Below are positions 1 to 64,000 of a stretch of DNA of 64,000 nt, piece by piece (position 1 is the stretch's first letter; each line of letters begins with the position of its first letter). Position numbers and translations under genes: made by a program. The notes beneath the pieces were generated by a model that did no database searches, was not told the DNA's origin, and saw nothing but the letters and a program-made list of their open reading frames with translations. The stretch is from Gayadomonas joobiniege G7 (GTDB lineage Bacteria > Pseudomonadota > Gammaproteobacteria > Enterobacterales > Alteromonadaceae). The stretch covers positions 62,001-126,000 of the forward strand of contig NZ_AMRX01000003.1 of NCBI RefSeq assembly GCF_000300815.1, in the 5' to 3' direction.

Positions 1-721
1 CAACGACAGTGAATAACGCGCGTGAGCCCACCAAATATTTAACCAATAGGTATTGGCTGGTATTGGTATCTTGATATTCATCAACCAGTAAATAGCGTAT
101 TTTGCGTTGCCAACGTTCACGAACTTCCTCTGAGCGCTTTAATAAGAGGGTAGGCACCAAAATTAAATCATCAAAATCAAATGCATTATATGCCGTCATT
201 TGTTTATGGTAGGCGTGATAAAATTCAGCTTGTAGTTTGCTTTCGTCGTCAGTTACTTGATTTAGCGCTTGTGGTGGCAATATTAAGTCGTTTTTCCACT
301 GTGATATTTTATTTTGCAGTGCGCGCAGTTTATCTTTGTCGCCATCATATACTTTTTCACTCAGGGCTTTTAAAAGTGCTAGGGTATCCTGATCATCAAA
401 CAAGCTAAAGGCGGCCTTGATGCCCAACGTTCGGGTTTCTTTTTTTATTATATTTAGGCCAAGGGTATGGAAAGTGGATACCATAAGTCCTTTGCCTTTA
501 CCGTTTGGTAGCGTTTGATTAATCCGCTCTTTCATTTCGCGGGCCGCTTTATTCGTAAAAGTGACTGCAGCAATCTGTTTTGCCGTATAACCACAGTGCT
601 CAATCAGATAAGCGATTTTATTGGTAATCACTCTGGTTTTACCACTACCGGCTCCAGCAAGCACCAAACAGGGTCCTTTAATGTAGCTGACAGCTGCAGA
701 TTGGGCGGGGTTAAGTTTCAT
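1..721 (-). CDS. rep: ATP-dependent DNA helicase Rep (5' part, cut by window edge)
   Basis: Rep is a superfamily 1A 3'-5' helicase that clears protein roadblocks ahead of the replication fork. The reverse strand reads from an ATG at 721 with an N-terminus very close to E. coli Rep ([14 protein letters not shown]). A Walker A motif GAGSGKT lies near residues 22-28, followed by the Ia-type stretch [17 protein letters not shown], the STFHTLG motif, and a Walker B-type [11 protein letters not shown] near residues 221-231. About 240 of an expected 670 residues are present; the rest lies before base 1. The gene follows waaA on the same strand after a 68-base gap, so the two may be co-transcribed. 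UvrD is the main alternative, but the N-terminus and the FSLFDDQD segment favour Rep. Confidence 0.93.
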
Positions 722-789
722 ATTCACGACCGGTAAAAACAATAAAACGGGCGCAAATTGTATGCTTTTACTGCCGCTAGCGCAAAAGT

Positions 790-2133
790 TTAACTGCGTA
801 TTCGCAATAAGCGAGTTAAGTTAATTGTTTGCTGGTGTGCTGGTTGTTTTTGCATACGTTTTGCAATCCGGTACTGATTGTCTATTAATTGTAAAGTTCT
901 TTCTGTCGCACCTTGCATTTTCTGCTGAGAGGATTTTGCGGCGGTTGCTAATCTCAGTCGGGCTTGTGTATCTTGCAATAGCTGAGCGACGTTATTTGCT
1001 AAACTGCTTTCAGTGACTAACAAGCTGGCATTTTGCTCAGTTAAATAATGGTAGCTGGTGGCAAAGTTAAACGTATAGGGGCCATGAATAATGGCTTTGT
1101 ATTGGCAAGCCGCTTCAAAAGGATTATGTCCGCCTCGTTCGACTAAACTGCCACCGATAAATACAATGTCGGCTAGGCTATTATATAAGTGCATTTCACC
1201 CAGCGTATCACCCACCAATACTTGCACTGTGCTTGCTAGCGGCCCTGTCAATTGACTTTTTTGTTGGCTGTTAAACGTTTTTTTGGCAATTTGATAGACA
1301 GGCAAAAACCGCTCAGGGTGGCGCGGCACTAGGATTAATAATAAGTCAGGCTGCTGCTTTAATAAATACTGATGCGCTTGCAAGATAATTTCATCTTCGC
1401 CTGGATGTGTACTCGCAGCTAACCATACTGGACGTTTTAATTTTAGTTGTTCGCCAAACGAAGTAATTTGACTTTTTTGTACGGCTGAAAGGTGAGTATC
1501 AAACTTTAAGTTACCTGTGACTTTTATTCGGTGCGCCCGGCAACCTAATTCGGCAAATCGCTTCCCATCAGTTGAATCTTGAGCGGCAACCACATCCAGT
1601 TTTTTCATCATTGAATTGGTCAGCTGGGCTAGTTTTTTATAACCTTTTGCTGAGCGTTCTGACATTCTAGCGTTCATGACAAAAATTCTGCAATGGTTCT
1701 TTTTAGCAGCATTGATGAGGTTAGGCCAAAGTTCGGTTTCCATCAGAATTAATACTTTGGGTTGCAGATGTTTTATAAAGCGATTTTGCAACCAAGGTAA
1801 ATCAAATGGTAAATAGCAATGATGAACACTTGAGGCAAAACTTTTGATTATCTGCGCCGAACCCGTTGGTGTTGTGCAGGTGACTGTAATGGCTTCGTGC
1901 GGATATTTTTCTAGCAGGGCTTTAATAATAGCGTTGGCGGCAATGGCTTCTCCTAGGGAAGCAACATGAACCACAAAACCCCCTTTTTTAGCGTTTAATT
2001 TTTTCTGGCTTTTGCATAAGCGCTCACACCAGCGTTTTTTATAATCTGGGTTTAGTTTAGCTTTTTTTAATAAACGCAATAACATCAGCGGCAATAAGAT
2101 ACGCATGAGTTGGCTATAGATAAAGTGCATCAT
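790..2133 (-). CDS. waaA: 3-deoxy-D-manno-octulosonic acid (Kdo) transferase, copy 1
   Basis: WaaA transfers Kdo from CMP-Kdo to lipid IVA at the inner face of the inner membrane, starting the LPS core. The 447-residue protein has an N-terminal hydrophobic anchor, then the GT30 signatures: [12 protein letters not shown] with the acceptor-side catalytic Glu near residue 63, [37 protein letters not shown] and [16 protein letters not shown]. It follows E. coli WaaA closely, including the FNF segment after the GPYT motif, and is slightly longer at the C-terminus. A second, more divergent copy lies at 11725-12990. Whether this copy adds one or two Kdo residues cannot be read from the sequence. It is transcribed away from the glycosyltransferase genes and towards rep. 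Confidence 0.93.
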
Positions 2134-2243
2134 TCGGCGATTCCCTCAGCTTAATGACTTATATCTTGCTCTTTTGGCGTGTCATTGAGATGAAATAAAG
2201 ATGACGTATTTTTGAAGCTAACAAGTAGTCGTGAGTGGTTTAG

Positions 2244-3083
2244 ATGTTTAATTGGTCATTATTTAAAACAAAGATACGTTTTTATAAAAAATTAGGGTAT
2301 TGGCCAAATATAGAGCAACCAAAAACTTTTAATGAAAAAATTCAACACCGAAAGTTTTATGCCTATAACAATCCCTTATATAGTCTTTGTGCGGATAAAT
2401 ATCGCGTACGTGAATATGTTACCAATAAAATTGGAGAACAGCATCTCATCCCGTTGCTTGATGTGGTTGATAAACCTGAGCAGCTCAATTTAAACGCATA
2501 TGGCGAGCGCTTTGTGATCAAAACCACCCATGATTCGGGTGGGGTCTTTGTTTGCCGTCGCGGAAAGGTTAATACAGATCAACTGTTTAAAAAACTTGAA
2601 AAACATCTATCCCGGGACGCTGGAAAAAAACGGAACGAACACTGGTACTCTGAAATTCAGCCCAAAATCATCGTTGAAGCCTGTTTATTAGATAATGCTG
2701 GCAACTTACCGAACGACTATAAATTTCACATTTTTAATGCATCGGAAAAAACCGAGTATTACTTGCAAGTTGATTACGACAGAGGCAGCCAGCATAAACG
2801 AAGCATGTATGACCATCAGCGGCAATTAACGGATATTGGATTAGGAAAAAAAATTTATCAGAGATCGCTCGGCGAAATAAAAAATTATCCTCTGATGGTT
2901 GAATTGGCAAAATCGTTAGCGGCCGATTTTGATTATGTCAGGGTCGATTTATATAACATCAATGGACATATCTATTTTGGTGAGTTGACCTTTGCTCATG
3001 GTTCAGGTTTTCGCAAATTTAGCCCAAAAAAATATGACTGTGAGTGGGGGCAATTATGGCCTGAGCCTACGAACCAACTCTAA
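2244..3083 (+). CDS. TupA-like ATP-grasp protein
   Basis: This 279-residue protein resembles the TupA-like ATP-grasp family, whose members occur in polysaccharide loci and are named after a teichuronopeptide biosynthesis protein. Family-like features are the N-terminal segment YWPNIEQPKTFNEKIQ, then LCADKYRVREYV, and the nucleotide-binding-like stretches FVIKTTHDSGG and PKIIVEACL. Near the C-terminus VRVDLYNINGHIYFGELTF carries the acidic and polar residues expected for metal-ATP binding. It probably joins an amino acid or other carboxylate to a sugar of the LPS core or surface polysaccharide; the substrate is unknown. No signal peptide is visible. It reads with the gene at 3128 after a 44-base gap that contains a good ribosome binding site (AAGAGGAAG). 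Confidence 0.8.
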   Translation: MFNWSLFKTKIRFYKKLGYWPNIEQPKTFNEKIQHRKFYAYNNPLYSLCADKYRVREYVTNKIGEQHLIPLLDVVDKPEQLNLNAYGERFVIKTTHDSGGVFVCRRGKVNTDQLFKKLEKHLSRDAGKKRNEHWYSEIQPKIIVEACLLDNAGNLPNDYKFHIFNASEKTEYYLQVDYDRGSQHKRSMYDHQRQLTDIGLGKKIYQRSLGEIKNYPLMVELAKSLAADFDYVRVDLYNINGHIYFGELTFAHGSGFRKFSPKKYDCEWGQLWPEPTNQL

Positions 3084-3127
3084 TCGCGCGCTCGTTGGCT
3101 AAAATAAAACGGTAACAAGAGGAAGTT

Positions 3128-3937
3128 ATGAAAAAACAAATAGTTTGTATCCATTGGGGAGACAAATACGGGCCAAGCTATGTAAACCGTTTGTATGCAA
3201 TGGTTGCGCGTAATATAACCCCCCCTTTTCGGTTTGTATGTTTTTGCGATGACGCAGCAGGCATGCGCGAAGAAATCGAGTGTTTTGACTTACCGCCAAT
3301 AAACTGTGAAATACCGAAAACCCGTAAAGGGATCTGGCCTAAAAGTCGACTTTGGAACCAACAACTTGGCGATTTAACTGGACCCTTTTTATTTATGGAT
3401 TTAGATTTGGTCATCACCAGCAATCTAGATGCATTTTTTGAATATGGCGATCCAGACGATGTTATTTTAGCGCCAAACCCGACCAATCCATTTGAAAGGT
3501 TGGGTCAAACCTCAGTTTACCGAGCGCCAGTCGGTAAGCTTTATCCTTTGCTGCAACAGTTTGAAAAAGATCCAAAAGCTTTAATCGAGCAATATACTTT
3601 TGAACAAAGATACGTTACCCGAAATGCCCCAGGTGGTGTGAAGTTATGGCCGAAAGTTTGGGTCAGGCATTTTAGGCGTCATTGTAGACGGCCGTTTCCA
3701 TTGAACTATTTTTTGCAATCAAAACTTCATGAAAACGCAAAAATAGTCATTTTTCCAGGAGGATTGGGTCCGCAAGATGCTATCAATGGGGTTCACCACA
3801 AGAAGTATGGCGATCATCTGCCGCCATTACAGTATATCCGCAACGGCATAATCGGCAAGCGCCACGAAAGTTTATGGAAACATTTAAAATACTACATTTT
3901 GCCAACTCAGTGGGTTAAAGACCTTTGGCGTGAATAA
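3128..3937 (+). CDS. Putative glycosyltransferase (GT-A-like, DxD motif)
   Basis: The 269-residue protein starts with a short beta strand (KKQIVCIHWGDKYG) and carries FLFMDLDLVITSNLDAFF near residues 89-106. The DLD triplet in that setting is the usual metal-nucleotide-sugar site of GT-A glycosyltransferases. A second conserved-looking segment, FPGGLGPQDAINGV, lies near residues 209-222. I recognise the fold type but not a characterised family; it may be a core oligosaccharide transferase judging only by its neighbours. It follows the TupA-like gene in the same direction. Its last 23 bases overlap the end of the convergent GT4 gene, so the two share a compact 3' junction without room for a separate terminator. 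Confidence 0.65.
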   Translation: MKKQIVCIHWGDKYGPSYVNRLYAMVARNITPPFRFVCFCDDAAGMREEIECFDLPPINCEIPKTRKGIWPKSRLWNQQLGDLTGPFLFMDLDLVITSNLDAFFEYGDPDDVILAPNPTNPFERLGQTSVYRAPVGKLYPLLQQFEKDPKALIEQYTFEQRYVTRNAPGGVKLWPKVWVRHFRRHCRRPFPLNYFLQSKLHENAKIVIFPGGLGPQDAINGVHHKKYGDHLPPLQYIRNGIIGKRHESLWKHLKYYILPTQWVKDLWRE

Positions 3938-4949
3938 GCTGTTGGTAAAAGTCCAACATGGCTAAATTGGCATTTTCAACATAGTGAGCACTCAGATCGG
4001 GCTGATGGCGCTCAGGTTGGTTTAGTAAAAATTCGTCTATTCGATTAGCGAGATCCGCTTCGTCGTTTACTTTAAACAAAGCACCGCCATAATCATCGAT
4101 TAATTCTTTGCAGCCACCAATATCAGAAGCAATAACAGGCGTTCCTGCATCCATAGCTTCTAATATGACTCTGGGTAAGGGCTCAAAGCGGCTAGGACAC
4201 ACTAATAAATCAAAACATTGATATAAATCTTTTATATCATCACGAAAGCCGACAAACTGAATGCGGGGGTCGTTTTGTGCAAGCTCTCTAAGTTGCCGCT
4301 CATCGCCACCGTTGCCAAAAAAACGCACTTTCAATTGATGATACTCAGGCCTTATTTGCAGCGCATTAATCAGTGTATCCCAACCTTTACTATTGTGGTA
4401 ACGACCAACGGCCGCAAGTAAAATGTCTTGATCGTCAACACCAAGCCCTGACCGTAACGTTTGTCTTTTTTGTGCACTTATTTGGGCATGTGGGGTGAGT
4501 GAGTTATTAGCTTTGTGAATGAGACCTTTAAACCAAGGGGTTATTTCGTTCACCTGCCAGCGAGCGTTACAGACCAGACCATCCATCTTTTTAAACCCCC
4601 TGCCATTGGCACTAATGTGCAGTGTAGACAAAGTTGCTGCATTCGGTTGCAGGTTTGCCACTAAACGGGTTGCACGGCGAAGGTGGCAATGAATCACGTC
4701 CGGTTTTAATTGACTAAAAAGTTGTTTCAGCCTCCGACCGGTAAACCATTGATGATGAACTTCAATTAACTTAACCCGTTTGTCTAAACGATCAACAATT
4801 GAGCGTTGGTTTTTTCGGTGGCCTTTTCGAATGATTAGAGTTACCTGATGATTTTTTATTTGTTGATTACAAGACTCTGCGGTTGAGCGTTCTGAACCGG
4901 CAAAACCGCGCGAAAATATGATATGGACTATGTGTAAAGGTACAGTCAT
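3915..4949 (-). CDS. GT4-family glycosyltransferase
   Basis: A 344-residue GT-B fold glycosyltransferase. The N-terminus IVHIIFSRGFAGSERSTAE is the usual first strand with a glycine loop. The C-terminal Rossmann domain contains LLAAVGRYHNSKGWDTLI, RIQFVGFRDDIKDLY and CPSRFEPLPRVILEAMDAG, whose E-x7-E motif (near residues 257-265) binds the nucleotide sugar in retaining GT4 enzymes. Acceptor and sugar are not readable. It is the only minus-strand gene among the plus-strand transferases and ends convergently, with a 23-base overlap, against the gene at 3128. It starts about 115 bases from the divergent GT4 gene at 5066, so the gap 4950-5065 should hold both promoters. Confidence 0.85.
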   Translation of the reverse strand: MTVPLHIVHIIFSRGFAGSERSTAESCNQQIKNHQVTLIIRKGHRKNQRSIVDRLDKRVKLIEVHHQWFTGRRLKQLFSQLKPDVIHCHLRRATRLVANLQPNAATLSTLHISANGRGFKKMDGLVCNARWQVNEITPWFKGLIHKANNSLTPHAQISAQKRQTLRSGLGVDDQDILLAAVGRYHNSKGWDTLINALQIRPEYHQLKVRFFGNGGDERQLRELAQNDPRIQFVGFRDDIKDLYQCFDLLVCPSRFEPLPRVILEAMDAGTPVIASDIGGCKELIDDYGGALFKVNDEADLANRIDEFLLNQPERHQPDLSAHYVENANLAMLDFYQQLIHAKGL

Positions 4950-5065
4950 CGGTGAGTGTTTAACAAAGCCTTAAATATAAAAAGTTTACCTCCTTAATAT
5001 GACATTAAAATGTAAATATTTATGTTTACACTAGGTTGCTATCATATTGTCTAAACATTGTTTAA

Positions 5066-6127
5066 ATGCCGCATAATAATCGTCAAACCAAGTTGCCATT
5101 GGTGATTTTAGGAAATTCAAATCGCCGATTTTCCGGCGTAACCTCGACCATGTTACAAGTGCTGGAAGTTCATCAGCATCTAATCCCAGTGCGAGTATTA
5201 GGCGGCCATCATTTGCCCAAAAAAGAGCTGGCAATTAGTTTTTGGCAAGCGATAAAATTGATCCGTCGAGCTGGTAAAAATCAGCAACCTGTTGTTTTTC
5301 ATGCTCGTCGCAATGATGAAATGATTCAAGCCTTGCTGCTTAAAAAGTTAACACAAAATGGCATAAAAATTCTTTTTACATCAACCGCGCAGCGCCATCA
5401 CTCCAGGTTTACCAAACAACTGATGCTTCGTATGGACGGGGTTATTTCCACTTGTCAAGCGGCTGCAAACTACTTAACCATAGCACCAATGGCCATTATC
5501 CCACACGGGATAAATACTAAGGTCTATTATCCACCAGCGGATAAACAACAGCTGGCGTTAGAACTAGGGTTTGCAAAAGGCCCTTTAATTGGCATTTTTG
5601 GGCGCGTGCGTAAGCAAAAAGGCACAGATATGTTTTTGCAAGCCTGTCTTGACGTTTTACCAAAGTTTGCAACCGCGCAAGCCATTGTGTGTGGCGCGAT
5701 TGATGATTCAGAGCTGGTGGCTGAATTCAAGATTCAATTACAGCAAGCGGGGTTAGATCAGCGCGTGCATATTTTAGCTGAGCAAAGTTTCAGCCGTGCA
5801 CAACAGCTGATGCAAGCATGCGATATAGTCACCGCGCTAAGTAAAAATGAAGGTTTTGGTCTAACAGTGCCTGAAGCAATGGCTTGTGGCTGCGTTGTAA
5901 TTGCCAACCGGGCTGGGGCTTGGCCGGAAATTATTCGCGATGGCGAAAATGGTTTTTTATTGGCAGAGCGAACTCAAACTGAATTGAATATGAAATTAGA
6001 ACAAATCTTAGGTGACCCATCGAAGGGGGCAGAAATAGCTGCTTGTGCGCAACAGCAGGTTGTGACTCATTTTAGGGTAGAACAGGAAGCCAAACAATTG
6101 ATCGAGGTTTATCAAACGCTGAGCTAA
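5066..6127 (+). CDS. GT4-family glycosyltransferase
   Basis: A 353-residue GT-B glycosyltransferase with an N-terminal LVILGNSNRRFSGVTSTM and a C-terminal domain carrying GIFGRVRKQKGTDMFL and SKNEGFGLTVPEAMACG, the E-x7-E motif of GT4 enzymes. The N-terminus resembles LpcC-type mannosyltransferases that add a hexose to inner core Kdo, but this is memory of family style, not proof. The ATG at 5066 has no clear Shine-Dalgarno sequence; a TTG at 5090, a few codons before LVILGN, would also give a complete domain, so the start is uncertain. It is divergent from the GT4 gene at 3915-4949 and leads the plus-strand run of core genes. Confidence 0.85.
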   Translation: MPHNNRQTKLPLVILGNSNRRFSGVTSTMLQVLEVHQHLIPVRVLGGHHLPKKELAISFWQAIKLIRRAGKNQQPVVFHARRNDEMIQALLLKKLTQNGIKILFTSTAQRHHSRFTKQLMLRMDGVISTCQAAANYLTIAPMAIIPHGINTKVYYPPADKQQLALELGFAKGPLIGIFGRVRKQKGTDMFLQACLDVLPKFATAQAIVCGAIDDSELVAEFKIQLQQAGLDQRVHILAEQSFSRAQQLMQACDIVTALSKNEGFGLTVPEAMACGCVVIANRAGAWPEIIRDGENGFLLAERTQTELNMKLEQILGDPSKGAEIAACAQQQVVTHFRVEQEAKQLIEVYQTLS

Positions 6128-6138
6128 AGCTGAAAATA

Positions 6139-6167
6139 TTGACAACACTGTGACAGCTTAAGGTAAT
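6139..6167 (+). promoter_or_regulatory. Candidate sigma-70 promoter before the GT2 gene
   Basis: A perfect -35 hexamer TTGACA (6139-6144) is followed after 17 bases by GGTAAT (6162-6167), which matches four of six -10 positions. It lies 41 bases before the start of the GT2 gene at 6208. A downstream TTATCC gives no proper spacing. Confidence 0.35.
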
Positions 6168-6207
6168 TTCTGTTATCCTAGTCATTATTTTTTTAATTTG
6201 CCAAATC

Positions 6208-6978
6208 ATGACTCAACGCCCCCCAATATCTTGTTTTGTAATTGCTTGCAACGAAGCTGACCGAATTGAAGCTTGTTTGCAGTCTTTGGCTGGCTGGGTT
6301 GACCAACTGATAGTTTTAGACTCTGGCAGTCAGGATAGTACGGTTGAAATTGCCCAGCGTTACGCTGATCATGTGTATCAAACTGATTGGCCGGGGTATG
6401 GCCCACAACGTAACCGAGCTTTAGGATATTGCAAGCATGATTGGGTGCTTAACATTGATGCAGATGAACGCTTATCGCAAGGCGCGAAAGATGAAATTGA
6501 TGCCCTGTTAGCAAAACCAGACTTAGATATTAATTTTGTAAAGATCCCTTGGCATACCTATTTGTTTGGAGGGCTCGTAAAACGAGGTCGTTATGCCAGC
6601 CCGCAAGGCAAACTTTTTTATAAAGTTGATGCACAATTCAAAAACTCTCAAGTCCATGAAACTTTGCAGTTGCCTAACGAAAAAGTTGCGGTACTCAAGT
6701 CTCCTGTATTCCATTATAGCTGGCGCAGTTATCAACATGCTCAGGAGAAACATCTTAAATATGCGGCTTTGTTAGCAGAAGAAAAATATGCAAAAGGTAA
6801 ACGTAGCTCTTTAAGTTTTGCAGTGCTGCGCTTTTTTACCGATTTTATTCAGCAATATTTTTTCCGAGCTGGTTTTTTAGATGGTAAACGAGGTTTTTTT
6901 ATGGCCATGATCTTAGCCCAATATGGGTTTCATAAATATGCGGCGCTGGCTGCTTTAACCATGGCTGAAAAAAAATGA
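6208..6978 (+). CDS. GT2 glycosyltransferase, WaaE/LgtF-like
   Basis: A 256-residue family 2 inverting glycosyltransferase of the type that adds beta-glucose to heptose I (WaaE, LgtF, KdtX group). Signatures are the N-terminal CFVIACNEADRIEACLQSL, the IVLDSGSQDSTVEIA nucleotide site near residues 35-50, and DWVLNIDADERLS near residues 79-91 with the metal-binding acidic triplet DAD. The C-terminal part has the basic KHLKYAALLAEEKYAKGK segment followed by hydrophobic stretches that can attach to the membrane. It overlaps the next gene by four bases (ATGA), indicating translational coupling. A related GT2 lies at 7968-8729, so the locus carries two paralogues, perhaps with different acceptors. 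Confidence 0.87.
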   Translation: MTQRPPISCFVIACNEADRIEACLQSLAGWVDQLIVLDSGSQDSTVEIAQRYADHVYQTDWPGYGPQRNRALGYCKHDWVLNIDADERLSQGAKDEIDALLAKPDLDINFVKIPWHTYLFGGLVKRGRYASPQGKLFYKVDAQFKNSQVHETLQLPNEKVAVLKSPVFHYSWRSYQHAQEKHLKYAALLAEEKYAKGKRSSLSFAVLRFFTDFIQQYFFRAGFLDGKRGFFMAMILAQYGFHKYAALAALTMAEKK

Positions 6979-7958
6979 AAATACTGCATGTTTTAGTCAC
7001 CAGAGTATCTCTACCTCCGCGTAAGTATGGCGGCACTCAGCGTGTAGTCTGGTCATTAGCTCAGGCGCAAAAGGCACAAGGACATCAAGTAAGGTTTTTG
7101 TGGGGAGATGCCCCCGAAGTGCCAGTCGGCACAATTAAAGCCATTAAAGGGCAACCACTGAACCCGTTAATTGGAGATTGGCCGGATATCGTACACTTTC
7201 ATAAAGCACCCGATGAGCCAATTGATAAACCTTATGTTGTCACCGAACATTTTAATTCGCAGCAAGCCTGCGAGTATGACATCAATACAATTTTTTTATC
7301 TAAAAAACACGCCCAGCTCAACGGTGCCAATTGTTATGTCTACAACGGCCTGGATTGGTCGCTATATGGTGAACCTAACTTAGATTCAGCAAAAAAATAC
7401 ATTCACTTTCTTGGGAAAGCGAAAACCGCAACTAAAAATATTCAAGGTGCTATTTCGATTAGTCGACAAGCTTCAAAAAAACTATATGTTTTGGGTGGTC
7501 ATAGATTTAATTTTGGTCGAAACGCGTATCATTGTTTGGCACCGAATGTTCGTTTTAAAGGTATGGTTGGCGGTGAGAAAAAAAATCAATTAATTGCTAA
7601 TTCTGCGGCGCTTTTATTACCGGTTCGCTGGCATGAACCTTTCGGCCTTGCATATATCGAAAGTTTATATTTAGGATGCCCTGTTTTTGCGACACCATAT
7701 GGCTCATTGCCCGAGCTTATTGAAGATCCGTCGACCGGTTTGTTATCTGATAAAAGCAAAGTGTTAGCCGAAGGGTTAGCTGATTTAAATAAGTTTGATC
7801 GCAGAGCCTGCCATTATTCTGTTAAAGATCGATTCAGTGCCCAAACAATGGCACAAGGGTATCAAACCTGTTACGAAAAGGTGTTGGCCGGTGAGCAACT
7901 CAACACCAGAAAACCAGCCAGCCGCGGCGGTTTAACTGAGTTATTACCATTTAGCTAA
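6975..7958 (+). CDS. GT4-family glycosyltransferase
   Basis: A 327-residue GT-B glycosyltransferase. The N-terminus KILHVLVTRVSLPPRKYGGTQRVVWSL carries the glycine-rich acceptor loop KYGGTQ. The C-terminal half has ALLLPVRWHEPFGLAYIESLYLG with the retaining E-x7-E motif near residues 221-229, followed by GCPVFATPYGSLPELI. The middle region YIHFLGKAKTATKNI is the first strand of the second Rossmann domain. It is translationally coupled to the preceding GT2 gene by a four-base overlap and followed nine bases later by the next GT2. The sugar and acceptor are unknown; the context indicates LPS core assembly. Confidence 0.83.
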   Translation: MKILHVLVTRVSLPPRKYGGTQRVVWSLAQAQKAQGHQVRFLWGDAPEVPVGTIKAIKGQPLNPLIGDWPDIVHFHKAPDEPIDKPYVVTEHFNSQQACEYDINTIFLSKKHAQLNGANCYVYNGLDWSLYGEPNLDSAKKYIHFLGKAKTATKNIQGAISISRQASKKLYVLGGHRFNFGRNAYHCLAPNVRFKGMVGGEKKNQLIANSAALLLPVRWHEPFGLAYIESLYLGCPVFATPYGSLPELIEDPSTGLLSDKSKVLAEGLADLNKFDRRACHYSVKDRFSAQTMAQGYQTCYEKVLAGEQLNTRKPASRGGLTELLPFS

Positions 7959-7967
7959 GGATTTACC

Positions 7968-8729
7968 GTGACTGTAAAACCCATCAGTGTTTATTTTATC
8001 ACTCTCAACGAATCAGCAACCATTGCTGAAGCGATTCAATCAGTGCAAGCGATTGCCGATGAAATTATCGTGGTTGATTCTGGTTCGACCGATAACACAG
8101 TCGAGATTGCTGAATCACTGGGTGCTCGTGTGATTAAACAAAGCTGGTTGGGGTTTTCGGCGCAAAAGTCTTTTGCGATGAAACAATGTAGAAATGATTG
8201 GGTTTTTAACCTGGATGGGGATGAAATTGTTCCTGAAAATGTAAATAAGGAAATAATGCAACTTGTTGCCAGTGATTGCTGTGATGCCATCCGAGTGAAC
8301 TTTGAAGACATTTTTATGCAGCAACCTATGCACAAAAAGTCTCATAAACGTTCCATTGTGCGGGTGTTTAATCGGCATAAAGTGCGTTACCCCCAAGATC
8401 GCTTGGTGCACGAAAACGTGATTGTAGAAGGCAAAGTTGCACAAATTAATGGCTGTATTATCCATCATGGTTATGCCGATGTGGGAAATCTGATGGCAAA
8501 ACAAAATAAGTATTCGAGTCTATCAGCGAAAGAAAAGTATAAAAAAGGTAAAAAAGCATCTTTGTTAAAACTTTTTGGTGTTTTTCCTGTTATGTTTTTA
8601 AAAGAGTACCTTATCCGTAAAATGTTCTTATCGGGCGTTCGCGGTTTTGTTCACGCCATGATCTCTGCCATGTATGCATTTTTAAAAGAAGCAAAACTGT
8701 ATCAAGCAGAAAAAACTAAAAGGAGATAG
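7968..8729 (+). CDS. GT2 glycosyltransferase, WaaE/LgtF-like (second copy)
   Basis: A 253-residue family 2 glycosyltransferase with a GTG start preceded by AAGG at 7957-7960. It shows the same plan as the gene at 6208: YFITLNESATIAEAI, EIIVVDSGSTDNTVEIAESLG, and DWVFNLDGDEIVP carrying the acidic metal site near residues 80-82. The C-terminal basic segment KYSSLSAKEKYKKGKKASL precedes a hydrophobic stretch, VFPVMFLKEYLI, that may anchor it to the membrane. Only two bases separate it from the DUF6492 gene. It probably adds a beta-linked hexose to a second position of the core; this assignment rests on family and neighbourhood only. Confidence 0.87.
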   Translation: MTVKPISVYFITLNESATIAEAIQSVQAIADEIIVVDSGSTDNTVEIAESLGARVIKQSWLGFSAQKSFAMKQCRNDWVFNLDGDEIVPENVNKEIMQLVASDCCDAIRVNFEDIFMQQPMHKKSHKRSIVRVFNRHKVRYPQDRLVHENVIVEGKVAQINGCIIHHGYADVGNLMAKQNKYSSLSAKEKYKKGKKASLLKLFGVFPVMFLKEYLIRKMFLSGVRGFVHAMISAMYAFLKEAKLYQAEKTKRR

Positions 8730-8731
8730 GT

Positions 8732-9625
8732 ATGAGTTTGGGCGCTGTTTTGCCGCTGTCGGTTCGTGGTAGTTATGATGTTGATGATTTAGGACGCACA
8801 GAAATATTATTAAAGTCTTTATCAGAATTTACCCCCTCAGGGTTCTTTAATTGCTTTTTAATCGTAACACCGCCAGATGAGGTTGAAGTGGTTCGAAAGC
8901 GCATCCAGCCTTGGAGTGAAAGGTTCCCGATCCGTGTTGAAAGTGAAGAAACCTTAGTGCCTGAACTAAAAAAACATCGCCATATTCGGGGGTGGCGCAA
9001 ACAGCAGTTGGTAAAATTAGCTGCGGCTAATTATTTACCAGATGGTTTTTACCTTACTTTTGACGCCGATGTTATTTGCTTGCGGCCGATAAAAGAATCG
9101 CAACTAATTATCAATAATAAAGCGATAATACAATACGAAAAAAGGGCTCTGCACCCGAAGTGGTGGCGATCGTCTGCTCGTATTTTAAAAGTATCAACAA
9201 AGCTTGGTGATCCAGAAATAGGAATGTCGGTCACACCGGCTATATTAGCGACTGAATTAAGTAAAAATGCGATGCAGCATATTGGCGGGAAAAAACACTG
9301 GGCTGACTATTTATGTCGCTTACACAACCCCAAAAACCCTAACAATTGGCGTTTGTCACGTTTTTTACAGCTTAAATGGACAGAGTATTCGTTATACTAT
9401 TTGTCTGCTTTAAAAAGCGACTTATTGCACAATTACCACATTTGTTGTGGCAACAGGGAGCGGCCACAACAACTGCTGGTCCATGATGCCCACCCTTTTG
9501 AAAGTTGGCAGCCAGCAAAAACTTTTGCTAAAGATCAAACTGGCTTATTTTGTGTGGTCGGCAGTAAATCAATGTTAGAACCGGCCGAGGTTTGGCAAAC
9601 CGTGGCACCTTATATCAAAAAATAA
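8732..9625 (+). CDS. DUF6492-like putative glycosyltransferase
   Basis: A 297-residue protein that resembles the DUF6492 family, which is glycosyltransferase-like and common in polysaccharide loci. Visible features are the N-terminal LGAVLPLSVRGSYDVDDLGR, the segment RHIRGWRKQQLVKLAAANYL, and YLTFDADVICLRP near residues 108-120, where DAD is a GT-A type metal site. The C-terminal half is rich in aromatic and basic residues and has no recognised motif. No signal peptide is present. A good ribosome binding site (AGGAG) overlaps the end of the preceding gene. Function is inferred only from the DxD-type motif and the position between core transferases and gmhA. Confidence 0.7.
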   Translation: MSLGAVLPLSVRGSYDVDDLGRTEILLKSLSEFTPSGFFNCFLIVTPPDEVEVVRKRIQPWSERFPIRVESEETLVPELKKHRHIRGWRKQQLVKLAAANYLPDGFYLTFDADVICLRPIKESQLIINNKAIIQYEKRALHPKWWRSSARILKVSTKLGDPEIGMSVTPAILATELSKNAMQHIGGKKHWADYLCRLHNPKNPNNWRLSRFLQLKWTEYSLYYLSALKSDLLHNYHICCGNRERPQQLLVHDAHPFESWQPAKTFAKDQTGLFCVVGSKSMLEPAEVWQTVAPYIKK

Positions 9626-9695
9626 CTTGGCAATTGGGAGCAATATAAAGTAATTTTCCTGCTACGCTTAAGCCAAACACTAATAGTGAGAGTAT

Positions 9696-10277
9696 ATGCA
9701 AGCAAATTCATTGAGCCAAAGCTATGCAGATAACCTAAACAGTCATATTGAACTGTTTAAAACCCTGCAGACGCATCAAGACAAGTTACTTAAACTGGTC
9801 GACGTATGCCATAGTGCCATCAAAAACGGTGGCAAAATTGTTTTTTGCGGCAATGGCGGCAGTGCCGCAGACAGCCAGCACTTAGCGGCTGAGTTTGTTG
9901 TGCGCTTTAAAAAAGATCGCAAAGCATTAGCAGCAATCGCATTAACAACAGATACCTCGATTTTAACCGCACATGCTAATGACTACGGCTTCGATACCGT
10001 GTTTGCCCGTCAAGTTGAAGCTTTATGTTGTGATAAAGATGTGGTGATTGGTTTGTCGACTTCGGGACAAAGTCCCAATATTAACCTAGCTTTACAAGCG
10101 GCGAATGAGTTAGGGGCAACGTCTATCGCTTTTACTGGCAGGGACGGTGGAAAGGTTAAAGACATCGCACAAATGTCTATTATTATCAATCACCCTGAAA
10201 CTGCACGTATTCAAGAAGCTCATTTATTTATGGGCCATTGGTTGTGCGAAGCTTTTGATCTTATCTACGCGGAGTAA
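9696..10277 (+). CDS. gmhA: Phosphoheptose isomerase
   Basis: GmhA (LpcA) converts sedoheptulose 7-phosphate to D-glycero-D-manno-heptose 7-phosphate, the first step towards ADP-heptose. The 193-residue length is standard. The SIS domain is clear: GGKIVFCGNGGSAADSQHLA near residues 46-65 forms the phosphate-binding loop, and DVVIGLSTSGQSPNI follows near residues 111-125. The C-terminal HPETARIQEAHLFMGH carries the catalytic Glu and His typical of the family. It is followed after three bases by hldE, which performs later steps of the same pathway; gmhB at 14816 completes it. All four activities for ADP-heptose synthesis are therefore encoded in this locus. Confidence 0.97.
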   Translation: MQANSLSQSYADNLNSHIELFKTLQTHQDKLLKLVDVCHSAIKNGGKIVFCGNGGSAADSQHLAAEFVVRFKKDRKALAAIALTTDTSILTAHANDYGFDTVFARQVEALCCDKDVVIGLSTSGQSPNINLALQAANELGATSIAFTGRDGGKVKDIAQMSIIINHPETARIQEAHLFMGHWLCEAFDLIYAE

Positions 10278-10280
10278 AAT

Positions 10281-11723
10281 TTGGATTTATCGGTATTTTC
10301 ACGCCTGAAAGAGGCAAAAATATTAGTCATCGGCGATGTGATGTTAGACAGGTATATGGTTGGTGATTCGCAAAGGATCTCGCCCGAAGCTCCAGTGCCT
10401 GTGGTTAAAATAAATCAAACTCAAGATAAGCTCGGCGGTGCGGCCAATGTCGCGCGTAATATTGCCCATTTAGACGGTCAAGTGGGTTTGTTCGGCATTA
10501 TAGGCGCTGATGAAAATGGCCAGTTACTTGAACAGATTTTACAGCGTGAAAATATTCTTTCTGAATTGATTAGCCAATCTGAGCAACCCACTATTACTAA
10601 ATTAAGAGTCATCAGCCGGCATCAACAAGTGGTGCGTCTGGATTTTGAAGAAACTTTTAGTGACCAAGTTGCCATCGCGCTAAAAGCCAAACTGGCGAGC
10701 GTATTGGCAAATTATGATGTGGTTGTTTTTTCAGACTATAACAAAGGATCATTAAAATACATTCGTGAGATGATTCAAGTGGCAAAAGCGGCTGGCAAGT
10801 TAGTTTTGGTCGATCCTAAGCAGTCAGATTTAAGTTTATACCGCGGTGCCGACATTATTACCCCAAATATGCAAGAATTCTGTTTAGCTGGCGGTATTAA
10901 CGGCAGTGAAGCTGAGATAGAGCAGAGTGCTCGACAAATGCTGGTTGACAATGACATTCGGTCAATACTGTTAACGCGCAGCGAAAAAGGTATGTCGGCT
11001 ATCAGTGCGACCGAAAAAGTAGATATGCCGGCTGAGGTCCGTGAAGTTAGTGATGTTACCGGTGCTGGTGATACAGTGATTGCCACCTTGGCAATTATGA
11101 CCGCCTTAGGGCTCCCATTGGCTGATGCTGCGTTGTATGCTAATTTAGCAGCAGGTCTTGTTGTTGCTAAGCTCGGTGCCGCCACCGTCAAGCCGGAAGA
11201 ATTAGCACATAAAGTGAATAGCCAATTATTGAGTCAAGGGCAACATTATCAATGTCCGTTTGATGATGTTTTAGCCCATATAGCTTTTGCCAAACAGGCT
11301 GGCGAGCGTATTGTATTTACGAATGGCTGTTTTGATATTTTGCATGCGGGTCATGTCAGCTATCTTGAAAAAGCGCGTTCATTAGGGGATCGACTCGTTT
11401 TAGGGCTCAACACAGACGACAGCATTGCTCGGCTGAAAGGTCCAGATCGTCCGGTTAATCCTTTGGCGCAAAGAGCAGCCGTGATGACAGCGTTAAAAGC
11501 GGTTGATTGGGTGATTCCGTTTGGTACACCGGAAGACGATACACCATTGGAATTGATAAAAGCAATAAAACCTGATGTGCTGGTTAAAGGTGGTGATTAC
11601 ACGATAGAAACAACCGTCGGCGCGCGCGAAGTGTTAGCCGATGGTGGCGAAGTGCAATTAATAGACTTTGTTGATGGTTGCTCAACTTCGGCCATTATCA
11701 AGCGTATAAAAAGCCCAAACTAA
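10281..11723 (+). CDS. hldE: Bifunctional heptose 7-phosphate kinase / heptose 1-phosphate adenylyltransferase
   Basis: HldE phosphorylates heptose 7-phosphate at C1 and later adenylates heptose 1-phosphate. The 480-residue protein starts with a PfkB-type kinase domain ([25 protein letters not shown] near the N-terminus; [14 protein letters not shown] near residues 257-270 with the catalytic Asp in GAGD). The C-terminal nucleotidyltransferase domain begins near residue 343, with [20 protein letters not shown] containing the HxGH motif. The start is TTG, supported by GGAG seven bases upstream and by the conserved N-terminus; no ATG would keep the kinase domain intact. It lies three bases after gmhA and one base before the second waaA, so these genes form a tight operon. 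Confidence 0.97.
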
Positions 11724-11724
11724 G

Positions 11725-12990
11725 ATGTTTTGGCGGCTTCTGTATAGCTTTTTATGGCTTTTGTGTTTTCCTGGCATTTTATTTTATTTTGTCTATCGGG
11801 GGAGTAAAAACCCGGCATATTTTAACGCGTTATTCCAACGTTTTTCGCTGTACTCCCCCGGCATTATCAAACATCTGAGAGGCCGCTGTATTCATGTGCA
11901 TTGTGCCTCACTTGGTGAAGTAAACGCCTTGTCGGCTTTGCTGCCAGAATTGCTAAAAGCTTATCCTGAATCGCCGTTATTAGTCACCAATTCAACGCCA
12001 GCTGGTGCCCAGCGAGTTCACGATTTATTTGGTGACCAAGTGAGCCAACTAATGGCTCCGCTTGATGGCTTTTTTACGAGCCATTTATTTGTGATCTGTT
12101 TAAAACCCAGAGTGTCTTTGTTTAGTGAAGTAGAGATTTGGCCAAATTGGCTTGCTGCATTAGCAAAAAATGAGCGGCCTTTAATTTTACTCAACGCTAG
12201 GTTGAGCAAAAAATCGGCGAGAAAATACGCACGATTGGCTGCTTTATTTAAACCCGCATTGCAAAGATTTACCGCTATTTATGGGCAAGATAAAGCCAGT
12301 ACGCGCCGCTATCATTGTTTTAATCCAGCTACTGAATTGTTGGGCAACCTTAAGTTTGTACAGCCAACAAAAGCACCTGAGTTACCTGTTGGCGTTGAGC
12401 ATAAGTATCCATGGCCCCAACCAGTATGGATAGCGGGGAGTGTTCATCCTGAAGAGTTGGATATTATTTTGTCAACGCAGCAACAATTACGAGCGCAAAT
12501 ACCAAATGCACTATTAATTTTAGCGCCACGGCATCTTGAACGGTTTTCTTTATGTTTACAACAGACACAAGCAGCTGGATTATCGGTTGTGCAGCGCAGT
12601 TTGCATCAGCAACCAACGGCAGGAGAGGCGGTTTGGCTGCTAGATACATTAGGCGAACTAAAATCTTTTTATGGGCTTGCTAATATTGCTTTTGTAGGCG
12701 GTAGTTTAATTGAACGAGGCGGACATAATCCACTTGAGCCTGCCGGGTTGGGGTTGCCTGTGATCATGGGGCCCTCTCAAACGAACTGTTTGGCATCGGC
12801 CAATGAATTAAAAAAAGCAGGGGGACTTAAAACCGTACAAACCAGCGAGCAACTGCTGTCAGCGCTTATGTTATGGTGGCAAGACGGTGAGGCTTATCAG
12901 CAAGCGTCAGAGGCGGGGCCCGCAGTTGTTAATAAAAATAATCAAGTATTGAGCAAACAATTAGTGCTGTTGCGCCGACATATAAGCTGA
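11725..12990 (+). CDS. waaA: Kdo transferase paralogue, copy 2
   Basis: A second GT30 Kdo transferase of 421 residues. It keeps the family plan: N-terminal membrane segment, HVHCASLGEVNALSALLPEL with the catalytic-type Glu, EIWPNWLAAL, LLNARLSKKSARKYARL, GNLKF, LILAPRHLERF and FVGGSLIERGGHNPLEPAG. It differs from copy 1 and from E. coli WaaA in several blocks: METELWPN becomes SEVEIWPN, the FNF segment after the GP motif becomes SQTNC, and the N-terminal membrane anchor reads differently. The two proteins are clearly paralogues of unlike sequence, not a recent duplication. It is one base after hldE and overlaps the end of convergent kdkA by 30 bases. It may add a second Kdo or a Kdo-like sugar to another acceptor. 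Confidence 0.9.
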   Translation: MFWRLLYSFLWLLCFPGILFYFVYRGSKNPAYFNALFQRFSLYSPGIIKHLRGRCIHVHCASLGEVNALSALLPELLKAYPESPLLVTNSTPAGAQRVHDLFGDQVSQLMAPLDGFFTSHLFVICLKPRVSLFSEVEIWPNWLAALAKNERPLILLNARLSKKSARKYARLAALFKPALQRFTAIYGQDKASTRRYHCFNPATELLGNLKFVQPTKAPELPVGVEHKYPWPQPVWIAGSVHPEELDIILSTQQQLRAQIPNALLILAPRHLERFSLCLQQTQAAGLSVVQRSLHQQPTAGEAVWLLDTLGELKSFYGLANIAFVGGSLIERGGHNPLEPAGLGLPVIMGPSQTNCLASANELKKAGGLKTVQTSEQLLSALMLWWQDGEAYQQASEAGPAVVNKNNQVLSKQLVLLRRHIS

Positions 12991-13686
12991 TAATAGTTTC
13001 TGCCAATCACTTGGCTGCCAATGTAGTCCAGGATGTTTACGTTTTTCTTTATAAAAGGATTGTTGCAAACGGTTCAAGTTTGCTTGCTGCCAACTCGCTT
13101 TGATAGAGCGCTTTCGGCCTCTGTCAAAGTCAATAAGCCAAACTTTGTCGTTAGCATCTAACATTATATTATGGATATTCAGATCGGCATGATAAATACC
13201 ATGTTGATGAAAAAGAGCGATTGTTTTTCCAATTTGCTGCCATTGTTGTTCATTTAACGGCATTTTTTTTAAGCAATGCAAGAGATCATTAGCACCATCA
13301 ATCCTGGTTATTATGATGTCTGCGGTATAATACCAAAGGCGTCGCTGGACCCTAGCGGCTATTGGTTTGGGAACCGGTAAGGCAGCTTTTTCCATATGTT
13401 CTAATAATGCAAACTCGCGCCAAACGCGGGTATTTTTATACCCTGTAAAAAAATAAGCATCTTGCAGAATGCGGCCAACCATGCCCCCACGAAAATAATG
13501 TCTGAGCACATATTCTTGTTTGTTAAAGCTAAAAAAATAAGTGGTGTTGCGGCCGTACGACTCACCTGTGATCTGATTTTTTTGCCGCCAATACTCAGCG
13601 TTAAACCAGTCGTTATCGACCGCAGCTATATTGTTTTTCGGTAAGATCAAAGATTGAGTGTTTGTGATTGGCGTTAGTTGTGGCAA
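12961..13686 (-). CDS. kdkA: 3-deoxy-D-manno-octulosonic acid kinase
   Basis: KdkA phosphorylates the 4-OH of inner core Kdo, as known from Haemophilus and Vibrio, where a single phosphorylated Kdo links lipid A to the core. The 241-residue protein shows the kinase-like fold of the family: YVLRHYFRGGMVGRIL near residues 57-72, TADIIITRIDGANDL, then HQHGIYHADLNIHNIML near residues 157-173 with the catalytic Asp in HADLN, and VWLIDFDRGRKR near residues 180-191 with the metal-binding Asp. It overlaps the convergent second waaA by 30 bases. Finding it with two WaaA proteins is unusual, because KdkA normally goes with one-Kdo cores. Confidence 0.92.
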   Translation of the reverse strand: MPQLTPITNTQSLILPKNNIAAVDNDWFNAEYWRQKNQITGESYGRNTTYFFSFNKQEYVLRHYFRGGMVGRILQDAYFFTGYKNTRVWREFALLEHMEKAALPVPKPIAARVQRRLWYYTADIIITRIDGANDLLHCLKKMPLNEQQWQQIGKTIALFHQHGIYHADLNIHNIMLDANDKVWLIDFDRGRKRSIKASWQQANLNRLQQSFYKEKRKHPGLHWQPSDWQKLLSAYMSAQQH

Positions 13687-13770
13687 AATTTTAGGCTCGA
13701 GTTCTGTTTAAGCAAAAGTATAAACGAGTCTTTAGCGAGATCCAAACAGACGATAAGCTTTGGAAAACAA

Positions 13771-14823
13771 ATGAAACATTCAGATATTCAATCAATTTGC
13801 ATCTTGCGACTCTCGGCAATCGGCGACGTTTGCCATGCCCTGGCAAGCGTTCAAGCTATTCAACAATGTTACCCCCAAGCGGAGATCACCTGGGTTGTCG
13901 GAAAAGTTGAATATGCGTTGTTGAAAAGCATTCCTGGCATCAAATTTGTTATTTTTGATAAAAAACAAGGTTTAGCTGCCTACAAACAACTTCGCCATCA
14001 GCTCCCGCAAAAATTTGATGTTTTATTACATATGCAAGTTGCGCTGCGCGCCAATCTTGCCGCGTTATGTATTCGAGCAAAACGAAAAATTGGTTTTGCA
14101 AAAAATCTAAGCAAAGAGCTGCATTCATTGGTCGTCACAGAACATTGCCAAATGCCAGAACGCCCTCATGTGCTTGAGGGGTTTGCGGCATTTGCGCGTG
14201 CTATTGGTGTTGAGGCATTGCCGCCTCGCTGGACTTTTGAGGTAGCCGAAAAAGACCGGAACTGGGTCGCAAACTATATAAAAGAAGGCCAACATACGCT
14301 ATTGATAGCGGCAGCCGCCAGTAAAGCTGAACGTAACTGGACGGTTACTGGTTACGCTCAGGTAGCCGATTATGCGGTGGCAAAGGGTTTTCAGGTGATC
14401 TTAACGGGGGGCCCGAGTGTCACTGAAAAAGAACTATCAAAAGAGATCCAAGCGGCAGCCAAACAACCAGTGATAAACCTGACTGGACAATCAAATCTAA
14501 CACAGTTATTGGCGTTAATAGAAGCAGCCGATGTAGTGCTCGCGCCAGACACAGGGCCAGCACATATGGCAACCACGCAGCAAACACCTGTTATTGGTTT
14601 ATACGCACACAGCAATCCAGCACGCACTGGGCCATACAATTCTTTGCATTATGTCGTCAGCGTTTATGAACAAGCGGTTAAGCAACAATATAAAAAGGAT
14701 GCAAAACAATTAAAATGGGGGACTCGGGCGAAAGGTGAAGATTTAATGCAAATGATAGAGGTGTCTGATGTGATAGAGGTGTTTGATAAATTGATTGTCG
14801 AGCAGAGGCTAAACCATGCGTAA
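13771..14823 (+). CDS. GT9-family LPS heptosyltransferase
   Basis: A family 9 glycosyltransferase that uses ADP-heptose. From the ATG at 13771 the protein (350 residues) begins KHSDIQSICILRLSAIGDVCHALAS, the family N-terminus with the GD acceptor loop. The C-terminal nucleotide-binding domain carries VINLTGQSNLTQLLALIEAADVVLAPDTG followed by PAHMATTQQTPVIGLYAHS. An upstream in-frame ATG at 13678 adds 31 unlikely residues and would overlap the start of divergent kdkA; 13771 leaves 84 bases for divergent promoters. Whether it transfers heptose I, II or a branch heptose is unclear. It overlaps gmhB by eight bases. WaaC- and WaaF-type enzymes are the nearest families. Confidence 0.87.
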   Translation: MKHSDIQSICILRLSAIGDVCHALASVQAIQQCYPQAEITWVVGKVEYALLKSIPGIKFVIFDKKQGLAAYKQLRHQLPQKFDVLLHMQVALRANLAALCIRAKRKIGFAKNLSKELHSLVVTEHCQMPERPHVLEGFAAFARAIGVEALPPRWTFEVAEKDRNWVANYIKEGQHTLLIAAAASKAERNWTVTGYAQVADYAVAKGFQVILTGGPSVTEKELSKEIQAAAKQPVINLTGQSNLTQLLALIEAADVVLAPDTGPAHMATTQQTPVIGLYAHSNPARTGPYNSLHYVVSVYEQAVKQQYKKDAKQLKWGTRAKGEDLMQMIEVSDVIEVFDKLIVEQRLNHA

Positions 14824-15343
14824 AGCGCTTTTTTTAGATCGAGACGGCATTATCAACCAAGATACAGGGTATTTGTACCAAATCAAAGACTGTAAATTTG
14901 TTGAAGGGGTTTTTGAATTGTGCCAACAAGCCACGAGAGAAGGATGGCAGATTTTTGTTATTACTAATCAATCGGGCATTGCCAGAGGTTTGTACAGCGT
15001 GCAGCAAATGCATCAGCTACACCAATGGATGAAATACGAGTTCAAACAACGCGGTGCACATATCACTCAATTTTATTTCTGCCCCCATCATAGTGAAAAG
15101 GGGGAGCCTCCATACGACATAAAGTGCAGCTGTCGCAAACCAGAACCTGGTCTATTGCTTGAAGCAGCTCGGCAACATGAAGTCGCTTTGCCTGACTCCA
15201 TTATGTTAGGCGATAAACACTCAGATATGCTTGCGGCCAAAAGGGCGGGTATTCAGCGACGAATTTTACTGAGTAGTCAATACGATCAAAACAGTGATGC
15301 GGCGACTCAAGTTATTCAAAAGCTCGAGCAAATTAAGTTGTAA
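14816..15343 (+). CDS. gmhB: D-glycero-beta-D-manno-heptose 1,7-bisphosphate 7-phosphatase
   Basis: GmhB removes the C7 phosphate from heptose 1,7-bisphosphate between the two HldE reactions. The 175-residue HAD-family protein starts RKALFLDRDGIINQDTGYL with the nucleophile DxD motif at residues 8-10. Further motifs are FVITNQSGIARG near residues 49-60, a zinc-binding-like cluster with CPHHSEKGEP and CSCRKPEPG, and MLGDKHSDMLAAKRAG near residues 129-144 with the metal-binding Asp pair. It begins inside the last codons of the heptosyltransferase (eight-base overlap), so the two are translationally coupled. It is the last gene of the LPS locus before the dcw promoter region. Confidence 0.95.
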   Translation: MRKALFLDRDGIINQDTGYLYQIKDCKFVEGVFELCQQATREGWQIFVITNQSGIARGLYSVQQMHQLHQWMKYEFKQRGAHITQFYFCPHHSEKGEPPYDIKCSCRKPEPGLLLEAARQHEVALPDSIMLGDKHSDMLAAKRAGIQRRILLSSQYDQNSDAATQVIQKLEQIKL

Positions 15344-15352
15344 AAAAGGGCA

Positions 15353-15387
15353 AGTGTCTTAGGTGCAATGAGCAACACCTAAGAACA
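15353..15387. repeat. Inverted repeat after gmhB (possible terminator stem)
   Basis: GTGTCTTAGGTG (15353-15364) pairs with CACCTAAGAACAC (15375-15387) with one bulged base and a ten-base loop. There is no T-run behind it, so it is at best a weak or Rho-assisted terminator for the LPS genes; it could also be a protein-binding palindrome or an RNA processing site. Confidence 0.45.
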
Positions 15388-15679
15388 CCGCCTAAAGCCA
15401 CGGAGAAAGTTAATAAGTGGGTATTTATTAACTCGGAACTAAGCATAACAGTATTTTCTATAAATGCAAATAAAAATAGTTATCAATTAGGTTTTTATAT
15501 AATAGTTAGCTATTAACCGCAATCAATTCGATCTATCTAAGTTCCCCAGCATTTTTGCCAACAAATTAGACACTAATCATAGACTTGTTCTCACGGCTTA
15601 TTTTTTCGAGAAATAACGCGCACTTTGCTGGTGAATTTTGCCTTGACAAAAACTTTGTCCACTCACAAACTGTACAAAT

Positions 15680-15714
15680 GTGGTATAAAGTGGGAAAAAG
15701 TGGATTAAAATGGT
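15680..15714 (+). promoter_or_regulatory. MraZ operator (four 10-base direct repeats)
   Basis: Four GTGGN-type pentamers occur at exact 10-base spacing: GTGGT 15680-15684, GTGGG 15690-15694, GTGGA 15700-15704 and ATGGT 15710-15714, each separated by five A/T-rich bases. This matches the known MraZ target architecture of short G-rich direct repeats with five-base spacers upstream of mraZ. A TATAAA (15684-15689) lies inside the array, so binding by MraZ would block the promoter, consistent with autorepression of the dcw cluster. Confidence 0.78.
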
Positions 15715-15742
15715 AATGATTTCCCAAATTCAAACTAGGGGT

Positions 15743-15756
15743 GGTGAAATTTCACC
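15743..15756. repeat. Perfect palindrome in the mraZ leader
   Basis: GGTGAAATTTCACC is a perfect 14-base palindrome ending 10 bases before the mraZ ATG. An AGGGG purine tract at 15737-15741 lies just upstream, too far from the start to act directly. Folding of the palindrome into a five-pair hairpin would bring the tract closer to the start codon. A DNA-binding dimer site is the alternative. Confidence 0.5.
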
Positions 15757-15766
15757 ATAAATTAAC

Positions 15767-16225
15767 ATGTTCAGAGGTTCCAGCAGCATATCAATGGATG
15801 TAAAAGGGCGGATTTCAGTGCCGACGCGCTACCGTGCCCCATTGTCTGAAGATGGTTCCAGTGAAGTTGTATGCACAATCGATTTGCAAAATCCCTGTTT
15901 GTTATTGTACCCAATGAGTGAGTGGGAGTCAGTTGAGAAAAGCTTGAAGCGTCTATCAGACATGATCCCGAGTGAAAAAATGTTTAAACGCCGTATTTTA
16001 GGGAATGCCGCAGATTGTGAGATTGACAAAAATGGACGTTTTTTAATCCCTAGCCATTTACGAGAGCATGCGGGTTTAAACAAACAAGTGATGTTAGTTG
16101 GTCAGTTGAACAAATTTGAAATTTGGGATCAGAACGCATGGCATGAACAAATGCAGCGGGATGCCGAAATTATTGAGTCGCAAACCTTTGAAGTGACAGA
16201 GCGTTTGCAAGACTTTAGCTTATAA
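15767..16225 (+). CDS. mraZ: Transcriptional regulator MraZ
   Basis: MraZ is a ring-forming DNA-binding protein of the AbrB-like fold that represses its own dcw cluster. The 152-residue protein has the family start MFRGSSSISMDVKGRISVPTR and two SpoVT/AbrB-like halves, each with the DxKGR-type signature: DVKGRISVPTRYR near residues 10-22 and DKNGRFLIPSHLREHAGL near residues 87-104. The length equals the E. coli protein. Direct repeats typical of its operator lie 53-87 bases upstream. No strong Shine-Dalgarno sequence is seen in the ten bases before the ATG. It is followed by rsmH after 16 bases. Confidence 0.97.
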   Translation: MFRGSSSISMDVKGRISVPTRYRAPLSEDGSSEVVCTIDLQNPCLLLYPMSEWESVEKSLKRLSDMIPSEKMFKRRILGNAADCEIDKNGRFLIPSHLREHAGLNKQVMLVGQLNKFEIWDQNAWHEQMQRDAEIIESQTFEVTERLQDFSL

Positions 16226-16241
16226 AAGGCTGATATAAAGC

Positions 16242-17183
16242 ATGTTGGAATCCGATAAGCACATTAGTGTGCTATTAAATGAGTCCATAGATGGATTGGC
16301 CCTCAAGCCAGACGGCTGTTACATAGATTGTACGTTTGGTCGCGGCGGTCACAGTAGAAAAATTTTAGAGCAATTAGGCCCAAACGGACGCTTGATTGCT
16401 TTTGACTTGGATCCACAAGCGATAACTTGGTCAAAAAGTTTTATCGACGATGACCGTTTTGAAATCATCCATAGCAATTTTTCTGATATCGAAGAAAAGA
16501 TAGCAGAGAAAAATCTAGTTGGCCAGATTGATGGTGTGTTAATGGATCTAGGAGTTAGCTCTCCTCAATTAGACGAAGCCGAACGTGGTTTTAGTTTTAT
16601 GCGGGAAGGGCCGCTCGATATGCGGATGAATAATCAGGTTGGCCAAAGTGCGGCTGATTGGTTAGCCAGCGCAGAAGAAAGTGAAATTGCGTTTGTGCTT
16701 AAAGAATACGGTGAAGAAAGGTTCGCCCGTAAAATAGCCAGGGCGATCGTGCATGACAGAACGAATACGCCATTTACCACCACTAGGCAACTGGCGTCTT
16801 TGTTAGAACGCATAATCAAAAAGAAAGAGCCGGGTAAACACCCTGCTACAAGAACCTTTCAGGCGGTTCGTATTCAGGTGAACGGTGAACTGGAAGCGAT
16901 AAAAAAAGCGCTTGAGGGGGCATTAACCGTATTGGCACACCAAGGTAGGTTATCTGTGATTAGCTTTCATTCGCTGGAAGATAGATTGGTTAAACGTTTT
17001 TTTAATCAACACAGTAAACCGCCGGCAATTCCAAGAGGTCTGCCGATTATGGATAGTGAACTGAATAAAAATATTTCGCTTAAGTTGGTCTCTAAAGCCA
17101 TTAAACCGAGCGAAAGTGAGATACAAGCTAATCCGAGATCTCGTAGCTCTGTGTTGCGAGTCGCTGCCAGAATTAGAGAGTAG
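16242..17183 (+). CDS. rsmH: 16S rRNA (cytosine1402-N4)-methyltransferase
   Basis: RsmH (MraW) methylates N4 of C1402 in the P site of 16S rRNA. The 313-residue protein has the family N-terminus [30 protein letters not shown], with the SAM-binding [10 protein letters not shown] near residues 35-44 and [11 protein letters not shown] near residues 54-64. [19 protein letters not shown] lies near residues 104-122 and the C-terminal [17 protein letters not shown] near residues 240-256. It is the standard second gene of the dcw cluster. ftsL begins five bases after its stop, using a TTG codon. Confidence 0.98.
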
Positions 17184-17187
17184 CAAG

Positions 17188-17532
17188 TTGGCACAGGCAG
17201 GAAACAAAACTGAGCCGCAAAGTAATGATCGTCAGCCGAATTTGGCGCGCTTATTACTGGCAGATTTGGCCAAACATTGGCAAATCCCTGTGCTGTTAAT
17301 AGGGATTTTAGCGAGCGCTCACATGGTAATTGATTTTGCTTGGAAAAATCGGCAACTCAATAGCGAGTTACAGGTTTTACAAGAGGAAAAAGATAAATTA
17401 GACATAGATTTTAGACATATGTTGTTAGAGCACAATGCGCTATCAGAACACAATAGGATAGAGCAAATCGCCAAAGATAAACTTGAGATGAAACGGCCTT
17501 TGGGCAAAGATGAAATAATTATTAAAGACTAA
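17188..17532 (+). CDS. ftsL: Cell division protein FtsL
   Basis: FtsL is a bitopic divisome protein that works with FtsB and FtsQ to activate FtsWI. From the TTG at 17188 the protein is 114 residues: a short cytoplasmic part, a membrane segment IPVLLIGILASAHMVIDFAW near residues 35-55, and a periplasmic leucine-zipper-like coiled coil (LNSELQVLQEEKDKLDIDF) ending in the conserved region before KRPLGKDEIIIKD. A longer frame starting with ATG at 17116 would overlap rsmH by 68 bases and give an untypical N-terminus. A GAGAG tract precedes the TTG. The stop overlaps the ftsI start by one base. Confidence 0.88.
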   Translation: MAQAGNKTEPQSNDRQPNLARLLLADLAKHWQIPVLLIGILASAHMVIDFAWKNRQLNSELQVLQEEKDKLDIDFRHMLLEHNALSEHNRIEQIAKDKLEMKRPLGKDEIIIKD

Positions 17533-19274
17533 TGAAAAAACGAACTCAGCAAAAAACATGGCAGACCCCTGGCTGGCGACTCTACGCAGTCTCCGGGCTA
17601 ATTTTGTGCGTATTTGCTGCGCTGCTGGTTCGTACTGCCTACATCCAAGTTGTGTCACCAGATATGCTACGCGAACAGGGAGATTTGCGAGTTAAAAGAA
17701 CCTTATCTAATTCTGTTTTGAGGGGCATGATTAAAGACCGTAATGGCTTAGAAGTCGCCATAAGTGTCCCTGTAAATACGGTGTGGGCCGATCCTAAAAT
17801 TGTTCAGCAAACTAATTCTTTCAGTTATACCCGTGAGTGGCGGGCGCTTGCTGAAATATTGTCGTTAGATTTAGCTCAAGTTAAAGAAAAATTAAGTAAT
17901 CCCAAGGTACGTTTTGAGTATCTGGCACGGCAAGTGTCACCCGCTATGGCTGAATATGTTCGTCATTTAAAACTTCCGGGTGTAAAACTCCGCCCTGAGT
18001 CCAAACGCTATTATCCGGCCGCTGAAGTAGATGCCCATATTGTTGGCATCACGAATATTGATGACCAAGGCATAGACGGTATTGAAAAGCTGTATAACCA
18101 AGAGCTGAGCGGCACCGAAGGCAAAAAGCGTATTTTAAAAGATGCCAATAATAGGGTCATAGATGTTTTAGATGAAGAAGCGCCTAAGCTAGCCCAAGAT
18201 ATTTATCTGTCTATCGACCAGCGAATTCAAACATTGGCATATCAAGAGCTAAAAAAAGCGGTGCAATACTACCAAGCTGACTCGGGTTCTTTAGTGGCGG
18301 TTGATGTCAAAACCGGTGAGCTGCTTGCTCTAGTGAATAACCCTTCGTATAACCCCAATAACCGCAAAACCTTAACTCGCAGCGCAATGCGCAACCGAGC
18401 CATCACGGATACATTTGAACCCGGCTCAACGGTTAAACCACTGGCAGTGCTGGCAGCATTAGAATTTGGGGCTGTGGATGAAGAGACAGTTATAAATACC
18501 TCTCCAGGTTATATGCAGATTGGTGGGCGGCGAGTTCGTGACGGCTTGAATAGAGGTAAGTTAACCATTGAGGGTATCTTGCAAAAATCCAGTAACGTAG
18601 GGACTACTAAGCTCGCGTTATCGATTCCAACTGAACACTTTTTAGGGGCATTTTATAACGCTGGTTTTGGCATCGACACAGGCACAGGTCTATTAGGCGA
18701 AAGTGCAGGAGTATTTTATGATCGTCGTCGCTGGTCAGACTTTGAGTTGGCTACCCTATCTTATGGTTATGGCCTATCCGTCACTCCGCTGCAACTGGCT
18801 CGCATGTATGCCACCATTGCCAATGGTGGAGTGCGTCGTCCATTAAGTATTTTACGGATAGATAATCCATTGCCAGGCGAGCGAGTCTTCAGCGAAAAAA
18901 ATGCAAACCTTGTTTTAAATATGCTCGAGTCTGTGGTTAAAAAAGGCGGTACAGGTCCAAAAGCTGCTGTTGAGGGGTATCGGGTTGGTGGCAAAACAGG
19001 TACTAGCAGAAAAGCCATTGCTGGTGGTTATGGTAGTGATTATGTTGCTATGTTTGCTGGTGTTGCGCCGATCTCAGATCCGCGATTGGCGATTGTTGTA
19101 GTGGTAAATAACCCTAAAGGTGACAAATATTATGGTGGTGATGTTGCAGCCCCTGTATTTAGCAGTGTGATGGGTGGCTCGTTACAGCTATTAAATGTAC
19201 CAACGGATAAAGGCGAAGCTGAACCTGATCCACTCCAGTTAGCTAACATTAAACGGGAGCAACCAGATGCCTGA
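17532..19274 (+). CDS. ftsI: Peptidoglycan DD-transpeptidase FtsI (PBP3)
   Basis: FtsI cross-links septal peptidoglycan with FtsW. The 580-residue protein has an N-terminal membrane segment (YAVSGLILCVFAALLVRTAYI), the PBP dimer domain, and a class B transpeptidase domain. The catalytic motifs are STVK with Ser at residue 299 inside FEPGSTVKPLAVLAAL, SSN inside LQKSSNVGTTKLA, and KTG inside RVGGKTGTSRKA near residues 484-495. Domain order and size match E. coli PBP3. It overlaps ftsL by one base and murE by eight bases, consistent with one coupled transcript. Confidence 0.98.
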   Translation: MKKRTQQKTWQTPGWRLYAVSGLILCVFAALLVRTAYIQVVSPDMLREQGDLRVKRTLSNSVLRGMIKDRNGLEVAISVPVNTVWADPKIVQQTNSFSYTREWRALAEILSLDLAQVKEKLSNPKVRFEYLARQVSPAMAEYVRHLKLPGVKLRPESKRYYPAAEVDAHIVGITNIDDQGIDGIEKLYNQELSGTEGKKRILKDANNRVIDVLDEEAPKLAQDIYLSIDQRIQTLAYQELKKAVQYYQADSGSLVAVDVKTGELLALVNNPSYNPNNRKTLTRSAMRNRAITDTFEPGSTVKPLAVLAALEFGAVDEETVINTSPGYMQIGGRRVRDGLNRGKLTIEGILQKSSNVGTTKLALSIPTEHFLGAFYNAGFGIDTGTGLLGESAGVFYDRRRWSDFELATLSYGYGLSVTPLQLARMYATIANGGVRRPLSILRIDNPLPGERVFSEKNANLVLNMLESVVKKGGTGPKAAVEGYRVGGKTGTSRKAIAGGYGSDYVAMFAGVAPISDPRLAIVVVVNNPKGDKYYGGDVAAPVFSSVMGGSLQLLNVPTDKGEAEPDPLQLANIKREQPDA

Positions 19275-20754
19275 TTTAACGTTAGCATTTAGTCAATATT
19301 TAGCTATTGACTTACCCGCTATAAAAATAATCGGGATTGCGCTCGATAGTCGTTTAGTAAAACCTGGTGATGCTTTTATGGCGTTAGCAGGCAGACAAAA
19401 TAATGCACTGGATTATGCTGATCAGGCTATTGCCAACGGTGCTGTCATTATTTTTAGCGATGACAAAAAAGCATCTAATAAAACCAAAATTGGCAAAATC
19501 CCTGTGGTTTATTTACCTAACTTGCGTAAACACGTCAGTTACTTAGCGGCGATTGCCTATCAGCAGCCTGCAAAACACTTATACGCCTGTGCAGTAACTG
19601 GCACTAATGGAAAAACTTCGGTAGCGGACTTTATTTATCAATTAAGCCTGCTTTCAGGACAACCCGCCGGATATATTGGTACACTAGGTGCTCACACTAA
19701 AAAGCGTCAGCTTAAAACAGGTTTAACGACCCCAGATGCAGTTAAGTTACAGCAAATTTTAGCGGGTTTCGTGCAAGAGTCGGTTGAACTAGCTGCAATA
19801 GAAGTATCCTCGCATGCAATTGACCAACACAGAGCAGCAGGTGTTGATTTTGATGCATTGGTTTTTACCAATCTGTCGCATGAACATCTTGACTATCACG
19901 GCACCATTAAAAATTATTTTGCTTGCAAAGCTAGCTTATTTAGCACGCATAAAAATGCTGCAGCCGTCATTAATATGGATGACCAGTGGGGACAAAAACT
20001 TTTCATACAACTGCAAGCGGACAACCCAGGTCGTCAACTCATTGCGATCAGTTGTAACCCCGATCAAAAACAACTTCCTGCGTGTTTGTCGGCGAATAAT
20101 ATCCAAGCCGACGAGCAAGGCTTTAGTTTTGATTTGCACTGGCAACAGCAAGTAGCAGCTGTACGACTAAACCTGCTGGGTGAGTTTAATATTAGTAATT
20201 TATTGCAAGCGATTGCTGTGCTGCTGTTAAAAGGTCATTCATTGAACAAAATTGCACCGCTTTGCAGCCAACTCACCGCCACCGCAGGACGAATGCAAAG
20301 TTTTAAAAATAAACAGCAAGTGTTTGCCGTGGTCGATTTTGCTCATACACCAGATGCATTAGAAAAAGCTTTATTAGCGTGTCGTTTACATTGTCAGAAG
20401 CGGGTTCATTTAGTATTTGGCTGTGGTGGTGATAGAGACACGCAAAAACGTCCTCTGATGGGTGAAATTGCGGCGCGCTTAGCCGACAGTATTTATCTCA
20501 GCAATGACAATCCACGCAGTGAAGATCCCAAAGCGATTATGAATGACATTTTACAAGGGATAGCAGATAGCGAGCGCGTATCATGTATCCCGGATCGGCA
20601 GCAAGCCATCGCCGCCGCGGTTAAAAATGCGCAACCGCAAGACTGGGTTTTAATAGCTGGTAAAGGACATGAAACCGAACAAATTTTTGCTGAGCAAACG
20701 TCCAAGTATGACGAGCGAGCTTTTGTCTCACAGTTAATGGAGGTTAACGAATGA
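19267..20754 (+). CDS. murE: UDP-MurNAc-L-Ala-D-Glu:meso-diaminopimelate ligase
   Basis: MurE adds meso-diaminopimelate to the UDP-MurNAc dipeptide in the cytoplasm. The 495-residue protein has the three Mur ligase domains: ALDSRLVKPGDAFMALAG at the N-terminus, the ATP-binding ACAVTGTNGKTSVADF near residues 112-127, and a C-terminal domain. DNPRSEDP near residues 418-425 is the DNPR motif that selects meso-DAP over lysine, so the wall is of the usual Gram-negative A1-gamma type. It overlaps ftsI by eight bases and murF by four. Confidence 0.98.
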   Translation: MPDLTLAFSQYLAIDLPAIKIIGIALDSRLVKPGDAFMALAGRQNNALDYADQAIANGAVIIFSDDKKASNKTKIGKIPVVYLPNLRKHVSYLAAIAYQQPAKHLYACAVTGTNGKTSVADFIYQLSLLSGQPAGYIGTLGAHTKKRQLKTGLTTPDAVKLQQILAGFVQESVELAAIEVSSHAIDQHRAAGVDFDALVFTNLSHEHLDYHGTIKNYFACKASLFSTHKNAAAVINMDDQWGQKLFIQLQADNPGRQLIAISCNPDQKQLPACLSANNIQADEQGFSFDLHWQQQVAAVRLNLLGEFNISNLLQAIAVLLLKGHSLNKIAPLCSQLTATAGRMQSFKNKQQVFAVVDFAHTPDALEKALLACRLHCQKRVHLVFGCGGDRDTQKRPLMGEIAARLADSIYLSNDNPRSEDPKAIMNDILQGIADSERVSCIPDRQQAIAAAVKNAQPQDWVLIAGKGHETEQIFAEQTSKYDERAFVSQLMEVNE

Positions 20755-22133
20755 TCCCATTAGCGTTTAGTGAACTTAGCCGGCTATTTAGTTTTAGCTA
20801 TCAAGGTAATGATGCTTTAGTTAGCCGTATTTGCCATGACAGCAGAAAAATAAGTGCAGGGGATACTTATTTAGCCATCAAAGGTGAAAATTTTGATGGT
20901 CATCAATTTTGTCAAGCCGCGGTAAAACAAGGTGCAACCAGTCTGATTGTTGAGCAGTTGCAAACTGATATTCAAATCCCTCAATTAGTCGTGCCGGATG
21001 CAATAGAGGCCTTATCCAAGATAGCCGCTTATAACCGCAAGCAAAGCACAGCTAAAACCATTGCGATTACAGGTAGCAGTGGTAAAAGTACAGTCAAGCA
21101 GATGCTGTTAGCCATTTGCCAAGAAGCTGGTAAAACCTTAGCCACCCATGGCAATTTAAACAATCATATTGGTGTACCACTTACTCTATTGGCGCTTGAT
21201 GATAGCCACCAATATGCGGTTGTTGAGCTGGGCGCTAACCACATTGGCGAAATAGCCCAGACTGTGGCATTAACTCAGCCGGACATCGCCTTAGTTAACA
21301 ATGTGAGTGCCGCGCATTTAGAGGGGTTTGGTTCCATTGACGGTGTGGTTCAAGCGAAAGGCGAAATTTACCAAGGGCTGAGCGAACAAGGTATTGCTGT
21401 TGTTAACGCTGATTTAGATTGTTTACCCGCTTGGCAGCCTGCTATCGCAGGTTTATCTCAGTTCAGTTTTTCAATGCAACCTTTTGCAGATGTTTATGCA
21501 AAAGATATTCAATTAGATGAAAATTTGTGTGCGCAATTCACCTGGTTTTATCGCGGTCAATCTTATTTTGTTAAGTTGCCAGCGCCTGGTGTACACAATG
21601 TGAATAACGCGCTAGCCGCTATTACCTGTGCGTTGGCCGCAGGTATTCAAGCAGTGCAAATATGTGCGGGTTTAAATAAAATGCAGTCGATGCAAGGTCG
21701 GGTGACTCGCTATCAACTAGGCCCGCTGACCTTAATAGATGACAGTTATAACGCGAACGAAGGCTCTGTTAAAGCTGCAATCGACTTATTAGATGCCGCT
21801 GATGCTAGTACGATTTTAGTCATAGGAGAGCTAGCCGAAATGGGACAATACGCTGAGGCTGTTGCTGAGGATATTGCACAATACTGGCAGCAAAAGTCTC
21901 TTACGCATGTCCTCGCGGTAGGATCGCAAGCTCGTTTTGTACAGCCTGATTTAAACTGGTGTTTTGACGATTTGGTTAATTTACAGCGAGCGTTAACAGT
22001 TCTTATTAAAGATTTAATTCATTCTAATAACAATAAAAAGGTTTTTGTTTTGGTAAAAGGTTCTCGCAGTGCAGGTATGGAAGCCGTAGTTGCTTATTTA
22101 AAAGAACAGTTTAAGGAGCTTCAGTCATGTTAG
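20751..22133 (+). CDS. murF: UDP-MurNAc-tripeptide:D-Ala-D-Ala ligase
   Basis: MurF adds the D-Ala-D-Ala dipeptide, completing the UDP-MurNAc pentapeptide. The 460-residue protein contains the N-terminal substrate domain ([20 protein letters not shown]), the ATP site [18 protein letters not shown] near residues 102-119, the central [15 protein letters not shown], and the C-terminal [18 protein letters not shown] near residues 326-343. It overlaps murE by four bases and mraY by seven. Nothing about its length or motifs is unusual. Confidence 0.98.
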
Positions 22134-23212
22134 TTTGGCTTGCACAATGGCTGACTGAAAACGTCGACCCTGGCTTCAATGTTTTTTCATATCTGACTTT
22201 TAGATCAATTTTAAGCATTTTAACGGCCTTATTTTTGTCATTGTATCTAGGTCCTAAATTGATTCGTTATTTGCAGCAAATGCAAATCGGACAAACCGTG
22301 CGTGACGACGGCCCTGAATCGCACTTATCTAAATCAGGTACACCAACCATGGGCGGTTTACTTATTTTAGGCGCTATTAGTGTGGCCACACTGCTGTGGG
22401 CTGACTTAAGCAACAAATACGTATTAATCACGCTATTTGTTGTGGCTGCGTTTGGGGTAATTGGTTTTATTGATGATTATCGCAAAGTCATTCGCAAAGA
22501 TAGCAAAGGTCTAATTGCCAAGTGGAAATATTTTTGGCAAAGCGTAACCGCCATTTTAGTGGCTTGTGTTTTGTTTTTTACCCGTGAGCAAGCCGCAGAA
22601 ACTCAATTGTTAATTCCGTTTTTTAAAGAAGTTGTGCCGCAACTCGGTTTATTTTATTTGGTCACGACCTACTTTGTTATTGTCGGTACCAGTAACGCGG
22701 TTAACTTGACAGATGGTTTAGATGGTTTAGCGATAGTGCCTACCATCATGTTAGCAGCCGCTTTTGCGATCATCGCCTATGTGACCGGCAATGTTAATTT
22801 TTCGGCTTATTTAAATATTCCTTTTTTGCCGCAAGCTAGTGAGTTAGTGATTGTTTGCACCGCCATTTTTGGGGCTGGGTTAGGGTTTTTATGGTTTAAC
22901 ACCTATCCGGCACAAGTATTTATGGGTGATGTTGGCTCACTCGCACTCGGTGCAACCTTGGGAGTGATTGCTGTATTAGTAAGACAAGAAATTGTATTAG
23001 TGATTATGGGTGGGGTTTTTGTTATTGAAACCTTGTCAGTGATTTTGCAAGTAGGCAGCTACAAATTACGCGGCGAGCGTATTTTTAGGATGGCGCCGAT
23101 ACATCACCATTATGAGTTAAAAGGTTGGCCAGAACCACGAGTGATCGTTCGTTTTTGGATTATTAGTCTGGTTTTAGTTTTAGTTGGATTAGCGACGCTT
23201 AAGTTGAGATAA
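22127..23212 (+). CDS. mraY: Phospho-MurNAc-pentapeptide-transferase
   Basis: MraY moves phospho-MurNAc-pentapeptide onto undecaprenyl phosphate, making lipid I. The 361-residue integral membrane protein has about ten membrane segments. Signatures are [13 protein letters not shown] near residues 70-82, [17 protein letters not shown] with the conserved DD pair near residues 115-116, [17 protein letters not shown] near residues 190-206, and [15 protein letters not shown] near residues 322-336. In the usual order murD follows, but here ftsW starts two bases after the mraY stop, so murD is absent at this place. Confidence 0.98.
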
Positions 23213-23214
23213 AA

Positions 23215-24432
23215 GTGCAAGCAGAACAAAGTTTGACAAAATATCCGTCATTATTAGAGCGCCTTTTCACAGGCGCTTTGCCAGTTTATAAACAAGCGGT
23301 TGTTTATGACAGAACTTTGCTGTGTCTGATATTAGCATTATCGGTATTAGGTATCATTATGGTTGCATCAGCCTCTATCCCCTATGCCAATACTACATTT
23401 GAGAACCCAATGCATTTTGTGTATAGACATTTGGCTTATTTAGCAATGTCTTTAGTCGGTGTCTTGATTGTTGTACAAATACCCACTTATTGGTGGCTGA
23501 AAACCGGTGGTTATTTACTTATTTTATCATTGGCTTTGCTAATCGCTGTGCTAATCATTGGCAAAAGCGTTAATGGTGCGACTCGCTGGATCCCGCTTGG
23601 GCCTTTTAACCTGCAAGTAGCAGAACTCGCGAAACTGCTTTTATTTGTTTATTTATCTGGTTACCTTGTGCGTCACCAGCATGATGTGCAAAACAAAACT
23701 AAAGGTTTTATTAAACCGTTAGCCGTGTTTTTATGCATGGCCGTTTTACTTTTATGTCAGCCTGATCTTGGTACTCTGATAGTTATGTTTGCCACCACAT
23801 TGGGGCTGTTGTTTTTAGCCGGCGCAAAAGTTGTGCAGTTCTTTTTTATGTTTTTGGCGGGGTTGATAGCAATTGTTTCTTTGATAGTGTTTGAACCCTA
23901 CCGAATGCGCCGTATTTTATCTTTTATGAACCCTTGGGAAGATCCGTTCGGTGCTGGTTATCAGTTAACTCAAAGTTTGATGGCTTATGGCCGCGGGGAT
24001 TGGTTCGGAGTTGGGTTAGGGAACAGCATCCAAAAATTAAATTATTTACCAGAAGCACATACCGACTTTATTTTTGCCATTTTAGCCGAAGAGTTAGGTT
24101 ATTTCGGCGTCGCAGTGACCACCTTGTTATTACTTGCTGTTGTGGTTCGTGTTATTCGTATCGGCGGTAAAGCCATGCATCAAGAAAAACCTTTTTTAGC
24201 TTATTTAGCCTATGGCATCGCCATTTGGACTTCGATCCAAACAGCGGTCAATATTGGGGCAAGTGCGGGTTTGTTTCCAACCAAAGGTTTAACTTTACCT
24301 TTTATCAGTTATGGCGGCAGCAGCCTCTTGGTGATGAGTTGTGCAATGGCAATAGTATTAAGAATTGATTTTGAACTACGCATGCAACGCTGCCAGGCCA
24401 TCGAAGGTTACGGAGGAAAGCGCCATGGCTAA
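23215..24432 (+). CDS. ftsW: Septal peptidoglycan polymerase FtsW
   Basis: FtsW is the SEDS-family glycosyltransferase that polymerises septal glycan strands with FtsI. The 405-residue protein has about ten membrane segments. Typical stretches are VASASIPYANTTFENP, GATRWIPLGPFNLQVAELAK near residues 121-140, AYGRGDWFGVGLGNSIQKL near residues 257-275, YLPEAHTDFIFAILAEELGY and the C-terminal LPFISYGGSSLLVMS. The start is GTG at 23215, two bases after mraY; a GAGAT tract overlapping the mraY end can act as ribosome binding site. The last eight bases overlap murG. Confidence 0.97.
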   Translation: MQAEQSLTKYPSLLERLFTGALPVYKQAVVYDRTLLCLILALSVLGIIMVASASIPYANTTFENPMHFVYRHLAYLAMSLVGVLIVVQIPTYWWLKTGGYLLILSLALLIAVLIIGKSVNGATRWIPLGPFNLQVAELAKLLLFVYLSGYLVRHQHDVQNKTKGFIKPLAVFLCMAVLLLCQPDLGTLIVMFATTLGLLFLAGAKVVQFFFMFLAGLIAIVSLIVFEPYRMRRILSFMNPWEDPFGAGYQLTQSLMAYGRGDWFGVGLGNSIQKLNYLPEAHTDFIFAILAEELGYFGVAVTTLLLLAVVVRVIRIGGKAMHQEKPFLAYLAYGIAIWTSIQTAVNIGASAGLFPTKGLTLPFISYGGSSLLVMSCAMAIVLRIDFELRMQRCQAIEGYGGKRHG

Positions 24433-25501
24433 ACGTATTTTGATCATGGCTGGTGGTACTGGTGGGCATATTTTTCCTGGTTTAGCTGTGGCGGATACTC
24501 TGGCCGCTGAAGGTTGGCACGTTGATTGGTTAGGCACAAGCGACCGTATGGAAGCCGAGCTGGTTCCACAAGCCGGTTATCCAATTCATTTTGTAAAAAT
24601 ACAGGGTGTGCGTAACAAAGGTTGGCTGCGTAAATTAATGACGCCGATTAATTTAATTAAAGCTATTTGGCAGGCCAAAAAAATAATAAAAACCTGCCGT
24701 CCAGATGTGATTGCTGGATTTGGTGGTTATGTTTCGTTACCCGGTGGATTAGCAGCCAAATTGGCCGGTGTGCCTTTAATGATCCACGAGCAAAATGCTT
24801 ATGCTGGATTAAGCAACCGCCTTTTAGCACGATTCGCTCAGCGCACACTTTGTGCTTTTGATGGCACTCAAGGACTACCTGCAAAAACGCGTGTTGTTGG
24901 AAATCCGGTGCGGGCAAACATACTAGCGTGTGGGGACGTGGTAAAAAATGAATGTATCCGGATCTTGGTCGTTGGCGGGAGTTTAGGTGCACAAGCATTA
25001 AATCAGGCGGTGCCCGCTGCGTTGACTGCCTTAACGGTCGAGCAGCAGCAACAAATTAAAGTGCAGCATCAAACGGGTAAACAGCAAAATCAAGCCGTTC
25101 AGCAGGCTTATCAAACGCTAGCAAGTGAAGTGGAAGTTTCAGAGTTTATCACAGATATGGCATCTGCATACCAGCAGGCTGATTTAATTATTTGTCGTGC
25201 AGGTGCATTAACAGTGTCCGAAATTAGTGCGGTGGGGCGAGCAGCTATTTTTGTGCCGCTGCCGCATGCTGTTGACGATCACCAAACAAAAAATGCGCAG
25301 GTTTTGGTTCGTCAGGGGGCTGCGTATCTAGTACCACAAGCTGACCTTGTTAGTGGAAAATTGGTGACTATTTTAGATGAGATTTTGGCCGATCCAGAAC
25401 GTTTGCACAAAATGGCGCAAGCAGCAAAACACCAAGCTAAAGCAAATGCACACAATCAAATTGCGTTTGAACTAAAAGAATTAAGTGTAGGAAAATCATG
25501 A
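24425..25501 (+). CDS. murG: Undecaprenyl-PP-MurNAc-pentapeptide GlcNAc transferase
   Basis: MurG adds GlcNAc to lipid I to give lipid II at the inner face of the membrane. From the ATG at 24425 (GGAGG nine bases before it) the protein is 358 residues. The N-terminal [20 protein letters not shown] carries the glycine loop, [19 protein letters not shown] follows near residues 95-113, and the C-terminal domain has [16 protein letters not shown] and [16 protein letters not shown] near residues 250-265. A longer frame from 24365 would lie inside ftsW and is rejected. The stop overlaps the murC start by four bases. Confidence 0.98.
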
Positions 25502-26979
25502 AAACTATAGATAACAGCGGATATATAGTACCAGAAATGAGGCGTGTTAAGCTCATCCATATGGTGGGCGTAGGCGGTGCTGGTATGTGTGGTATTGCCG
25601 AAGTGCTGTTAACCGATGGATACCATGTTTCTGGCTCTGATATGCAAGCGAGCAATAACACCCATAGATTGGCTGAACTAGGTGCTGATATTAAAATCGG
25701 ACATCATGAAGATAATGTTAAAAATGCGGACGTTGTTGTTGTTTCAAGTGCCATCGACAAGCTCAACCCAGAAATTTCAACAGCTTTATCTCGCCGCATA
25801 CCTGTTATCCGCCGTGCTGAAATGCTCGCTGAAATCATGCGTTACCGTCACGGCATTGCGGTTGCCGGAACCCATGGTAAAACGACTACAACCAGTTTAA
25901 TTGCCAGTATTTTTGCGCAAGCTGAACTTGATCCAACTTTTATCATAGGTGGGCGTTTAAACAGCGCCCAAACGAATGCAAGATTAGGTAAAAGCCGTTA
26001 TTTAGTGGCTGAAGCCGACGAAAGTGATGCGTCTTTTTTACACTTGCAGCCAATGATTTCAGTGGTGACTAATATCGAAGCCGACCATATGGACACATAT
26101 GACGGTGACTTTGATAAAATGTTGTCAACCTACCATGCATTTTTGCATAACTTGCCATTTTACGGCTTGGCTGTGTTATGTATCGATGATGAAAATGTAC
26201 AGAAGTTAGCCGAGCAACTGGGGCGCAATTATTTAACTTATGGTTTTTCTAAACAAGCCGATTTTCAGGTTTCAGACTTTGTACAACTAGGTAAACAAAG
26301 TGAATTTTTGGTTCATCAAAACCGCCAACCAGACGCAGCACCAATCAAAGTTAAGTTAAACCTACCCGGCCGTCATAACGCCTTAAACGCAACCGCGGCG
26401 ATCGCAGTTGCGATTGATGAAGGCGTCGCGGTAGACAAAATCCAGCAGGCACTGGCAGCATTCGAAGGTATTGGTCGCCGTTTTGAGCATATGGGACAAT
26501 ATCCGGTTGATGATGGTGTGGTTGATTTTATCGATGATTATGGCCACCACCCGACTGAAGTATTAGCAACAATACGTTCAATTCGAGCAGCTTACCCGGA
26601 GCGCCGCTTGGTCATGGCTTATCAACCGCACAGGTTTAGCCGGACACGCGACTTATATGATGATTTTGTGCAAGTACTTAGTAAAGTCGATGTTTTGTTA
26701 TTGCTCGAAGTTTATAGTGCGGGAGAGCCCCCAGTCGTGGGTGCAGACAGTCGCAGCTTGTCACGCTCAATTCGTCAGCGCGGCAAAGTTGACCCTGTGT
26801 ATGTTAGTAATATTGCAGAGCTTCCGGCCGAGCTCGCGAATTTATTATCGCCTGACGATATTTTAATCACGCAAGGGGCTGGCAACATTGGCTCAATAGC
26901 CAAGTTACTGAAAGATTTATCGCTGGATTGTGAAAAAATGCGCGCTTATTCAGCCGAGTACGTTAAGGAGGTTGAATAA
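25498..26979 (+). CDS. murC: UDP-N-acetylmuramate:L-alanine ligase
   Basis: MurC adds L-alanine to UDP-MurNAc, the first peptide step. The 493-residue protein starts with a short extension and then [20 protein letters not shown] near residues 19-38, the nucleotide-fold N-domain. The ATP site is [19 protein letters not shown] near residues 119-137, followed by [15 protein letters not shown] and [19 protein letters not shown] near residues 341-359. It overlaps murG by four bases and ddl by one. MurC, MurE and MurF are all encoded here, which makes the absence of MurD from the same run stand out. Confidence 0.98.
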
Positions 26980-27884
26980 TGGGAAAAATTGCTTTGTTAT
27001 ACGGCGGCGACTCAGCTGAGCGTGACATTTCATTAAAATCCGGACGTGCAGTGTATCAGGCGATGCAAAGGTTAAAGTTAAACGTCGATCTGATTGATAC
27101 CCAAGACAGTTTTGTGCAGCAGTTAGCACAAGCTGGATACCAAAAGGCTTTTATTGCTTTACATGGGCGTGGCGGTGAAGATGGTCAAATCCAAGGGCTG
27201 TTAGAGTACTTGAAGATTCCTTTTACCGGCAGTGGGGTTCTTGGTTCAGCGCTAGCGATGGATAAAATTCGCAGTAAACAAATATGGCTTAGCTGTGGTT
27301 TATCCACAGCAGGTTATTGTCAAATTATGGCTGGTGATGTCACAAAATGTGGCCAAATTATCGAGCAGTTAGGCAATCAGCTATTTGTGAAGCCTGCACA
27401 TGAGGGCAGTAGCATAGGCATGAGTCGAGTGCATAATCAACAGCAATTGGTGCAAGCAATAGAACTGGCAGGGCAATACGACAGCAGTATTTTGGTGGAG
27501 CGATTCATCGATGGGCCGGAATACACAGTCGCTATCTTAGACGGAGTCGCTTTACCTGTGATCCGCATGCAAGCAGCCGGTGAGTTCTACGACTATCAAG
27601 CAAAGTATGAATCTAATACAACTCAATATCATTGTCCGTGTGGCTTGAGCGCAGAAGAGGAAGCAAGGGTGCAGGCGCTGGCAGTAGCTGCTTATCAGGC
27701 TCTAGATGCAAGCGGCTGGGGACGGGTTGATGTAATGCGAGATGCCGATGGTCAATTTTATTTATTGGAAGCGAATACAGTGCCAGGAATGACTGAAAAA
27801 AGTTTGGTTCCAATGGCGGCAGCCGCTGCAGGCATTAGTTTTGATGAGTTGGTTGGTAAAATTTTACAAACGGCAGAACGGTAA
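26979..27884 (+). CDS. ddl: D-alanine:D-alanine ligase (DdlB type)
   Basis: Ddl joins two D-alanines for the MurF reaction. The 301-residue ATP-grasp protein matches DdlB in size and position. Motifs are KIALLYGGDSAERDISLKSG at the N-terminus, ALHGRGGEDGQIQGLLE near residues 59-75, LFVKPAHEGSSIGMSRV near residues 135-151, and GWGRVDVMRDADGQFYLLE with NTVPGMTEKSLVP near the C-terminus, holding the metal-binding acidic residues. The start overlaps the murC stop by one base and ftsQ follows after two bases. Confidence 0.97.
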   Translation: MGKIALLYGGDSAERDISLKSGRAVYQAMQRLKLNVDLIDTQDSFVQQLAQAGYQKAFIALHGRGGEDGQIQGLLEYLKIPFTGSGVLGSALAMDKIRSKQIWLSCGLSTAGYCQIMAGDVTKCGQIIEQLGNQLFVKPAHEGSSIGMSRVHNQQQLVQAIELAGQYDSSILVERFIDGPEYTVAILDGVALPVIRMQAAGEFYDYQAKYESNTTQYHCPCGLSAEEEARVQALAVAAYQALDASGWGRVDVMRDADGQFYLLEANTVPGMTEKSLVPMAAAAAGISFDELVGKILQTAER

Positions 27885-27886
27885 CC

Positions 27887-28624
27887 ATGAGGCAAATTGG
27901 CGACGACTATCAAATTGAGATAAATGCACCTTTTTGGATGGGGGTTGTATTTTTTCTCGCGGTAGTGGTTAGCTGTGTGTATTTATTTTTGGCTGCACAA
28001 AAATGGTTGCAAGATAGTCAGCAGCTGCCTATTAGTCAGTTGAAAGTGGCAGGAGAGAGACATTACGTCAGTCACAATGAGCTTTATAAAGCATTGCAGC
28101 CTGAGCTGCATAAAAGTTTTTTTATGCTTGATGTGAACCGAGCACAAGCTGCGCTGCAGCAGATTAATTGGGTTGAATATGCCTCTGTGCGCAAAGAGTG
28201 GCCAGAAACGTTAAATATTTTTGTTGTAGAGCAAAAGCCTGTTGCAGTATGGAATCAGGATTATTTACTGAACGAAAACGGGGAAATTTTTCAAGCGGAT
28301 AAAAATCGGTTAGACAGAGAGCTACCTGAATTAACCGGGCCACCAGACGCTGCGAAAAGAGTGTGGGAAACCTATCAACAATATGCAAGTTTGTTGAAGT
28401 TACATGGTTTTGAAGCTCAGGCTTTAATGATAAGTCCACGCTTTTCGATGCAATTAAAGTTAAAAGGGGGGCTGCAACTTAAGTTAGGCCGCGAAAATGG
28501 TGAAACAAGAGTAAAACGCTTTTTACGCCATTATTCCGAGTTGCAGCATCAGGAAAATTTAGAATATGTAGATTTACGATACGATACCGGCTTTGCTGTG
28601 GGTAAAAAGGTATCACAATCATAA
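27887..28624 (+). CDS. ftsQ: Cell division protein FtsQ
   Basis: FtsQ is a bitopic inner membrane protein that links early and late divisome parts through FtsB and FtsL. The 245-residue protein has a short cytoplasmic start, one membrane segment (MGVVFFLAVVVSCVYLFLAA near residues 18-37), a POTRA domain (QLPISQLKVAGERHYVSHN through WPETLNIFVVEQKPVAVW) and the FtsQ/DivIB beta domain ending YVDLRYDTGFAVGKK. It is shorter than the E. coli protein, mostly at the N-terminus. The ATG lies two bases after ddl. Confidence 0.96.
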   Translation: MRQIGDDYQIEINAPFWMGVVFFLAVVVSCVYLFLAAQKWLQDSQQLPISQLKVAGERHYVSHNELYKALQPELHKSFFMLDVNRAQAALQQINWVEYASVRKEWPETLNIFVVEQKPVAVWNQDYLLNENGEIFQADKNRLDRELPELTGPPDAAKRVWETYQQYASLLKLHGFEAQALMISPRFSMQLKLKGGLQLKLGRENGETRVKRFLRHYSELQHQENLEYVDLRYDTGFAVGKKVSQS

Positions 28625-28648
28625 TTATCGGGTGGATTGAGACAAGAT

Positions 28649-29881
28649 ATGTCTAAAACATTAGAGAAAAATTTGGTTGTAGGTTTAGATGTTGGCACAA
28701 CAAACGTAGTGGCTGTTGTGGGCGAGATCCTGCCGGATGATACCATTAATGTTATTGGGGTTGGTTCACACCCATCTCAGGGCATGGATAAAGGTGGTGT
28801 GAATAATATCACTATGGTTACTCATTCAATCAAACAGGCCATTAGTGAAGCTGAATTAATGTCTGGGTGTCAGATCTCGTCGGTTTATTTAGCAATATCA
28901 GGCAAACATATTAAATGTCAAAACGAAAATGGCATGGTGCCCATTCATGAGCACGAAGTGACCAGTGAGGATGTTGATAACGTCATACACACGGCTAAAT
29001 CTGTTCCGCTGCCGGCGGAGCGTATGGTTTTACATGTATTACCACAAGAGTTTTGTGTTGATATTCAAGAAGGTATTAAAAGTCCTATCGGCATGTCTGG
29101 GGTGCGTTTGTCCGCGCAGGTTCACTTAGTCACTTGCGCCAATGATATGGCTAATAATTTAATTAAATGTGTTAAACATTGCGGCTTAAAAGTAGATGCT
29201 TTGGTGTCTTCCTCGCTTGCTTCCAGTTTAGCGGTATTAACAGAAGATGAAAAAGAGCTTGGTGTGTGTGTTGCTGATATTGGTGGTGGCACTATCGACC
29301 TAGTGGTCTATGCCGGTGGTGGTATTCGCCATAGTTCTGTGATCCCAGTCGCTGGGAATCAGGTGACCAAAGATATTGCGCAAATTTTCATCACTCCATT
29401 GGGGCACGCCGAAGAGTTAAAAATAAAATATGCGTGTGCACAGCGAAACTTGGTGAGCTTAGAAGAAAATATTGAAGTACACAGTGTGGGCGGACGACCA
29501 GCAAGAAGTTTGTCGCGCCACACATTAGCCGAAGTTGTTGAGCCTAGGTATCAAGAACTATATGAGTTAATTCAGAAAGATGTAGAAAAAAGCAGCTGGG
29601 ATGATCAAATTGCAGCTGGCGTAGTTTTAACGGGCGGCACCGGCAAAATGGAAGGTGCGCTTGAACTGGCTGAGGAAATATTTCAAGTGCCAGTTCGCCT
29701 GGGTAGTCCAATTGGTATAAAAGGATTAACCGAATATACGGACGATCCTGCTTATGCCACAGTGATTGGATTATTACATTATGGGAAAGAAAACTTGAAA
29801 GAGGGTCTCAGTCAGGATGAGACGCAGTCCGTCAAAGGTGTTTTTCAGCTTTTAAAAAGCTGGTTTAAAGGTGAATTTTAA
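28649..29881 (+). CDS. ftsA: Cell division protein FtsA
   Basis: FtsA is the actin-like membrane tether of the Z ring. From the ATG at 28649 the protein has 410 residues, beginning SKTLEKNLVVGLDVGTTNVV, the phosphate-1 motif. The 1C domain follows, then VCVADIGGGTIDLVVYAGGG near residues 208-227 (phosphate-2) and AAGVVLTGGTGKMEGALELA (adenosine motif). The C-terminal FQLLKSWFKGEF is the amphipathic membrane-targeting helix. A TTG at 28637 would add four residues but does not fit the family start. It sits 30 bases before ftsZ. Confidence 0.97.
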   Translation: MSKTLEKNLVVGLDVGTTNVVAVVGEILPDDTINVIGVGSHPSQGMDKGGVNNITMVTHSIKQAISEAELMSGCQISSVYLAISGKHIKCQNENGMVPIHEHEVTSEDVDNVIHTAKSVPLPAERMVLHVLPQEFCVDIQEGIKSPIGMSGVRLSAQVHLVTCANDMANNLIKCVKHCGLKVDALVSSSLASSLAVLTEDEKELGVCVADIGGGTIDLVVYAGGGIRHSSVIPVAGNQVTKDIAQIFITPLGHAEELKIKYACAQRNLVSLEENIEVHSVGGRPARSLSRHTLAEVVEPRYQELYELIQKDVEKSSWDDQIAAGVVLTGGTGKMEGALELAEEIFQVPVRLGSPIGIKGLTEYTDDPAYATVIGLLHYGKENLKEGLSQDETQSVKGVFQLLKSWFKGEF

Positions 29882-29911
29882 TTTTAACTGCAGGTGCAAG
29901 AGGTAAATATA

Positions 29912-31072
29912 ATGTTTGATATTATGAGCGAGCATAATGACGAAGCAGTCATTAAAGTAATTGGGGTCGGCGGTGGCGGTGGTAACGCCGTTGAGCATAT
30001 GGTTCATCACAGCATCGAAGGGGTTGAGTTTGTCGCTGCCAACACAGACGCGCAAGCATTGCGAGCTTCTTCTGCGGGAATGACAATTCAGCTGGGTCGC
30101 GATGTGACCAAAGGCTTGGGAGCAGGTGCCAATCCTGAGATCGGTCGTAAATCAGCTGAAGAAGATCGTCAGGTGATCGAAGAAGCGATTCGTGGTGCAG
30201 ATATGGTCTTTATTGCGGCTGGCATGGGCGGCGGTACTGGCACAGGTGCAGCGCCAGTGGTTGCGGAAATCGCTCGTGAAATGGGCATTTTAACTGTCGC
30301 TGTAGTGACTAAACCTTTCCCATTTGAAGGCAAAAAGCGAATGGCTTACGCCGAAGCCGGTATTGAAGAGCTTGCCCGTAATGTCGACTCGTTGATCACT
30401 ATTCCCAATGACAAATTATTAAAAGTATTGGGTAAAGGCACCAGCTTGTTGGATGCTTTTAAAGCGGCTAATAATGTTTTGCAAGGGGCAGTACAAGGTA
30501 TTGCAGAGTTAATTACCCGTCCAGGTTTGATCAATGTGGATTTTGCTGACGTAAAAACGGTTATGTCGGAGATGGGCACAGCCATGATGGGCACTGGTGT
30601 CGCACGCGGTGAAGATAGAGCTGAAGAAGCAGCAGAAGCCGCGATATCTAGCCCACTGTTGGAGGATGTAGATCTAGCGGGTGCTCGTGGTATTTTGGTT
30701 AATATCACTGCTGGTATGGATATTAGTATCGAAGAATTTGAAATCGTTGGTAATGCAGTTAAAGCTTTTGCCTCAGAAAATGCCACAGTTGTTGTGGGTG
30801 CGGTGATTGATGCCGAAATGAGCGAAGAGCTAAGGGTGACCGTTGTGGCTACTGGTATCGGTGATGCTAAACCTGATATTTCTCTGGTGCCTAACTCACG
30901 TCCGCAGCAAACCGCAGCGCATTACGGCACTACAGATGCTTCCGGTGCGAGCTCACAAGCGGTTGCAGTCGGTGCGGGTAAAGCAGCGATTGAGCCGAGT
31001 GAAGACGTGCAATCAAATAGCGAAGGCACTTATTTAGACATCCCAGCGTTTTTGCGAAAGCAAGCAGATTAG
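29912..31072 (+). CDS. ftsZ: Cell division protein FtsZ
   Basis: FtsZ is the tubulin-like GTPase that forms the division ring. From the ATG at 29912, with AGAGG upstream, the protein is 386 residues and starts [20 protein letters not shown], as in E. coli. A GTG at 29894 would add six residues and is not supported by the family. The GTP-binding [16 protein letters not shown] lies near residues 103-118, the T7 loop with [11 protein letters not shown] near residues 202-212. A low-complexity linker follows, and the C-terminal [13 protein letters not shown] is the peptide that binds FtsA and ZipA. It is the last dcw gene. Confidence 0.98.
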
Positions 31073-31123
31073 GCAGTTTTTTGTGGTTTAGCTAACAAAA
31101 ACTAAGTGAATATCTATTGTTGC

Positions 31124-31152
31124 TTTTGAAAAAAGCAGCAAACTGGTATGAT
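31124..31152 (+). promoter_or_regulatory. Candidate lpxC promoter
   Basis: TATGAT (31147-31152) is preceded by TGG, giving an extended -10 (TGn-TATGAT). A T-rich TTTTGA/TTTGAA -35 lies 16-17 bases upstream (31124-31130). It is located 50 bases before the lpxC start, in the 129-base gap after ftsZ. Confidence 0.5.
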
Positions 31153-31201
31153 CTGTCTTCGCATTCCCGAAACATACGTGTTTTGAGCTAGGAGAAATTA
31201 A

Positions 31202-32113
31202 ATGATTAAACAGCGCACACTTAAACAAAGTGTCAGTACACTGGGTGTTGGCCTGCACCGCGGCGAAAAAGTTAAACTAACGATGCGTCCCGCACCTGCA
31301 AATACTGGGATCGTATTTAGACGAGTTGACTTAAATCCCGTGGTTGATATGCCTGTTTCACCTCAGGCAGTAACAGACACCACTATGTGTACTTGTATGA
31401 CAAATGAAAATGGTGTCGCTGTTTCAACTGTTGAGCATTTAATGTCTGCTTTAGCGGGATTAGGGATTGATAATGTGATCATTGAGCTGACAGCCAATGA
31501 AGTCCCTATTGTTGACGGCAGTGCGAGTCCTTTCATCTTGTTAATAGAAGAAGCTGGCATAGAAGAGCTTTCTGCCAATAAAAAGTTTATCCGTATCGAC
31601 AAACCGATACGGGTTGAAGCTGACGACAAATGGGCCGAAATATTACCGTACCCTGGTTATAAATTTGATTTTAAAGTCGAATTTCCGCATCCAGCGATCG
31701 CGGCAACACGCCAGCATGTTAACTTTGAGTTTTCTAGCCAAAACTTTATCAATGAGGTCAGCCGAGCACGTACTTTTGGTTTTATGAAAGATTTTGAATA
31801 TTTACGGGCGAATAATTTAGCACTTGGGGCCAACTTTGATAACGCCGTTGTATTAGATGAGTTTCAGGTACTAAACGCAAATGGCCTTCGTTATGACGAT
31901 GAATTTGTCATGCATAAAATATTAGATGCCGTAGGCGATTTGTACATGAGTGGTCAAGCTTTGTTAGGTGAAGTTAGAGCTTTTAAAACAGGGCATGCGT
32001 TGAATAACCAGCTATTGAGAGAAATTTTAACGCAAACAGATTGTTGGAGCTTAGTTGAGTTTGAATCCACTGAGCAGGCTCCGTTAGAGTTTCTTGCCGT
32101 TGAACCCGCTTAA
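31202..32113 (+). CDS. lpxC: UDP-3-O-acyl-N-acetylglucosamine deacetylase
   Basis: LpxC performs the committed step of lipid A synthesis, a zinc-dependent deacetylation. The 303-residue protein begins IKQRTLKQSVSTLGVGLHRG. Zinc-site motifs are VSTVEHLMSALAG near residues 75-87 (first His) and EFVMHKILDAVGDLYMSG near residues 235-252 (HKxxD, His and Asp ligands plus Lys). A further His lies in FKTGHALNNQLLRE. A strong AGGAGA ribosome binding site precedes the ATG. It follows ftsZ as in most gammaproteobacteria, and a perfect hairpin terminator at 32147-32170 lies behind it, inside dciA. Confidence 0.98.
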   Translation: MIKQRTLKQSVSTLGVGLHRGEKVKLTMRPAPANTGIVFRRVDLNPVVDMPVSPQAVTDTTMCTCMTNENGVAVSTVEHLMSALAGLGIDNVIIELTANEVPIVDGSASPFILLIEEAGIEELSANKKFIRIDKPIRVEADDKWAEILPYPGYKFDFKVEFPHPAIAATRQHVNFEFSSQNFINEVSRARTFGFMKDFEYLRANNLALGANFDNAVVLDEFQVLNANGLRYDDEFVMHKILDAVGDLYMSGQALLGEVRAFKTGHALNNQLLREILTQTDCWSLVEFESTEQAPLEFLAVEPA

Positions 32114-32127
32114 ATAAAACACTGAAC

Positions 32128-32586
32128 TTAATTACTTTTTTTATCTAAAAGGCGCTCTAAAGCGCCTTTTAACTCTTCTGGCGCTGTTGCTAAAAAATCC
32201 TCTAAATGCTGTCGACTGCGGGCCGATAACTGATTTTTTAGTTTGCGTTCTGGTGTGGGTTGAGCAGTGTTATAGCGTTGCTGACTGACAGGTTTAACCG
32301 AACATTTAATGCTGATAAGCTGAGGGTTATTTTTACGCAATTGGCTGATTAATTGGCTTCGCTGTCTGTTTAAAACCAATAGTTGGGTGGCAGTTGGCAC
32401 AGTTAGTTCTAATAAACCTTGTTTGAAGCCCTCAATGCTAACTTGTTTATGTAGATTTTCAGGTAAGTAAAGTTCTAGCTCATTAGAAAGCTCGCTGTTA
32501 TACTCATTGTTTATTTTTTGAGAGCTGGCTTGTTCTGGCCATTTTTCTCGCATTATTTGTTTTAAATTTTTCGGTCTGGGGCGCAT
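32128..32586 (-). CDS. dciA: DciA-type DUF721 protein (replicative helicase operator)
   Basis: A 152-residue protein of the DUF721 family; DciA members load the replicative helicase DnaB in bacteria that lack DnaC or DnaI. The start MRPRPKNLKQIM and the small beta-alpha domain with LELYLPENLHKQVSIEGFKQ and LLELTVPTATQLLVLNRQRS are typical, followed by a basic, probably disordered C-terminal half. Position between lpxC and secA on the opposite strand is common in gammaproteobacteria. Its start is only 11 bases from the divergent peptidase gene. Its C-terminal codons contain the lpxC terminator. Confidence 0.83.
   Translation of the reverse strand: MRPRPKNLKQIMREKWPEQASSQKINNEYNSELSNELELYLPENLHKQVSIEGFKQGLLELTVPTATQLLVLNRQRSQLISQLRKNNPQLISIKCSVKPVSQQRYNTAQPTPERKLKNQLSARSRQHLEDFLATAPEELKGALERLLDKKSN
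32147..32170. terminator. Bidirectional intrinsic terminator within the dciA 3' end
   Basis: AAAAGGCGCT (32147-32156) and AGCGCCTTTT (32161-32170) form a perfect ten-pair stem with a four-base loop. Read on the plus strand it ends lpxC transcription with a TTTT from the stem itself; read on the minus strand it is followed by a T/A-rich tract and ends dciA. It lies inside the last codons of dciA (stop at 32128). Confidence 0.75.
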
Positions 32587-32597
32587 CTTTAACTTTT

Positions 32598-33527
32598 ATG
32601 TCTATAAAACTAATATACTCAGGACGCAACCAAATAGTTCACATTGATCTGAGTAAAAAACAATTATTTTTAATGTTGTTGTCTGTGGCTGCTTTAATGC
32701 TGGTTTTAGTGTACAGCGTAAATCAATATTTAACTACGAATGAAACATTATTAAATCCTATCGAGCAGCCTCTGCAGCAAGTCAAGGCGCAAAAAACAGA
32801 GTTAAATCTGTTAAAGTCGAATACCTTGGCAGAACTTGCCGCAATAAAACTTAAACTAAGTGAACTGCAAAGTTATGCGATACGTATGAACGCGCTAGGT
32901 GCAAAACTGGTTGATGAATCTGATTTAAATCCAGCAGAATTTGATTTTACTCAGCCATCGGCAATCGGCGGGCCAGCGAGTGAATCAGTTGATTGGATTG
33001 CAGAGTTGGATATCGATCATGAATTGCTGACACAAATGGATACTTTAATGAGTAAGTATCAAAAACAAGAGCAGCAGTTAAGCTTGTTAGAGTCTTTATT
33101 ATTAAACCAAAATATCAGCGATGAAATTTATATTAGTGGCAGACCTATAAAATCGGGTTGGTTGTCCTCATATTATGGTTTACGCAAAGATCCGTTTAAT
33201 GGAATGCCCGCTATGCACAAAGGTTTAGACTTTGCAGGCAAAAATGGCAGTCCAATTATATCCACAGGGGCTGGTATCGTAACTTTTGCCGGTGAACGTT
33301 ATGGATATGGTAAACTGATCGAAATTGATCATGGCCAAGGACTAAAAACCCGGTATGGCCACAATCAAGAGATCCTGGTGTCGGTTGGTGATGTTGTCAA
33401 CAAAGGCACCCAGATAGGTGTAATGGGGTCGACCGGGCGCTCGACTGGGCCGCACGTCCATTACGAAATATTACGCCATGGAAAACAGATAGATCCGTTG
33501 AAATATGTCTATCGTCGTGCAAAATAA
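32598..33527 (+). CDS. M23-family metallopeptidase, membrane anchored
   Basis: A 309-residue protein with an N-terminal membrane segment (LFLMLLSVAALMLVLVYSV near residues 23-41), a periplasmic coiled-coil region up to about residue 180 and a C-terminal LytM/M23 domain. The zinc motifs are complete: HKGLDFAG (HxxxD, His near residue 209), the RYGHN segment, and TGPHVHYEI near residues 290-298 (HxH). It should therefore be an active peptidoglycan endopeptidase rather than an EnvC-like activator. It occupies the position where enterobacteria carry secM, between lpxC and secA. A role in daughter-cell separation is inferred from the context only. Confidence 0.9.
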   Translation: MSIKLIYSGRNQIVHIDLSKKQLFLMLLSVAALMLVLVYSVNQYLTTNETLLNPIEQPLQQVKAQKTELNLLKSNTLAELAAIKLKLSELQSYAIRMNALGAKLVDESDLNPAEFDFTQPSAIGGPASESVDWIAELDIDHELLTQMDTLMSKYQKQEQQLSLLESLLLNQNISDEIYISGRPIKSGWLSSYYGLRKDPFNGMPAMHKGLDFAGKNGSPIISTGAGIVTFAGERYGYGKLIEIDHGQGLKTRYGHNQEILVSVGDVVNKGTQIGVMGSTGRSTGPHVHYEILRHGKQIDPLKYVYRRAK

Positions 33528-33582
33528 GCAAACTATTTAACCAGGGGACGCACTACCTGCAAAAACAGGTTGGGATAACTGA

Positions 33583-36279
33583 ATGATTACAAAATTACTG
33601 ACATCTATATTTGGCAGCCGCAACGACAGAATGATTAAAAAAATGAATAAAGTTGTGGCCGAAATTAACGCTTTAGAAAAAGATTATGCCGCGCTCAGTG
33701 ATGAAGCGCTAAAAGCTAAAACAGCTGAGTTTAAAAAACAATTAGCTGCAGACGCTACCTTAGATAGCATATTGGTTGAGGCTTTTGCCGTTTGTCGTGA
33801 AGCGTCAAAACGAGTGTTAGGTATGCGTCACTTTGATGTTCAGTTGCTCGGGGGTATGGTGCTGCATCAAGGTAAAATTGCCGAAATGCGTACAGGTGAA
33901 GGTAAAACTTTAACGGCAACTTTACCGACCTACTTAAATGCTCTGGCTGGTTCAGTCCACGTAGTAACAGTGAATGATTACCTAGCGATGCGGGATGCAA
34001 ACTGGAGCCGACCATTATTTGAATTTTTAGGATTAACCGTTGGTTGCAATATTCCAGGTTTAAGTCAGGTTGAAAAACGCGAGGCTTATGGCTCAGATAT
34101 TGTTTATGGTACTAACAATGAATTTGGCTTTGATTACCTGCGTGACAATATGGCGTTTAGTCCTGAAGAGCGTGTACAAAGCGAATTGCATTTTGCTGTT
34201 GTAGATGAAGTTGACTCAATTTTAATTGACGAAGCAAGAACACCACTGATTATTTCTGGTCCCGCTGAGGATAGCTCTGCACTCTATCAACAGATTAATC
34301 AGGTTGTGCCTATGTTGGAGCGGGCTGATAAAGAGGACACAGAAGAAGCAGAGAGCGAAGGGCATTTTACCATTGACGAAAAGTCAAAACAGGTGCACCT
34401 AACTGAAAAAGGTCAGGTGAAAGTCGAAGAGCTTTTAATTGAGCGCAAAGTGCTTCAAGAAGGCGACTCTTTATACAATGCTGCTAATATTGGACTTGTT
34501 GCGCATATTAATGCCGCATTAAGAGCTCATACTCTATATCACAAAGACGTTGATTATTTAGTAAAAGATGGTCAAATCGTCATTGTTGATGAGCATACAG
34601 GCCGCTCAATGGAAGGCCGCCGTTGGTCAGAAGGTTTGCACCAAGCCATCGAAGCAAAAGAAGGAGTGCAAATTCAAAACGAAAACCAAACACTGGCTTC
34701 AATTACTTTCCAGAACTACTTCCGATTATATAAAAAGCTATCTGGCATGACAGGGACGGCAGATACCGAAGCTTTTGAATTTAATTTTATTTATGGTTTA
34801 GAAACCCTCATTTTGCCAACCAATAAACCAATGATCCGTAAAGACTACCCTGATCTTGTGTATTTAACGGCAGAAGAAAAATATCAGGCCATTGTGGAAG
34901 ACATTAAAGCCGTTGTTGAGCAAAACAGACCTGTGCTTGTGGGCACAGTTTCAATTGAAAACTCTGAGCTTATCTCGGCTTTTTTGAAAAAGAACAAAGT
35001 TAAACACCAAGTTTTAAACGCAAAATATCATGCTAAAGAAGCGGATATTATTGCGTTAGCCGGTCGTCCGGGTGCTGTAACTATTGCGACTAATATGGCC
35101 GGTCGTGGTACTGATATTGTATTGGGCGGTAACCCTGATATTGAACTGGCACAGTTAAAAAATCCAACCGAAGAGCAAGTGGCTAAAGTAAAAGAAGATT
35201 GGAAAGCTCGCCATGATGCTGTGGTTGAAGCGGGTGGTTTACACATCATTGGTACAGAGCGTCATGAATCTAGACGGATTGATAACCAGTTGCGTGGTCG
35301 TGCCGGCCGTCAAGGCGATCCAGGGTCTTCGCGTTTCTTCTTATCTATGGAAGATTCGCTCATGCGTATCTTCGCCAGCGATAGAGTATCTGGGTTAATG
35401 AAAAAACTGGGCATGGAAAAAGGCGAAGCCATTGAACATCCTTGGGTAACCAAAGCGATTGAGAATGCCCAGCGTAAAGTTGAAGCGCGTAACTTTGATA
35501 TCCGCAAACAGTTATTGGAATACGATGATGTAGCGAATGACCAGCGTAAAGTGGTCTATCAGCAGCGCAATGAGCTAATGAACGAATCAGACATCAGTGA
35601 AACCATTACTGCAATTCGTGCCGACGTTATCGAAAGCACTATTGATGCTTACGTACCTCGTCAGTCAGTTGAAGAGATGTGGGATATAGACGGACTAACC
35701 GAACGCTTAAAACATGATTTAGCACTAGAGCTACCTATTCAACAGTGGTTAGACGAAGATAAAAAACTAGATGATGAAAAGCTTCGTGAACGTATTCGAG
35801 AAGAATTTGATCAAGCTTATAAAGAAAAAGAAGCAGCCGTTGGTGCGCCTGTACTGCGTCATTTTGAAAAAGCCATTATGTTGCAAACCTTGGATAGCCA
35901 TTGGAAAGAGCATTTGGCTGCCATGGATCATTTACGTCAAGGGATTCATTTACGGGGTTATGCTCAAAAAAATCCAAAACAAGAATATAAAAGAGAGTCG
36001 TTTGAGCTTTTCTCTAATATGCTTGAAACATTAAAACAAGAAGTGGTAGGCATACTGTCAAAGGTTAGAGTGCGCGAAGAGTCAGATGTTGAAGCGGTTG
36101 AAGCCAAACGCCGAGAGAGTGAAGCTGCGCCTAAGCAGTACCAGCATGCCGAAGACAAGCCGTTAGAAAACAACAAAGGGCAAGCCGTTGTTCGCGAAGG
36201 CCGTAAAGTCGGAAGAAATGAACCTTGTCCTTGTGGTTCGGGCGAAAAATATAAAAACTGCTGCGGTAAATTAAGTTAA
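33583..36279 (+). CDS. secA: Protein translocase ATPase SecA
   Basis: SecA drives preproteins through SecYEG. The 898-residue length is standard. Walker A is [15 protein letters not shown] near residues 103-117, DEAD-like [18 protein letters not shown] near residues 206-223, and the helicase motifs [28 protein letters not shown] and [18 protein letters not shown] follow in order. The C-terminal [20 protein letters not shown] is the zinc-binding SecB-interaction tail, with three Cys and a fourth in CC. No SecM-like arrest peptide precedes it; the 55-base leader contains ACCTG/CAGGT, a small hairpin with a possible role in translation. Confidence 0.98.
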
Positions 36280-36678
36280 ATGAAACAAGTGCATGTAGCG
36301 GTCGCGGTAGTTTTTAATCGCGACCAACAAATTTTAATTGCAAAACGGGCTGATCATCAGCATCAAGGCGGATTTTGGGAGTTCCCAGGCGGTAAAGTAG
36401 AAGCGGATGAAAACGTAACAACAGCCCTTAAAAGGGAGTTGCTCGAAGAATGCGGTATTGAATTAGCCGACTGTCAGCCATTAATTAAAATTAGCCACGA
36501 CTATGGTGACAAACAAGTTATCTTAGATACTTGGGTTTGTCGCCATTTTAGTGGCCAAGCCAGCGGGAAAGAAGGTCAACCGATTAAATGGGTCAGCCTT
36601 GAGGAGTTGTACGACCACCAGTTTCCGCCAGCTAATTTAGAAATTATTCAAGCCCTCAACAAGCTACCAAAGGCATAG
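36280..36678 (+). CDS. mutT: 8-oxo-dGTP diphosphatase MutT
   Basis: MutT hydrolyses 8-oxo-dGTP and protects against A:T to C:G transversions. The 132-residue protein starts directly after the secA stop codon with no gap. It contains the full Nudix box, GKVEADENVTTALKREL followed by LEECGI, near residues 37-59 (G-x5-E-x7-REU-x-EE-x-GU). The N-terminal VAVAVVFNRDQQILIAKR and the FWEFPGGKVE segment are typical of MutT. The arrangement secA-mutT is the same as in E. coli. Specificity for 8-oxo-dGTP is inferred from sequence similarity and gene order. Confidence 0.95.
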   Translation: MKQVHVAVAVVFNRDQQILIAKRADHQHQGGFWEFPGGKVEADENVTTALKRELLEECGIELADCQPLIKISHDYGDKQVILDTWVCRHFSGQASGKEGQPIKWVSLEELYDHQFPPANLEIIQALNKLPKA

Positions 36679-36895
36679 GTGTTTGCGAATTAATCGCGAC
36701 ACCCCTCTGCAAATAACGCCTGAGTTGATTTACCTGCTTTGTTTTTACTTGCACATCTATCACAAAACACAACTTTTTAAGTAAATCGTTACCCATCTGT
36801 TTTTAACTTCCGTTAAGATAGATGTAAACTGATCTTTTGTTTTGGCTTAACATTAAAAATCAAGACACTGCATAATAAAGGTTGAAGGGATTGAT

Positions 36896-37405
36896 ATGCT
36901 CACACAAATTTTAAAACTTTTTATTGCGCTAAACTCCGAAGACTCACCTAAACAAATTGCTTATGCTTTTGCACTTGGGATGATCATTGGGTTAACGCCA
37001 CTGCTTAGTTTACATAATCTAATTATTTTATTTATTGCATTTTTAGTTCGGGTTCACTTAGGCGCATTTTTTGTGTCTTTTGCGCTCTTTGCAATTGTTG
37101 GAGAACTCGCTGAACAACCCTTTGCGCAAGTGGGGGAGTATTTGTTAACTATGCCAGCGTTAGAGTCTATGTGGCAGTCGTTATATCAATTTACCTTTTT
37201 TAAACTAGCACACTTGCATCATACGCTGACCTTAGGTGGTTTAGTGATTGGCTTAGTGCTGTTTTTTCCGATCGTTTATTTGATTAACTATTTGGTTTTA
37301 GAGTACCGAGTACATGTCATGGCTTACATACTTAAATTACGGGTGGTGCAAATGCTTAAAAGTACCCGAATTTTCCAAATGTACGAGAAGTTACAGGGAG
37401 TATAA
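36896..37405 (+). CDS. TIGR03546-type membrane protein
   Basis: A 169-residue membrane protein that resembles the TIGR03546 family, usually paired with TIGR03545. It shows QIAYAFALGMIIGLTPLLS near residues 21-39, a DUF2062-like hydrophobic block, then two further membrane segments (LGAFFVSFALFAIVGELA and LGGLVIGLVLFFPIVYLIN). No catalytic motif is visible and the function is unknown. The 217-base gap before it shows no clear promoter or terminator. Only two bases separate it from the next gene, so the two are almost certainly made together. Confidence 0.8.
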   Translation: MLTQILKLFIALNSEDSPKQIAYAFALGMIIGLTPLLSLHNLIILFIAFLVRVHLGAFFVSFALFAIVGELAEQPFAQVGEYLLTMPALESMWQSLYQFTFFKLAHLHHTLTLGGLVIGLVLFFPIVYLINYLVLEYRVHVMAYILKLRVVQMLKSTRIFQMYEKLQGV

Positions 37406-37407
37406 CA

Positions 37408-39186
37408 ATGAAAAAATATTTACGTTGGCAAGGCCTGTTAGGTTTTGTTGCTGTTATTGGATTGCTCGCTGGTTTTATTTACGTATTTGCCGGTTGGTTA
37501 ATTAAATTAACGATAGAAGAAGCTGGTGGGTATGCGCTAGGTGCAGAAGTGAATGTAGAGTCAGTTGATGTTAACTGGTCACCGTTTACCCTAACCATTA
37601 ACGAATTTCAGGCGACCGATCCAAAAAACCCAGCCAATAATATGCTGCAATTTGAGCAAGCAGGCGCGCAAATGGATTTATGGGAGTATTTATTAGGCCG
37701 ATACGTCTTTGAAAAAGTTCGCTTTACTGAAGTGGCAATGGATCAGCCGCGTCAATCACCGGGTGAAGTTTATACTAGCAGCAGTGAAGATGGAAAAGGG
37801 GCACTTAAAGAGGATGTTAAAGACTTAGCAGTCAGTATTCCAGATCTGCAGACCTTGTTAGATAACAGTAACCTGATCACAGTGCAAAGAGCCGAAGAAT
37901 TAGAAACTGCATTAGACGAGGCAAAAGCAACCTATCAGCAAAGCAAGCAGGCATTGCCAGATAAAGAAAAACTCCAAGCTTATGAAACACGCATCAAAGC
38001 TTTAAAAGAGACTGAGATAAAAACGGTTGAAGATGTGGTTAAGCTGCAAAAAGAGCTAGAAGCTTTAAAAGATGATATCCGAGCCGATAAAGAACAATTG
38101 TCAAAGGTCAAAGATGATTTAGTGGCGAGCAAAGATAAGCTAGTAAACGCAGGCAAAGCCCTTAAACAAGCACCATCAGAAGATTGGCAGCAAGTTAAAA
38201 ACAAATATCAGTTAGATACTTTAGAAGTAGAAGATTTAGCGCATATTTTGTTTGGTGAAAAAGCGCGTGAATACACTGAGCAAGCCAAAGAACTTTATGC
38301 GTTTATCAAACCATATTTGCCGGCTGGTAGTGGAGATAGCGGTGAAGCTGGAATAGATAAGGTTCAAGTTGGTCGTTTTGTTCACTTTGTTGATGACAAT
38401 CCAATGCCAGACTGGTTAGTTAAAGATGGTAAAATCTCATTAATTACTCAATTGGGTCGCGTTGAAATAGATTTGAGCGAAATTAATACCCAAAACTGGC
38501 TGCGTAACCAAGACAGCCAAATTAAGTTCTTTTCTGACAGCTTTTCAAATGGACAACTCGATGGCAATTTTGCCTACTTTATGCAAAAGTCAGGTGATTT
38601 TATTGGTGATGGTCAGTGGGCAGTAGAAGATATGTTGTTTAAAAAATCAGAACCATCAGGCGCAAAATTCTCATTGCAACAAGCGGGTATATCGGCGAAA
38701 GGTCAATTAAAATTAAACAATAGCCAAATTGACTCAGATAACTCAGTGCAGTTATTGCAGCCTAAGTTTACCAGCACCTCAGGTTCGCCATGGATCCAAG
38801 AGGTGATTAAATCGTTAAGCCAACAAGCGAGCATACCTGCTGAAATACGTTTAGATGGCTCGGCTTTTGCGCCTTCTATTGGCATAAACAGTAACATGGA
38901 TCAAATTGTGCGTGACAGTGTGACCGCCAAAGCAAAAGGTGAGCTTGATTCGTTAAAAACAGAATACCAAGCTAAATTAAATCAAAAAGTTGCGGATAAG
39001 CTTAAATTATCTGAGCAGGAAGTATCGGAAATCACGGATTTAAACGCTTGGATAGAAGACTCAGAAGGCACCTTAAACAAGTTATTAGAAAGTAAAATTG
39101 ATGACTTTAAAGAGCAGCAAAAAGAAAAACTTAAAGATAAAGCCAAAGACAAGTTAAAAGACAAAATAGGCAATATTTTTGGTTAA
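37408..39186 (+). CDS. TIGR03545-type envelope protein
   Basis: A 592-residue protein of the TIGR03545 type. It has an N-terminal membrane anchor (LLGFVAVIGLLAGFIYVFAGWLI written across residues 10-31), then an AsmA-like start (VNVESVDVNWSPFTLTINEF), a long charged coiled coil near residues 150-260 rich in Lys and Glu, a beta-rich domain, and a Lys/Asp-rich repeat-like tail (KLKDKAKDKLKDKIGNIFG). The AsmA-like N-terminus suggests a large periplasmic protein, possibly acting in lipid or envelope transport, but no function is known to me. A strong bidirectional hairpin follows at 39195-39227. Confidence 0.78.
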   Translation: MKKYLRWQGLLGFVAVIGLLAGFIYVFAGWLIKLTIEEAGGYALGAEVNVESVDVNWSPFTLTINEFQATDPKNPANNMLQFEQAGAQMDLWEYLLGRYVFEKVRFTEVAMDQPRQSPGEVYTSSSEDGKGALKEDVKDLAVSIPDLQTLLDNSNLITVQRAEELETALDEAKATYQQSKQALPDKEKLQAYETRIKALKETEIKTVEDVVKLQKELEALKDDIRADKEQLSKVKDDLVASKDKLVNAGKALKQAPSEDWQQVKNKYQLDTLEVEDLAHILFGEKAREYTEQAKELYAFIKPYLPAGSGDSGEAGIDKVQVGRFVHFVDDNPMPDWLVKDGKISLITQLGRVEIDLSEINTQNWLRNQDSQIKFFSDSFSNGQLDGNFAYFMQKSGDFIGDGQWAVEDMLFKKSEPSGAKFSLQQAGISAKGQLKLNNSQIDSDNSVQLLQPKFTSTSGSPWIQEVIKSLSQQASIPAEIRLDGSAFAPSIGINSNMDQIVRDSVTAKAKGELDSLKTEYQAKLNQKVADKLKLSEQEVSEITDLNAWIEDSEGTLNKLLESKIDDFKEQQKEKLKDKAKDKLKDKIGNIFG

Positions 39187-39194
39187 AACTAACA

Positions 39195-39227
39195 GGCCAT
39201 AAAGGCGGTTTAACCGCCTTTATGGCC
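39195..39227. terminator. Strong bidirectional terminator between convergent genes
   Basis: GGCCATAAAGGCGGTT (39195-39210), one base, then AACCGCCTTTATGGCC (39212-39227) form a nearly perfect 33-base palindrome. It lies between the convergent TIGR03545 gene and the MerR gene, touching the MerR stop codon. No long T-run follows on the plus strand. Confidence 0.75.
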
Positions 39228-39625
39228 TAGTTGGATTTAAGCTTACCGGCTGCGGCCAATCCCATTAGGCGTCTAAATTTGGGGCACTCCAGGTGACTTG
39301 GGGCGCTGCACACGGCAACATGGCGTAGTCCATCGCGCATACTGGTTAACTGTTTTATTTTTTTATCTAATTCATCCGCTTTTTGCTGGAGGCGAGCGCG
39401 ATCGATTTCGGGTTTGCGTTGATCGCCTAACATAAGTGCAATCTCATCTAGGGTAAAGCCAGCACTCTGACCTAATGCAATCAGGGCAAGCCTTTGTAAA
39501 ATATTATCATCAAATACTCTGCGCAATCCCTGCCGACCGATAGAGTGTATTAAACCTCGTTCTTCATAATATCTCAGTGTTGACGCGGCAACGCCGGATT
39601 TTTTAGCCACCTTGGTAATGTCCAT
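39227..39625 (-). CDS. MerR-family transcriptional regulator
   Basis: A 132-residue MerR-family activator/repressor. The N-terminal winged helix begins MDITKVAKKSGVAASTLRYYEERGLI, followed by RQGLRRVFDDNILQRLALI. A dimerisation coiled coil (ARLQQKADELDKKIKQLTS) leads to a short C-terminal tail with two Cys residues nine positions apart (VAVCSAPSHLECPKF), possibly a metal or redox sensing site; it does not match the four-Cys SoxR cluster motif. It is divergent from a DUF2938 gene, with a MerR-type 19-base spacer promoter pointing to that gene. The inducer is unknown. Confidence 0.88.
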   Translation of the reverse strand: MDITKVAKKSGVAASTLRYYEERGLIHSIGRQGLRRVFDDNILQRLALIALGQSAGFTLDEIALMLGDQRKPEIDRARLQQKADELDKKIKQLTSMRDGLRHVAVCSAPSHLECPKFRRLMGLAAAGKLKSN

Positions 39626-39632
39626 AAATTAC

Positions 39633-39663
39633 TTGACCTCAAGTTAACTTGAAGTTGTACATT
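39633..39663 (+). promoter_or_regulatory. MerR-type promoter/operator resembling a SoxR box
   Basis: A -35 TTGACC (39633-39638) and -10 TACATT (39658-39663) are separated by 19 bases, the long spacer of MerR-regulated promoters. The spacer contains the perfect palindrome TCAAGTTAACTTGA (39639-39652), and CCTCAAGTTAACTTGAAG differs from the E. coli SoxR box as I remember it by one base. It faces the DUF2938 gene and lies eight bases upstream of the MerR start codon. Confidence 0.8.
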
Positions 39664-39702
39664 AGCATTTCAACAAATTTGAATGCAAGTTTTGGAGGTT
39701 AT

Positions 39703-40191
39703 ATGGATAACGGGTGGAAGATTTTGTTAATAGGTGTTTCAGCAACAATTTTTATGGACATTGTTTTATGGCTAAAATATAAAATTTTTGCGGTCGCGCC
39801 ACCCAACTGGGGGATGGTTGGACGCTGGGTTGGGCATATGTTTAAAGGTCAATTCACACATGCTTTTATCGGCGATAGCACAGCACTTAAATATGAGTCT
39901 GTCTTGGGTTGGTTCACTCACTATTTAACGGGTCTAGTTTATGCAGTTTTATTGGTTATTTGTACAGGTAGCGATTGGCTAACGGCACCCAGTGTCTGGC
40001 CTGCGCTATTGTTTGGCGTTATAACTTTAATCGCACCGTTTTTTATTATGCAGCCTTGTTTAGGGTTAGGTATTGCGGCCAGCCAAAGCAAGCAGCCAAA
40101 CCTGATGCGGCTGCATAGCTTGTTTAATCACAGCATATTTGGGCTGGGTTTATATCTGGGTGCCTATTTATTGGTGCAAGTCGGTAGGTGA
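39703..40191 (+). CDS. DUF2938 membrane protein
   Basis: A protein of the DUF2938 family, 162 residues from the ATG at 39703, which has GGAGG seven bases upstream. A longer frame from 39649 would start inside the MerR operator and is rejected. It begins MDNGWKILLIGVSATIFMDI and contains four hydrophobic segments, including YLTGLVYAVLLVICTG, WPALLFGVITLIAPFFIM and FGLGLYLGAYLLVQV. Conserved-looking polar residues are few: NWGMVGRWVGHM and QPCLGLGIAASQ. Function is unknown; control by the divergent MerR protein suggests a stress or toxicant response. It ends six bases from convergent rsmE. Confidence 0.83.
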   Translation: MDNGWKILLIGVSATIFMDIVLWLKYKIFAVAPPNWGMVGRWVGHMFKGQFTHAFIGDSTALKYESVLGWFTHYLTGLVYAVLLVICTGSDWLTAPSVWPALLFGVITLIAPFFIMQPCLGLGIAASQSKQPNLMRLHSLFNHSIFGLGLYLGAYLLVQVGR

Positions 40192-40197
40192 TAAGGG

Positions 40198-40932
40198 TTA
40201 GTTCATATCTCCTAACACACATTGCAGCATGCTAATGGCCGCTAAGCCGGCCGTTTCTGTTCGTAAAATACGCGGACCCATTAATATGTCTTGGTAACCG
40301 GAAGCATGCGCAAGCTGTATTTCGTGCTCGCTTAAACCGCCTTCTGGGCCGATCAATAGTTGTATCTTGCCATTTTCAGGCACTTTTAAATTGGCAATGC
40401 CGGCGTTCGCTTGTGGATGCAAGTTAAGTTTTAAACCATCAAAATTTTGTTTAAACAAATCCTCTAGCTGAGTGATATCACCGATTTTTGGAACGATAGA
40501 GCGACCACATTGCTCGCAGGCCGATTGCACTATTTTTTGCCACTGTTGCCGTTTTTTTGCAAAACGTTCACTGGATAACTTTACGCCGCATCGCTCGCTT
40601 AACAAGGGCGTTATATGGGTGACGCCTAATTCAACCGCTTTTTGAATGGTCAGCTCCATTTTATCCCCGCGCGAGATCACTTGTGCGAGTTCAATTTTAA
40701 GATTTGATTCAGTCGCATTGGGCGTTTTGTCATGTATTTTGGCGGATACATGCTTTTTACTTACTTGGCTAATTGAAGCAGGATAGTTATAACCATCTCC
40801 ATTAAACAGCACTATGGCTTCGCCACCTTTGGCTCTTAATACCTTAGCTAAGTGGTGGCTGGCCTCGCTGGTTAATTCAACCTCTTGGCCAGTTGTTAAT
40901 GGGTCTGGGTGGTAAATTCGACTAATACGCAT
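40198..40932 (-). CDS. rsmE: 16S rRNA (uracil1498-N3)-methyltransferase
   Basis: RsmE methylates N3 of U1498 in helix 44 of 16S rRNA. The 244-residue protein has an N-terminal PUA-like domain (RISRIYHPDPLTTGQEVELT, HHLAKVLRAKGGEAIVLFNG) and a SPOUT methyltransferase domain with the C-terminal trefoil knot: IQLLIGPEGGLSEHEIQLA near residues 193-211 and MGPRILRTETAGLAAISML near residues 219-237. It is read together with the upstream hydroxylase gene, whose stop lies 14 bases before its start, so both may act on the translation apparatus. Confidence 0.96.
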   Translation of the reverse strand: MRISRIYHPDPLTTGQEVELTSEASHHLAKVLRAKGGEAIVLFNGDGYNYPASISQVSKKHVSAKIHDKTPNATESNLKIELAQVISRGDKMELTIQKAVELGVTHITPLLSERCGVKLSSERFAKKRQQWQKIVQSACEQCGRSIVPKIGDITQLEDLFKQNFDGLKLNLHPQANAGIANLKVPENGKIQLLIGPEGGLSEHEIQLAHASGYQDILMGPRILRTETAGLAAISMLQCVLGDMN

Positions 40933-40946
40933 AACAGCTCCAATGG

Positions 40947-41618
40947 TTATTTGGGCGGGTCTATTTGTCCTTTAACCGAAGTATTTAACCTAAACCAACC
41001 GGCAATGCTATAACGAGTGCGTTTGGCGGCTAGTACTTCATGTGGAAATTCTTCGCTTAAAAATACCACCATAGTACCAGCTTGTGGGCTGACTTGGGTG
41101 AGAATTTTATTGTTGTCGGCCGGATCGTAAATCACCAGTTCACCCCCATCTTCAGGTTGCCAATTGGGATTTAGATAATACACAGTTGAAAGAATACGGT
41201 TGGCTTGGCCTTTAAACGCATCTAGATGTTTTTTATAAAATGCCCCTTCAGGGTAGCAGGCAAAGTGGGATTCATAACTAAACAACCCCAAAAAAAGTTG
41301 GCGGTTTAATTGCTCGCGCAATAACGACATTTGGGCCAGCCAAGCTTTTTCGGCCGCAGAACCTTCTTTTATCCAAACAATTTTATCTTGGCGAACAAAC
41401 TTATTGGTGGTTTCATTTTGGTTGCGCCCAATCGCGGCTTGTTTCATTTGTTTTTCGGATAATTGCACCGCATGTTTAATCAGGCTGGTTTCAATATCAA
41501 CTGGCAAGGCGTGTGGAATAATGGCATAACCTTGGCTTTGCAATGCATTCGCGATCGCTAAAAAGTTGATTGAACTGGCATTTGAATCGGCTAATTCAAA
41601 CATGGTAGTAGCATCCAA
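40947..41618 (-). CDS. PHD-type 2-oxoglutarate/Fe(II) prolyl hydroxylase
   Basis: A 223-residue 2-oxoglutarate-dependent oxygenase similar to the EGLN/PHD group. The iron-binding triad is His131, Asp133 (HLDAFKG) and His193 (FPHEVL). Arg202 in TRYSIAGWF is the expected 2-oxoglutarate ligand. The sequence around FACYPEGAFYKKH and ILSTVYYLNPNWQPEDGGEL resembles the corresponding part of human PHD2. Bacterial relatives in Pseudomonas hydroxylate a proline of EF-Tu, so a translation factor is a likely substrate here, which fits its neighbour rsmE; this is inference. An internal Met at residue 6 is an alternative start. Confidence 0.83.
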   Translation of the reverse strand: MDATTMFELADSNASSINFLAIANALQSQGYAIIPHALPVDIETSLIKHAVQLSEKQMKQAAIGRNQNETTNKFVRQDKIVWIKEGSAAEKAWLAQMSLLREQLNRQLFLGLFSYESHFACYPEGAFYKKHLDAFKGQANRILSTVYYLNPNWQPEDGGELVIYDPADNNKILTQVSPQAGTMVVFLSEEFPHEVLAAKRTRYSIAGWFRLNTSVKGQIDPPK

Positions 41619-41744
41619 AATATAGGGGAGCGTATTTTATCCAATATTGAAAGTTTGCCAAGGAAAATATCCGTATCCAAAAAATATAGTCTTTTATGGG
41701 GTGACATAAATTTTTAACAAGAATCAAATAGCATATCCAGCTTT

Positions 41745-41762
41745 CCCGCAAAAGCTTGTGGG
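41745..41762 (+). repeat. Hairpin upstream of fecI
   Basis: CCCGCAA (41745-41751) pairs with TTGTGGG (41756-41762), one G-T pair included, with a four-base loop, and is followed by TTTGACT. It lies 39 bases before the sigma factor start. It could be an attenuator of read-through into fecI or a binding site; the T-run is short. Confidence 0.4.
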
Positions 41763-41801
41763 TTTGACTCTAATTTTACTGGATCAGTTGGATAGTCAAC
41801 C

Positions 41802-42323
41802 ATGTCTAAAAAGAAGAACAGACTGAAAGATCTTTATCAAAACTACTGGGCAGATTTAAGCAAACTGTTTCGGCACAAATTATCAGGTTCAGGCTTTGAC
41901 TACGAAGATGCGATTCAAAACGCTTTTATTAAGTTCTCAGAACTTGACCAAAAAACACAAGTCGTCAACCCAAAAGCGTATTTATACCAACTCACTAAAA
42001 ATGATTATATTGATTATCATAGGCGGCAAAAGTTGGAAGCTGCATTCATAGATTCGCAATTGAGTACACCTCACGAGGGCCATCATAGTCCAGAAGATTG
42101 TTTAAGCACTCAGCAACAAATCGATTTATTAGAGGCGTCAGTTGAAAGTTTAAGCGAACAACAAAAAACAATTTTAGTAATGCATCGTATTGACGGTAAA
42201 ACCTATGCAGAGATTGCCCAACATTTAGGATGCTCTATTGCTCATGTCTGTCGTCAACTGAATCAGAGTTTGGTTATTTTAGCGGCCAACATGCAAGCTT
42301 CCGGAGGGAATAATGAGTCGTAG
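41802..42323 (+). CDS. FecI-type ECF RNA polymerase sigma factor
   Basis: A 173-residue sigma-70 family ECF factor of the FecI type. Region 2 is visible in YWADLSKLFRHKLSGSGFDYEDAIQNAFIKFSE (residues about 15-46, in pieces) and PKAYLYQLTKNDYIDYHRRQ near residues 59-78; region 4 in LSEQQKTILVMHRIDGKTYAEIAQHLGCSI near residues 120-148 with its helix-turn-helix. It lies directly before fecR, overlapping by 11 bases, and upstream of a TonB-dependent receptor with an STN signalling domain. The three proteins therefore form a cell-surface signalling relay in which the sigma factor drives the receptor operon when ligand binds. Confidence 0.9.
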   Translation: MSKKKNRLKDLYQNYWADLSKLFRHKLSGSGFDYEDAIQNAFIKFSELDQKTQVVNPKAYLYQLTKNDYIDYHRRQKLEAAFIDSQLSTPHEGHHSPEDCLSTQQQIDLLEASVESLSEQQKTILVMHRIDGKTYAEIAQHLGCSIAHVCRQLNQSLVILAANMQASGGNNES

Positions 42324-43296
42324 TAGCGTTGAGCAAGCAGTTGATTGGTTAACCGCATTAAATGATCCAAATTGTAGTTTTCAAACTCAGGCTGAGTTTA
42401 AGGTCTGGCTAGAGCAAAGTGATGAACACTTGAAAGCCTTTAACAGTGTTTTAGATCTCTGGCAGGCTTTGCCTAGTAGTAAGCATCTGCAAAATCATAA
42501 CAAAAAGCTTAAGCTGTCTGACAGCCAAAATCGTCCAGCGCGCAAACAGCTTAAGGTCTGGCAATGGTCATCTGTGGCTGCTTGTTTCGGAGTGATTCTA
42601 GTATCTCTTTTTTTGTCGTTTTTTTCCGCACCGGACGCCACACAAAAAATATACCGAACTCAAGTGGGTCAAATAAAATCTTTTGTATTAAGTGATGGCT
42701 CTGTTGTTACCCTGGGCGGGAATAGTTTATTTATTTCTCAGTTTTCTGCAGATAAGAGATACACACGGCTGGACGTCGGTGAAGCATATTTTGATATAGT
42801 CGCAAATTCAGAACGTCCATTTGTGGTGGAAACAGGCCGGACCAAAGTGACCGTCTTAGGCACTGAATTTGAAATTAAACATCAGCAATCACAAGTTGAA
42901 CTCAATGTTGCTGAAGGAAGTGTACAAATCACTGACCAGCAAGCAATCTATCAAGGGCGAACTCAAAATCAAGCGTTAATTGCGGGCCAGGGTATTGTTT
43001 TTACTGAACAACAAGGGCTCGGCGAAATTAAAGCGATTAACATGCATGAGATAGCAAATTGGCGGGACAAGCGATTCGACTTCGAAGACCGGCCATTGTC
43101 TCAGATAGTCGCGCGTCTGAATTCGTACTACTCGCCGGGCATCGTTTTATTAGCTAATGCAAATATAGATAATATAACCGCTTCATTTAACCTGTCTCAG
43201 ATAGGTGCCTTTCTCAACGGATTAGCAGCAAGTTATCCGCTTAAAATTGAAAAAGCTGAGTCGGGGGAGTACTTAATCGTTGATAAAATGAATTAA
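42313..43296 (+). CDS. FecR-type anti-sigma factor / signal transducer
   Basis: A 327-residue single-pass membrane protein of the FecR family. The N-terminal cytoplasmic part (SSVEQAVDWLTALNDPNCSF, about 85 residues) holds the sigma factor. A membrane segment VAACFGVILVSLFLSFFS lies near residues 93-110. The periplasmic FecR domain contains IYRTQVGQIKSFVLSDGSVV, LGGNSLFISQF, RLDVGEAYFDIV and PFVVETGRTKVTVLGTEFEI, all typical. The C-terminal DUF4974-like part (FDFEDRPLSQIVARLNSYY) resembles the STN fold and would contact the receptor. It overlaps the sigma gene by 11 bases. A 140-base gap with two hairpins separates it from the receptor gene. Confidence 0.9.
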   Translation: MSRSSVEQAVDWLTALNDPNCSFQTQAEFKVWLEQSDEHLKAFNSVLDLWQALPSSKHLQNHNKKLKLSDSQNRPARKQLKVWQWSSVAACFGVILVSLFLSFFSAPDATQKIYRTQVGQIKSFVLSDGSVVTLGGNSLFISQFSADKRYTRLDVGEAYFDIVANSERPFVVETGRTKVTVLGTEFEIKHQQSQVELNVAEGSVQITDQQAIYQGRTQNQALIAGQGIVFTEQQGLGEIKAINMHEIANWRDKRFDFEDRPLSQIVARLNSYYSPGIVLLANANIDNITASFNLSQIGAFLNGLAASYPLKIEKAESGEYLIVDKMN

Positions 43297-43304
43297 CAAA
43301 AGAT

Positions 43305-43344
43305 CACTATAAATGAAGGTTTTATTAAAACATCATTTATAGTG
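43305..43344 (+). repeat. Long composite hairpin after fecR
   Basis: CACTATAAATGA (43305-43316) pairs perfectly with TCATTTATAGTG (43333-43344); inside it GTTTT (43319-43323) pairs with AAAAC (43327-43331). It begins eight bases after the fecR stop. No T-run follows, so it may protect the upstream mRNA or reduce read-through instead of being a classic terminator. Confidence 0.6.
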
Positions 43345-43382
43345 AAAAATTTTGCAACTTCGTTCGTCCTAGCAAACGAGTC

Positions 43383-43404
43383 GCGGGAATATATGCTATC
43401 CCGC
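43383..43404 (+). repeat. Second hairpin before the TonB receptor
   Basis: GCGGGA (43383-43388) and TCCCGC (43399-43404) form a six-pair stem with a ten-base A/T-rich loop, 33 bases before the receptor start. Upstream, GCAACTT (43354-43360) and CGAGTC (43377-43382) have the spacing of a possible ECF-type promoter, which would place the hairpin at the 5' end of the receptor mRNA. Confidence 0.4.
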
Positions 43405-43436
43405 CATTAAAGCTAATCGAATGGAAAAATAACAAT

Positions 43437-46358
43437 ATGAAACACCGTACAATAGCATCTCTTTTATCAATGTCTTTAATTTCGGCTGTTGCTTCAGCTC
43501 AATCGGAGATAGTTGCCTTTGATATTCCCGCGATATCGTTAGAAAAAGCACTGAAAGAGTTTTCACGTCAGTCTAACCAACCAGCGTTGGCCCCAGCCAG
43601 TTTGCTAAAAGGAAAAACGTCTACCGTCGTTGATGGTGAAATGCCAGCAATGCAAGCTTTAGAAACTATGTTAAAGGGCACGGGGCTAAAGGCTTCACAA
43701 GATTCTAGTGGCAGCTTCATTATTTCTAGAGCTGTGAAAAGTGAGCTGGGTAAAAGCTTACAAAAGCCTGTTCGTGAGACCTCAAAACCGTTGCAAAGTC
43801 CAAATCAAATGGAAGAAATCGTGACTGTTGGTTATCGCAGTAGCCTATTGAATTCATTGGCTAGCAAACAAGTTGCCAATCAGTTTGTAGATACTATTAC
43901 TGCTGAGGATATTGGTCTTTTACCCGACCAAAACATTACTGAATCGTTGCAACGAATTTCTGGTGTCGCTATTACTCGTTCAAATGGCGAGGGTGAACAA
44001 GTGTCGATTCGAGGCTTATCACCAAATTTTACTCGTGTTGAAGTTAATGGCCGTACTTCACTTATAACGTCAGATTCTTCAGACCCAGGACGTTCCAGTA
44101 CGTTGTCCAGCTTGTCTTCCGAATTATTTCAGACCATTGAAGTAGTTAAATCGCCAACTGCTAAAGACGAAGAAGGTGGCCTTGGAGGGATTGTTCGTTT
44201 ATCAACACCCAAACCTCTAAATCGCAAAGGCCAGTTGGTTGGCGGTCAAGTGGGCTATGCTAAAAATCAAGCAAAAGAAAAAGCAGAGCCGTCTGGTTAT
44301 TTAATGTATAGCCTCAACCATGAAGATAAGGTTGGTGTACTGATGTCTGCCAGCGCTAAAAAACAAGACCGCGACCTGCTTAAAATATCAACACCGCAAG
44401 GCGATCGTTGGGCTCCCATTACAGAAGATAGATTTGATAATGACCTTGACGCTAATTTAGTTGGGGCATTTTCAAGTGCCAATATTCGTAAAGAACAGCG
44501 CTCGGGTGACAATGACAAAATTAACTTTAACCTAGTGACTCAATATCGGCCACATTCTAATTTAGAATTTTATCTTGATGGGTTTTATAGCAACGAAGAT
44601 AAAATCGAACGAATTGAACGGTTAGATTCTCAATTTAACCGTGTTTCTAAACCTCAAAATGCGAGTGCCATTTTAGTCCGCGGTGAATCTGATGGAAAGG
44701 TATTAACCTACGGTGAATTTGAGAATGTGCGCTCTGATTTACGTGTGTTTGAACGCGATACTAGCATTAACAGCCGAGGCTTAACGTTGGCTAACATTTA
44801 TTTACTTAAAGACTGGCAATTTAAAACACAATTTGGCCTAAGTGCTAGTGAAGAAGATCGTTATCAAGCAAGGATAACCGGCCGAGAGGATAATGATATT
44901 GCCAGTTACGATATTAGAAATGACGCAGAAACACCTCTGTATCAAGCTGGGATCGCTAAAGCTGATTTTAGTGATATTACCGTGAGACAATTTGATTGGC
45001 AGCGCAGGTTGATTGAAATAGAAGAAAAGTTTATCCAATTTGATGGCGAAAAAGAAATCAACTTAGGTGCATTTGATGTTCTTTATTTTGGTGCAAAAAA
45101 GAAATCAACCGAATTTTCTAGAATGCAGGGTTACAATTATGCACCGACAAAAATTGGCGATTTAGATCTCACGTTAAATTACGCACTTGCGACGGACTCA
45201 GAGTTATCTGATATTCGCCCCACATTGCAATTAAATAGTCTGGGCATTTTAGCCAGCGATATTGATTTTAATGACATAAACACTGCAGACAATAACCGCT
45301 ATGACATTACTGAAGAGACCACAGCACTTTATCTAATGAGTGATTTTGAGCATTTTTTAGATAAGTATACACTTCGTGGTAACCTCGGTGGACGATGGGT
45401 AAGCATGGATACCGAAAGTGTCGGCGCAGTGCGAATTGACGGAGTTTTGCAAGACTTTGGTGATAATAGTTCAGTAGTGCACACTAAATCATCACACTTT
45501 TTACCGTCGGCAAATATTGCTTTAGTTGACAATGTGGGCATGAGTCCCACTATTTATAGAGCGTCTGTAAGCCGCGCGTTAACTCGCCCAGAGATTAACC
45601 AAATCACTCCAGTCCTCGATGTTAACAATGATGAAAATGAGTTGTCATCGGGCAATGCCGAACTGGATCCGTTTTTAGCCTGGCAGTATGATTTGGGTGT
45701 CGAATATTATTTTAACCCAAACAACCCGTCGATTTTGGCTTTTGGTTTATTTTACAAAGATGTTGAAAATTTCACATTGGCCGATGTTTACGAAGTTGAT
45801 GCAACGACTTCAAATTTACAGGGCTTAAAGCCGGACACTCTTTATTCTTATTCATCATACCGCAATGGAGGGGAAGCCGAAGTCAAGGGTATCGAAGTCA
45901 ACTTCCAGTCTGGTTTAGAGATAATATCAGACCATCTAAGGGATTTTGGAGTTAATTTAAACTATACCTACACTGATTCAACCTTTACTGACGCAGACGG
46001 GACTGAGCGATCGTTTCCTGGTGCATCAGAAAATACCTTTAATGCCATACTATATTATGAGGTCGATGCTTTCAGCACTCGTTTTTCTTACAACTACCGC
46101 GATGACTTTTTAATTGACCCAGCAGTCGACGACTTCAATGGTGATGGTTTATCAGACAGTAACACCGTATATGGCCAAGGAGGAGGACGGCTAGATTTTG
46201 CATTCCGGTATTATTTTGAATCTGGTTTACGGATTTCGTTTGATGTGATGAATATCACCGAAGAGCAAGAGTACCGATACTATGATGAAGCGACACGGTT
46301 TGCCAATATAGATAATGAAGGCCGTATTTTCAGCGTTACTATGTCTTATTCAATGTAA
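43437..46358 (+). CDS. TonB-dependent outer membrane receptor with STN signalling domain
   Basis: A 973-residue TonB-dependent transducer. A signal peptide ends near residue 21 (AVASA). The STN domain follows near residues 28-100 (FDIPAISLEKALKEFSRQSN), which signals to FecR. The TonB-box-like MEEIVTVGY is near residue 123, then the plug domain with FVDTITAEDIGLLPDQNITE and VSIRGLSPNFTRVEVNGR, and a long beta barrel. DDFNGDGLSDSNTVYG near residues 897-912 looks like an EF-hand-type calcium loop in an outer loop. The C-terminus is SVTMSYSM, without the usual terminal aromatic residue. The ligand is unknown; the two phosphoesterases behind it point to a phosphorylated compound. Confidence 0.92.
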   Translation: MKHRTIASLLSMSLISAVASAQSEIVAFDIPAISLEKALKEFSRQSNQPALAPASLLKGKTSTVVDGEMPAMQALETMLKGTGLKASQDSSGSFIISRAVKSELGKSLQKPVRETSKPLQSPNQMEEIVTVGYRSSLLNSLASKQVANQFVDTITAEDIGLLPDQNITESLQRISGVAITRSNGEGEQVSIRGLSPNFTRVEVNGRTSLITSDSSDPGRSSTLSSLSSELFQTIEVVKSPTAKDEEGGLGGIVRLSTPKPLNRKGQLVGGQVGYAKNQAKEKAEPSGYLMYSLNHEDKVGVLMSASAKKQDRDLLKISTPQGDRWAPITEDRFDNDLDANLVGAFSSANIRKEQRSGDNDKINFNLVTQYRPHSNLEFYLDGFYSNEDKIERIERLDSQFNRVSKPQNASAILVRGESDGKVLTYGEFENVRSDLRVFERDTSINSRGLTLANIYLLKDWQFKTQFGLSASEEDRYQARITGREDNDIASYDIRNDAETPLYQAGIAKADFSDITVRQFDWQRRLIEIEEKFIQFDGEKEINLGAFDVLYFGAKKKSTEFSRMQGYNYAPTKIGDLDLTLNYALATDSELSDIRPTLQLNSLGILASDIDFNDINTADNNRYDITEETTALYLMSDFEHFLDKYTLRGNLGGRWVSMDTESVGAVRIDGVLQDFGDNSSVVHTKSSHFLPSANIALVDNVGMSPTIYRASVSRALTRPEINQITPVLDVNNDENELSSGNAELDPFLAWQYDLGVEYYFNPNNPSILAFGLFYKDVENFTLADVYEVDATTSNLQGLKPDTLYSYSSYRNGGEAEVKGIEVNFQSGLEIISDHLRDFGVNLNYTYTDSTFTDADGTERSFPGASENTFNAILYYEVDAFSTRFSYNYRDDFLIDPAVDDFNGDGLSDSNTVYGQGGGRLDFAFRYYFESGLRISFDVMNITEEQEYRYYDEATRFANIDNEGRIFSVTMSYSM

Positions 46359-46375
46359 CTTTCAACTGACAATCA

Positions 46376-46394
46376 GCCGCCACCAATTGGCGGC
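46376..46394 (+). repeat. GC-rich hairpin after the receptor gene
   Basis: GCCGCCA (46376-46382) pairs with TGGCGGC (46388-46394) around a five-base loop, 18 bases behind the receptor stop and 14 before the first phosphoesterase. It lacks a T-run and may act as a partial terminator or mRNA stabiliser that sets different levels for receptor and enzymes. Confidence 0.5.
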
Positions 46395-46407
46395 CTAGGC
46401 AGCTTTT

Positions 46408-47847
46408 ATGTTAAGAATTTTTTTATTAATACTCATGTTATCAAGCCATAGCCATGCGCATAACCATGGACATGCCCCGCTATGGCAACAAGCGTCAGGT
46501 TGGCCTGATCGAATTATTGTTAATCCAGGTAAAGATGCAACGACGAGTTTTAGTGTGACTTGGCGAACTGCCTCTCATGTCGCTCGATCTGTGATTCAGC
46601 TTGTACCCGCCTCAGCTGATACCCGTTTTGATTTAGCGGCGCAAACTTATAAAGCACAAATGGAAGTATTCAACTTAGAACATATGCAAACAGATGCGGG
46701 GCTTCACCATAGTAGTGAAAATAGCCTGCTTGACTCTGTACACTACCACAGTTTTACATTTGAAAATTTAACACCTGATACTTTGTACGCCTATCGAGTT
46801 AGAGGAGAGCGGGGTAAATGGAGTGAATGGTTGCAAACAAAAACGGCGGCCACTAACGGTAAGTTATCTTTTATCTATCTCGGCGACTCTCAAAACGGAG
46901 TGAGGAGTCATTGGTCTAGAGTCATTCGACAGGCTTATCAGACGTTACCGAATGCCGATTTTTTTTTGCATGCAGGTGATCTTGTGTCTGTCGGTGATAG
47001 TGATCTTAACTGGGCAGAATGGTTTGATGCGGGAGGCTTTATCCACCGAATGACGCCTGCTATACCTGTGCGAGGCAATCATGAAAACATCACCGTTAGA
47101 AATGAAAACGGGCGTAAACGTGTCCGAACCCCATTTTGGCGCGCACAATTTACTCTACCGGAGGAAAAAAACTTAAGTTCGAGCCTGCAAGAGTCTAACT
47201 ATATGGTGAATTTTGCAGATACTATGACTTTGTTTGTCATCGATTCATCAACAAAAACCTTTACGGAGCAAGTTAAATGGTTAGATGAAGCATTAGCGAG
47301 CGACAAAGCGAAGTGGCGTGTTTTGACTATGCACCATCCATTTTTTGTTGCCGATAAATTTGCTCGTAATAAAACGGATATAAAGCGCAAAGCCGCATTT
47401 AAACAGTTACTTTCCCGTCATCGTATCGATCTTGTGTTAACCGGACACATACATACCTACCTAAGAGGTGAGCGGAGTCAACAAACGAGCCGCACTGCTG
47501 ACTCCATAACAACTGCTAGTGAGATAATGGGCCCGGTATTTGTCGTATCTTCATCGGGTGCCAAAAACACCAATTTAGATAGCGACATAGATGAATATGC
47601 AAACGATAAAAATAGTTTGCTGCAAATATCTCGCCACGCGGGCAATACACCTATGTATCAGGCTATTACTATTGAAGGTAACAGTTTAAATTACCGTGCC
47701 TATACAGGCGTCGGCAGTCAGTATGATGCATTTACATTAACAAAAAGCGCACAAGGAAATCTACTCACCGAAGGTAAAGCAGCATTCGGAGAGCAACGCC
47801 TGTTTACCAATACTGGTAAATATATCGACTGGTACGATTTACGTTAA
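46408..47847 (+). CDS. Secreted metallophosphoesterase, purple-acid-phosphatase-like (copy 1)
   Basis: A 479-residue exported protein. The signal peptide (LRIFLLILMLSSHSHA) is followed by a His-rich mature start HNHGHAPLWQ. An N-terminal fibronectin-III-like domain (GWPDRIIVNPGKDATTSFSV, LTPDTLYAYRVRGE) precedes a calcineurin-like phosphoesterase domain. Metal-site motifs are GDSQ with Asp160, GDLV with Asp191, GNHE with Asn224/His225, HHP at 309-310 and GHIH with His347/His349. The layout is that of purple acid phosphatases, but their Tyr ligand (GDxxY) is missing and the first motif reads DxQ, so a colourless di-metal enzyme is expected. It pairs with the paralogue at 47863. Substrate unknown. 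Confidence 0.87.
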   Translation: MLRIFLLILMLSSHSHAHNHGHAPLWQQASGWPDRIIVNPGKDATTSFSVTWRTASHVARSVIQLVPASADTRFDLAAQTYKAQMEVFNLEHMQTDAGLHHSSENSLLDSVHYHSFTFENLTPDTLYAYRVRGERGKWSEWLQTKTAATNGKLSFIYLGDSQNGVRSHWSRVIRQAYQTLPNADFFLHAGDLVSVGDSDLNWAEWFDAGGFIHRMTPAIPVRGNHENITVRNENGRKRVRTPFWRAQFTLPEEKNLSSSLQESNYMVNFADTMTLFVIDSSTKTFTEQVKWLDEALASDKAKWRVLTMHHPFFVADKFARNKTDIKRKAAFKQLLSRHRIDLVLTGHIHTYLRGERSQQTSRTADSITTASEIMGPVFVVSSSGAKNTNLDSDIDEYANDKNSLLQISRHAGNTPMYQAITIEGNSLNYRAYTGVGSQYDAFTLTKSAQGNLLTEGKAAFGEQRLFTNTGKYIDWYDLR

Positions 47848-47862
47848 AGGGTAGGACAAATA

Positions 47863-49350
47863 ATGAATAAAATAAATAGAATAGTACTACTAATGATTGT
47901 AGTCATATTTAGCTCCAAATCAAATGCTCATGGAGGCCATCACCAGATCCCACCTTGGCAAGCACCAACCACTTGGCCCGATCGCATTGTAGCGACCGTG
48001 ACTAATTCACCTTCCGACAGCTTTTCGGTGAATTGGCGAACGAGTAAAACGGTTGGCGTGGCATTGGCCGAAATTGTGCCAGCAACTGCCGATGCAAGGT
48101 TTGATTTAAATGCCAAAACCGTAAAAGCAACTAGTGAGTTATTTGATCCTGCTGTGCTTGCCACGCCCGAAGGCCAAGAAGATATTGTGCTCAATCAGGG
48201 CCTTGATAAAGTGGTTTATCACTCGGTGACTTTTTCTGGGCTGAAGCCAGATACTTTATACGCGTACCGAGTACGGGGTGAAGTGGGTAAGTGGAGTGCT
48301 TGGTATCAAGTTAAAACAGCCCCATCTACTGGTCACGTGAAAGCTGTATTTTTTGGTGACGCACAAACAGGAATTCGTTCTCATGTTAGCCGTACGATCG
48401 CGGCTGCGGCAAAAGTTGCGCCAGATGCTGATTTGTTAATACATGGAGGAGATTTAGTGAATACGGCTGAATACGATCAAGAATGGGCTGAATGGTTTGA
48501 TGCCGGAGGTCGCTCATACCGTATGGTACCGTCTCTATTAGTGCCAGGGAATCATGACTACGTCAATTTTTCGGTGCGTAAAGGGCTAGGTAAAAGAGAG
48601 GGCGGCAAGCTATTTGTTGCTGACAAAACAGTCACACCTTGGTGGCGCGCTCAGTTTACTTTACCAATTGAAAAAGGTTTGCCTTTAGCACTTCATGAAA
48701 CTGTTTATGCGATCCTTTACAATGACAACTTGCATATATTTGCAATAGATAGCTCGGGCATAGAGTTTGATAAACAAATGAAATGGTTAGCAAAAGAGCT
48801 AGCGATGAGCAAAGCCAAATGGCGTATTGTCACCATGCATCACCCGTTATTTTCATTTGTGGGAGGCAGTGAACACCCAGCAGCTAAGGAGCGACGTCTG
48901 TTATTAGCGAATGTGTTAGCAGAGCACGACGTTGATTTAGTACTCACCGGACATCGTCATACCTATCAAAGAGCGGAAAAAGGAGAAAACCTTGCACGCT
49001 TTAACGTAGGTCAAGCGCATCAAGTTGATACAGTTTTTGTGGTCACTGCGTCTTCTACAAAACGCGGGGATACAAAAGTAGAAGGATGGGACAGATTTAG
49101 CGAGCAAACTAAAGGAGAATATGCACTAACAAGATACGCAAACAAAACACCAATTTTTGCGGTAGTGGAAATTGACGAAAAAGAGTTAAGGTTTGCGGCC
49201 TATGATCCTGTTGGAAACTTGTATGATGCATTTTCCCTAAACAAAAAAGGTAAGCAAAAAACCATCAAAAATCACGCAGCGGCCTCAGGGCCAATTCGGG
49301 ATGGGGACGCGCTAGGACCCTATAAAAAATGGGATGATTTGCGGCATTAA
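47863..49350 (+). CDS. Secreted metallophosphoesterase, purple-acid-phosphatase-like (copy 2)
   Basis: A 495-residue paralogue of the preceding gene, starting 15 bases after it. The signal peptide (NRIVLLMIVVIFSSKSNA) is followed by HGGHHQIPPWQ, again His-rich. The fibronectin-III-like domain shows TWPDRIVATVTNSPSDSFSV and LKPDTLYAYRVRGE; the phosphoesterase domain shows FFGDAQTGIRSH, HGGDLVNTAEYD, VPGNHDYV, TMHHPLFSF and LTGHRHTYQRAEKG. As in copy 1, the first motif reads DxQ and the usual Tyr of purple acid phosphatases is not at its place, although a Tyr lies seven residues after GDLV. It has an insertion VRKGLGKREGGKLFVADK after GNHD compared with copy 1. A strong terminator follows at 49366-49411. 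Confidence 0.87.
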   Translation: MNKINRIVLLMIVVIFSSKSNAHGGHHQIPPWQAPTTWPDRIVATVTNSPSDSFSVNWRTSKTVGVALAEIVPATADARFDLNAKTVKATSELFDPAVLATPEGQEDIVLNQGLDKVVYHSVTFSGLKPDTLYAYRVRGEVGKWSAWYQVKTAPSTGHVKAVFFGDAQTGIRSHVSRTIAAAAKVAPDADLLIHGGDLVNTAEYDQEWAEWFDAGGRSYRMVPSLLVPGNHDYVNFSVRKGLGKREGGKLFVADKTVTPWWRAQFTLPIEKGLPLALHETVYAILYNDNLHIFAIDSSGIEFDKQMKWLAKELAMSKAKWRIVTMHHPLFSFVGGSEHPAAKERRLLLANVLAEHDVDLVLTGHRHTYQRAEKGENLARFNVGQAHQVDTVFVVTASSTKRGDTKVEGWDRFSEQTKGEYALTRYANKTPIFAVVEIDEKELRFAAYDPVGNLYDAFSLNKKGKQKTIKNHAAASGPIRDGDALGPYKKWDDLRH

Positions 49351-49365
49351 CCAGCAAGTATAAAT

Positions 49366-49411
49366 CACCAGCTAACATAAGCTACCTTGTTTGGTCTCTT
49401 GTTAGCTGGTG
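49366..49411. terminator. Bidirectional terminator between phosphoesterase 2 and mdh
   Basis: CACCAGCTAACA (49366-49377) pairs perfectly with TGTTAGCTGGTG (49400-49411) around a 22-base loop. It lies between the convergent phosphoesterase gene and mdh. T-rich bases follow on the plus strand (GTTATTTA) and on the minus strand (ATTTATA). Confidence 0.6.
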
Positions 49412-49425
49412 GTTATTTAGCTGTA

Positions 49426-50364
49426 TTATTCAGCTTGGCCGAACTCAACGCCTTTTTCAATGTCACCCTTAAGCGTAGGTAACATGTCATCTAAAGCTTT
49501 TTGCTCAAATTCGCTGATTGAACCATAATCTAAAATGGCTTCAACACCGTTTTTGCCTAATTTAACTGGCTGGGCAAAAAACTCAGCGTTATCGCCAGCG
49601 CCTTGAACATATGCACATTCGATCACTTCTTCGCCCTGTAAGCCTTTGATTAAAGACAAACCAAAACGAGCCGCTGCTTGACCCATAGATAAGGTTGCAG
49701 AGCCGCCGCCAGCTTTTGCTTCAACTACTTCAGTACCGGCGTTTTGGATACGGGTTGTTAACGCGGTCACTTCTTCGTCAGTAAAAGAGACGCCTTCAAC
49801 TTGCGACAATAATGGTAAAATGGTCACGCCACTGTGGCCGCCAATAACATTTACTTTAATGTCGCTACATGCTTTGCCTTTTGCCTCTGCAATAAAGGTT
49901 TCTGCACGGATAACATCCAATGTTGTCACACCAAATAAACGTTTAGGATCGTATACGCCTGCTTTTTTCAAAACTTCAGCAGCGATAGGCACAGTAGTGT
50001 TCACAGGATTGGTAATAATACCTAATAACGCTTTGGGACAAACTTCAGCCACTTTAGCGGTTAATGATTTAATAATACCAGCATTAATGTTAAATAAGTC
50101 AGCTCGGTCCATGCCAGGTTTACGAGCAACACCGGCTGAAATCAATACAACGTCTGCACCTTCAAGGGCAGGGCTGCAGTCTTCACCACCAAACCCAGTC
50201 ACTTCAACATCAGTTGGAATGTGGCTTAGATCTGCGGCAACACCAGGGGTAACAGGTGCAATATCATACAGACTCAGTTTAGAACCTGCAGGCAGATTCA
50301 GTTTTAATAACAGACCTAAGGCCTGACCAATACCACCAGCGGCACCAATAACGGCAACTTTCAT
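49426..50364 (-). CDS. mdh: Malate dehydrogenase (NAD)
   Basis: Mdh oxidises malate to oxaloacetate in the TCA cycle. The 312-residue protein, from the ATG at 50364, has the same length as E. coli Mdh and starts [20 protein letters not shown] with the NAD-binding glycine motif. [20 protein letters not shown] lies near residues 115-134, and the catalytic His is in [16 protein letters not shown] near residues 173-188. An ATG 12 bases upstream (50376) would contribute four residues, but that segment contains the GGAGAA ribosome binding site for 50364. It is a stand-alone minus-strand gene unrelated in function to its neighbours. Confidence 0.97.
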
Positions 50365-50487
50365 TGTGTTCTCCATTCGTTTGCTTTTAGACGCGAATTA
50401 TCTGTTACAAGATAAAAGATAAACAGCTAAATAACAATTATTAACAGCTGCTTTATCTTGCCTATAAATTATATTGATAATAGCCTG

Positions 50488-51045
50488 TTAATTGCTTGTT
50501 TTTTTTGTTTTGCTAAGCGGGTTGTTATAACTATCTAATTCACCCACTTCAAGCATAGGTGCAGCGTCTAGATTTTCAGCGTTCATCATCTGCACAACCC
50601 GTTGCAACGACGACAATATCATACTCTGTTCCCAGCTTTCTAAGCTACTGAATTTAGATATAAAGTGTTCTTGCAATGGCGGTGGTGCATTGGCTAATAC
50701 TGCTTTTCCCTCAGGCGTTAAATAAGCATGGACTTTACGTTTATCCATTTTTGAGCGCGCGCGGTAGACTAAACCTCGTTTTTCAAGGCGGTCTAAAATG
50801 CTAGTGACAGTGGCTTGGCTCAAGCTAACCTGATTGGCGATTTCGCCAATGGTGACTTCGCCATTTTCTAAGATGGCGCGCAGCAATAAAACCTGAGGGC
50901 CAGTAATACCCGCCGTTTTTACTAATTGTTTTGAATGCAGGTCGGTCGCCCGGATGAGGCGGCGCAACATCACTAATACTTCTTCTATAGGTTCAGATGT
51001 TCCACTCAATTGACTGGTTACCTTATATTCTTTTTTGTTGGGCAT
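50488..51045 (-). CDS. ectR: MarR-family regulator of ectoine synthesis EctR
   Basis: A 185-residue MarR-family regulator. The winged helix lies in VTIGEIANQVSLSQATVTSI near residues 80-99 and LDRLEKRGLVYRARSKMDKR near residues 100-119, the wing. The N-terminal EEVLVMLRRLIRATDLHSKQLV is the EctR-like dimerisation start. It is divergent from ectA with a 330-base gap, as in other ectoine loci, and a sequence closely matching the EctR operator I remember lies over the ectA promoter. It therefore probably represses ectABC at low salt. It could also control its own transcription from the same gap. Confidence 0.92.
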   Translation of the reverse strand: MPNKKEYKVTSQLSGTSEPIEEVLVMLRRLIRATDLHSKQLVKTAGITGPQVLLLRAILENGEVTIGEIANQVSLSQATVTSILDRLEKRGLVYRARSKMDKRKVHAYLTPEGKAVLANAPPPLQEHFISKFSSLESWEQSMILSSLQRVVQMMNAENLDAAPMLEVGELDSYNNPLSKTKKTSN

Positions 51046-51375
51046 TATAAGCTCTCATTTTTATCCTGCATCTATTAATAAAAACTTTTTACTGTGAAGA
51101 TTTTTATACAAAAGACTTTTGCCGATTAACGACATAAAAACAGTTCAAATTCTTTAGACCACTTATTTTGTTTACTATATAAAAATATTATAAGTGATTA
51201 ATAATTGTGCATTTGATCTGAGGCTAAACTTAATCCGTATAGATAGTCAGAAAAAATGCTAAACATATAAACACTGGATTTTTACATAATCTTTAGTGTA
51301 CTATATATTTGTTTGTTTAGACATCTAAATAATTTCGCGCCTAATGGCGAGCAACAAGAGAATTAATAATCCACT
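51046..51375. other. 330-base intergenic region between ectR and ectA
   Basis: Very AT-rich and without an open frame of note. The ectA-proximal end holds the promoter and EctR-like operator at 51281-51309. The ectR-proximal half shows several A/T hexamers but no convincing promoter. The ectA leader from about 51316 to 51375 has an AAGAGAA tract some 15 bases before the ATG, an unusually long spacing for a ribosome binding site. Confidence 0.7.
51281..51309 (+). promoter_or_regulatory. ectA promoter with EctR-like operator
   Basis: A -35 TTTACA (51281-51286) and -10 TATATT (51304-51309) have the ideal 17-base spacing. Across the spacer and -10 lies TCTTTAGT-GT-ACTATATA (51290-51307). This matches the EctR site I recall from the methanotroph Methylomicrobium alcaliphilum (TATTTAGT-GT-ACTATATA) at 17 of 18 positions. 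Binding there would block RNA polymerase. Confidence 0.82.
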
Positions 51376-51906
51376 ATGGATAAATCAGACAATCTGAACG
51401 GACAACTGAAATTACGTTGTCCAACTGCCGAAGACGGCTACCCCGTACATCAGTTAATAGCGGCTTGTCCGCCACTTGATACCAATTCTGCCTATTGCAA
51501 CCTATTGCAATGTTCACACTTTTCAGAAACTTGCGTTGTTGCCGAGCTAGACAATGAGATTGTCGGCTGGGTGTCTGGTTATATTGAGCCAAAACAACCT
51601 GATACCTTATTTGTTTGGCAAATGGCGGTCTCAGAAAAAGCGCGAGGACGATCGTTAGCACGCAAAATGTTACAGCATTTACTGGTGCGAGAAGTTTGCA
51701 GTGGTATACAGTTTATCGATACAACCATCACGTCTGATAATGCTGCTTCGCGGGGCGTATTTAAACGTTTAGCCGACCGTTTGGCTTGTGAATTAAATGA
51801 GAGCGAATTTTTTACCCGCGAAAAACACTTTGGTGGCCAGCATGATGATGAGCATCTCATCCGTTTGGGGCCATTTAAAATAGCCAGTATTAAAGAGGAA
51901 GAATGA
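51376..51906 (+). CDS. ectA: L-2,4-diaminobutyrate N-acetyltransferase EctA
   Basis: EctA acetylates diaminobutyrate to N-gamma-acetyldiaminobutyrate, the second step of ectoine synthesis. The 176-residue GNAT protein has [20 protein letters not shown] at the start, [20 protein letters not shown], then [20 protein letters not shown] near residues 74-93 with the acetyl-CoA loop (RGRSLA), and [20 protein letters not shown] near residues 115-134, typical of EctA. It is the first gene of the operon and overlaps ectB by four bases. Confidence 0.97.
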
Positions 51907-53177
51907 TGAGTATTTTTGAGCAGATGGAATCGAACGTACAGTGTTACGCCAACTCTTTTCCGGTTACTTTTAACCGTGCAAAAGGTGCTTATTTATATGA
52001 TACACAGGGCCGTGCTTATTTAGATTTTTTAGCAGGTGCTGGTTCACTAAATTATGGTCATAATCCAGAGCCGGTAAAAAAAGCTTTGGTCGACTACATC
52101 TTGGCCGATGGTGTCGCTCATGGTTTAGACATGCATACTGATGCCAAAGCCGGCTTTATGCAGGCTTTTCAAACGCTTATATTAAAACCGCGCAACTTAG
52201 ACTACAAAATGCAGTTTACCGGCCCAACTGGTGCAAACGCGGTTGAAGCTGCGATGAAACTCGCCCGTAAAGTCACTGGCCGTACTAATATTATTAGTTT
52301 TACCAATGGCTTTCATGGTGTCACTTTAGGTGCTGTGAGTGCAACGGGTAATCAGCATCATAGAGGCGGTGCCGGTGTTCCATTATCTGGAACCACACGG
52401 ATGCCGTATTGTGGTTATTATGGTTATAACGCAGACACGCTAAAAATGTTAGACAAACAATTGTCTGACCCCTCTAGCGGCATTGACGCACCAGCGGCGT
52501 TTATTGTTGAAAGTGTGCAAGGTGAGGGTGGCTTAAACGTGGCTACCTTTGATTGGCTGCGAGGTTTACAGGCACTGGCTAATAAACATGGTGCAAAGCT
52601 AATTTTAGATGATATTCAAGCGGGCTGTGGTCGCACAGGGCGCTTTTTTAGCTTTGAAGACGCGGGGATTAAACCTGACATTGTGACTTTATCAAAATCT
52701 ATCAGTGGTTTTGGGTTACCCTTGGCTGTTGTTTTATTAAAACCTGAGTTGGACGAATGGGCTCCCGGTGAACACAATGGTACTTTCCGTGGTAATAATC
52801 ATGCGTTTATCACTGCAACAGCTACTCTAAATCATTATTGGGCCGATGACCGTTTTGAAAAACAAATTTGCGAGCGTGCAGCGTTAGTCACCGAATATTT
52901 TCAGGCCATTGTTGACGAGTTAGGGGTCACTCATGCACGCCTTAAAGGCCGCGGTTTGATGCAAGGTATTGAGTTTCGAAATGGCGAGATTGCTGATCGT
53001 ATTACAGGTGCCTGTTTTGACGAAGGTTTAATCGTTGAAACTGCGGGTAATCACAGCCAGGTCGTTAAGTGTTTTTGTCCGCTGACAATTAGCCACGAAG
53101 ATTTAGAAAAAGGTTTAAAAATTATACAAAATGCGGTGACAGCTGAGTTTAACAATAAACTGCAAGCCGCTAGTTAA
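51903..53177 (+). CDS. ectB: Diaminobutyrate:2-oxoglutarate transaminase EctB
   Basis: EctB converts aspartate semialdehyde to L-2,4-diaminobutyrate with glutamate as amino donor. The 424-residue class III PLP aminotransferase starts [20 protein letters not shown] and contains [60 protein letters not shown] near residues 237-256 and [20 protein letters not shown] near residues 262-281, with the PLP-binding Lys in SKSIS. Two ATG codons in a row occur at the start (51903 and 51906); either can be used. Confidence 0.97.
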
Positions 53178-53188
53178 GGAGAATTTAA

Positions 53189-53587
53189 ATGATAGTTAGA
53201 AATTTAAAAGATGCTGAACAGTCTGATCGTAAAATCGTAAGTGAAGGTTGGGATAGCACTCGTTTATGTTTAAAAAATGATGGCATGGGCTTTTCGTTTC
53301 ATATCACCACTATTTATCGTGATGCTGAGTTACACCTTCACTATCAAAATCATTTAGAGTCTGTGTATTGTGTTTCTGGTAAAGGTTCAATCGAAGATTT
53401 GGCCACAGGTGAAGTACATCAGATTGAACCTGGTGTTATTTATCTTTTAGACAAACACGATAAACATATTTTACGGGCAACCGAAGAAATGAAAATGGCT
53501 TGTGTTTTTAATCCGCCATTAAACGGTAAAGAAGTTCATGATGAAACAGGTGCGTACGCACTAGATGCTGAAGAAGTAAACGACTAA
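53189..53587 (+). CDS. ectC: L-ectoine synthase EctC
   Basis: EctC closes the ring of N-gamma-acetyldiaminobutyrate to give ectoine. The 132-residue cupin protein begins [20 protein letters not shown] and shows [20 protein letters not shown] with the metal-site residues, [20 protein letters not shown] near residues 56-75, and [20 protein letters not shown] near residues 91-110. The length is standard. GGAGA lies before the ATG. An intrinsic terminator follows it, before ask_ect. No ectD hydroxylase is found in the window, so only ectoine, not hydroxyectoine, is predicted from this locus. Confidence 0.97.
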
Positions 53588-53595
53588 TTCAGTTT

Positions 53596-53620
53596 GGTCT
53601 GGCGAACAGCCAGACCTTTT
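53596..53620 (+). terminator. Intrinsic terminator between ectC and ask_ect
   Basis: GGTCTGGC (53596-53603) pairs with GCCAGACC (53609-53616) around GAACA and is followed by TTTT. It starts nine bases after ectC and lies 42 bases before ask_ect, so it should lower expression of the downstream genes relative to ectABC unless a promoter lies in the short gap. Confidence 0.75.
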
Positions 53621-53661
53621 CCTGCCCAATATACTATTAGCAATAGAGAATTTTTATTAAG

Positions 53662-55095
53662 ATGAAAACATCTAACTTGCATACTGTTGAGAAAATCGGC
53701 GGTACTTCGATGAGTCAGTATCTCGCGGTGCGAGATAACATTATGTTTAATGAACAATTAAAAAACCCGTACCAAAGGGTTTTTGTTGTTTCTGCTTATG
53801 CTGGCATCACTAACCTGCTGTTAGAGCATAAAAAAACGGCAGAACCGGGTGTCTATGGCCGTTTTGCTAGTGCGGAAGAAGATCAGTCGTGGGTTGAAGC
53901 TTTTACCGCGGTGCGTAATCGTATGCTGGAAATTAACCAAGAACTTTTTGGTGATGGCGCTTTAAAAGACAAGGCCGATAAATTTATTTCACGCCGTTTA
54001 GAAGATGCTGAGCGTGCGCTAACCGACCTAAATAACTTATGTCAGCATGGCCATTTTGAAATTGGCGACCACTTATTAAAAGTGCGTGAAATGTTGGCCA
54101 GTTTGGGTGAAGCTCACAGCGCATGGAACCTTGCTCATTTGCTTCAAAAAGAAGGCATTAATGCCGTATTTGTTGACTTGACCGGTTGGGATATAGACAA
54201 AGCGGTTGATATGGATGAGTTGATCAAAGAAAAGTTCTGGTCGCTTGATTTATCTGAATGTTTACCTATCGCCACTGGGTATTGCCACAGTGCTAAAGGC
54301 CTTATGGCAACGTTTGACCGTGGTTATAGTGAGATGACATTCAGCCGAATCGCGGTGCTAACACGTGCTAAAGAAGCAATCATCCACAAAGAATATCACT
54401 TAAGTAGTGCAGACCCTAAAATGGTTGGGTTGGATAAAGTAGTGCCAATTGGCTTAACCAACTATGACGTCGCTGATCAATTGGCTAACTTAGGTATGGA
54501 AGCTATCCATCCAAGAGCCGCTAAAGGTTTGCGACAGTCTGAGATTTCTTTACGTGTTAAAAATACTTTTGAACCAAACCACAAAGGAACGTTAATCACT
54601 TCAACTTACGTCAGCGATAAACCTAAAGTTGAAATTGTTGCAGGACGAGAAAATGTGTATGCGTTTGAATTGTTTGATCAAGACATGATGGGACAAGTTA
54701 ACCGCTTTGATACGCAGATACTTGAGTTGATTAATGAGCTTAAAATACAAATGGTGTCTAAAGATGTGACTGCCAACAGCATCACTCATTATTTAAGCTG
54801 TAACCTTAAAAAAGCTAAACGCTTACAGACTTTATTAGAAAAACAATTTCCAGAAGCGGAAGTTAATGTGCGTAAAGTGTGTATTGTCTCTGCCATTGGT
54901 AGTGATATGCAGGAAGCCGGTATGTTGGCTAAAGCGGTGAAAGCGATTGCCGAACAAGGCATAAGTATTCAGGCCTTGCACCAATCAATGCGACAGGTTG
55001 ATATTCAATTCGTGTTGGATGAATCGCACTTTGAAACTGCCACTGTGGCATTGCACCAGCATCTAGTCGAACAGGAAAACGAGGCTGGTCATTAA
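53662..55095 (+). CDS. ask: Ectoine-specific aspartate kinase Ask_Ect
   Basis: Ask_Ect supplies aspartyl phosphate for ectoine synthesis and typically escapes the feedback control that acts on housekeeping aspartate kinases. The 477-residue protein begins TSNLHTVEKIGGTSMSQYLA, the kinase phosphate loop, and shows RVFVVSAYAGITNLLLEHKK near residues 34-53, SFL-like ARD features of the kinase core (ITFS replaced by MTFSRIAVLTRAKEA), and two C-terminal ACT domains (VEIVAGRENVYAFELFDQDM; RKVCIVSAIGSDMQEAGMLA). It lies 74 bases after ectC behind a terminator hairpin. Its stop region overlaps the probable start of the next gene. Confidence 0.95.
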   Translation: MKTSNLHTVEKIGGTSMSQYLAVRDNIMFNEQLKNPYQRVFVVSAYAGITNLLLEHKKTAEPGVYGRFASAEEDQSWVEAFTAVRNRMLEINQELFGDGALKDKADKFISRRLEDAERALTDLNNLCQHGHFEIGDHLLKVREMLASLGEAHSAWNLAHLLQKEGINAVFVDLTGWDIDKAVDMDELIKEKFWSLDLSECLPIATGYCHSAKGLMATFDRGYSEMTFSRIAVLTRAKEAIIHKEYHLSSADPKMVGLDKVVPIGLTNYDVADQLANLGMEAIHPRAAKGLRQSEISLRVKNTFEPNHKGTLITSTYVSDKPKVEIVAGRENVYAFELFDQDMMGQVNRFDTQILELINELKIQMVSKDVTANSITHYLSCNLKKAKRLQTLLEKQFPEAEVNVRKVCIVSAIGSDMQEAGMLAKAVKAIAEQGISIQALHQSMRQVDIQFVLDESHFETATVALHQHLVEQENEAGH

Positions 55096-55744
55096 TTTTA
55101 AAACCACTTCGATCCGTGGCCCAGAAAGTGATTTTTGGGCCTACGGTGTCAACATAGCTAAACCTAGTCATCCTGAAGTGCACAAATTGGTTGCTGCGGG
55201 CCACAACCCTGTGCACTTTGCTAAAAAAGTTTGGCAGTCCAATTTTTTATTAATGGATTTTTTTGCCCGTCGGCCGCCAAAAACACAACTTAACGTATTA
55301 GAAATTGGCGCAGGATGGGGTTCGTTGAGTGTGTTTTTAAACAAACATTATAATGCCAAAGTGACTGCGTGTGATTTAGACGAGCAAGTGGCACCTTACC
55401 AACAGCTGCTGGCACGGAGAAATCACAGTAAAGTGCAGAGCGAAACCTGTTCAATTGAGCAAATTAACGACCAAAAATTACACCCATTTGACCTCATAGT
55501 CGCCTCTGATATTTGTTACGATGGTAAAACTCAAGCCGCTATTACCCAGCTAATAGAACGTTTAATTTGTCGCACAGATACGGTTTTTTTATTGGCAGAC
55601 ACAGGCCGAAGATCTTTTCTGCGACTGACTGAAGATACCCAAATATACCAACAAGTTTCTCTTCAGGGCTATTCAATCGAACAACCGTTAGATACACAAG
55701 GGTACATACTGTCGGTGAACCCGATTAAGGATATTTTATGTTAG
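55091..55744 (+). CDS. SAM-dependent methyltransferase, probable ATT start
   Basis: A Rossmann-fold class I methyltransferase. LNVLEIGAGWGSLSVFLNKH is the SAM-binding motif I, KVTACDLDEQVAPYQ the second motif with its acidic end, and FDLIVASDICYDGKTQAAI a motif IV-like stretch. The first standard start is GTG at 55178 (188 residues) with no ribosome binding site. The frame stays open upstream, with protein-like sequence (FKTTSIRGPESDFWAYGVN), back to an ATT at 55091 that overlaps the ask_ect stop and has GAGG seven bases before it; this gives 217 residues. CTG at 55085 is another option. The four bases ATGT before the stop contain the next gene's start. Substrate unknown. Confidence 0.72.
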   Translation: MNFKTTSIRGPESDFWAYGVNIAKPSHPEVHKLVAAGHNPVHFAKKVWQSNFLLMDFFARRPPKTQLNVLEIGAGWGSLSVFLNKHYNAKVTACDLDEQVAPYQQLLARRNHSKVQSETCSIEQINDQKLHPFDLIVASDICYDGKTQAAITQLIERLICRTDTVFLLADTGRRSFLRLTEDTQIYQQVSLQGYSIEQPLDTQGYILSVNPIKDILC

Positions 55745-57171
55745 ATAACGTCATGCTCTTAAGTTTTATTGGATTTTTAGCTTGTTTTGCATTGGTAGGG
55801 TTAAGCTCTGCAATGTTCGCTAAAAAAGACCGTGATGATTATTATTTAGCTGGGCGCAATGTATCTGCTTGGTTAACAGGTTTATCTGCGGTGGCGACCA
55901 ATAATAGTGGTTATATGTTTATTGGCGTTATCGGCTATACCTATGCCACTGGCTTGGCTGCGGCTTGGTTAATGGTCGGTTGGATTATAGGTGATTTAGT
56001 CGCGTCAATTTATATTCACCCTAAAGTTCAGCAAAAAGCTCGCGAGCGTGATGCTGTGTCTATTATGTCATTGGTCAGTCGTTGGCAGGGCGATAGCCAA
56101 GTACTGCTGCGTCGCAGTTTATCTTGGATCGCTTTGGTACTTATGATCGCATACGCAGGCGCACAATTTATTGCTGGCAGTAAGGCACTGCATGTTTTGT
56201 TAGATTGGCCAATTTGGATGGGCGCCATTTTGGTATCTGTCTTAGTCGCCGCTTATTGTTTTGCAGGTGGTATCCGCGCTTCAATTTGGACCGATGCTGC
56301 GCAATCGTTTGTAATGATAATTGCAATGTCTATCATGCTTTACACGGCGGTTGATAATCAAGGTGGCTTAGGCCAAGTCTATGACAAATTGACTGCAATC
56401 CCTGGTTATGTAGATTGGGCCCCTGAAGGCATGTTATTTCCGGGTGCTGCTGGTGTTTTATCATTCGCCATTGGTTGGATGTTTGCTGGTTTTTCTGTGG
56501 TAGGACAGCCACATGTTATGGTGCGCTTTATCGCATTAAAAAATGATCAAAAAATGTGGGTCATGCGTAGCTGGTATTATATATGGTTTACTGTGTTTTA
56601 TTGCATGGCGACCGGTGTTGGCATGTTAAGTCGACTAATGTTAGAGGGGGGGGACTCCTTTGATGCAGAGTTAGCGTTACCACTAATGGCTGTCGAACTT
56701 TTACCGGACTGGTTAGTGGGTTTAGTGTTAGCGGGCGTATTTGCTGCAACCTTATCGACTTCTGACTCGTTGATTTTAAGTGCCTCGGCAGCGGTATCTC
56801 AGGACTGTTTTAAAAAGCCAATCAATAAAACAGCTATTATTAAAGTCATCACCTTGTTGGTTACTTTATTTACATTACTGGTTGCAATTTTTGCTAAACA
56901 AAGTGTATTCAGTTTAGTCGTTTTTGCTTGGGCAACACTAGGCTGTGCTGTGGCACCATTATTAATTGGTTATATTCGCCATTGGAAAATTAGCCAAGGC
57001 AGAGCTATTTTTGTTGTTGTTATTAGTGTGGCAAGCGCGATTGTATGGCGTCAATTAGGTTGGCATAGTTATATTTATGAAGGTTTAAGTGGTATTTTAA
57101 TCGGTACGTTAAGCTTTTACTTGTTGCGACTACCAAGCGCAGACGTTAAGGTAACAGCAGAAAGAAAATAA
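55738..57171 (+). CDS. Sodium:solute symporter (SSS family)
   Basis: A 477-residue sodium-coupled transporter of the PutP/PanF type with about 12-13 membrane segments. Family features are DDYYLAGRNVSAWLTGLSAV near residues 33-52, NNSGYMFIGVIGYTYATGLA near residues 56-75 (first core helix), YCFAGGIRASIWTDAAQSFV near residues 179-198 and FAATLSTSDSLILSASAAVS near residues 339-358, which holds the sodium-site Ser residues. It overlaps the methyltransferase by seven bases and so belongs to the ectoine transcript. It may import a compatible solute or an amino acid precursor such as aspartate, glutamate or proline; this is inferred from context. Confidence 0.9.
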   Translation: MLDNVMLLSFIGFLACFALVGLSSAMFAKKDRDDYYLAGRNVSAWLTGLSAVATNNSGYMFIGVIGYTYATGLAAAWLMVGWIIGDLVASIYIHPKVQQKARERDAVSIMSLVSRWQGDSQVLLRRSLSWIALVLMIAYAGAQFIAGSKALHVLLDWPIWMGAILVSVLVAAYCFAGGIRASIWTDAAQSFVMIIAMSIMLYTAVDNQGGLGQVYDKLTAIPGYVDWAPEGMLFPGAAGVLSFAIGWMFAGFSVVGQPHVMVRFIALKNDQKMWVMRSWYYIWFTVFYCMATGVGMLSRLMLEGGDSFDAELALPLMAVELLPDWLVGLVLAGVFAATLSTSDSLILSASAAVSQDCFKKPINKTAIIKVITLLVTLFTLLVAIFAKQSVFSLVVFAWATLGCAVAPLLIGYIRHWKISQGRAIFVVVISVASAIVWRQLGWHSYIYEGLSGILIGTLSFYLLRLPSADVKVTAERK

Positions 57172-57200
57172 TTTAAAAAATTTTAGCTGGAGTAGTGGTT

Positions 57201-58112
57201 TTGATTCGTACATTGGTTTTTTGTTGGGCGTTTTTTAGTACTTTGACAGTCGCATTTGCTGCGCAACAAGAGCTGGATAAAAATTTAACGTTTGACGAAA
57301 AAGTCACTGAGTTAGAGGCACGGATCAAGTCGCTAGAAGCGCCTTTATACAACCCGTTTGTTGAACGTTATTTGTTAGACGAAGTAAAAGTGATTCGTCA
57401 AGAGCAGCAGGTCCTGCGAGCAGAAATTGCCGAAAAGCTCGCTGCCGCTAAATTAGAATCATCGGATCGCGCCATCCGTTACACCGCAGATACGGTAAAT
57501 AATGTTTTTTTTATTATTACAGCCGCCGCCTCTGTTTTAGTATTGATGGGCTGGCGTTCATTGCGTGATATTCAAACTCAGGTTGAAGAGCATGTTAGCA
57601 GCCGGGTCACAGCGGTGAGCGAAGAATACGAAAAACGTTTGCTTGATGTTGAAGAAAAACTTAAAAAACGCTCTGAGCAAATCATTTCCACCCAAGAAGA
57701 GGTGGCTCGGGCTAATCAGTTACATGCGTTATGGATGCGGGCAGGTTTAGAAACTAATCCGCAACAAAGGGTACAGATCTATGATGAAATTTTGGTTTTG
57801 CATAGCGAAGATATCGAAGCAATTACTTATAAAGCCGATGCGGTTTTAGAGTTGGGTGAATGTGAATGGGCGCTTAACTTATCTAGCAAAGCGCTTGAGT
57901 TAGACGAAAATTACGCGTTAGCCTATTGGCAACGTGCCTGTGCACACGCAGCATTAGGGCAAATAGAAAGTGCGATGGATGATCTCACAACCGCATTAGA
58001 AAAATCTCCAGCACTCAGTAGTGAGCTTGCTAATGAAAGTATGTTTGAACCGTTAAAAGAGGTCGAAGAGTTTCAAAAGCTACTTGGCCAATCCACCACA
58101 ACAAGCAGTTAA
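57201..58112 (+). CDS. TPR-containing membrane protein with coiled coil
   Basis: A protein of 303 residues from the TTG at 57201, which has GGAG eight bases upstream; a GTG at 57195 is only two bases from that site. A signal-peptide-like start (IRTLVFCWAFFSTLTVAFAA) is followed by a coiled coil, a membrane segment NVFFIITAAASVLVLMGW near residues 100-117, another coiled coil (EYEKRLLDVEEKLKKRSEQI) and a C-terminal TPR region with two repeats (ITYKADAVLELGECEWALNL and AYWQRACAHAALGQIESAMD). I do not recognise a characterised family. It sits at the end of the ectoine run and might be a scaffold at the membrane. Confidence 0.75.
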   Translation: MIRTLVFCWAFFSTLTVAFAAQQELDKNLTFDEKVTELEARIKSLEAPLYNPFVERYLLDEVKVIRQEQQVLRAEIAEKLAAAKLESSDRAIRYTADTVNNVFFIITAAASVLVLMGWRSLRDIQTQVEEHVSSRVTAVSEEYEKRLLDVEEKLKKRSEQIISTQEEVARANQLHALWMRAGLETNPQQRVQIYDEILVLHSEDIEAITYKADAVLELGECEWALNLSSKALELDENYALAYWQRACAHAALGQIESAMDDLTTALEKSPALSSELANESMFEPLKEVEEFQKLLGQSTTTSS

Positions 58113-58131
58113 ATAACCATGGAGCATTATT

Positions 58132-58362
58132 ATGGAAACAGAATATCACTCGCTAGAACAGTTATTTGAACAATTAGGATTGGATAACTCAGACGCAGCT
58201 ATAGATGCTTTTATTGCCAGACACAGACCATTAGATGAGTCAACAGCGATTTATGATGCTGATTTTTGGAGTCGTGGGCAGGCTGCTTTTTTAAAAGAGG
58301 CTTTAGAAGATGATTCAAATTGGGCGGAAGTGGTCGATCAACTAGATGCTCAACTAAGATAA
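58132..58362 (+). CDS. DUF2789 family small protein
   Basis: A 76-residue acidic protein of the DUF2789 family, with METEYHSLEQLFEQLGLDNS at the start and FWSRGQAAFLKEALEDDSNW near residues 46-65. It appears soluble and helical. Its function is unknown. It follows the TPR gene after 19 bases with a GGAG ribosome binding site, and ends just before a strong bidirectional terminator, so it is the last gene of the run that begins with ask_ect. Confidence 0.85.
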   Translation: METEYHSLEQLFEQLGLDNSDAAIDAFIARHRPLDESTAIYDADFWSRGQAAFLKEALEDDSNWAEVVDQLDAQLR

Positions 58363-58379
58363 TTGTTACACTAGTTATC

Positions 58380-58408
58380 AATAACGGCCAGCGATGCTGG
58401 CCGTTATT
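58380..58408. terminator. Bidirectional intrinsic terminator between DUF2789 and hslO
   Basis: AATAACGGCCAGC (58380-58392) pairs perfectly with GCTGGCCGTTATT (58396-58408) around a three-base loop, a 13-pair stem ending in A/T pairs, with T bases following on the plus strand and A/T-rich sequence on the other side. It serves the convergent DUF2789 and hslO genes. Confidence 0.88.
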
Positions 58409-58412
58409 TCGT

Positions 58413-59279
58413 TTAATGCGGACGGCTATGTAGCAGTTCCGTTAAGTCTTGCCGATTAAAAACATACTCAGTTAAACAGTATTCACACTTGACTGAAATT
58501 TTTCCTTCTGCGGTTAAAATTTCTTCCATCTCTTCGTTTTTTAGCCCAGCTATAGCATTCAAACTTTTTTCACGCGAACAGCCACAAACAAAACTAACGG
58601 CTTGTGCAGGGTACACTTTTACTTCTTCTTGGTGATACAAGCGATACAGTACTTCTTCAGCTGGTAGTGAAAAAATCTCTTTACTGGTCATGGTTTCAGT
58701 TAGGCTAGCCAAGTGATCCATGCTTTCAGTTACACTGCCATCAGCGGCTGGCAACTGTTGCAATAACATACCAGCAGCGAATGTTTGGCCCGGGTCGCTG
58801 AACAACCAAATTCGGGTAGCCAGTTGCTCCGACTGTAAAAAATAATCTTCTAAACAGGCACTGATAGTATCTTGCTCCAGCGCGACTACGCCTTGATAAC
58901 GTTCACCTTTGTTTGGGGTAATAGTTATGACTAAATAGCCTTTACCAAACAAACTTTTTAAGTCACCTTGCTCAGGCACTTCTTGAAAACGGGCAACACC
59001 ACGTAACGCTTGTTGATGGGTACCGTTAACCGCAATATAAGAAACAGGTCCATCACCTTGAATTTGTACAGCAATGTCGCCTTCGAACTTCAGCGTGGCC
59101 GTTAGCAGGCTAGTAGCGGCAACGAGCTGGCCTAGTACGTCGGCGATAACGGTTGGATATTGATGATTTTGAGTCATGTCAGCAATGCTTTGTTTAAGCT
59201 GCACAAGCTCACCTCTAACTGAGTGTTTATCAAATAAATATCGGATCAGCTGATCTGGAGTTTGCATATTACTTCTCAC
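58413..59279 (-). CDS. hslO: Redox-regulated chaperone Hsp33
   Basis: Hsp33 is a holdase switched on by oxidation. The 288-residue protein has the N-terminal chaperone domain (DQLIRYLFDKHSVRGELVQL, ADVLGQLVAATSLLTATLKF, SYIAVNGTHQQALRGVARF) and the C-terminal zinc switch with Cys232 and Cys234 (CGC), then Cys265 and Cys268 (CEYC) about 30 residues later. This is the complete four-Cys site. It overlaps the upstream hslR gene by 11 bases; the two are co-transcribed heat-shock genes, as in E. coli. Confidence 0.97.
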   Translation of the reverse strand: MRSNMQTPDQLIRYLFDKHSVRGELVQLKQSIADMTQNHQYPTVIADVLGQLVAATSLLTATLKFEGDIAVQIQGDGPVSYIAVNGTHQQALRGVARFQEVPEQGDLKSLFGKGYLVITITPNKGERYQGVVALEQDTISACLEDYFLQSEQLATRIWLFSDPGQTFAAGMLLQQLPAADGSVTESMDHLASLTETMTSKEIFSLPAEEVLYRLYHQEEVKVYPAQAVSFVCGCSREKSLNAIAGLKNEEMEEILTAEGKISVKCEYCLTEYVFNRQDLTELLHSRPH

Positions 59280-59715
59280 TAAATTGTTTAACCTGGATTA
59301 ACTGGCGTCGTTGTTTTTTATCGGGTTTATGCTCGGGCTTTGGATTCATCGCATGCTGAAGTTTTCGCATTTGAGCTTGCTCCTGCCGTTTTGCTATACT
59401 GGCTTCGCTTTCTTGATACAGGGTTTGTGCTAACGGTGCGCTAAGGCGCTTTTCAGCTAACGCAAGGACCGTCACCTGTTTTTCATCAAAGCCTTGTACA
59501 ATGGTCAACACTGCACCGCTGTATAAGGTGCGGCTGGGTTTACACTTTTGCCCGTCGTATTTTATTTTGCCGCTTTCAATAGCACTGCGAGCTAATGCTC
59601 GAGTTTTAAAAAAACGGGCAGCCCATAGCCATTTATCAAGGCGAACGGACTGTAATTGAGGATCTGACTGTGAACTTTTTTCGCCCATAAGATTCTGATT
59701 ACTGATACTAAGCAC
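59269..59715 (-). CDS. hslR: Ribosome-associated heat shock protein Hsp15
   Basis: Hsp15 rescues 50S subunits carrying a stalled nascent chain. The 148-residue protein contains an S4 RNA-binding domain (VRLDKWLWAARFFKTRALAR, then SAIESGKIKYDGQKCKPSRT) near residues 24-65 and a basic C-terminal tail (KLQHAMNPKPEHKPDKKQRR). The N-terminal 20 residues are not part of the domain; an internal Met at residue 10 (base 59688) is an alternative start. It overlaps hslO by 11 bases. Divergent gspC begins 180 bases away. Confidence 0.93.
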   Translation of the reverse strand: MLSISNQNLMGEKSSQSDPQLQSVRLDKWLWAARFFKTRALARSAIESGKIKYDGQKCKPSRTLYSGAVLTIVQGFDEKQVTVLALAEKRLSAPLAQTLYQESEASIAKRQEQAQMRKLQHAMNPKPEHKPDKKQRRQLIQVKQFSEK

Positions 59716-59783
59716 ATTGACGTAAACTCGTATTGTACACTCTTTTTCAGAATAACTGCGAGTTACAAACTATATTGTCAGGG

Positions 59784-59806
59784 ATTTGCATATTCGGGTT
59801 GCAAAT
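59784..59806. repeat. Inverted repeat in the hslR-gspC gap
   Basis: ATTTGCA (59784-59790) and TGCAAAT (59800-59806) form a seven-base inverted repeat with a nine-base spacer, in the divergent promoter region. It could be a dimeric regulator site or a chance repeat. No clear sigma-70 or sigma-32 promoter was found in the gap. Confidence 0.35.
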
Positions 59807-59894
59807 TTATTAAAAACGTAACATTCTGTTGCGACAATAGCGGACTGGTTTTTGTTTTCCGGTTCTATAAGAAAACACAAGATATTTTATACGG

Positions 59895-60812
59895 TTGAAT
59901 AGTTTGCAAGAACATATGCGTACGGGGATGGCCTTTTTTGCTAAGCTTCCTCAACAAAAAATAAGTCAGGTTGTCCAGCTTTTACTGCTGGTTTATATAG
60001 CATGGCTGTTAGCCCAATTAAGTTGGAAGTTAATGCCACAACCTGAAATCAAGGCGGTAACAGTATCGTCAGCTGGCACATCCTCAAATGGGGCTGTTGT
60101 CGCTGATATCAGCAAAATTACCTCACTTAATTTATTTGGCGATTATAATAAAAAACCTGAGCAAATCATTGAGCAAAAAGTCGAAGATGCGCCTGAAACA
60201 CGCTTGGCGTTAAAGCTCACTGGGGTGGTACCTAGCACTAACCCACAGCGAGCAGCTGCCATCATTGAAAAATCAGGCCGTCAAGACGTCTATGGTATTG
60301 ACGAAAAAATCGATGGTACGCGTGCTATAATTCGGGAAATTTACGCTGATCGGATTATTTTGGAACAGTCGGGGCGTCGTGAAACCCTGATGTTAGAAGG
60401 GCGAGACTATAACGCAATTGCCTCTGAGAAACCAAATACAGACAATACTAAACAAGTAGTTAAGCCTCAACCGCAAAAAAATGTAGTGAACGGAGAGGCA
60501 AAAAAAGAAATAGACAACCTGCGTGAGCAAGCTTTTAAAGATCCTGGGAAGTTAGTGGACTATTTAAAAGTATCGCCGGTGCGACGTGATAATCGTTTAG
60601 TCGGCTATCGGCTATATCCGGGCAAAAAACCTGAAGTATTTCGTTCAGTGGGTTTAAAAGCTGGCGACATAGCGGTCGAAATCAATGGTTATGACTTAAC
60701 CAACTTATCTCAGGCAATGCAGGCGATGACGCAATTAAAAGACGCGCAAGAAGCCACTATCATGGTTGAACGTGATAACGCCTTGCAGCAAATTTTTATA
60801 TCCTTGTACTGA
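59895..60812 (+). CDS. gspC: Type II secretion system inner membrane protein GspC
   Basis: GspC links the inner membrane platform with the GspD secretin. The protein is up to 305 residues, with a membrane segment QVVQLLLLVYIAWLLAQLSW near residues 25-44, a periplasmic HR domain (ITSLNLFGDYNKKPEQII; LALKLTGVVPSTNPQRAAAI) near residues 75-155, and a C-terminal PDZ domain (VGYRLYPGKKPEVFRSVGLK; AGDIAVEINGYDLTNLSQAM). The start is uncertain: TTG at 59895, TTG at 59904 or ATG at 59916 all give a complete protein, and none has a strong ribosome binding site. It is the first gene of the gsp operon. Confidence 0.93.
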   Translation: MNSLQEHMRTGMAFFAKLPQQKISQVVQLLLLVYIAWLLAQLSWKLMPQPEIKAVTVSSAGTSSNGAVVADISKITSLNLFGDYNKKPEQIIEQKVEDAPETRLALKLTGVVPSTNPQRAAAIIEKSGRQDVYGIDEKIDGTRAIIREIYADRIILEQSGRRETLMLEGRDYNAIASEKPNTDNTKQVVKPQPQKNVVNGEAKKEIDNLREQAFKDPGKLVDYLKVSPVRRDNRLVGYRLYPGKKPEVFRSVGLKAGDIAVEINGYDLTNLSQAMQAMTQLKDAQEATIMVERDNALQQIFISLY

Positions 60813-60847
60813 TTATGAAAAATAAAGAAAAAACGGAGCGTAAGGGC

Positions 60848-62965
60848 ATGAGTATTTTAGTTCGCCCGGGACTTATCAAGCAGATTTCTGCACTGACTCT
60901 GTCAGCGGCCATGATTTTTTCGGCCCCTACTGCCATTAGTGCCGAGTATTCACCAAATTTTAAAGGCACAGATATTAATGAGTTTATCAATATTGTTGGT
61001 AAAAACTTAAAAAAGACCATTATTGTTGATCCCAATGTTCGCGGTAAAATTAATGTTCGTAGTTATGATTTGCTAACCGAAGATCAGTATTATCAGTTCT
61101 TTTTAAATGTCCTCGAAGTGTATGACTACGCCGTGGTCGAAATGTCCAATGGTGTGATAAAGGTTATTCGCGACAAAGATGCAAAAACCTCATCTATACC
61201 CGTGGTAGAAGACCAAGAGCAAGGTGATGGCGATGCCATGGTGACTCGCGTCGTGCAGGTTTATAATGTATCAGTTAAAGAACTCTCGCCTTTGTTAAGA
61301 CAACTTAATGACCAGGCCGGTGGTGGTAACGTAGTGCATTATGACCCCTCTAACGTGATCATGTTAACGGGCCGAGCTGCCGTAGTGAACCGATTAGCAG
61401 AGATTATTCGACGGGTTGATCAAGCTGGTGACCAAGAAGTTGAAATTGTTAATTTAAAATTTGCTTCTGCCACAGAAGTTGTTCGTATCATAGATACTTT
61501 GAATAAAGATGCGGCCAAAAACCGAACGCCAGACAATTTAATCCCCAAGGTGGTAGCGGACGACAGAACTAACAGTGTTATCGTCAGTGGGGAAGGTACA
61601 GCGCGCAATCGCACAATCCAAATGATTAAACGGTTAGACAGTGAACTAGAAAGCAGTGGTAATACCAAAGTTTATTATCTCAAATACGCTAATTCCGAAG
61701 ATATGGTAAAAGTACTGCAAGGGGTGAGCTCAAGTATCGCACAGGATAAAGCAGGAGGCGCTAAAACAACGACCAGCAGTAAAAGTAATCGTGATATTAG
61801 TATCGAAGCACACCCAGACAGTAATGCTTTAGTGATCACTGCCGAGCCAGATATGATGCGCTCACTTGAAGCTGTTATCCGGCAATTAGATATTCGCCGC
61901 GCGCAGGTCCAAGTTGAAGCTATTATTGTTGAAGTGTTTGAAGGTGACGGATTTAATTTAGGTGTGCAATGGATTAGTGAAGATGGTGGCATGGTGCAGT
62001 TCACCAATAGCACGCCGATTGGTTCAATTGCTGTTGGTGCAGAGCAAGCAAGAACGCGATATGAAGCCGATGAAATTACTTACCGTACAGACTCATCAGG
62101 TGCGCCCGTTTATGACGATGACGGCAACCGAGTTATTGCCAGCGTGGTTGAAGGTGACGAGATTCAAGGTGATTTTAGCACGCTTGCTAGCTTATTAGGG
62201 GGCGTCAACGGGACTTTAGTTGGGGTTGTTAAAGATGGTTGGGGGGCAGTGCTGCAAGCGGTCACGACGGCAACTAATTCTAATATATTGGCAACACCCA
62301 GTTTAACGACATTAGATAACCAAGAAGCTTCATTTATCGTGGGTCAAGAAGTGCCAACAATCACAGGCGCCACGGCATCTAGCACTAATTCAAATCCATT
62401 TCAGACCGTTGAGCGGAAAGAAGTCGGTATTAAACTCAAAGTAACGCCGCAAATTAATGAAGGTAATGCTGTGATGCTGACAATAGAACAAGAAGTGTCT
62501 AGTGTGGCGGGCGCAACCGGTGTGGATGTAAGTTTTAATAAACGTGAAATTAAAACCACGGTAATGGCTGATGATGGTGCGACTATCGTTCTTGGTGGTT
62601 TGATTGATGAAGACATTCAAGAAAGTGTCTCTAAGGTGCCTTTGTTAGGAGATATTCCAATTATTGGCAACCTGTTTAAATCAACCAGTAATACGAAACG
62701 TAAGCGCAACCTGATGGTGTTCATCAAACCGACCATTATTCGGGATGGTTTAAGCCAAAGCAAAGTGAGTCATCGAAAATATAACTTCTTGCGTGCTCAG
62801 CAAATTAAACGCCAATCTGAAGGCAACTTTTTGTCATACAGTGATGACATTTCTGTTTTGCCAGAGTGGGATGACCATATGGCATTGCCCCCTTCGTTTG
62901 AAGAGTACTTAAGCGAAAAAGGCGCGTTAAAAGAGTATTTGAAAAAACATGACGAGCAAGAATAA
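60848..62965 (+). CDS. gspD: Type II secretion system secretin GspD
   Basis: GspD forms the outer membrane channel of the type II system. From the ATG at 60848, with GGAG nine bases before it, the protein is 705 residues; an ATG at 60815 would add 11 residues but has no ribosome binding site. A signal peptide ends near ISA before [20 protein letters not shown] (N0 domain). N1-N3 domains follow ([60 protein letters not shown]), then the secretin core with [20 protein letters not shown] and [20 protein letters not shown]. The acidic C-terminal tail may bind a pilotin. It overlaps gspE by one base. Confidence 0.95.
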
Positions 62966-64000
62966 TGAGTGATTTGCAAGCGAGTCTAGCTGAAGAACAA
63001 AGCGAGCTATTAGCGCCCGAGGTGTCAGACGAAGATCTTTTGCCACCTGGACATGCCCGTTTGCCTTTTGCTTACGCCAATCGGCATGGTGTTTTTGTAC
63101 AAGAAAATGATGACGGCAGTTGGGTGGCGGTTTGCCGAAATAATGTCTCACTCGCCAGTTTATTAGAAGTTAAACGCTTTTTAAGCAAGCCGTTTACGGT
63201 TGAAAAAATTGACAGCGAAGCATTTGAGTTACGGTTAACAACAGCCTATCAACGAGATTCTTCTGAAGCACGTCAATTAATGGAAGATATCGGAAACGAA
63301 GCCGACTTATTTTCGTTGGTCGATGAACTGCCAGAGACAGAAGACCTGCTCGAAAATGAAGATGATGCACCTATCATTAAATTGATTAATGCAATGCTCA
63401 GCGAAGCTATAAAAGAGGGCGCTTCGGATATTCACGTAGAAACCTTTGAAAAAGATTTGAAAGTGCGTTTTCGGGTGGATGGTATTTTACGTGAGGTGCT
63501 TAAACCAAACCGTAAACTGGCGTCGGTACTCATTTCTCGGATCAAGGTTATGGCTAAACTAGATATAGCCGAAAAGCGCGTGCCTCAAGATGGGCGTATT
63601 TCGTTACGTATTGCCGGTCGTGCTGTTGATGTTAGGGTGAGTACCATGCCATCAAGTCATGGTGAGCGGGCCGTATTACGTTTATTAGATAAAAATAACG
63701 CAAGATTAAATTTAGCTGACCTTGGCATGACGGCAGCTAACCGTGAGCGCTTTGATCAATTAATTCATAAACCTCATGGTATTATTTTGGTTACAGGTCC
63801 AACGGGTTCGGGTAAATCTACTACCTTATATGCTGGTTTGTCTCAACTTAACTCGGACGATCGTAATATTTTAACAGTTGAAGATCCGATCGAATATGCC
63901 CTTGAAGGTGTTGGACAAACTCAAGTAAATACTAAGGTGGATATGACTTTTGCTCGTGGTTTACGGGCTATTTTGCGGCAAGATCCCGATGTCGTGATGG
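62965..64000 (+). CDS. gspE: Type II secretion system ATPase GspE (5' part, cut by window edge)
   Basis: GspE is the cytoplasmic ATPase that powers pseudopilus assembly. The frame starts at ATG 62965, overlapping the gspD stop by one base, and stays open to the window end (345 codons of about 500-520). An N-terminal acidic region is followed by the N1E-like [53 protein letters not shown], and [20 protein letters not shown]. Walker A is [18 protein letters not shown] near residues 274-291, and [19 protein letters not shown] with the Asp box follows. The sequence ends in [10 protein letters not shown], the Walker B region. Confidence 0.96.

Follow-up and report, generated by a model that had tools for sequence, protein, structure and literature searches.

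A candidate phosphate-gated FecI/FecR module coupling a TonB-dependent receptor to two exported phosphoesterases in Gayadomonas joobiniege G7

The architecture of FecI, FecR and an STN-bearing TonB-dependent receptor (TBDT) is classically iron-linked, and the ligands of FecI/FecR receptors are mostly regarded as iron chelates or glycans. In classical FecI systems, a promoter lies between fecR and the receptor gene (excerpts of PMC4971064). In the same excerpts, the VreA/VreI/VreR system (PUMA3) of Pseudomonas aeruginosa has an ECF sigma factor and anti-sigma factor under PhoB and a pho box ahead of the ECF -35/-10 in its target promoters, and VreI output is full only when the cell is starved of phosphate and the anti-sigma factor is also removed (PMC4971064). 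VreA, a small STN plus TolA-like protein, is mostly soluble and probably located in the periplasm (excerpts of PMC2729926), and the VreI regulon takes in secretion systems and secreted proteins (excerpts of PMC7035377). The phosphate utilisation systems (PUS) of Flavobacterium johnsoniae are TBDT/SusC loci with phosphoesterases, induced by phosphate depletion; PUSI has an ECF sigma factor, PUSIII has FecR and a sigma factor, and the enzymes named in the available text are a PhoA-type phosphomonoesterase and phosphodiesterases, none of them resembling a purple acid phosphatase (PAP) (PMC8115612). A TBDT adjoins a phytase in Citromicrobium (excerpts of PMC3400609), and the Caulobacter PhoB regulon includes TBDTs and a phytase (excerpts of PMC11208175). 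In the open-access literature, no paper was found joining a TonB-dependent receptor, phytase, anti-sigma factor and phosphatase, or joining Alteromonas phytate with TonB, and for PAP and TBDT with FecI or in a marine setting only a review, seen in excerpt, was found (PMC9414882).

The window analysed here is a 64-kb stretch of Gayadomonas joobiniege G7 DNA, in which five verified open reading frames run in the same direction (41802-49350, + strand). They encode a FecI-type ECF sigma factor with sigma-70 regions 2 and 4 (41802..42323; TIGR02937, 80.9 bits), a FecR-type anti-sigma factor or sigma regulator (42313..43296; FecR, 72.9 bits, and DUF4880), an STN-domain TBDT (43437..46358; Plug, 57.2 bits; STN, 29.6 bits), and two PAP-like exported metallophosphoesterases, PAP1 (46408..47847) and PAP2 (47863..49350), each matching Metallophos and Pur_ac_phosph_N. 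The receptor is a complete STN-plug-barrel protein of 973 amino acids with a TIGR01782 barrel (511 bits), and the order of ECF sigma factor, FecR and STN-bearing receptor is that expected of FecI/FecR cell-surface signalling. The unidirectional five-gene set described in the initial annotation is thus borne out by the reading frames and the Pfam/NCBIfam profiles. Its picture of a single operon is less apt, with more than one transcript probable, because fecR and the receptor gene are separated by 140 bases that carry a conserved promoter-like element. Among the five proteins, Pfam/NCBIfam profiles gave no match to glycosidase, lyase or sulfatase families or to a SusD partner, and the profile search found no phytase of the beta-propeller or histidine-acid type in the module. 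The same genome also encodes PhoB and a PstS-type binding protein. The divergent neighbour gene adjoining the module encodes a 2OG-Fe(II) oxygenase.

PAP1 and PAP2 are 42% identical, and both have a signal-peptide-like N-terminus as judged by eye. Pur_ac_phosph_N and the motifs GD-GD-GNH-HH-GHxH match the purple acid phosphatase pattern. The second motif of purple acid phosphatases is GDxxY, in which the tyrosine is a metal ligand and gives rise to the purple colour; this tyrosine is missing from the second motif here (GDLVS in PAP1, GDLVN in PAP2), and the position aligned to the tyrosine of 1xzw is asparagine in PAP2 and likewise in the profile. The module also points to an exported PAP-like phosphoesterase family common to several phyla and accompanied by phytases in some genomes. 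The idea that such a PAP always accompanies a TBDT was rejected, since a strong match (locus L199 in genome G1196, 580 bits) has no receptor or sigma gene recognised in the 19-kb stretch that contains it.

A single-protein search had matches in only 2 of 295 genomes of the order (the window's own included) and would have pointed to a near-orphan module, a picture corrected by the profile search. Apart from the window's own genome, all 14 strongly matching genomes of the family, representing four other genera, share the FecI-FecR-TBDT-PAP order; these loci are not independent (nine of the 14 come from one genus), and their genes were identified through similarity to the proteins of the window, with families profile-checked in two or three loci. 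The window sigma factor groups with the 14 module sigma factors (support 100/99) apart from 12 control sigma factors, and the window FecR similarly groups with the 14 module FecRs (97/95), with long branches flagged in both trees. The conserved co-occurrence for which the initial annotation proposed a search holds for the four-gene order. Among the neighbourhoods read, no genome but the window's own had all five genes with both PAPs.

Upstream of the sigma gene lies a Pho-box-like site, GTGACATAAATTTTTAAC (41701..41718, + strand), which scores 12.4 with an E. coli-type matrix and is followed after exactly 10 bases by a -10-like box, TAGCAT (41729..41734, + strand). With this matrix, it is the sole position on either strand of the 64 kb that combines a score of at least 10 with TANNNT at N10; shuffles reached its score in 3 of 1000 cases and its score plus the -10 box in none of 1000. 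The site scores only 6.1 with a native matrix, built from the family's own phoB/pstS promoters, and 8.9 with a pooled matrix (native plus E. coli), and a site at 17510, outside the module, ranks above the two module sites when scored with either the E. coli matrix or the pooled one. A Pho-box-like site with TANNNT at N10 precedes the sigma gene in all 15 module loci, with low E. coli-matrix scores in L045 (6.7), L046 (6.7), L054 (5.8) and L058 (2.8). The same arrangement occurs in one of 130 non-module upstream regions and in none of 12 other FecI/FecR loci, several of which are closely related to one another; 10 of 22 non-module FecR loci and 3 of 8 module loci were dropped from this comparison for lack of a recognised sigma gene in the sequence retrieved. 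For reference, 9 of 15 phoB upstream regions and 6 of 12 pstS upstream regions in these genomes score at least 10 with the E. coli matrix, and eight of the nine phoB regions have NATAAT at N10; some of the remainder may fall below 10 because their annotated starts are wrong or distant.

These controls bear on whether the module is an ordinary iron-type FecI/FecR/FecA system for a siderophore or an iron-phosphoester chelate, in which the phosphoesterases would release either the metal or its ligand. The classical iron link of the architecture, the divergent 2OG-Fe(II) oxygenase gene alongside and the receptors of three class A loci, whose best match is the siderophore-receptor model TIGR01783 (130-166 bits, below its cut-off), would fit such a system. 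No Fur box stands out before the sigma gene, however, the best matches being 10/19 in the window and 10-13/19 in module loci and in the 12 controls alike, whereas the Pho-like promoter is specific to the module relative to other upstream regions and FecI/FecR loci. All 14 class A loci also retain the phosphoesterase, although its presence is what defines class A. We consider an iron-type system improbable.

The receptor gene is preceded by a second, inverted Pho-box-like site, TTTTAATAAAACCTTCAT (43313..43330, - strand), which scores 13.8 with the native matrix and ranks within the 64-kb window first with that matrix, second with the pooled matrix and fourth with the E. coli matrix. A site that aligns with it occurs in every one of the 15 module loci, and in L058 the native matrix favours a different site. 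Together with a putative ECF -35, it forms a composite element, TGAAGNTTTYNTNAAA-N13-TGAAAAA (43314..43349, + strand), found as one copy per genome in all 15 genomes with no other copy at up to one mismatch, in a count whose pattern was written from the same 15 loci; the reversed pattern has no copy in these genomes. The inverted site could instead belong to the ECF promoter, and the Pho-like elements in general might be ECF promoter parts or chance matches in a ligand-gated module with no tie to phosphate status. The weak native-matrix score of the sigma-gene site agrees with this reading, as does the spacing of the inverted element from the -35-like block, which is constant at 13 bases across all 15 loci, as expected of a promoter part. 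TANNNT at N10 in every module locus and NATAAT at that spacing in eight of the nine high-scoring phoB regions do not, and VreI is an earlier example in which a pho box lies ahead of an ECF -35 (excerpts of PMC4971064). A phosphate-independent module seems rather unlikely, and both module promoters look PhoB-dependent from their sequence, with uneven site strength.

The receptor and phosphoesterase genes appear to have a separate history. One genome of the same order as the Opitutales genome G667 also has a TBDT-PAP1-PAP2 cassette, in its case without FecI/FecR. In a reading of 18 regions from genomes of that order and G668, in which six stretches were shorter than intended and the L188 PAP was missed by ORF calling, a TBDT directly before a PAP was recognised in L172 and L176 and in none of the other 16. 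PAP1 and PAP2 are 49% and 55% identical to their L172 counterparts, respectively, and the window receptor barrel is nearest to the L172/L010 receptors (support 100/100 in a tree with a long-branch warning). The STN region is nearest to the family's own module receptors, with 11 of 14 of these ranking above the best of 12 control N-termini and three not, in a comparison in which at least three controls (L120, L121 and L127) are not receptor-like. The window receptor-PAP1-PAP2 cassette is nearest to the Opitutales-order one and seems to have been grafted onto the family's signalling parts, the STN graft being only moderately supported.

Phosphorus-related genes also surround more distant relatives. 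In class B (weaker-matching) PAP-TBDT loci, a phytase or histidine acid phosphatase lies beside them in five of five read, one of which additionally has a phosphate-selective porin, and Pho sites scoring at least 10 occur only in L060 and L061 of the five. In addition, phnW, phnX and aminophosphonate oxidoreductase genes lie 3-8 kb from one module, one distant locus carries PAP and GDPD, and a second SIG-FECR-TBDT-PhoD. Other neighbourhoods hint at glycans: around the verrucomicrobial relatives L010 and L011, reading frames judged by eye include sulfatase-like genes and one that resembles a LacI regulator, and in L059 a sulfatase and DUF4861 adjoin three PAPs. The TIGR01782 receptor type, to which the window receptor belongs, is often linked to carbohydrates. 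The PAP-like enzymes might accordingly act on a phosphorylated or otherwise substituted polysaccharide during glycan or sulfated-glycan utilisation, but the five window proteins lack glycosidase, lyase and sulfatase matches, the promoters are of phosphate type, and class B relatives are partnered by phytase or acid phosphatase, so that we hold a glycan role to be scarcely probable.

We favour, with fair confidence in the model as a whole, a self-contained organophosphate scavenging circuit with two inputs. Under phosphate starvation, PhoB would switch on the FecI/FecR pair and would also occupy a site next to the receptor operon's ECF promoter. An external phosphorus-bearing ligand would then bind the TBDT, whose STN domain would signal via FecR to free the sigma factor, and the freed sigma factor would transcribe a single target, its own receptor-phosphoesterase operon. 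The receptor would carry the ligand into the periplasm, and the PAP-like enzymes, there or outside the cell, would cleave phosphoesters for Pi uptake. Gene content, conservation, promoter-like elements, the uniqueness of the composite element and shared ancestry are read directly from the DNA; PhoB binding, sigma specificity, signalling, import, enzyme activity and ligand are what we infer. The proposal of the initial annotation that the signalling module is coupled to phosphoesterases and tied to phosphorus, not iron or glycans, gains indirect support from the recurring gene order, the Pho-like promoters and the class B phytases and acid phosphatases. Inositol phosphates such as phytate are the lead candidate ligand, tentatively and with considerable doubt. 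A broader reading, to which we give somewhat less than an even chance, is a family of phosphate-starvation AND-gates: a PhoB-controlled FecI/FecR lineage, each member serving one operon, that kept the STN domain and phosphoesterase and swapped barrels, here through a verrucomicrobial-type receptor-PAP1-PAP2 cassette grafted onto the STN and sigma/FecR parts native to the family. Its TonB receptor would both sense and take up an organophosphate, inositol phosphates being one possibility. If true, a PhoB-gated FecI/FecR system with dedicated phosphoesterases would offer a route, open to experiment, by which large charged organophosphates could be actively imported, and a case of natural receptor swapping in which the signalling half is kept and the sensing half changed.

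The term undescribed system, used in the initial annotation, overstates the case, since PhoB-gated ECF signalling has been published for VreI, as have SusC/FecR loci induced by phosphate depletion. PUS loci are built on SusCD pairs in Bacteroidetes, whereas the window module lacks SusD, and the available text describes no PhoB plus ECF promoter scheme for PUS (PMC8115612). Similarly, neither FecI/FecR coupling nor a PAP-like enzyme is described for the TBDT-phytase arrangements of Citromicrobium and Caulobacter in the excerpts of those papers (PMC3400609, PMC11208175). With FecI/FecR/FecA systems, the module shares the sigma factor, FecR, STN receptor and a promoter-like element in the gap that follows fecR, and it differs in Pho-like rather than Fur-like control and in phosphoesterases as output. 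The resemblance to PUMA3 would lie in putative Pho-like sites, of uneven strength, before the sigma gene and before the putative ECF -35; in contrast, VreA has no receptor barrel whereas the window receptor is a full STN-plug-barrel protein, and the VreI regulon extends to secretion systems and secreted proteins whereas the module has an apparent one-operon regulon with phosphoesterases. The closest logic is that of Pseudomonas VreI/PhoB, and the module would be a variation on known signalling.

The Gayadomonas joobiniege G7 module (41802..49350) consists of five ORFs, which an ORF check placed exactly where the initial annotation had put them, and profile matches identify the products of the first two as a FecI-like ECF sigma factor and a FecR anti-sigma factor with DUF4880. 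The TonB-dependent receptor (TBDT; 43437..46358, plus strand) carries STN and Plug domains and is of type TIGR01782 (511 bits), and the two exported metallophosphoesterases, PAP1 (46408..47847) and PAP2 (47863..49350), both carry Pur_ac_phosph_N and Metallophos domains. The 140-base gap from fecR to the receptor gene contains a conserved promoter-like element, and the module is therefore likely to form two transcription units. Among solved structures, the enzymes are closest to those of plant purple acid phosphatases, led by 1xzw (41 bits) and followed by 6git (35 bits), and motifs for six of the seven metal ligands of that family are conserved. The tyrosine ligand is replaced (an aligned Asn in PAP2; GDLVS as motif II in PAP1), so that both proteins are, judged by sequence, PAP-like enzymes rather than true purple acid phosphatases. 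On the downstream side, ∼11 kb from the module (60815-62965), a gene for a GspD-like secretin of type II secretion could be relevant to the export of these enzymes.

The genes flanking the module look like housekeeping genes and include an rsmE-like gene and that for malate dehydrogenase (mdh), both named from sequence, together with genes for a MarR-type regulator and a 2OG-Fe(II) oxygenase (40947-41618), the latter oriented divergently to the sigma gene. Of seven same-genus genomes, G448 (locus L222) has mdh adjoining the rsmE-like gene at a distance of ∼113 bases, with the oxygenase and the module missing; in the other six, no rsmE match was found within the 1.5 kb examined. A profile search at E≤1e-40 found the phosphoesterases in 0/7 same-genus genomes, and with the G448 junction this indicates that the module was probably either gained in this species or lost from its relatives.

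A profile built from six PAP-like proteins matched 43/395 genomes of the family Alteromonadaceae (own included), in 12/52 genera. Besides the window's own genome, 14 exceed 500 bits (class A); these span four other genera, and nine belong to a single genus. The initial annotation had proposed a search for co-occurrence of the five families. All 14 class A loci have a FecI-FecR-TBDT-PAP series of the same order and direction, with genes identified by similarity to the window proteins and profile checks for L045, L058, and three receptors. Each class A locus has one PAP, and the exact five-gene set with two was found nowhere else among the neighborhoods examined. The class A receptor (∼830 aa) is of another type than that of the window, and in the three checked a siderophore-receptor model matches best, though under its cut-off. 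In seven class A loci (L048, L049, L052, and L054-L057) the PAP is followed by a co-directional ORF of ∼525 aa, the one in L048 matching YHYH and a PKD domain. The class A PAP of L053 (9067-10491; G554) stops early, with a C-terminus unlike the others and no conserved C-terminal motif, and L058 (G421) has genes for a phosphonatase, an aminophosphonate oxidoreductase, and a 2-aminoethylphosphonate transaminase at 1286-5869, which is 3-8 kb away from its module.

Upstream of the sigma gene, scanning with a matrix from eight E. coli Pho boxes revealed TANNNT (a −10-like box) exactly ten bases after the best plus-strand site in 15/15 loci (14 class A plus window). Among positive controls, 9/15 phoB upstreams of these genomes scored ≥10, eight of the nine with NATAAT at N10 spacing, as did 6/12 pstS upstreams, three of these with TANNNT at N10. 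Of 130 regions upstream of further ORFs in class A loci, one has this spacing after its best site; none of 12 other FecI/FecR systems from the same genomes has it, and none of these scored ≥8 (10 further non-module loci, whose sigma gene was not recognized, were excluded). The window site (41701..41718, plus strand) is the sole one in 64 kb, on both strands, that combines a score ≥10 with TANNNT at N10. Counting against a Pho-type reading are its score of only 6.1 with a matrix of 12 phoB/pstS sites from the family's own genomes and the weak sites, with the E. coli matrix, of L045, L046, L054, and L058, the weakest being L058 (2.8), which shuffles equaled with a −10 in 46/1000. Fur-box matches at the module loci were no better than in control loci.

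With the family matrix, the best site of the window (13.8) is 43313-43330, on the minus strand and shortly upstream of the receptor gene; with the E. coli matrix it comes fourth and the sigma site second, both behind 17510-17527 (minus strand; E. coli matrix 12.9, pooled 14.2), which lies outside the module, just where a penicillin-binding-protein gene starts. The site at 43313-43330 is included in a composite element, TGAAGNTTTYNTNAAA-N13-TGAAAAA, which was derived from the same 15 loci and is present in them by construction. With ≤1 mismatch allowed, the 15 genomes (3.9-5.4 Mb each) contain no further copy, and the reversed pattern has 0 occurrences in them. If the element is the ECF promoter, a dedicated single-operon regulon follows.

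A peptide-pattern scan over named genomes for relatives of the cassette found three Verrucomicrobiota MAGs. In the order of G667 (locus L010; titled Opitutales), 25/273 genomes match at E≤1e-60, G667 included. In one of the 25 (G697, locus L172), a receptor precedes two PAPs in the window's order. Identity to L172 is 49% for PAP1, 55% for PAP2, and 40% for the receptor, and window PAP1 is 38% identical to L172 PAP2. In the PAP tree, window PAP1 pairs with L172 PAP1 (99/98) and window PAP2 falls in a clade with PAPs of L009, L010, L011, and L172 PAP2 (100/100), with class A PAPs as the sister clade. L172 and L010 are closest in the receptor tree (100/100; long branches flagged); neither receptor shows an STN domain, L010 by a model match starting at residue 45 and L172 as read by eye. 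Among 345 family genomes (two candidates per genome scored), only the window's own yields a receptor match at E≤1e-100. The N-terminal STN region of the window receptor is instead closest to class A receptors, with moderate support. In the sigma tree the window protein joins the 14 class A sigmas (100/99), and in the FecR tree the class A FecRs (97/95), in each case apart from the 12 other FecI/FecR systems drawn from these genomes; long branches are flagged in both trees. The simplest reading would be a graft in which a receptor barrel of verrucomicrobial type and a pair of PAPs were joined to sigma, FecR, and STN parts of the family's own type. In G697, a response regulator of OmpR type and a histidine kinase lie divergently next to the cassette, which thus seems to be combined with different switches.

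Six neighborhoods were examined among the 28 weaker-scoring family genomes. Five (class B, L060-L064) have a PAP together with a TIGR01782-like receptor (model check for L060 and L062), immediately adjacent in 4/5. Of these five clusters, L062 and L064 also encode a beta-propeller phytase and the other three (L060, L061, L063) a histidine acid phosphatase; L060 adds a type O/P phosphate-selective porin. In the sixth neighborhood (L059, 6904-12197; G440), three successive PAP-like genes lie next to genes for a sulfatase and for a DUF4861 protein. PAP matches occur in 8/398 genomes across the phylum, own included. At the distant locus L201 (G1246), a TBDT-PAP-GDPD set adjoins a second sigma-FecR-TBDT series with a gene for a PhoD-like phosphatase after it (11157-17748), possibly an independent phosphorus-type signaling system. 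An inositol phosphate is a tentative candidate for the module ligand, because class B relatives keep phytase company.

Parts, order, promoter-like elements, and the conservation and uniqueness of these are read directly from the genomes compared, and the module is probably a PhoB-gated sigma/FecR switch driving the receptor and PAPs for Pi. Low Pi would act through PhoB to produce sigma and FecR, a ligand would signal from the receptor through STN to FecR and release sigma, sigma with PhoB would express the receptor and PAPs, and import and hydrolysis would yield Pi. Precedents come from several reports: in Flavobacterium johnsoniae, phosphate depletion induces TBDT/SusC loci that include an ECF sigma or FecR/sigma (PMC8115612), a phytase adjoins a TBDT in Citromicrobium (PMC3400609), and in Caulobacter, TBDTs and a phytase belong to the PhoB regulon (PMC11208175), with a TBDT and the lipoprotein ElpS linked to phosphate starvation in an earlier paper (PMC2996285). 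In Pseudomonas aeruginosa, expression of the vreAIR operon depends on PhoB, the promoter of pdtA works only if the pho box immediately upstream of its ECF −35 is intact, and VreI binding requires PhoB (PMC4971064). The arrangement of the module, with one Pho-like box ahead of the sigma gene and an inverted one ahead of an ECF-like promoter, would match this Vre logic.
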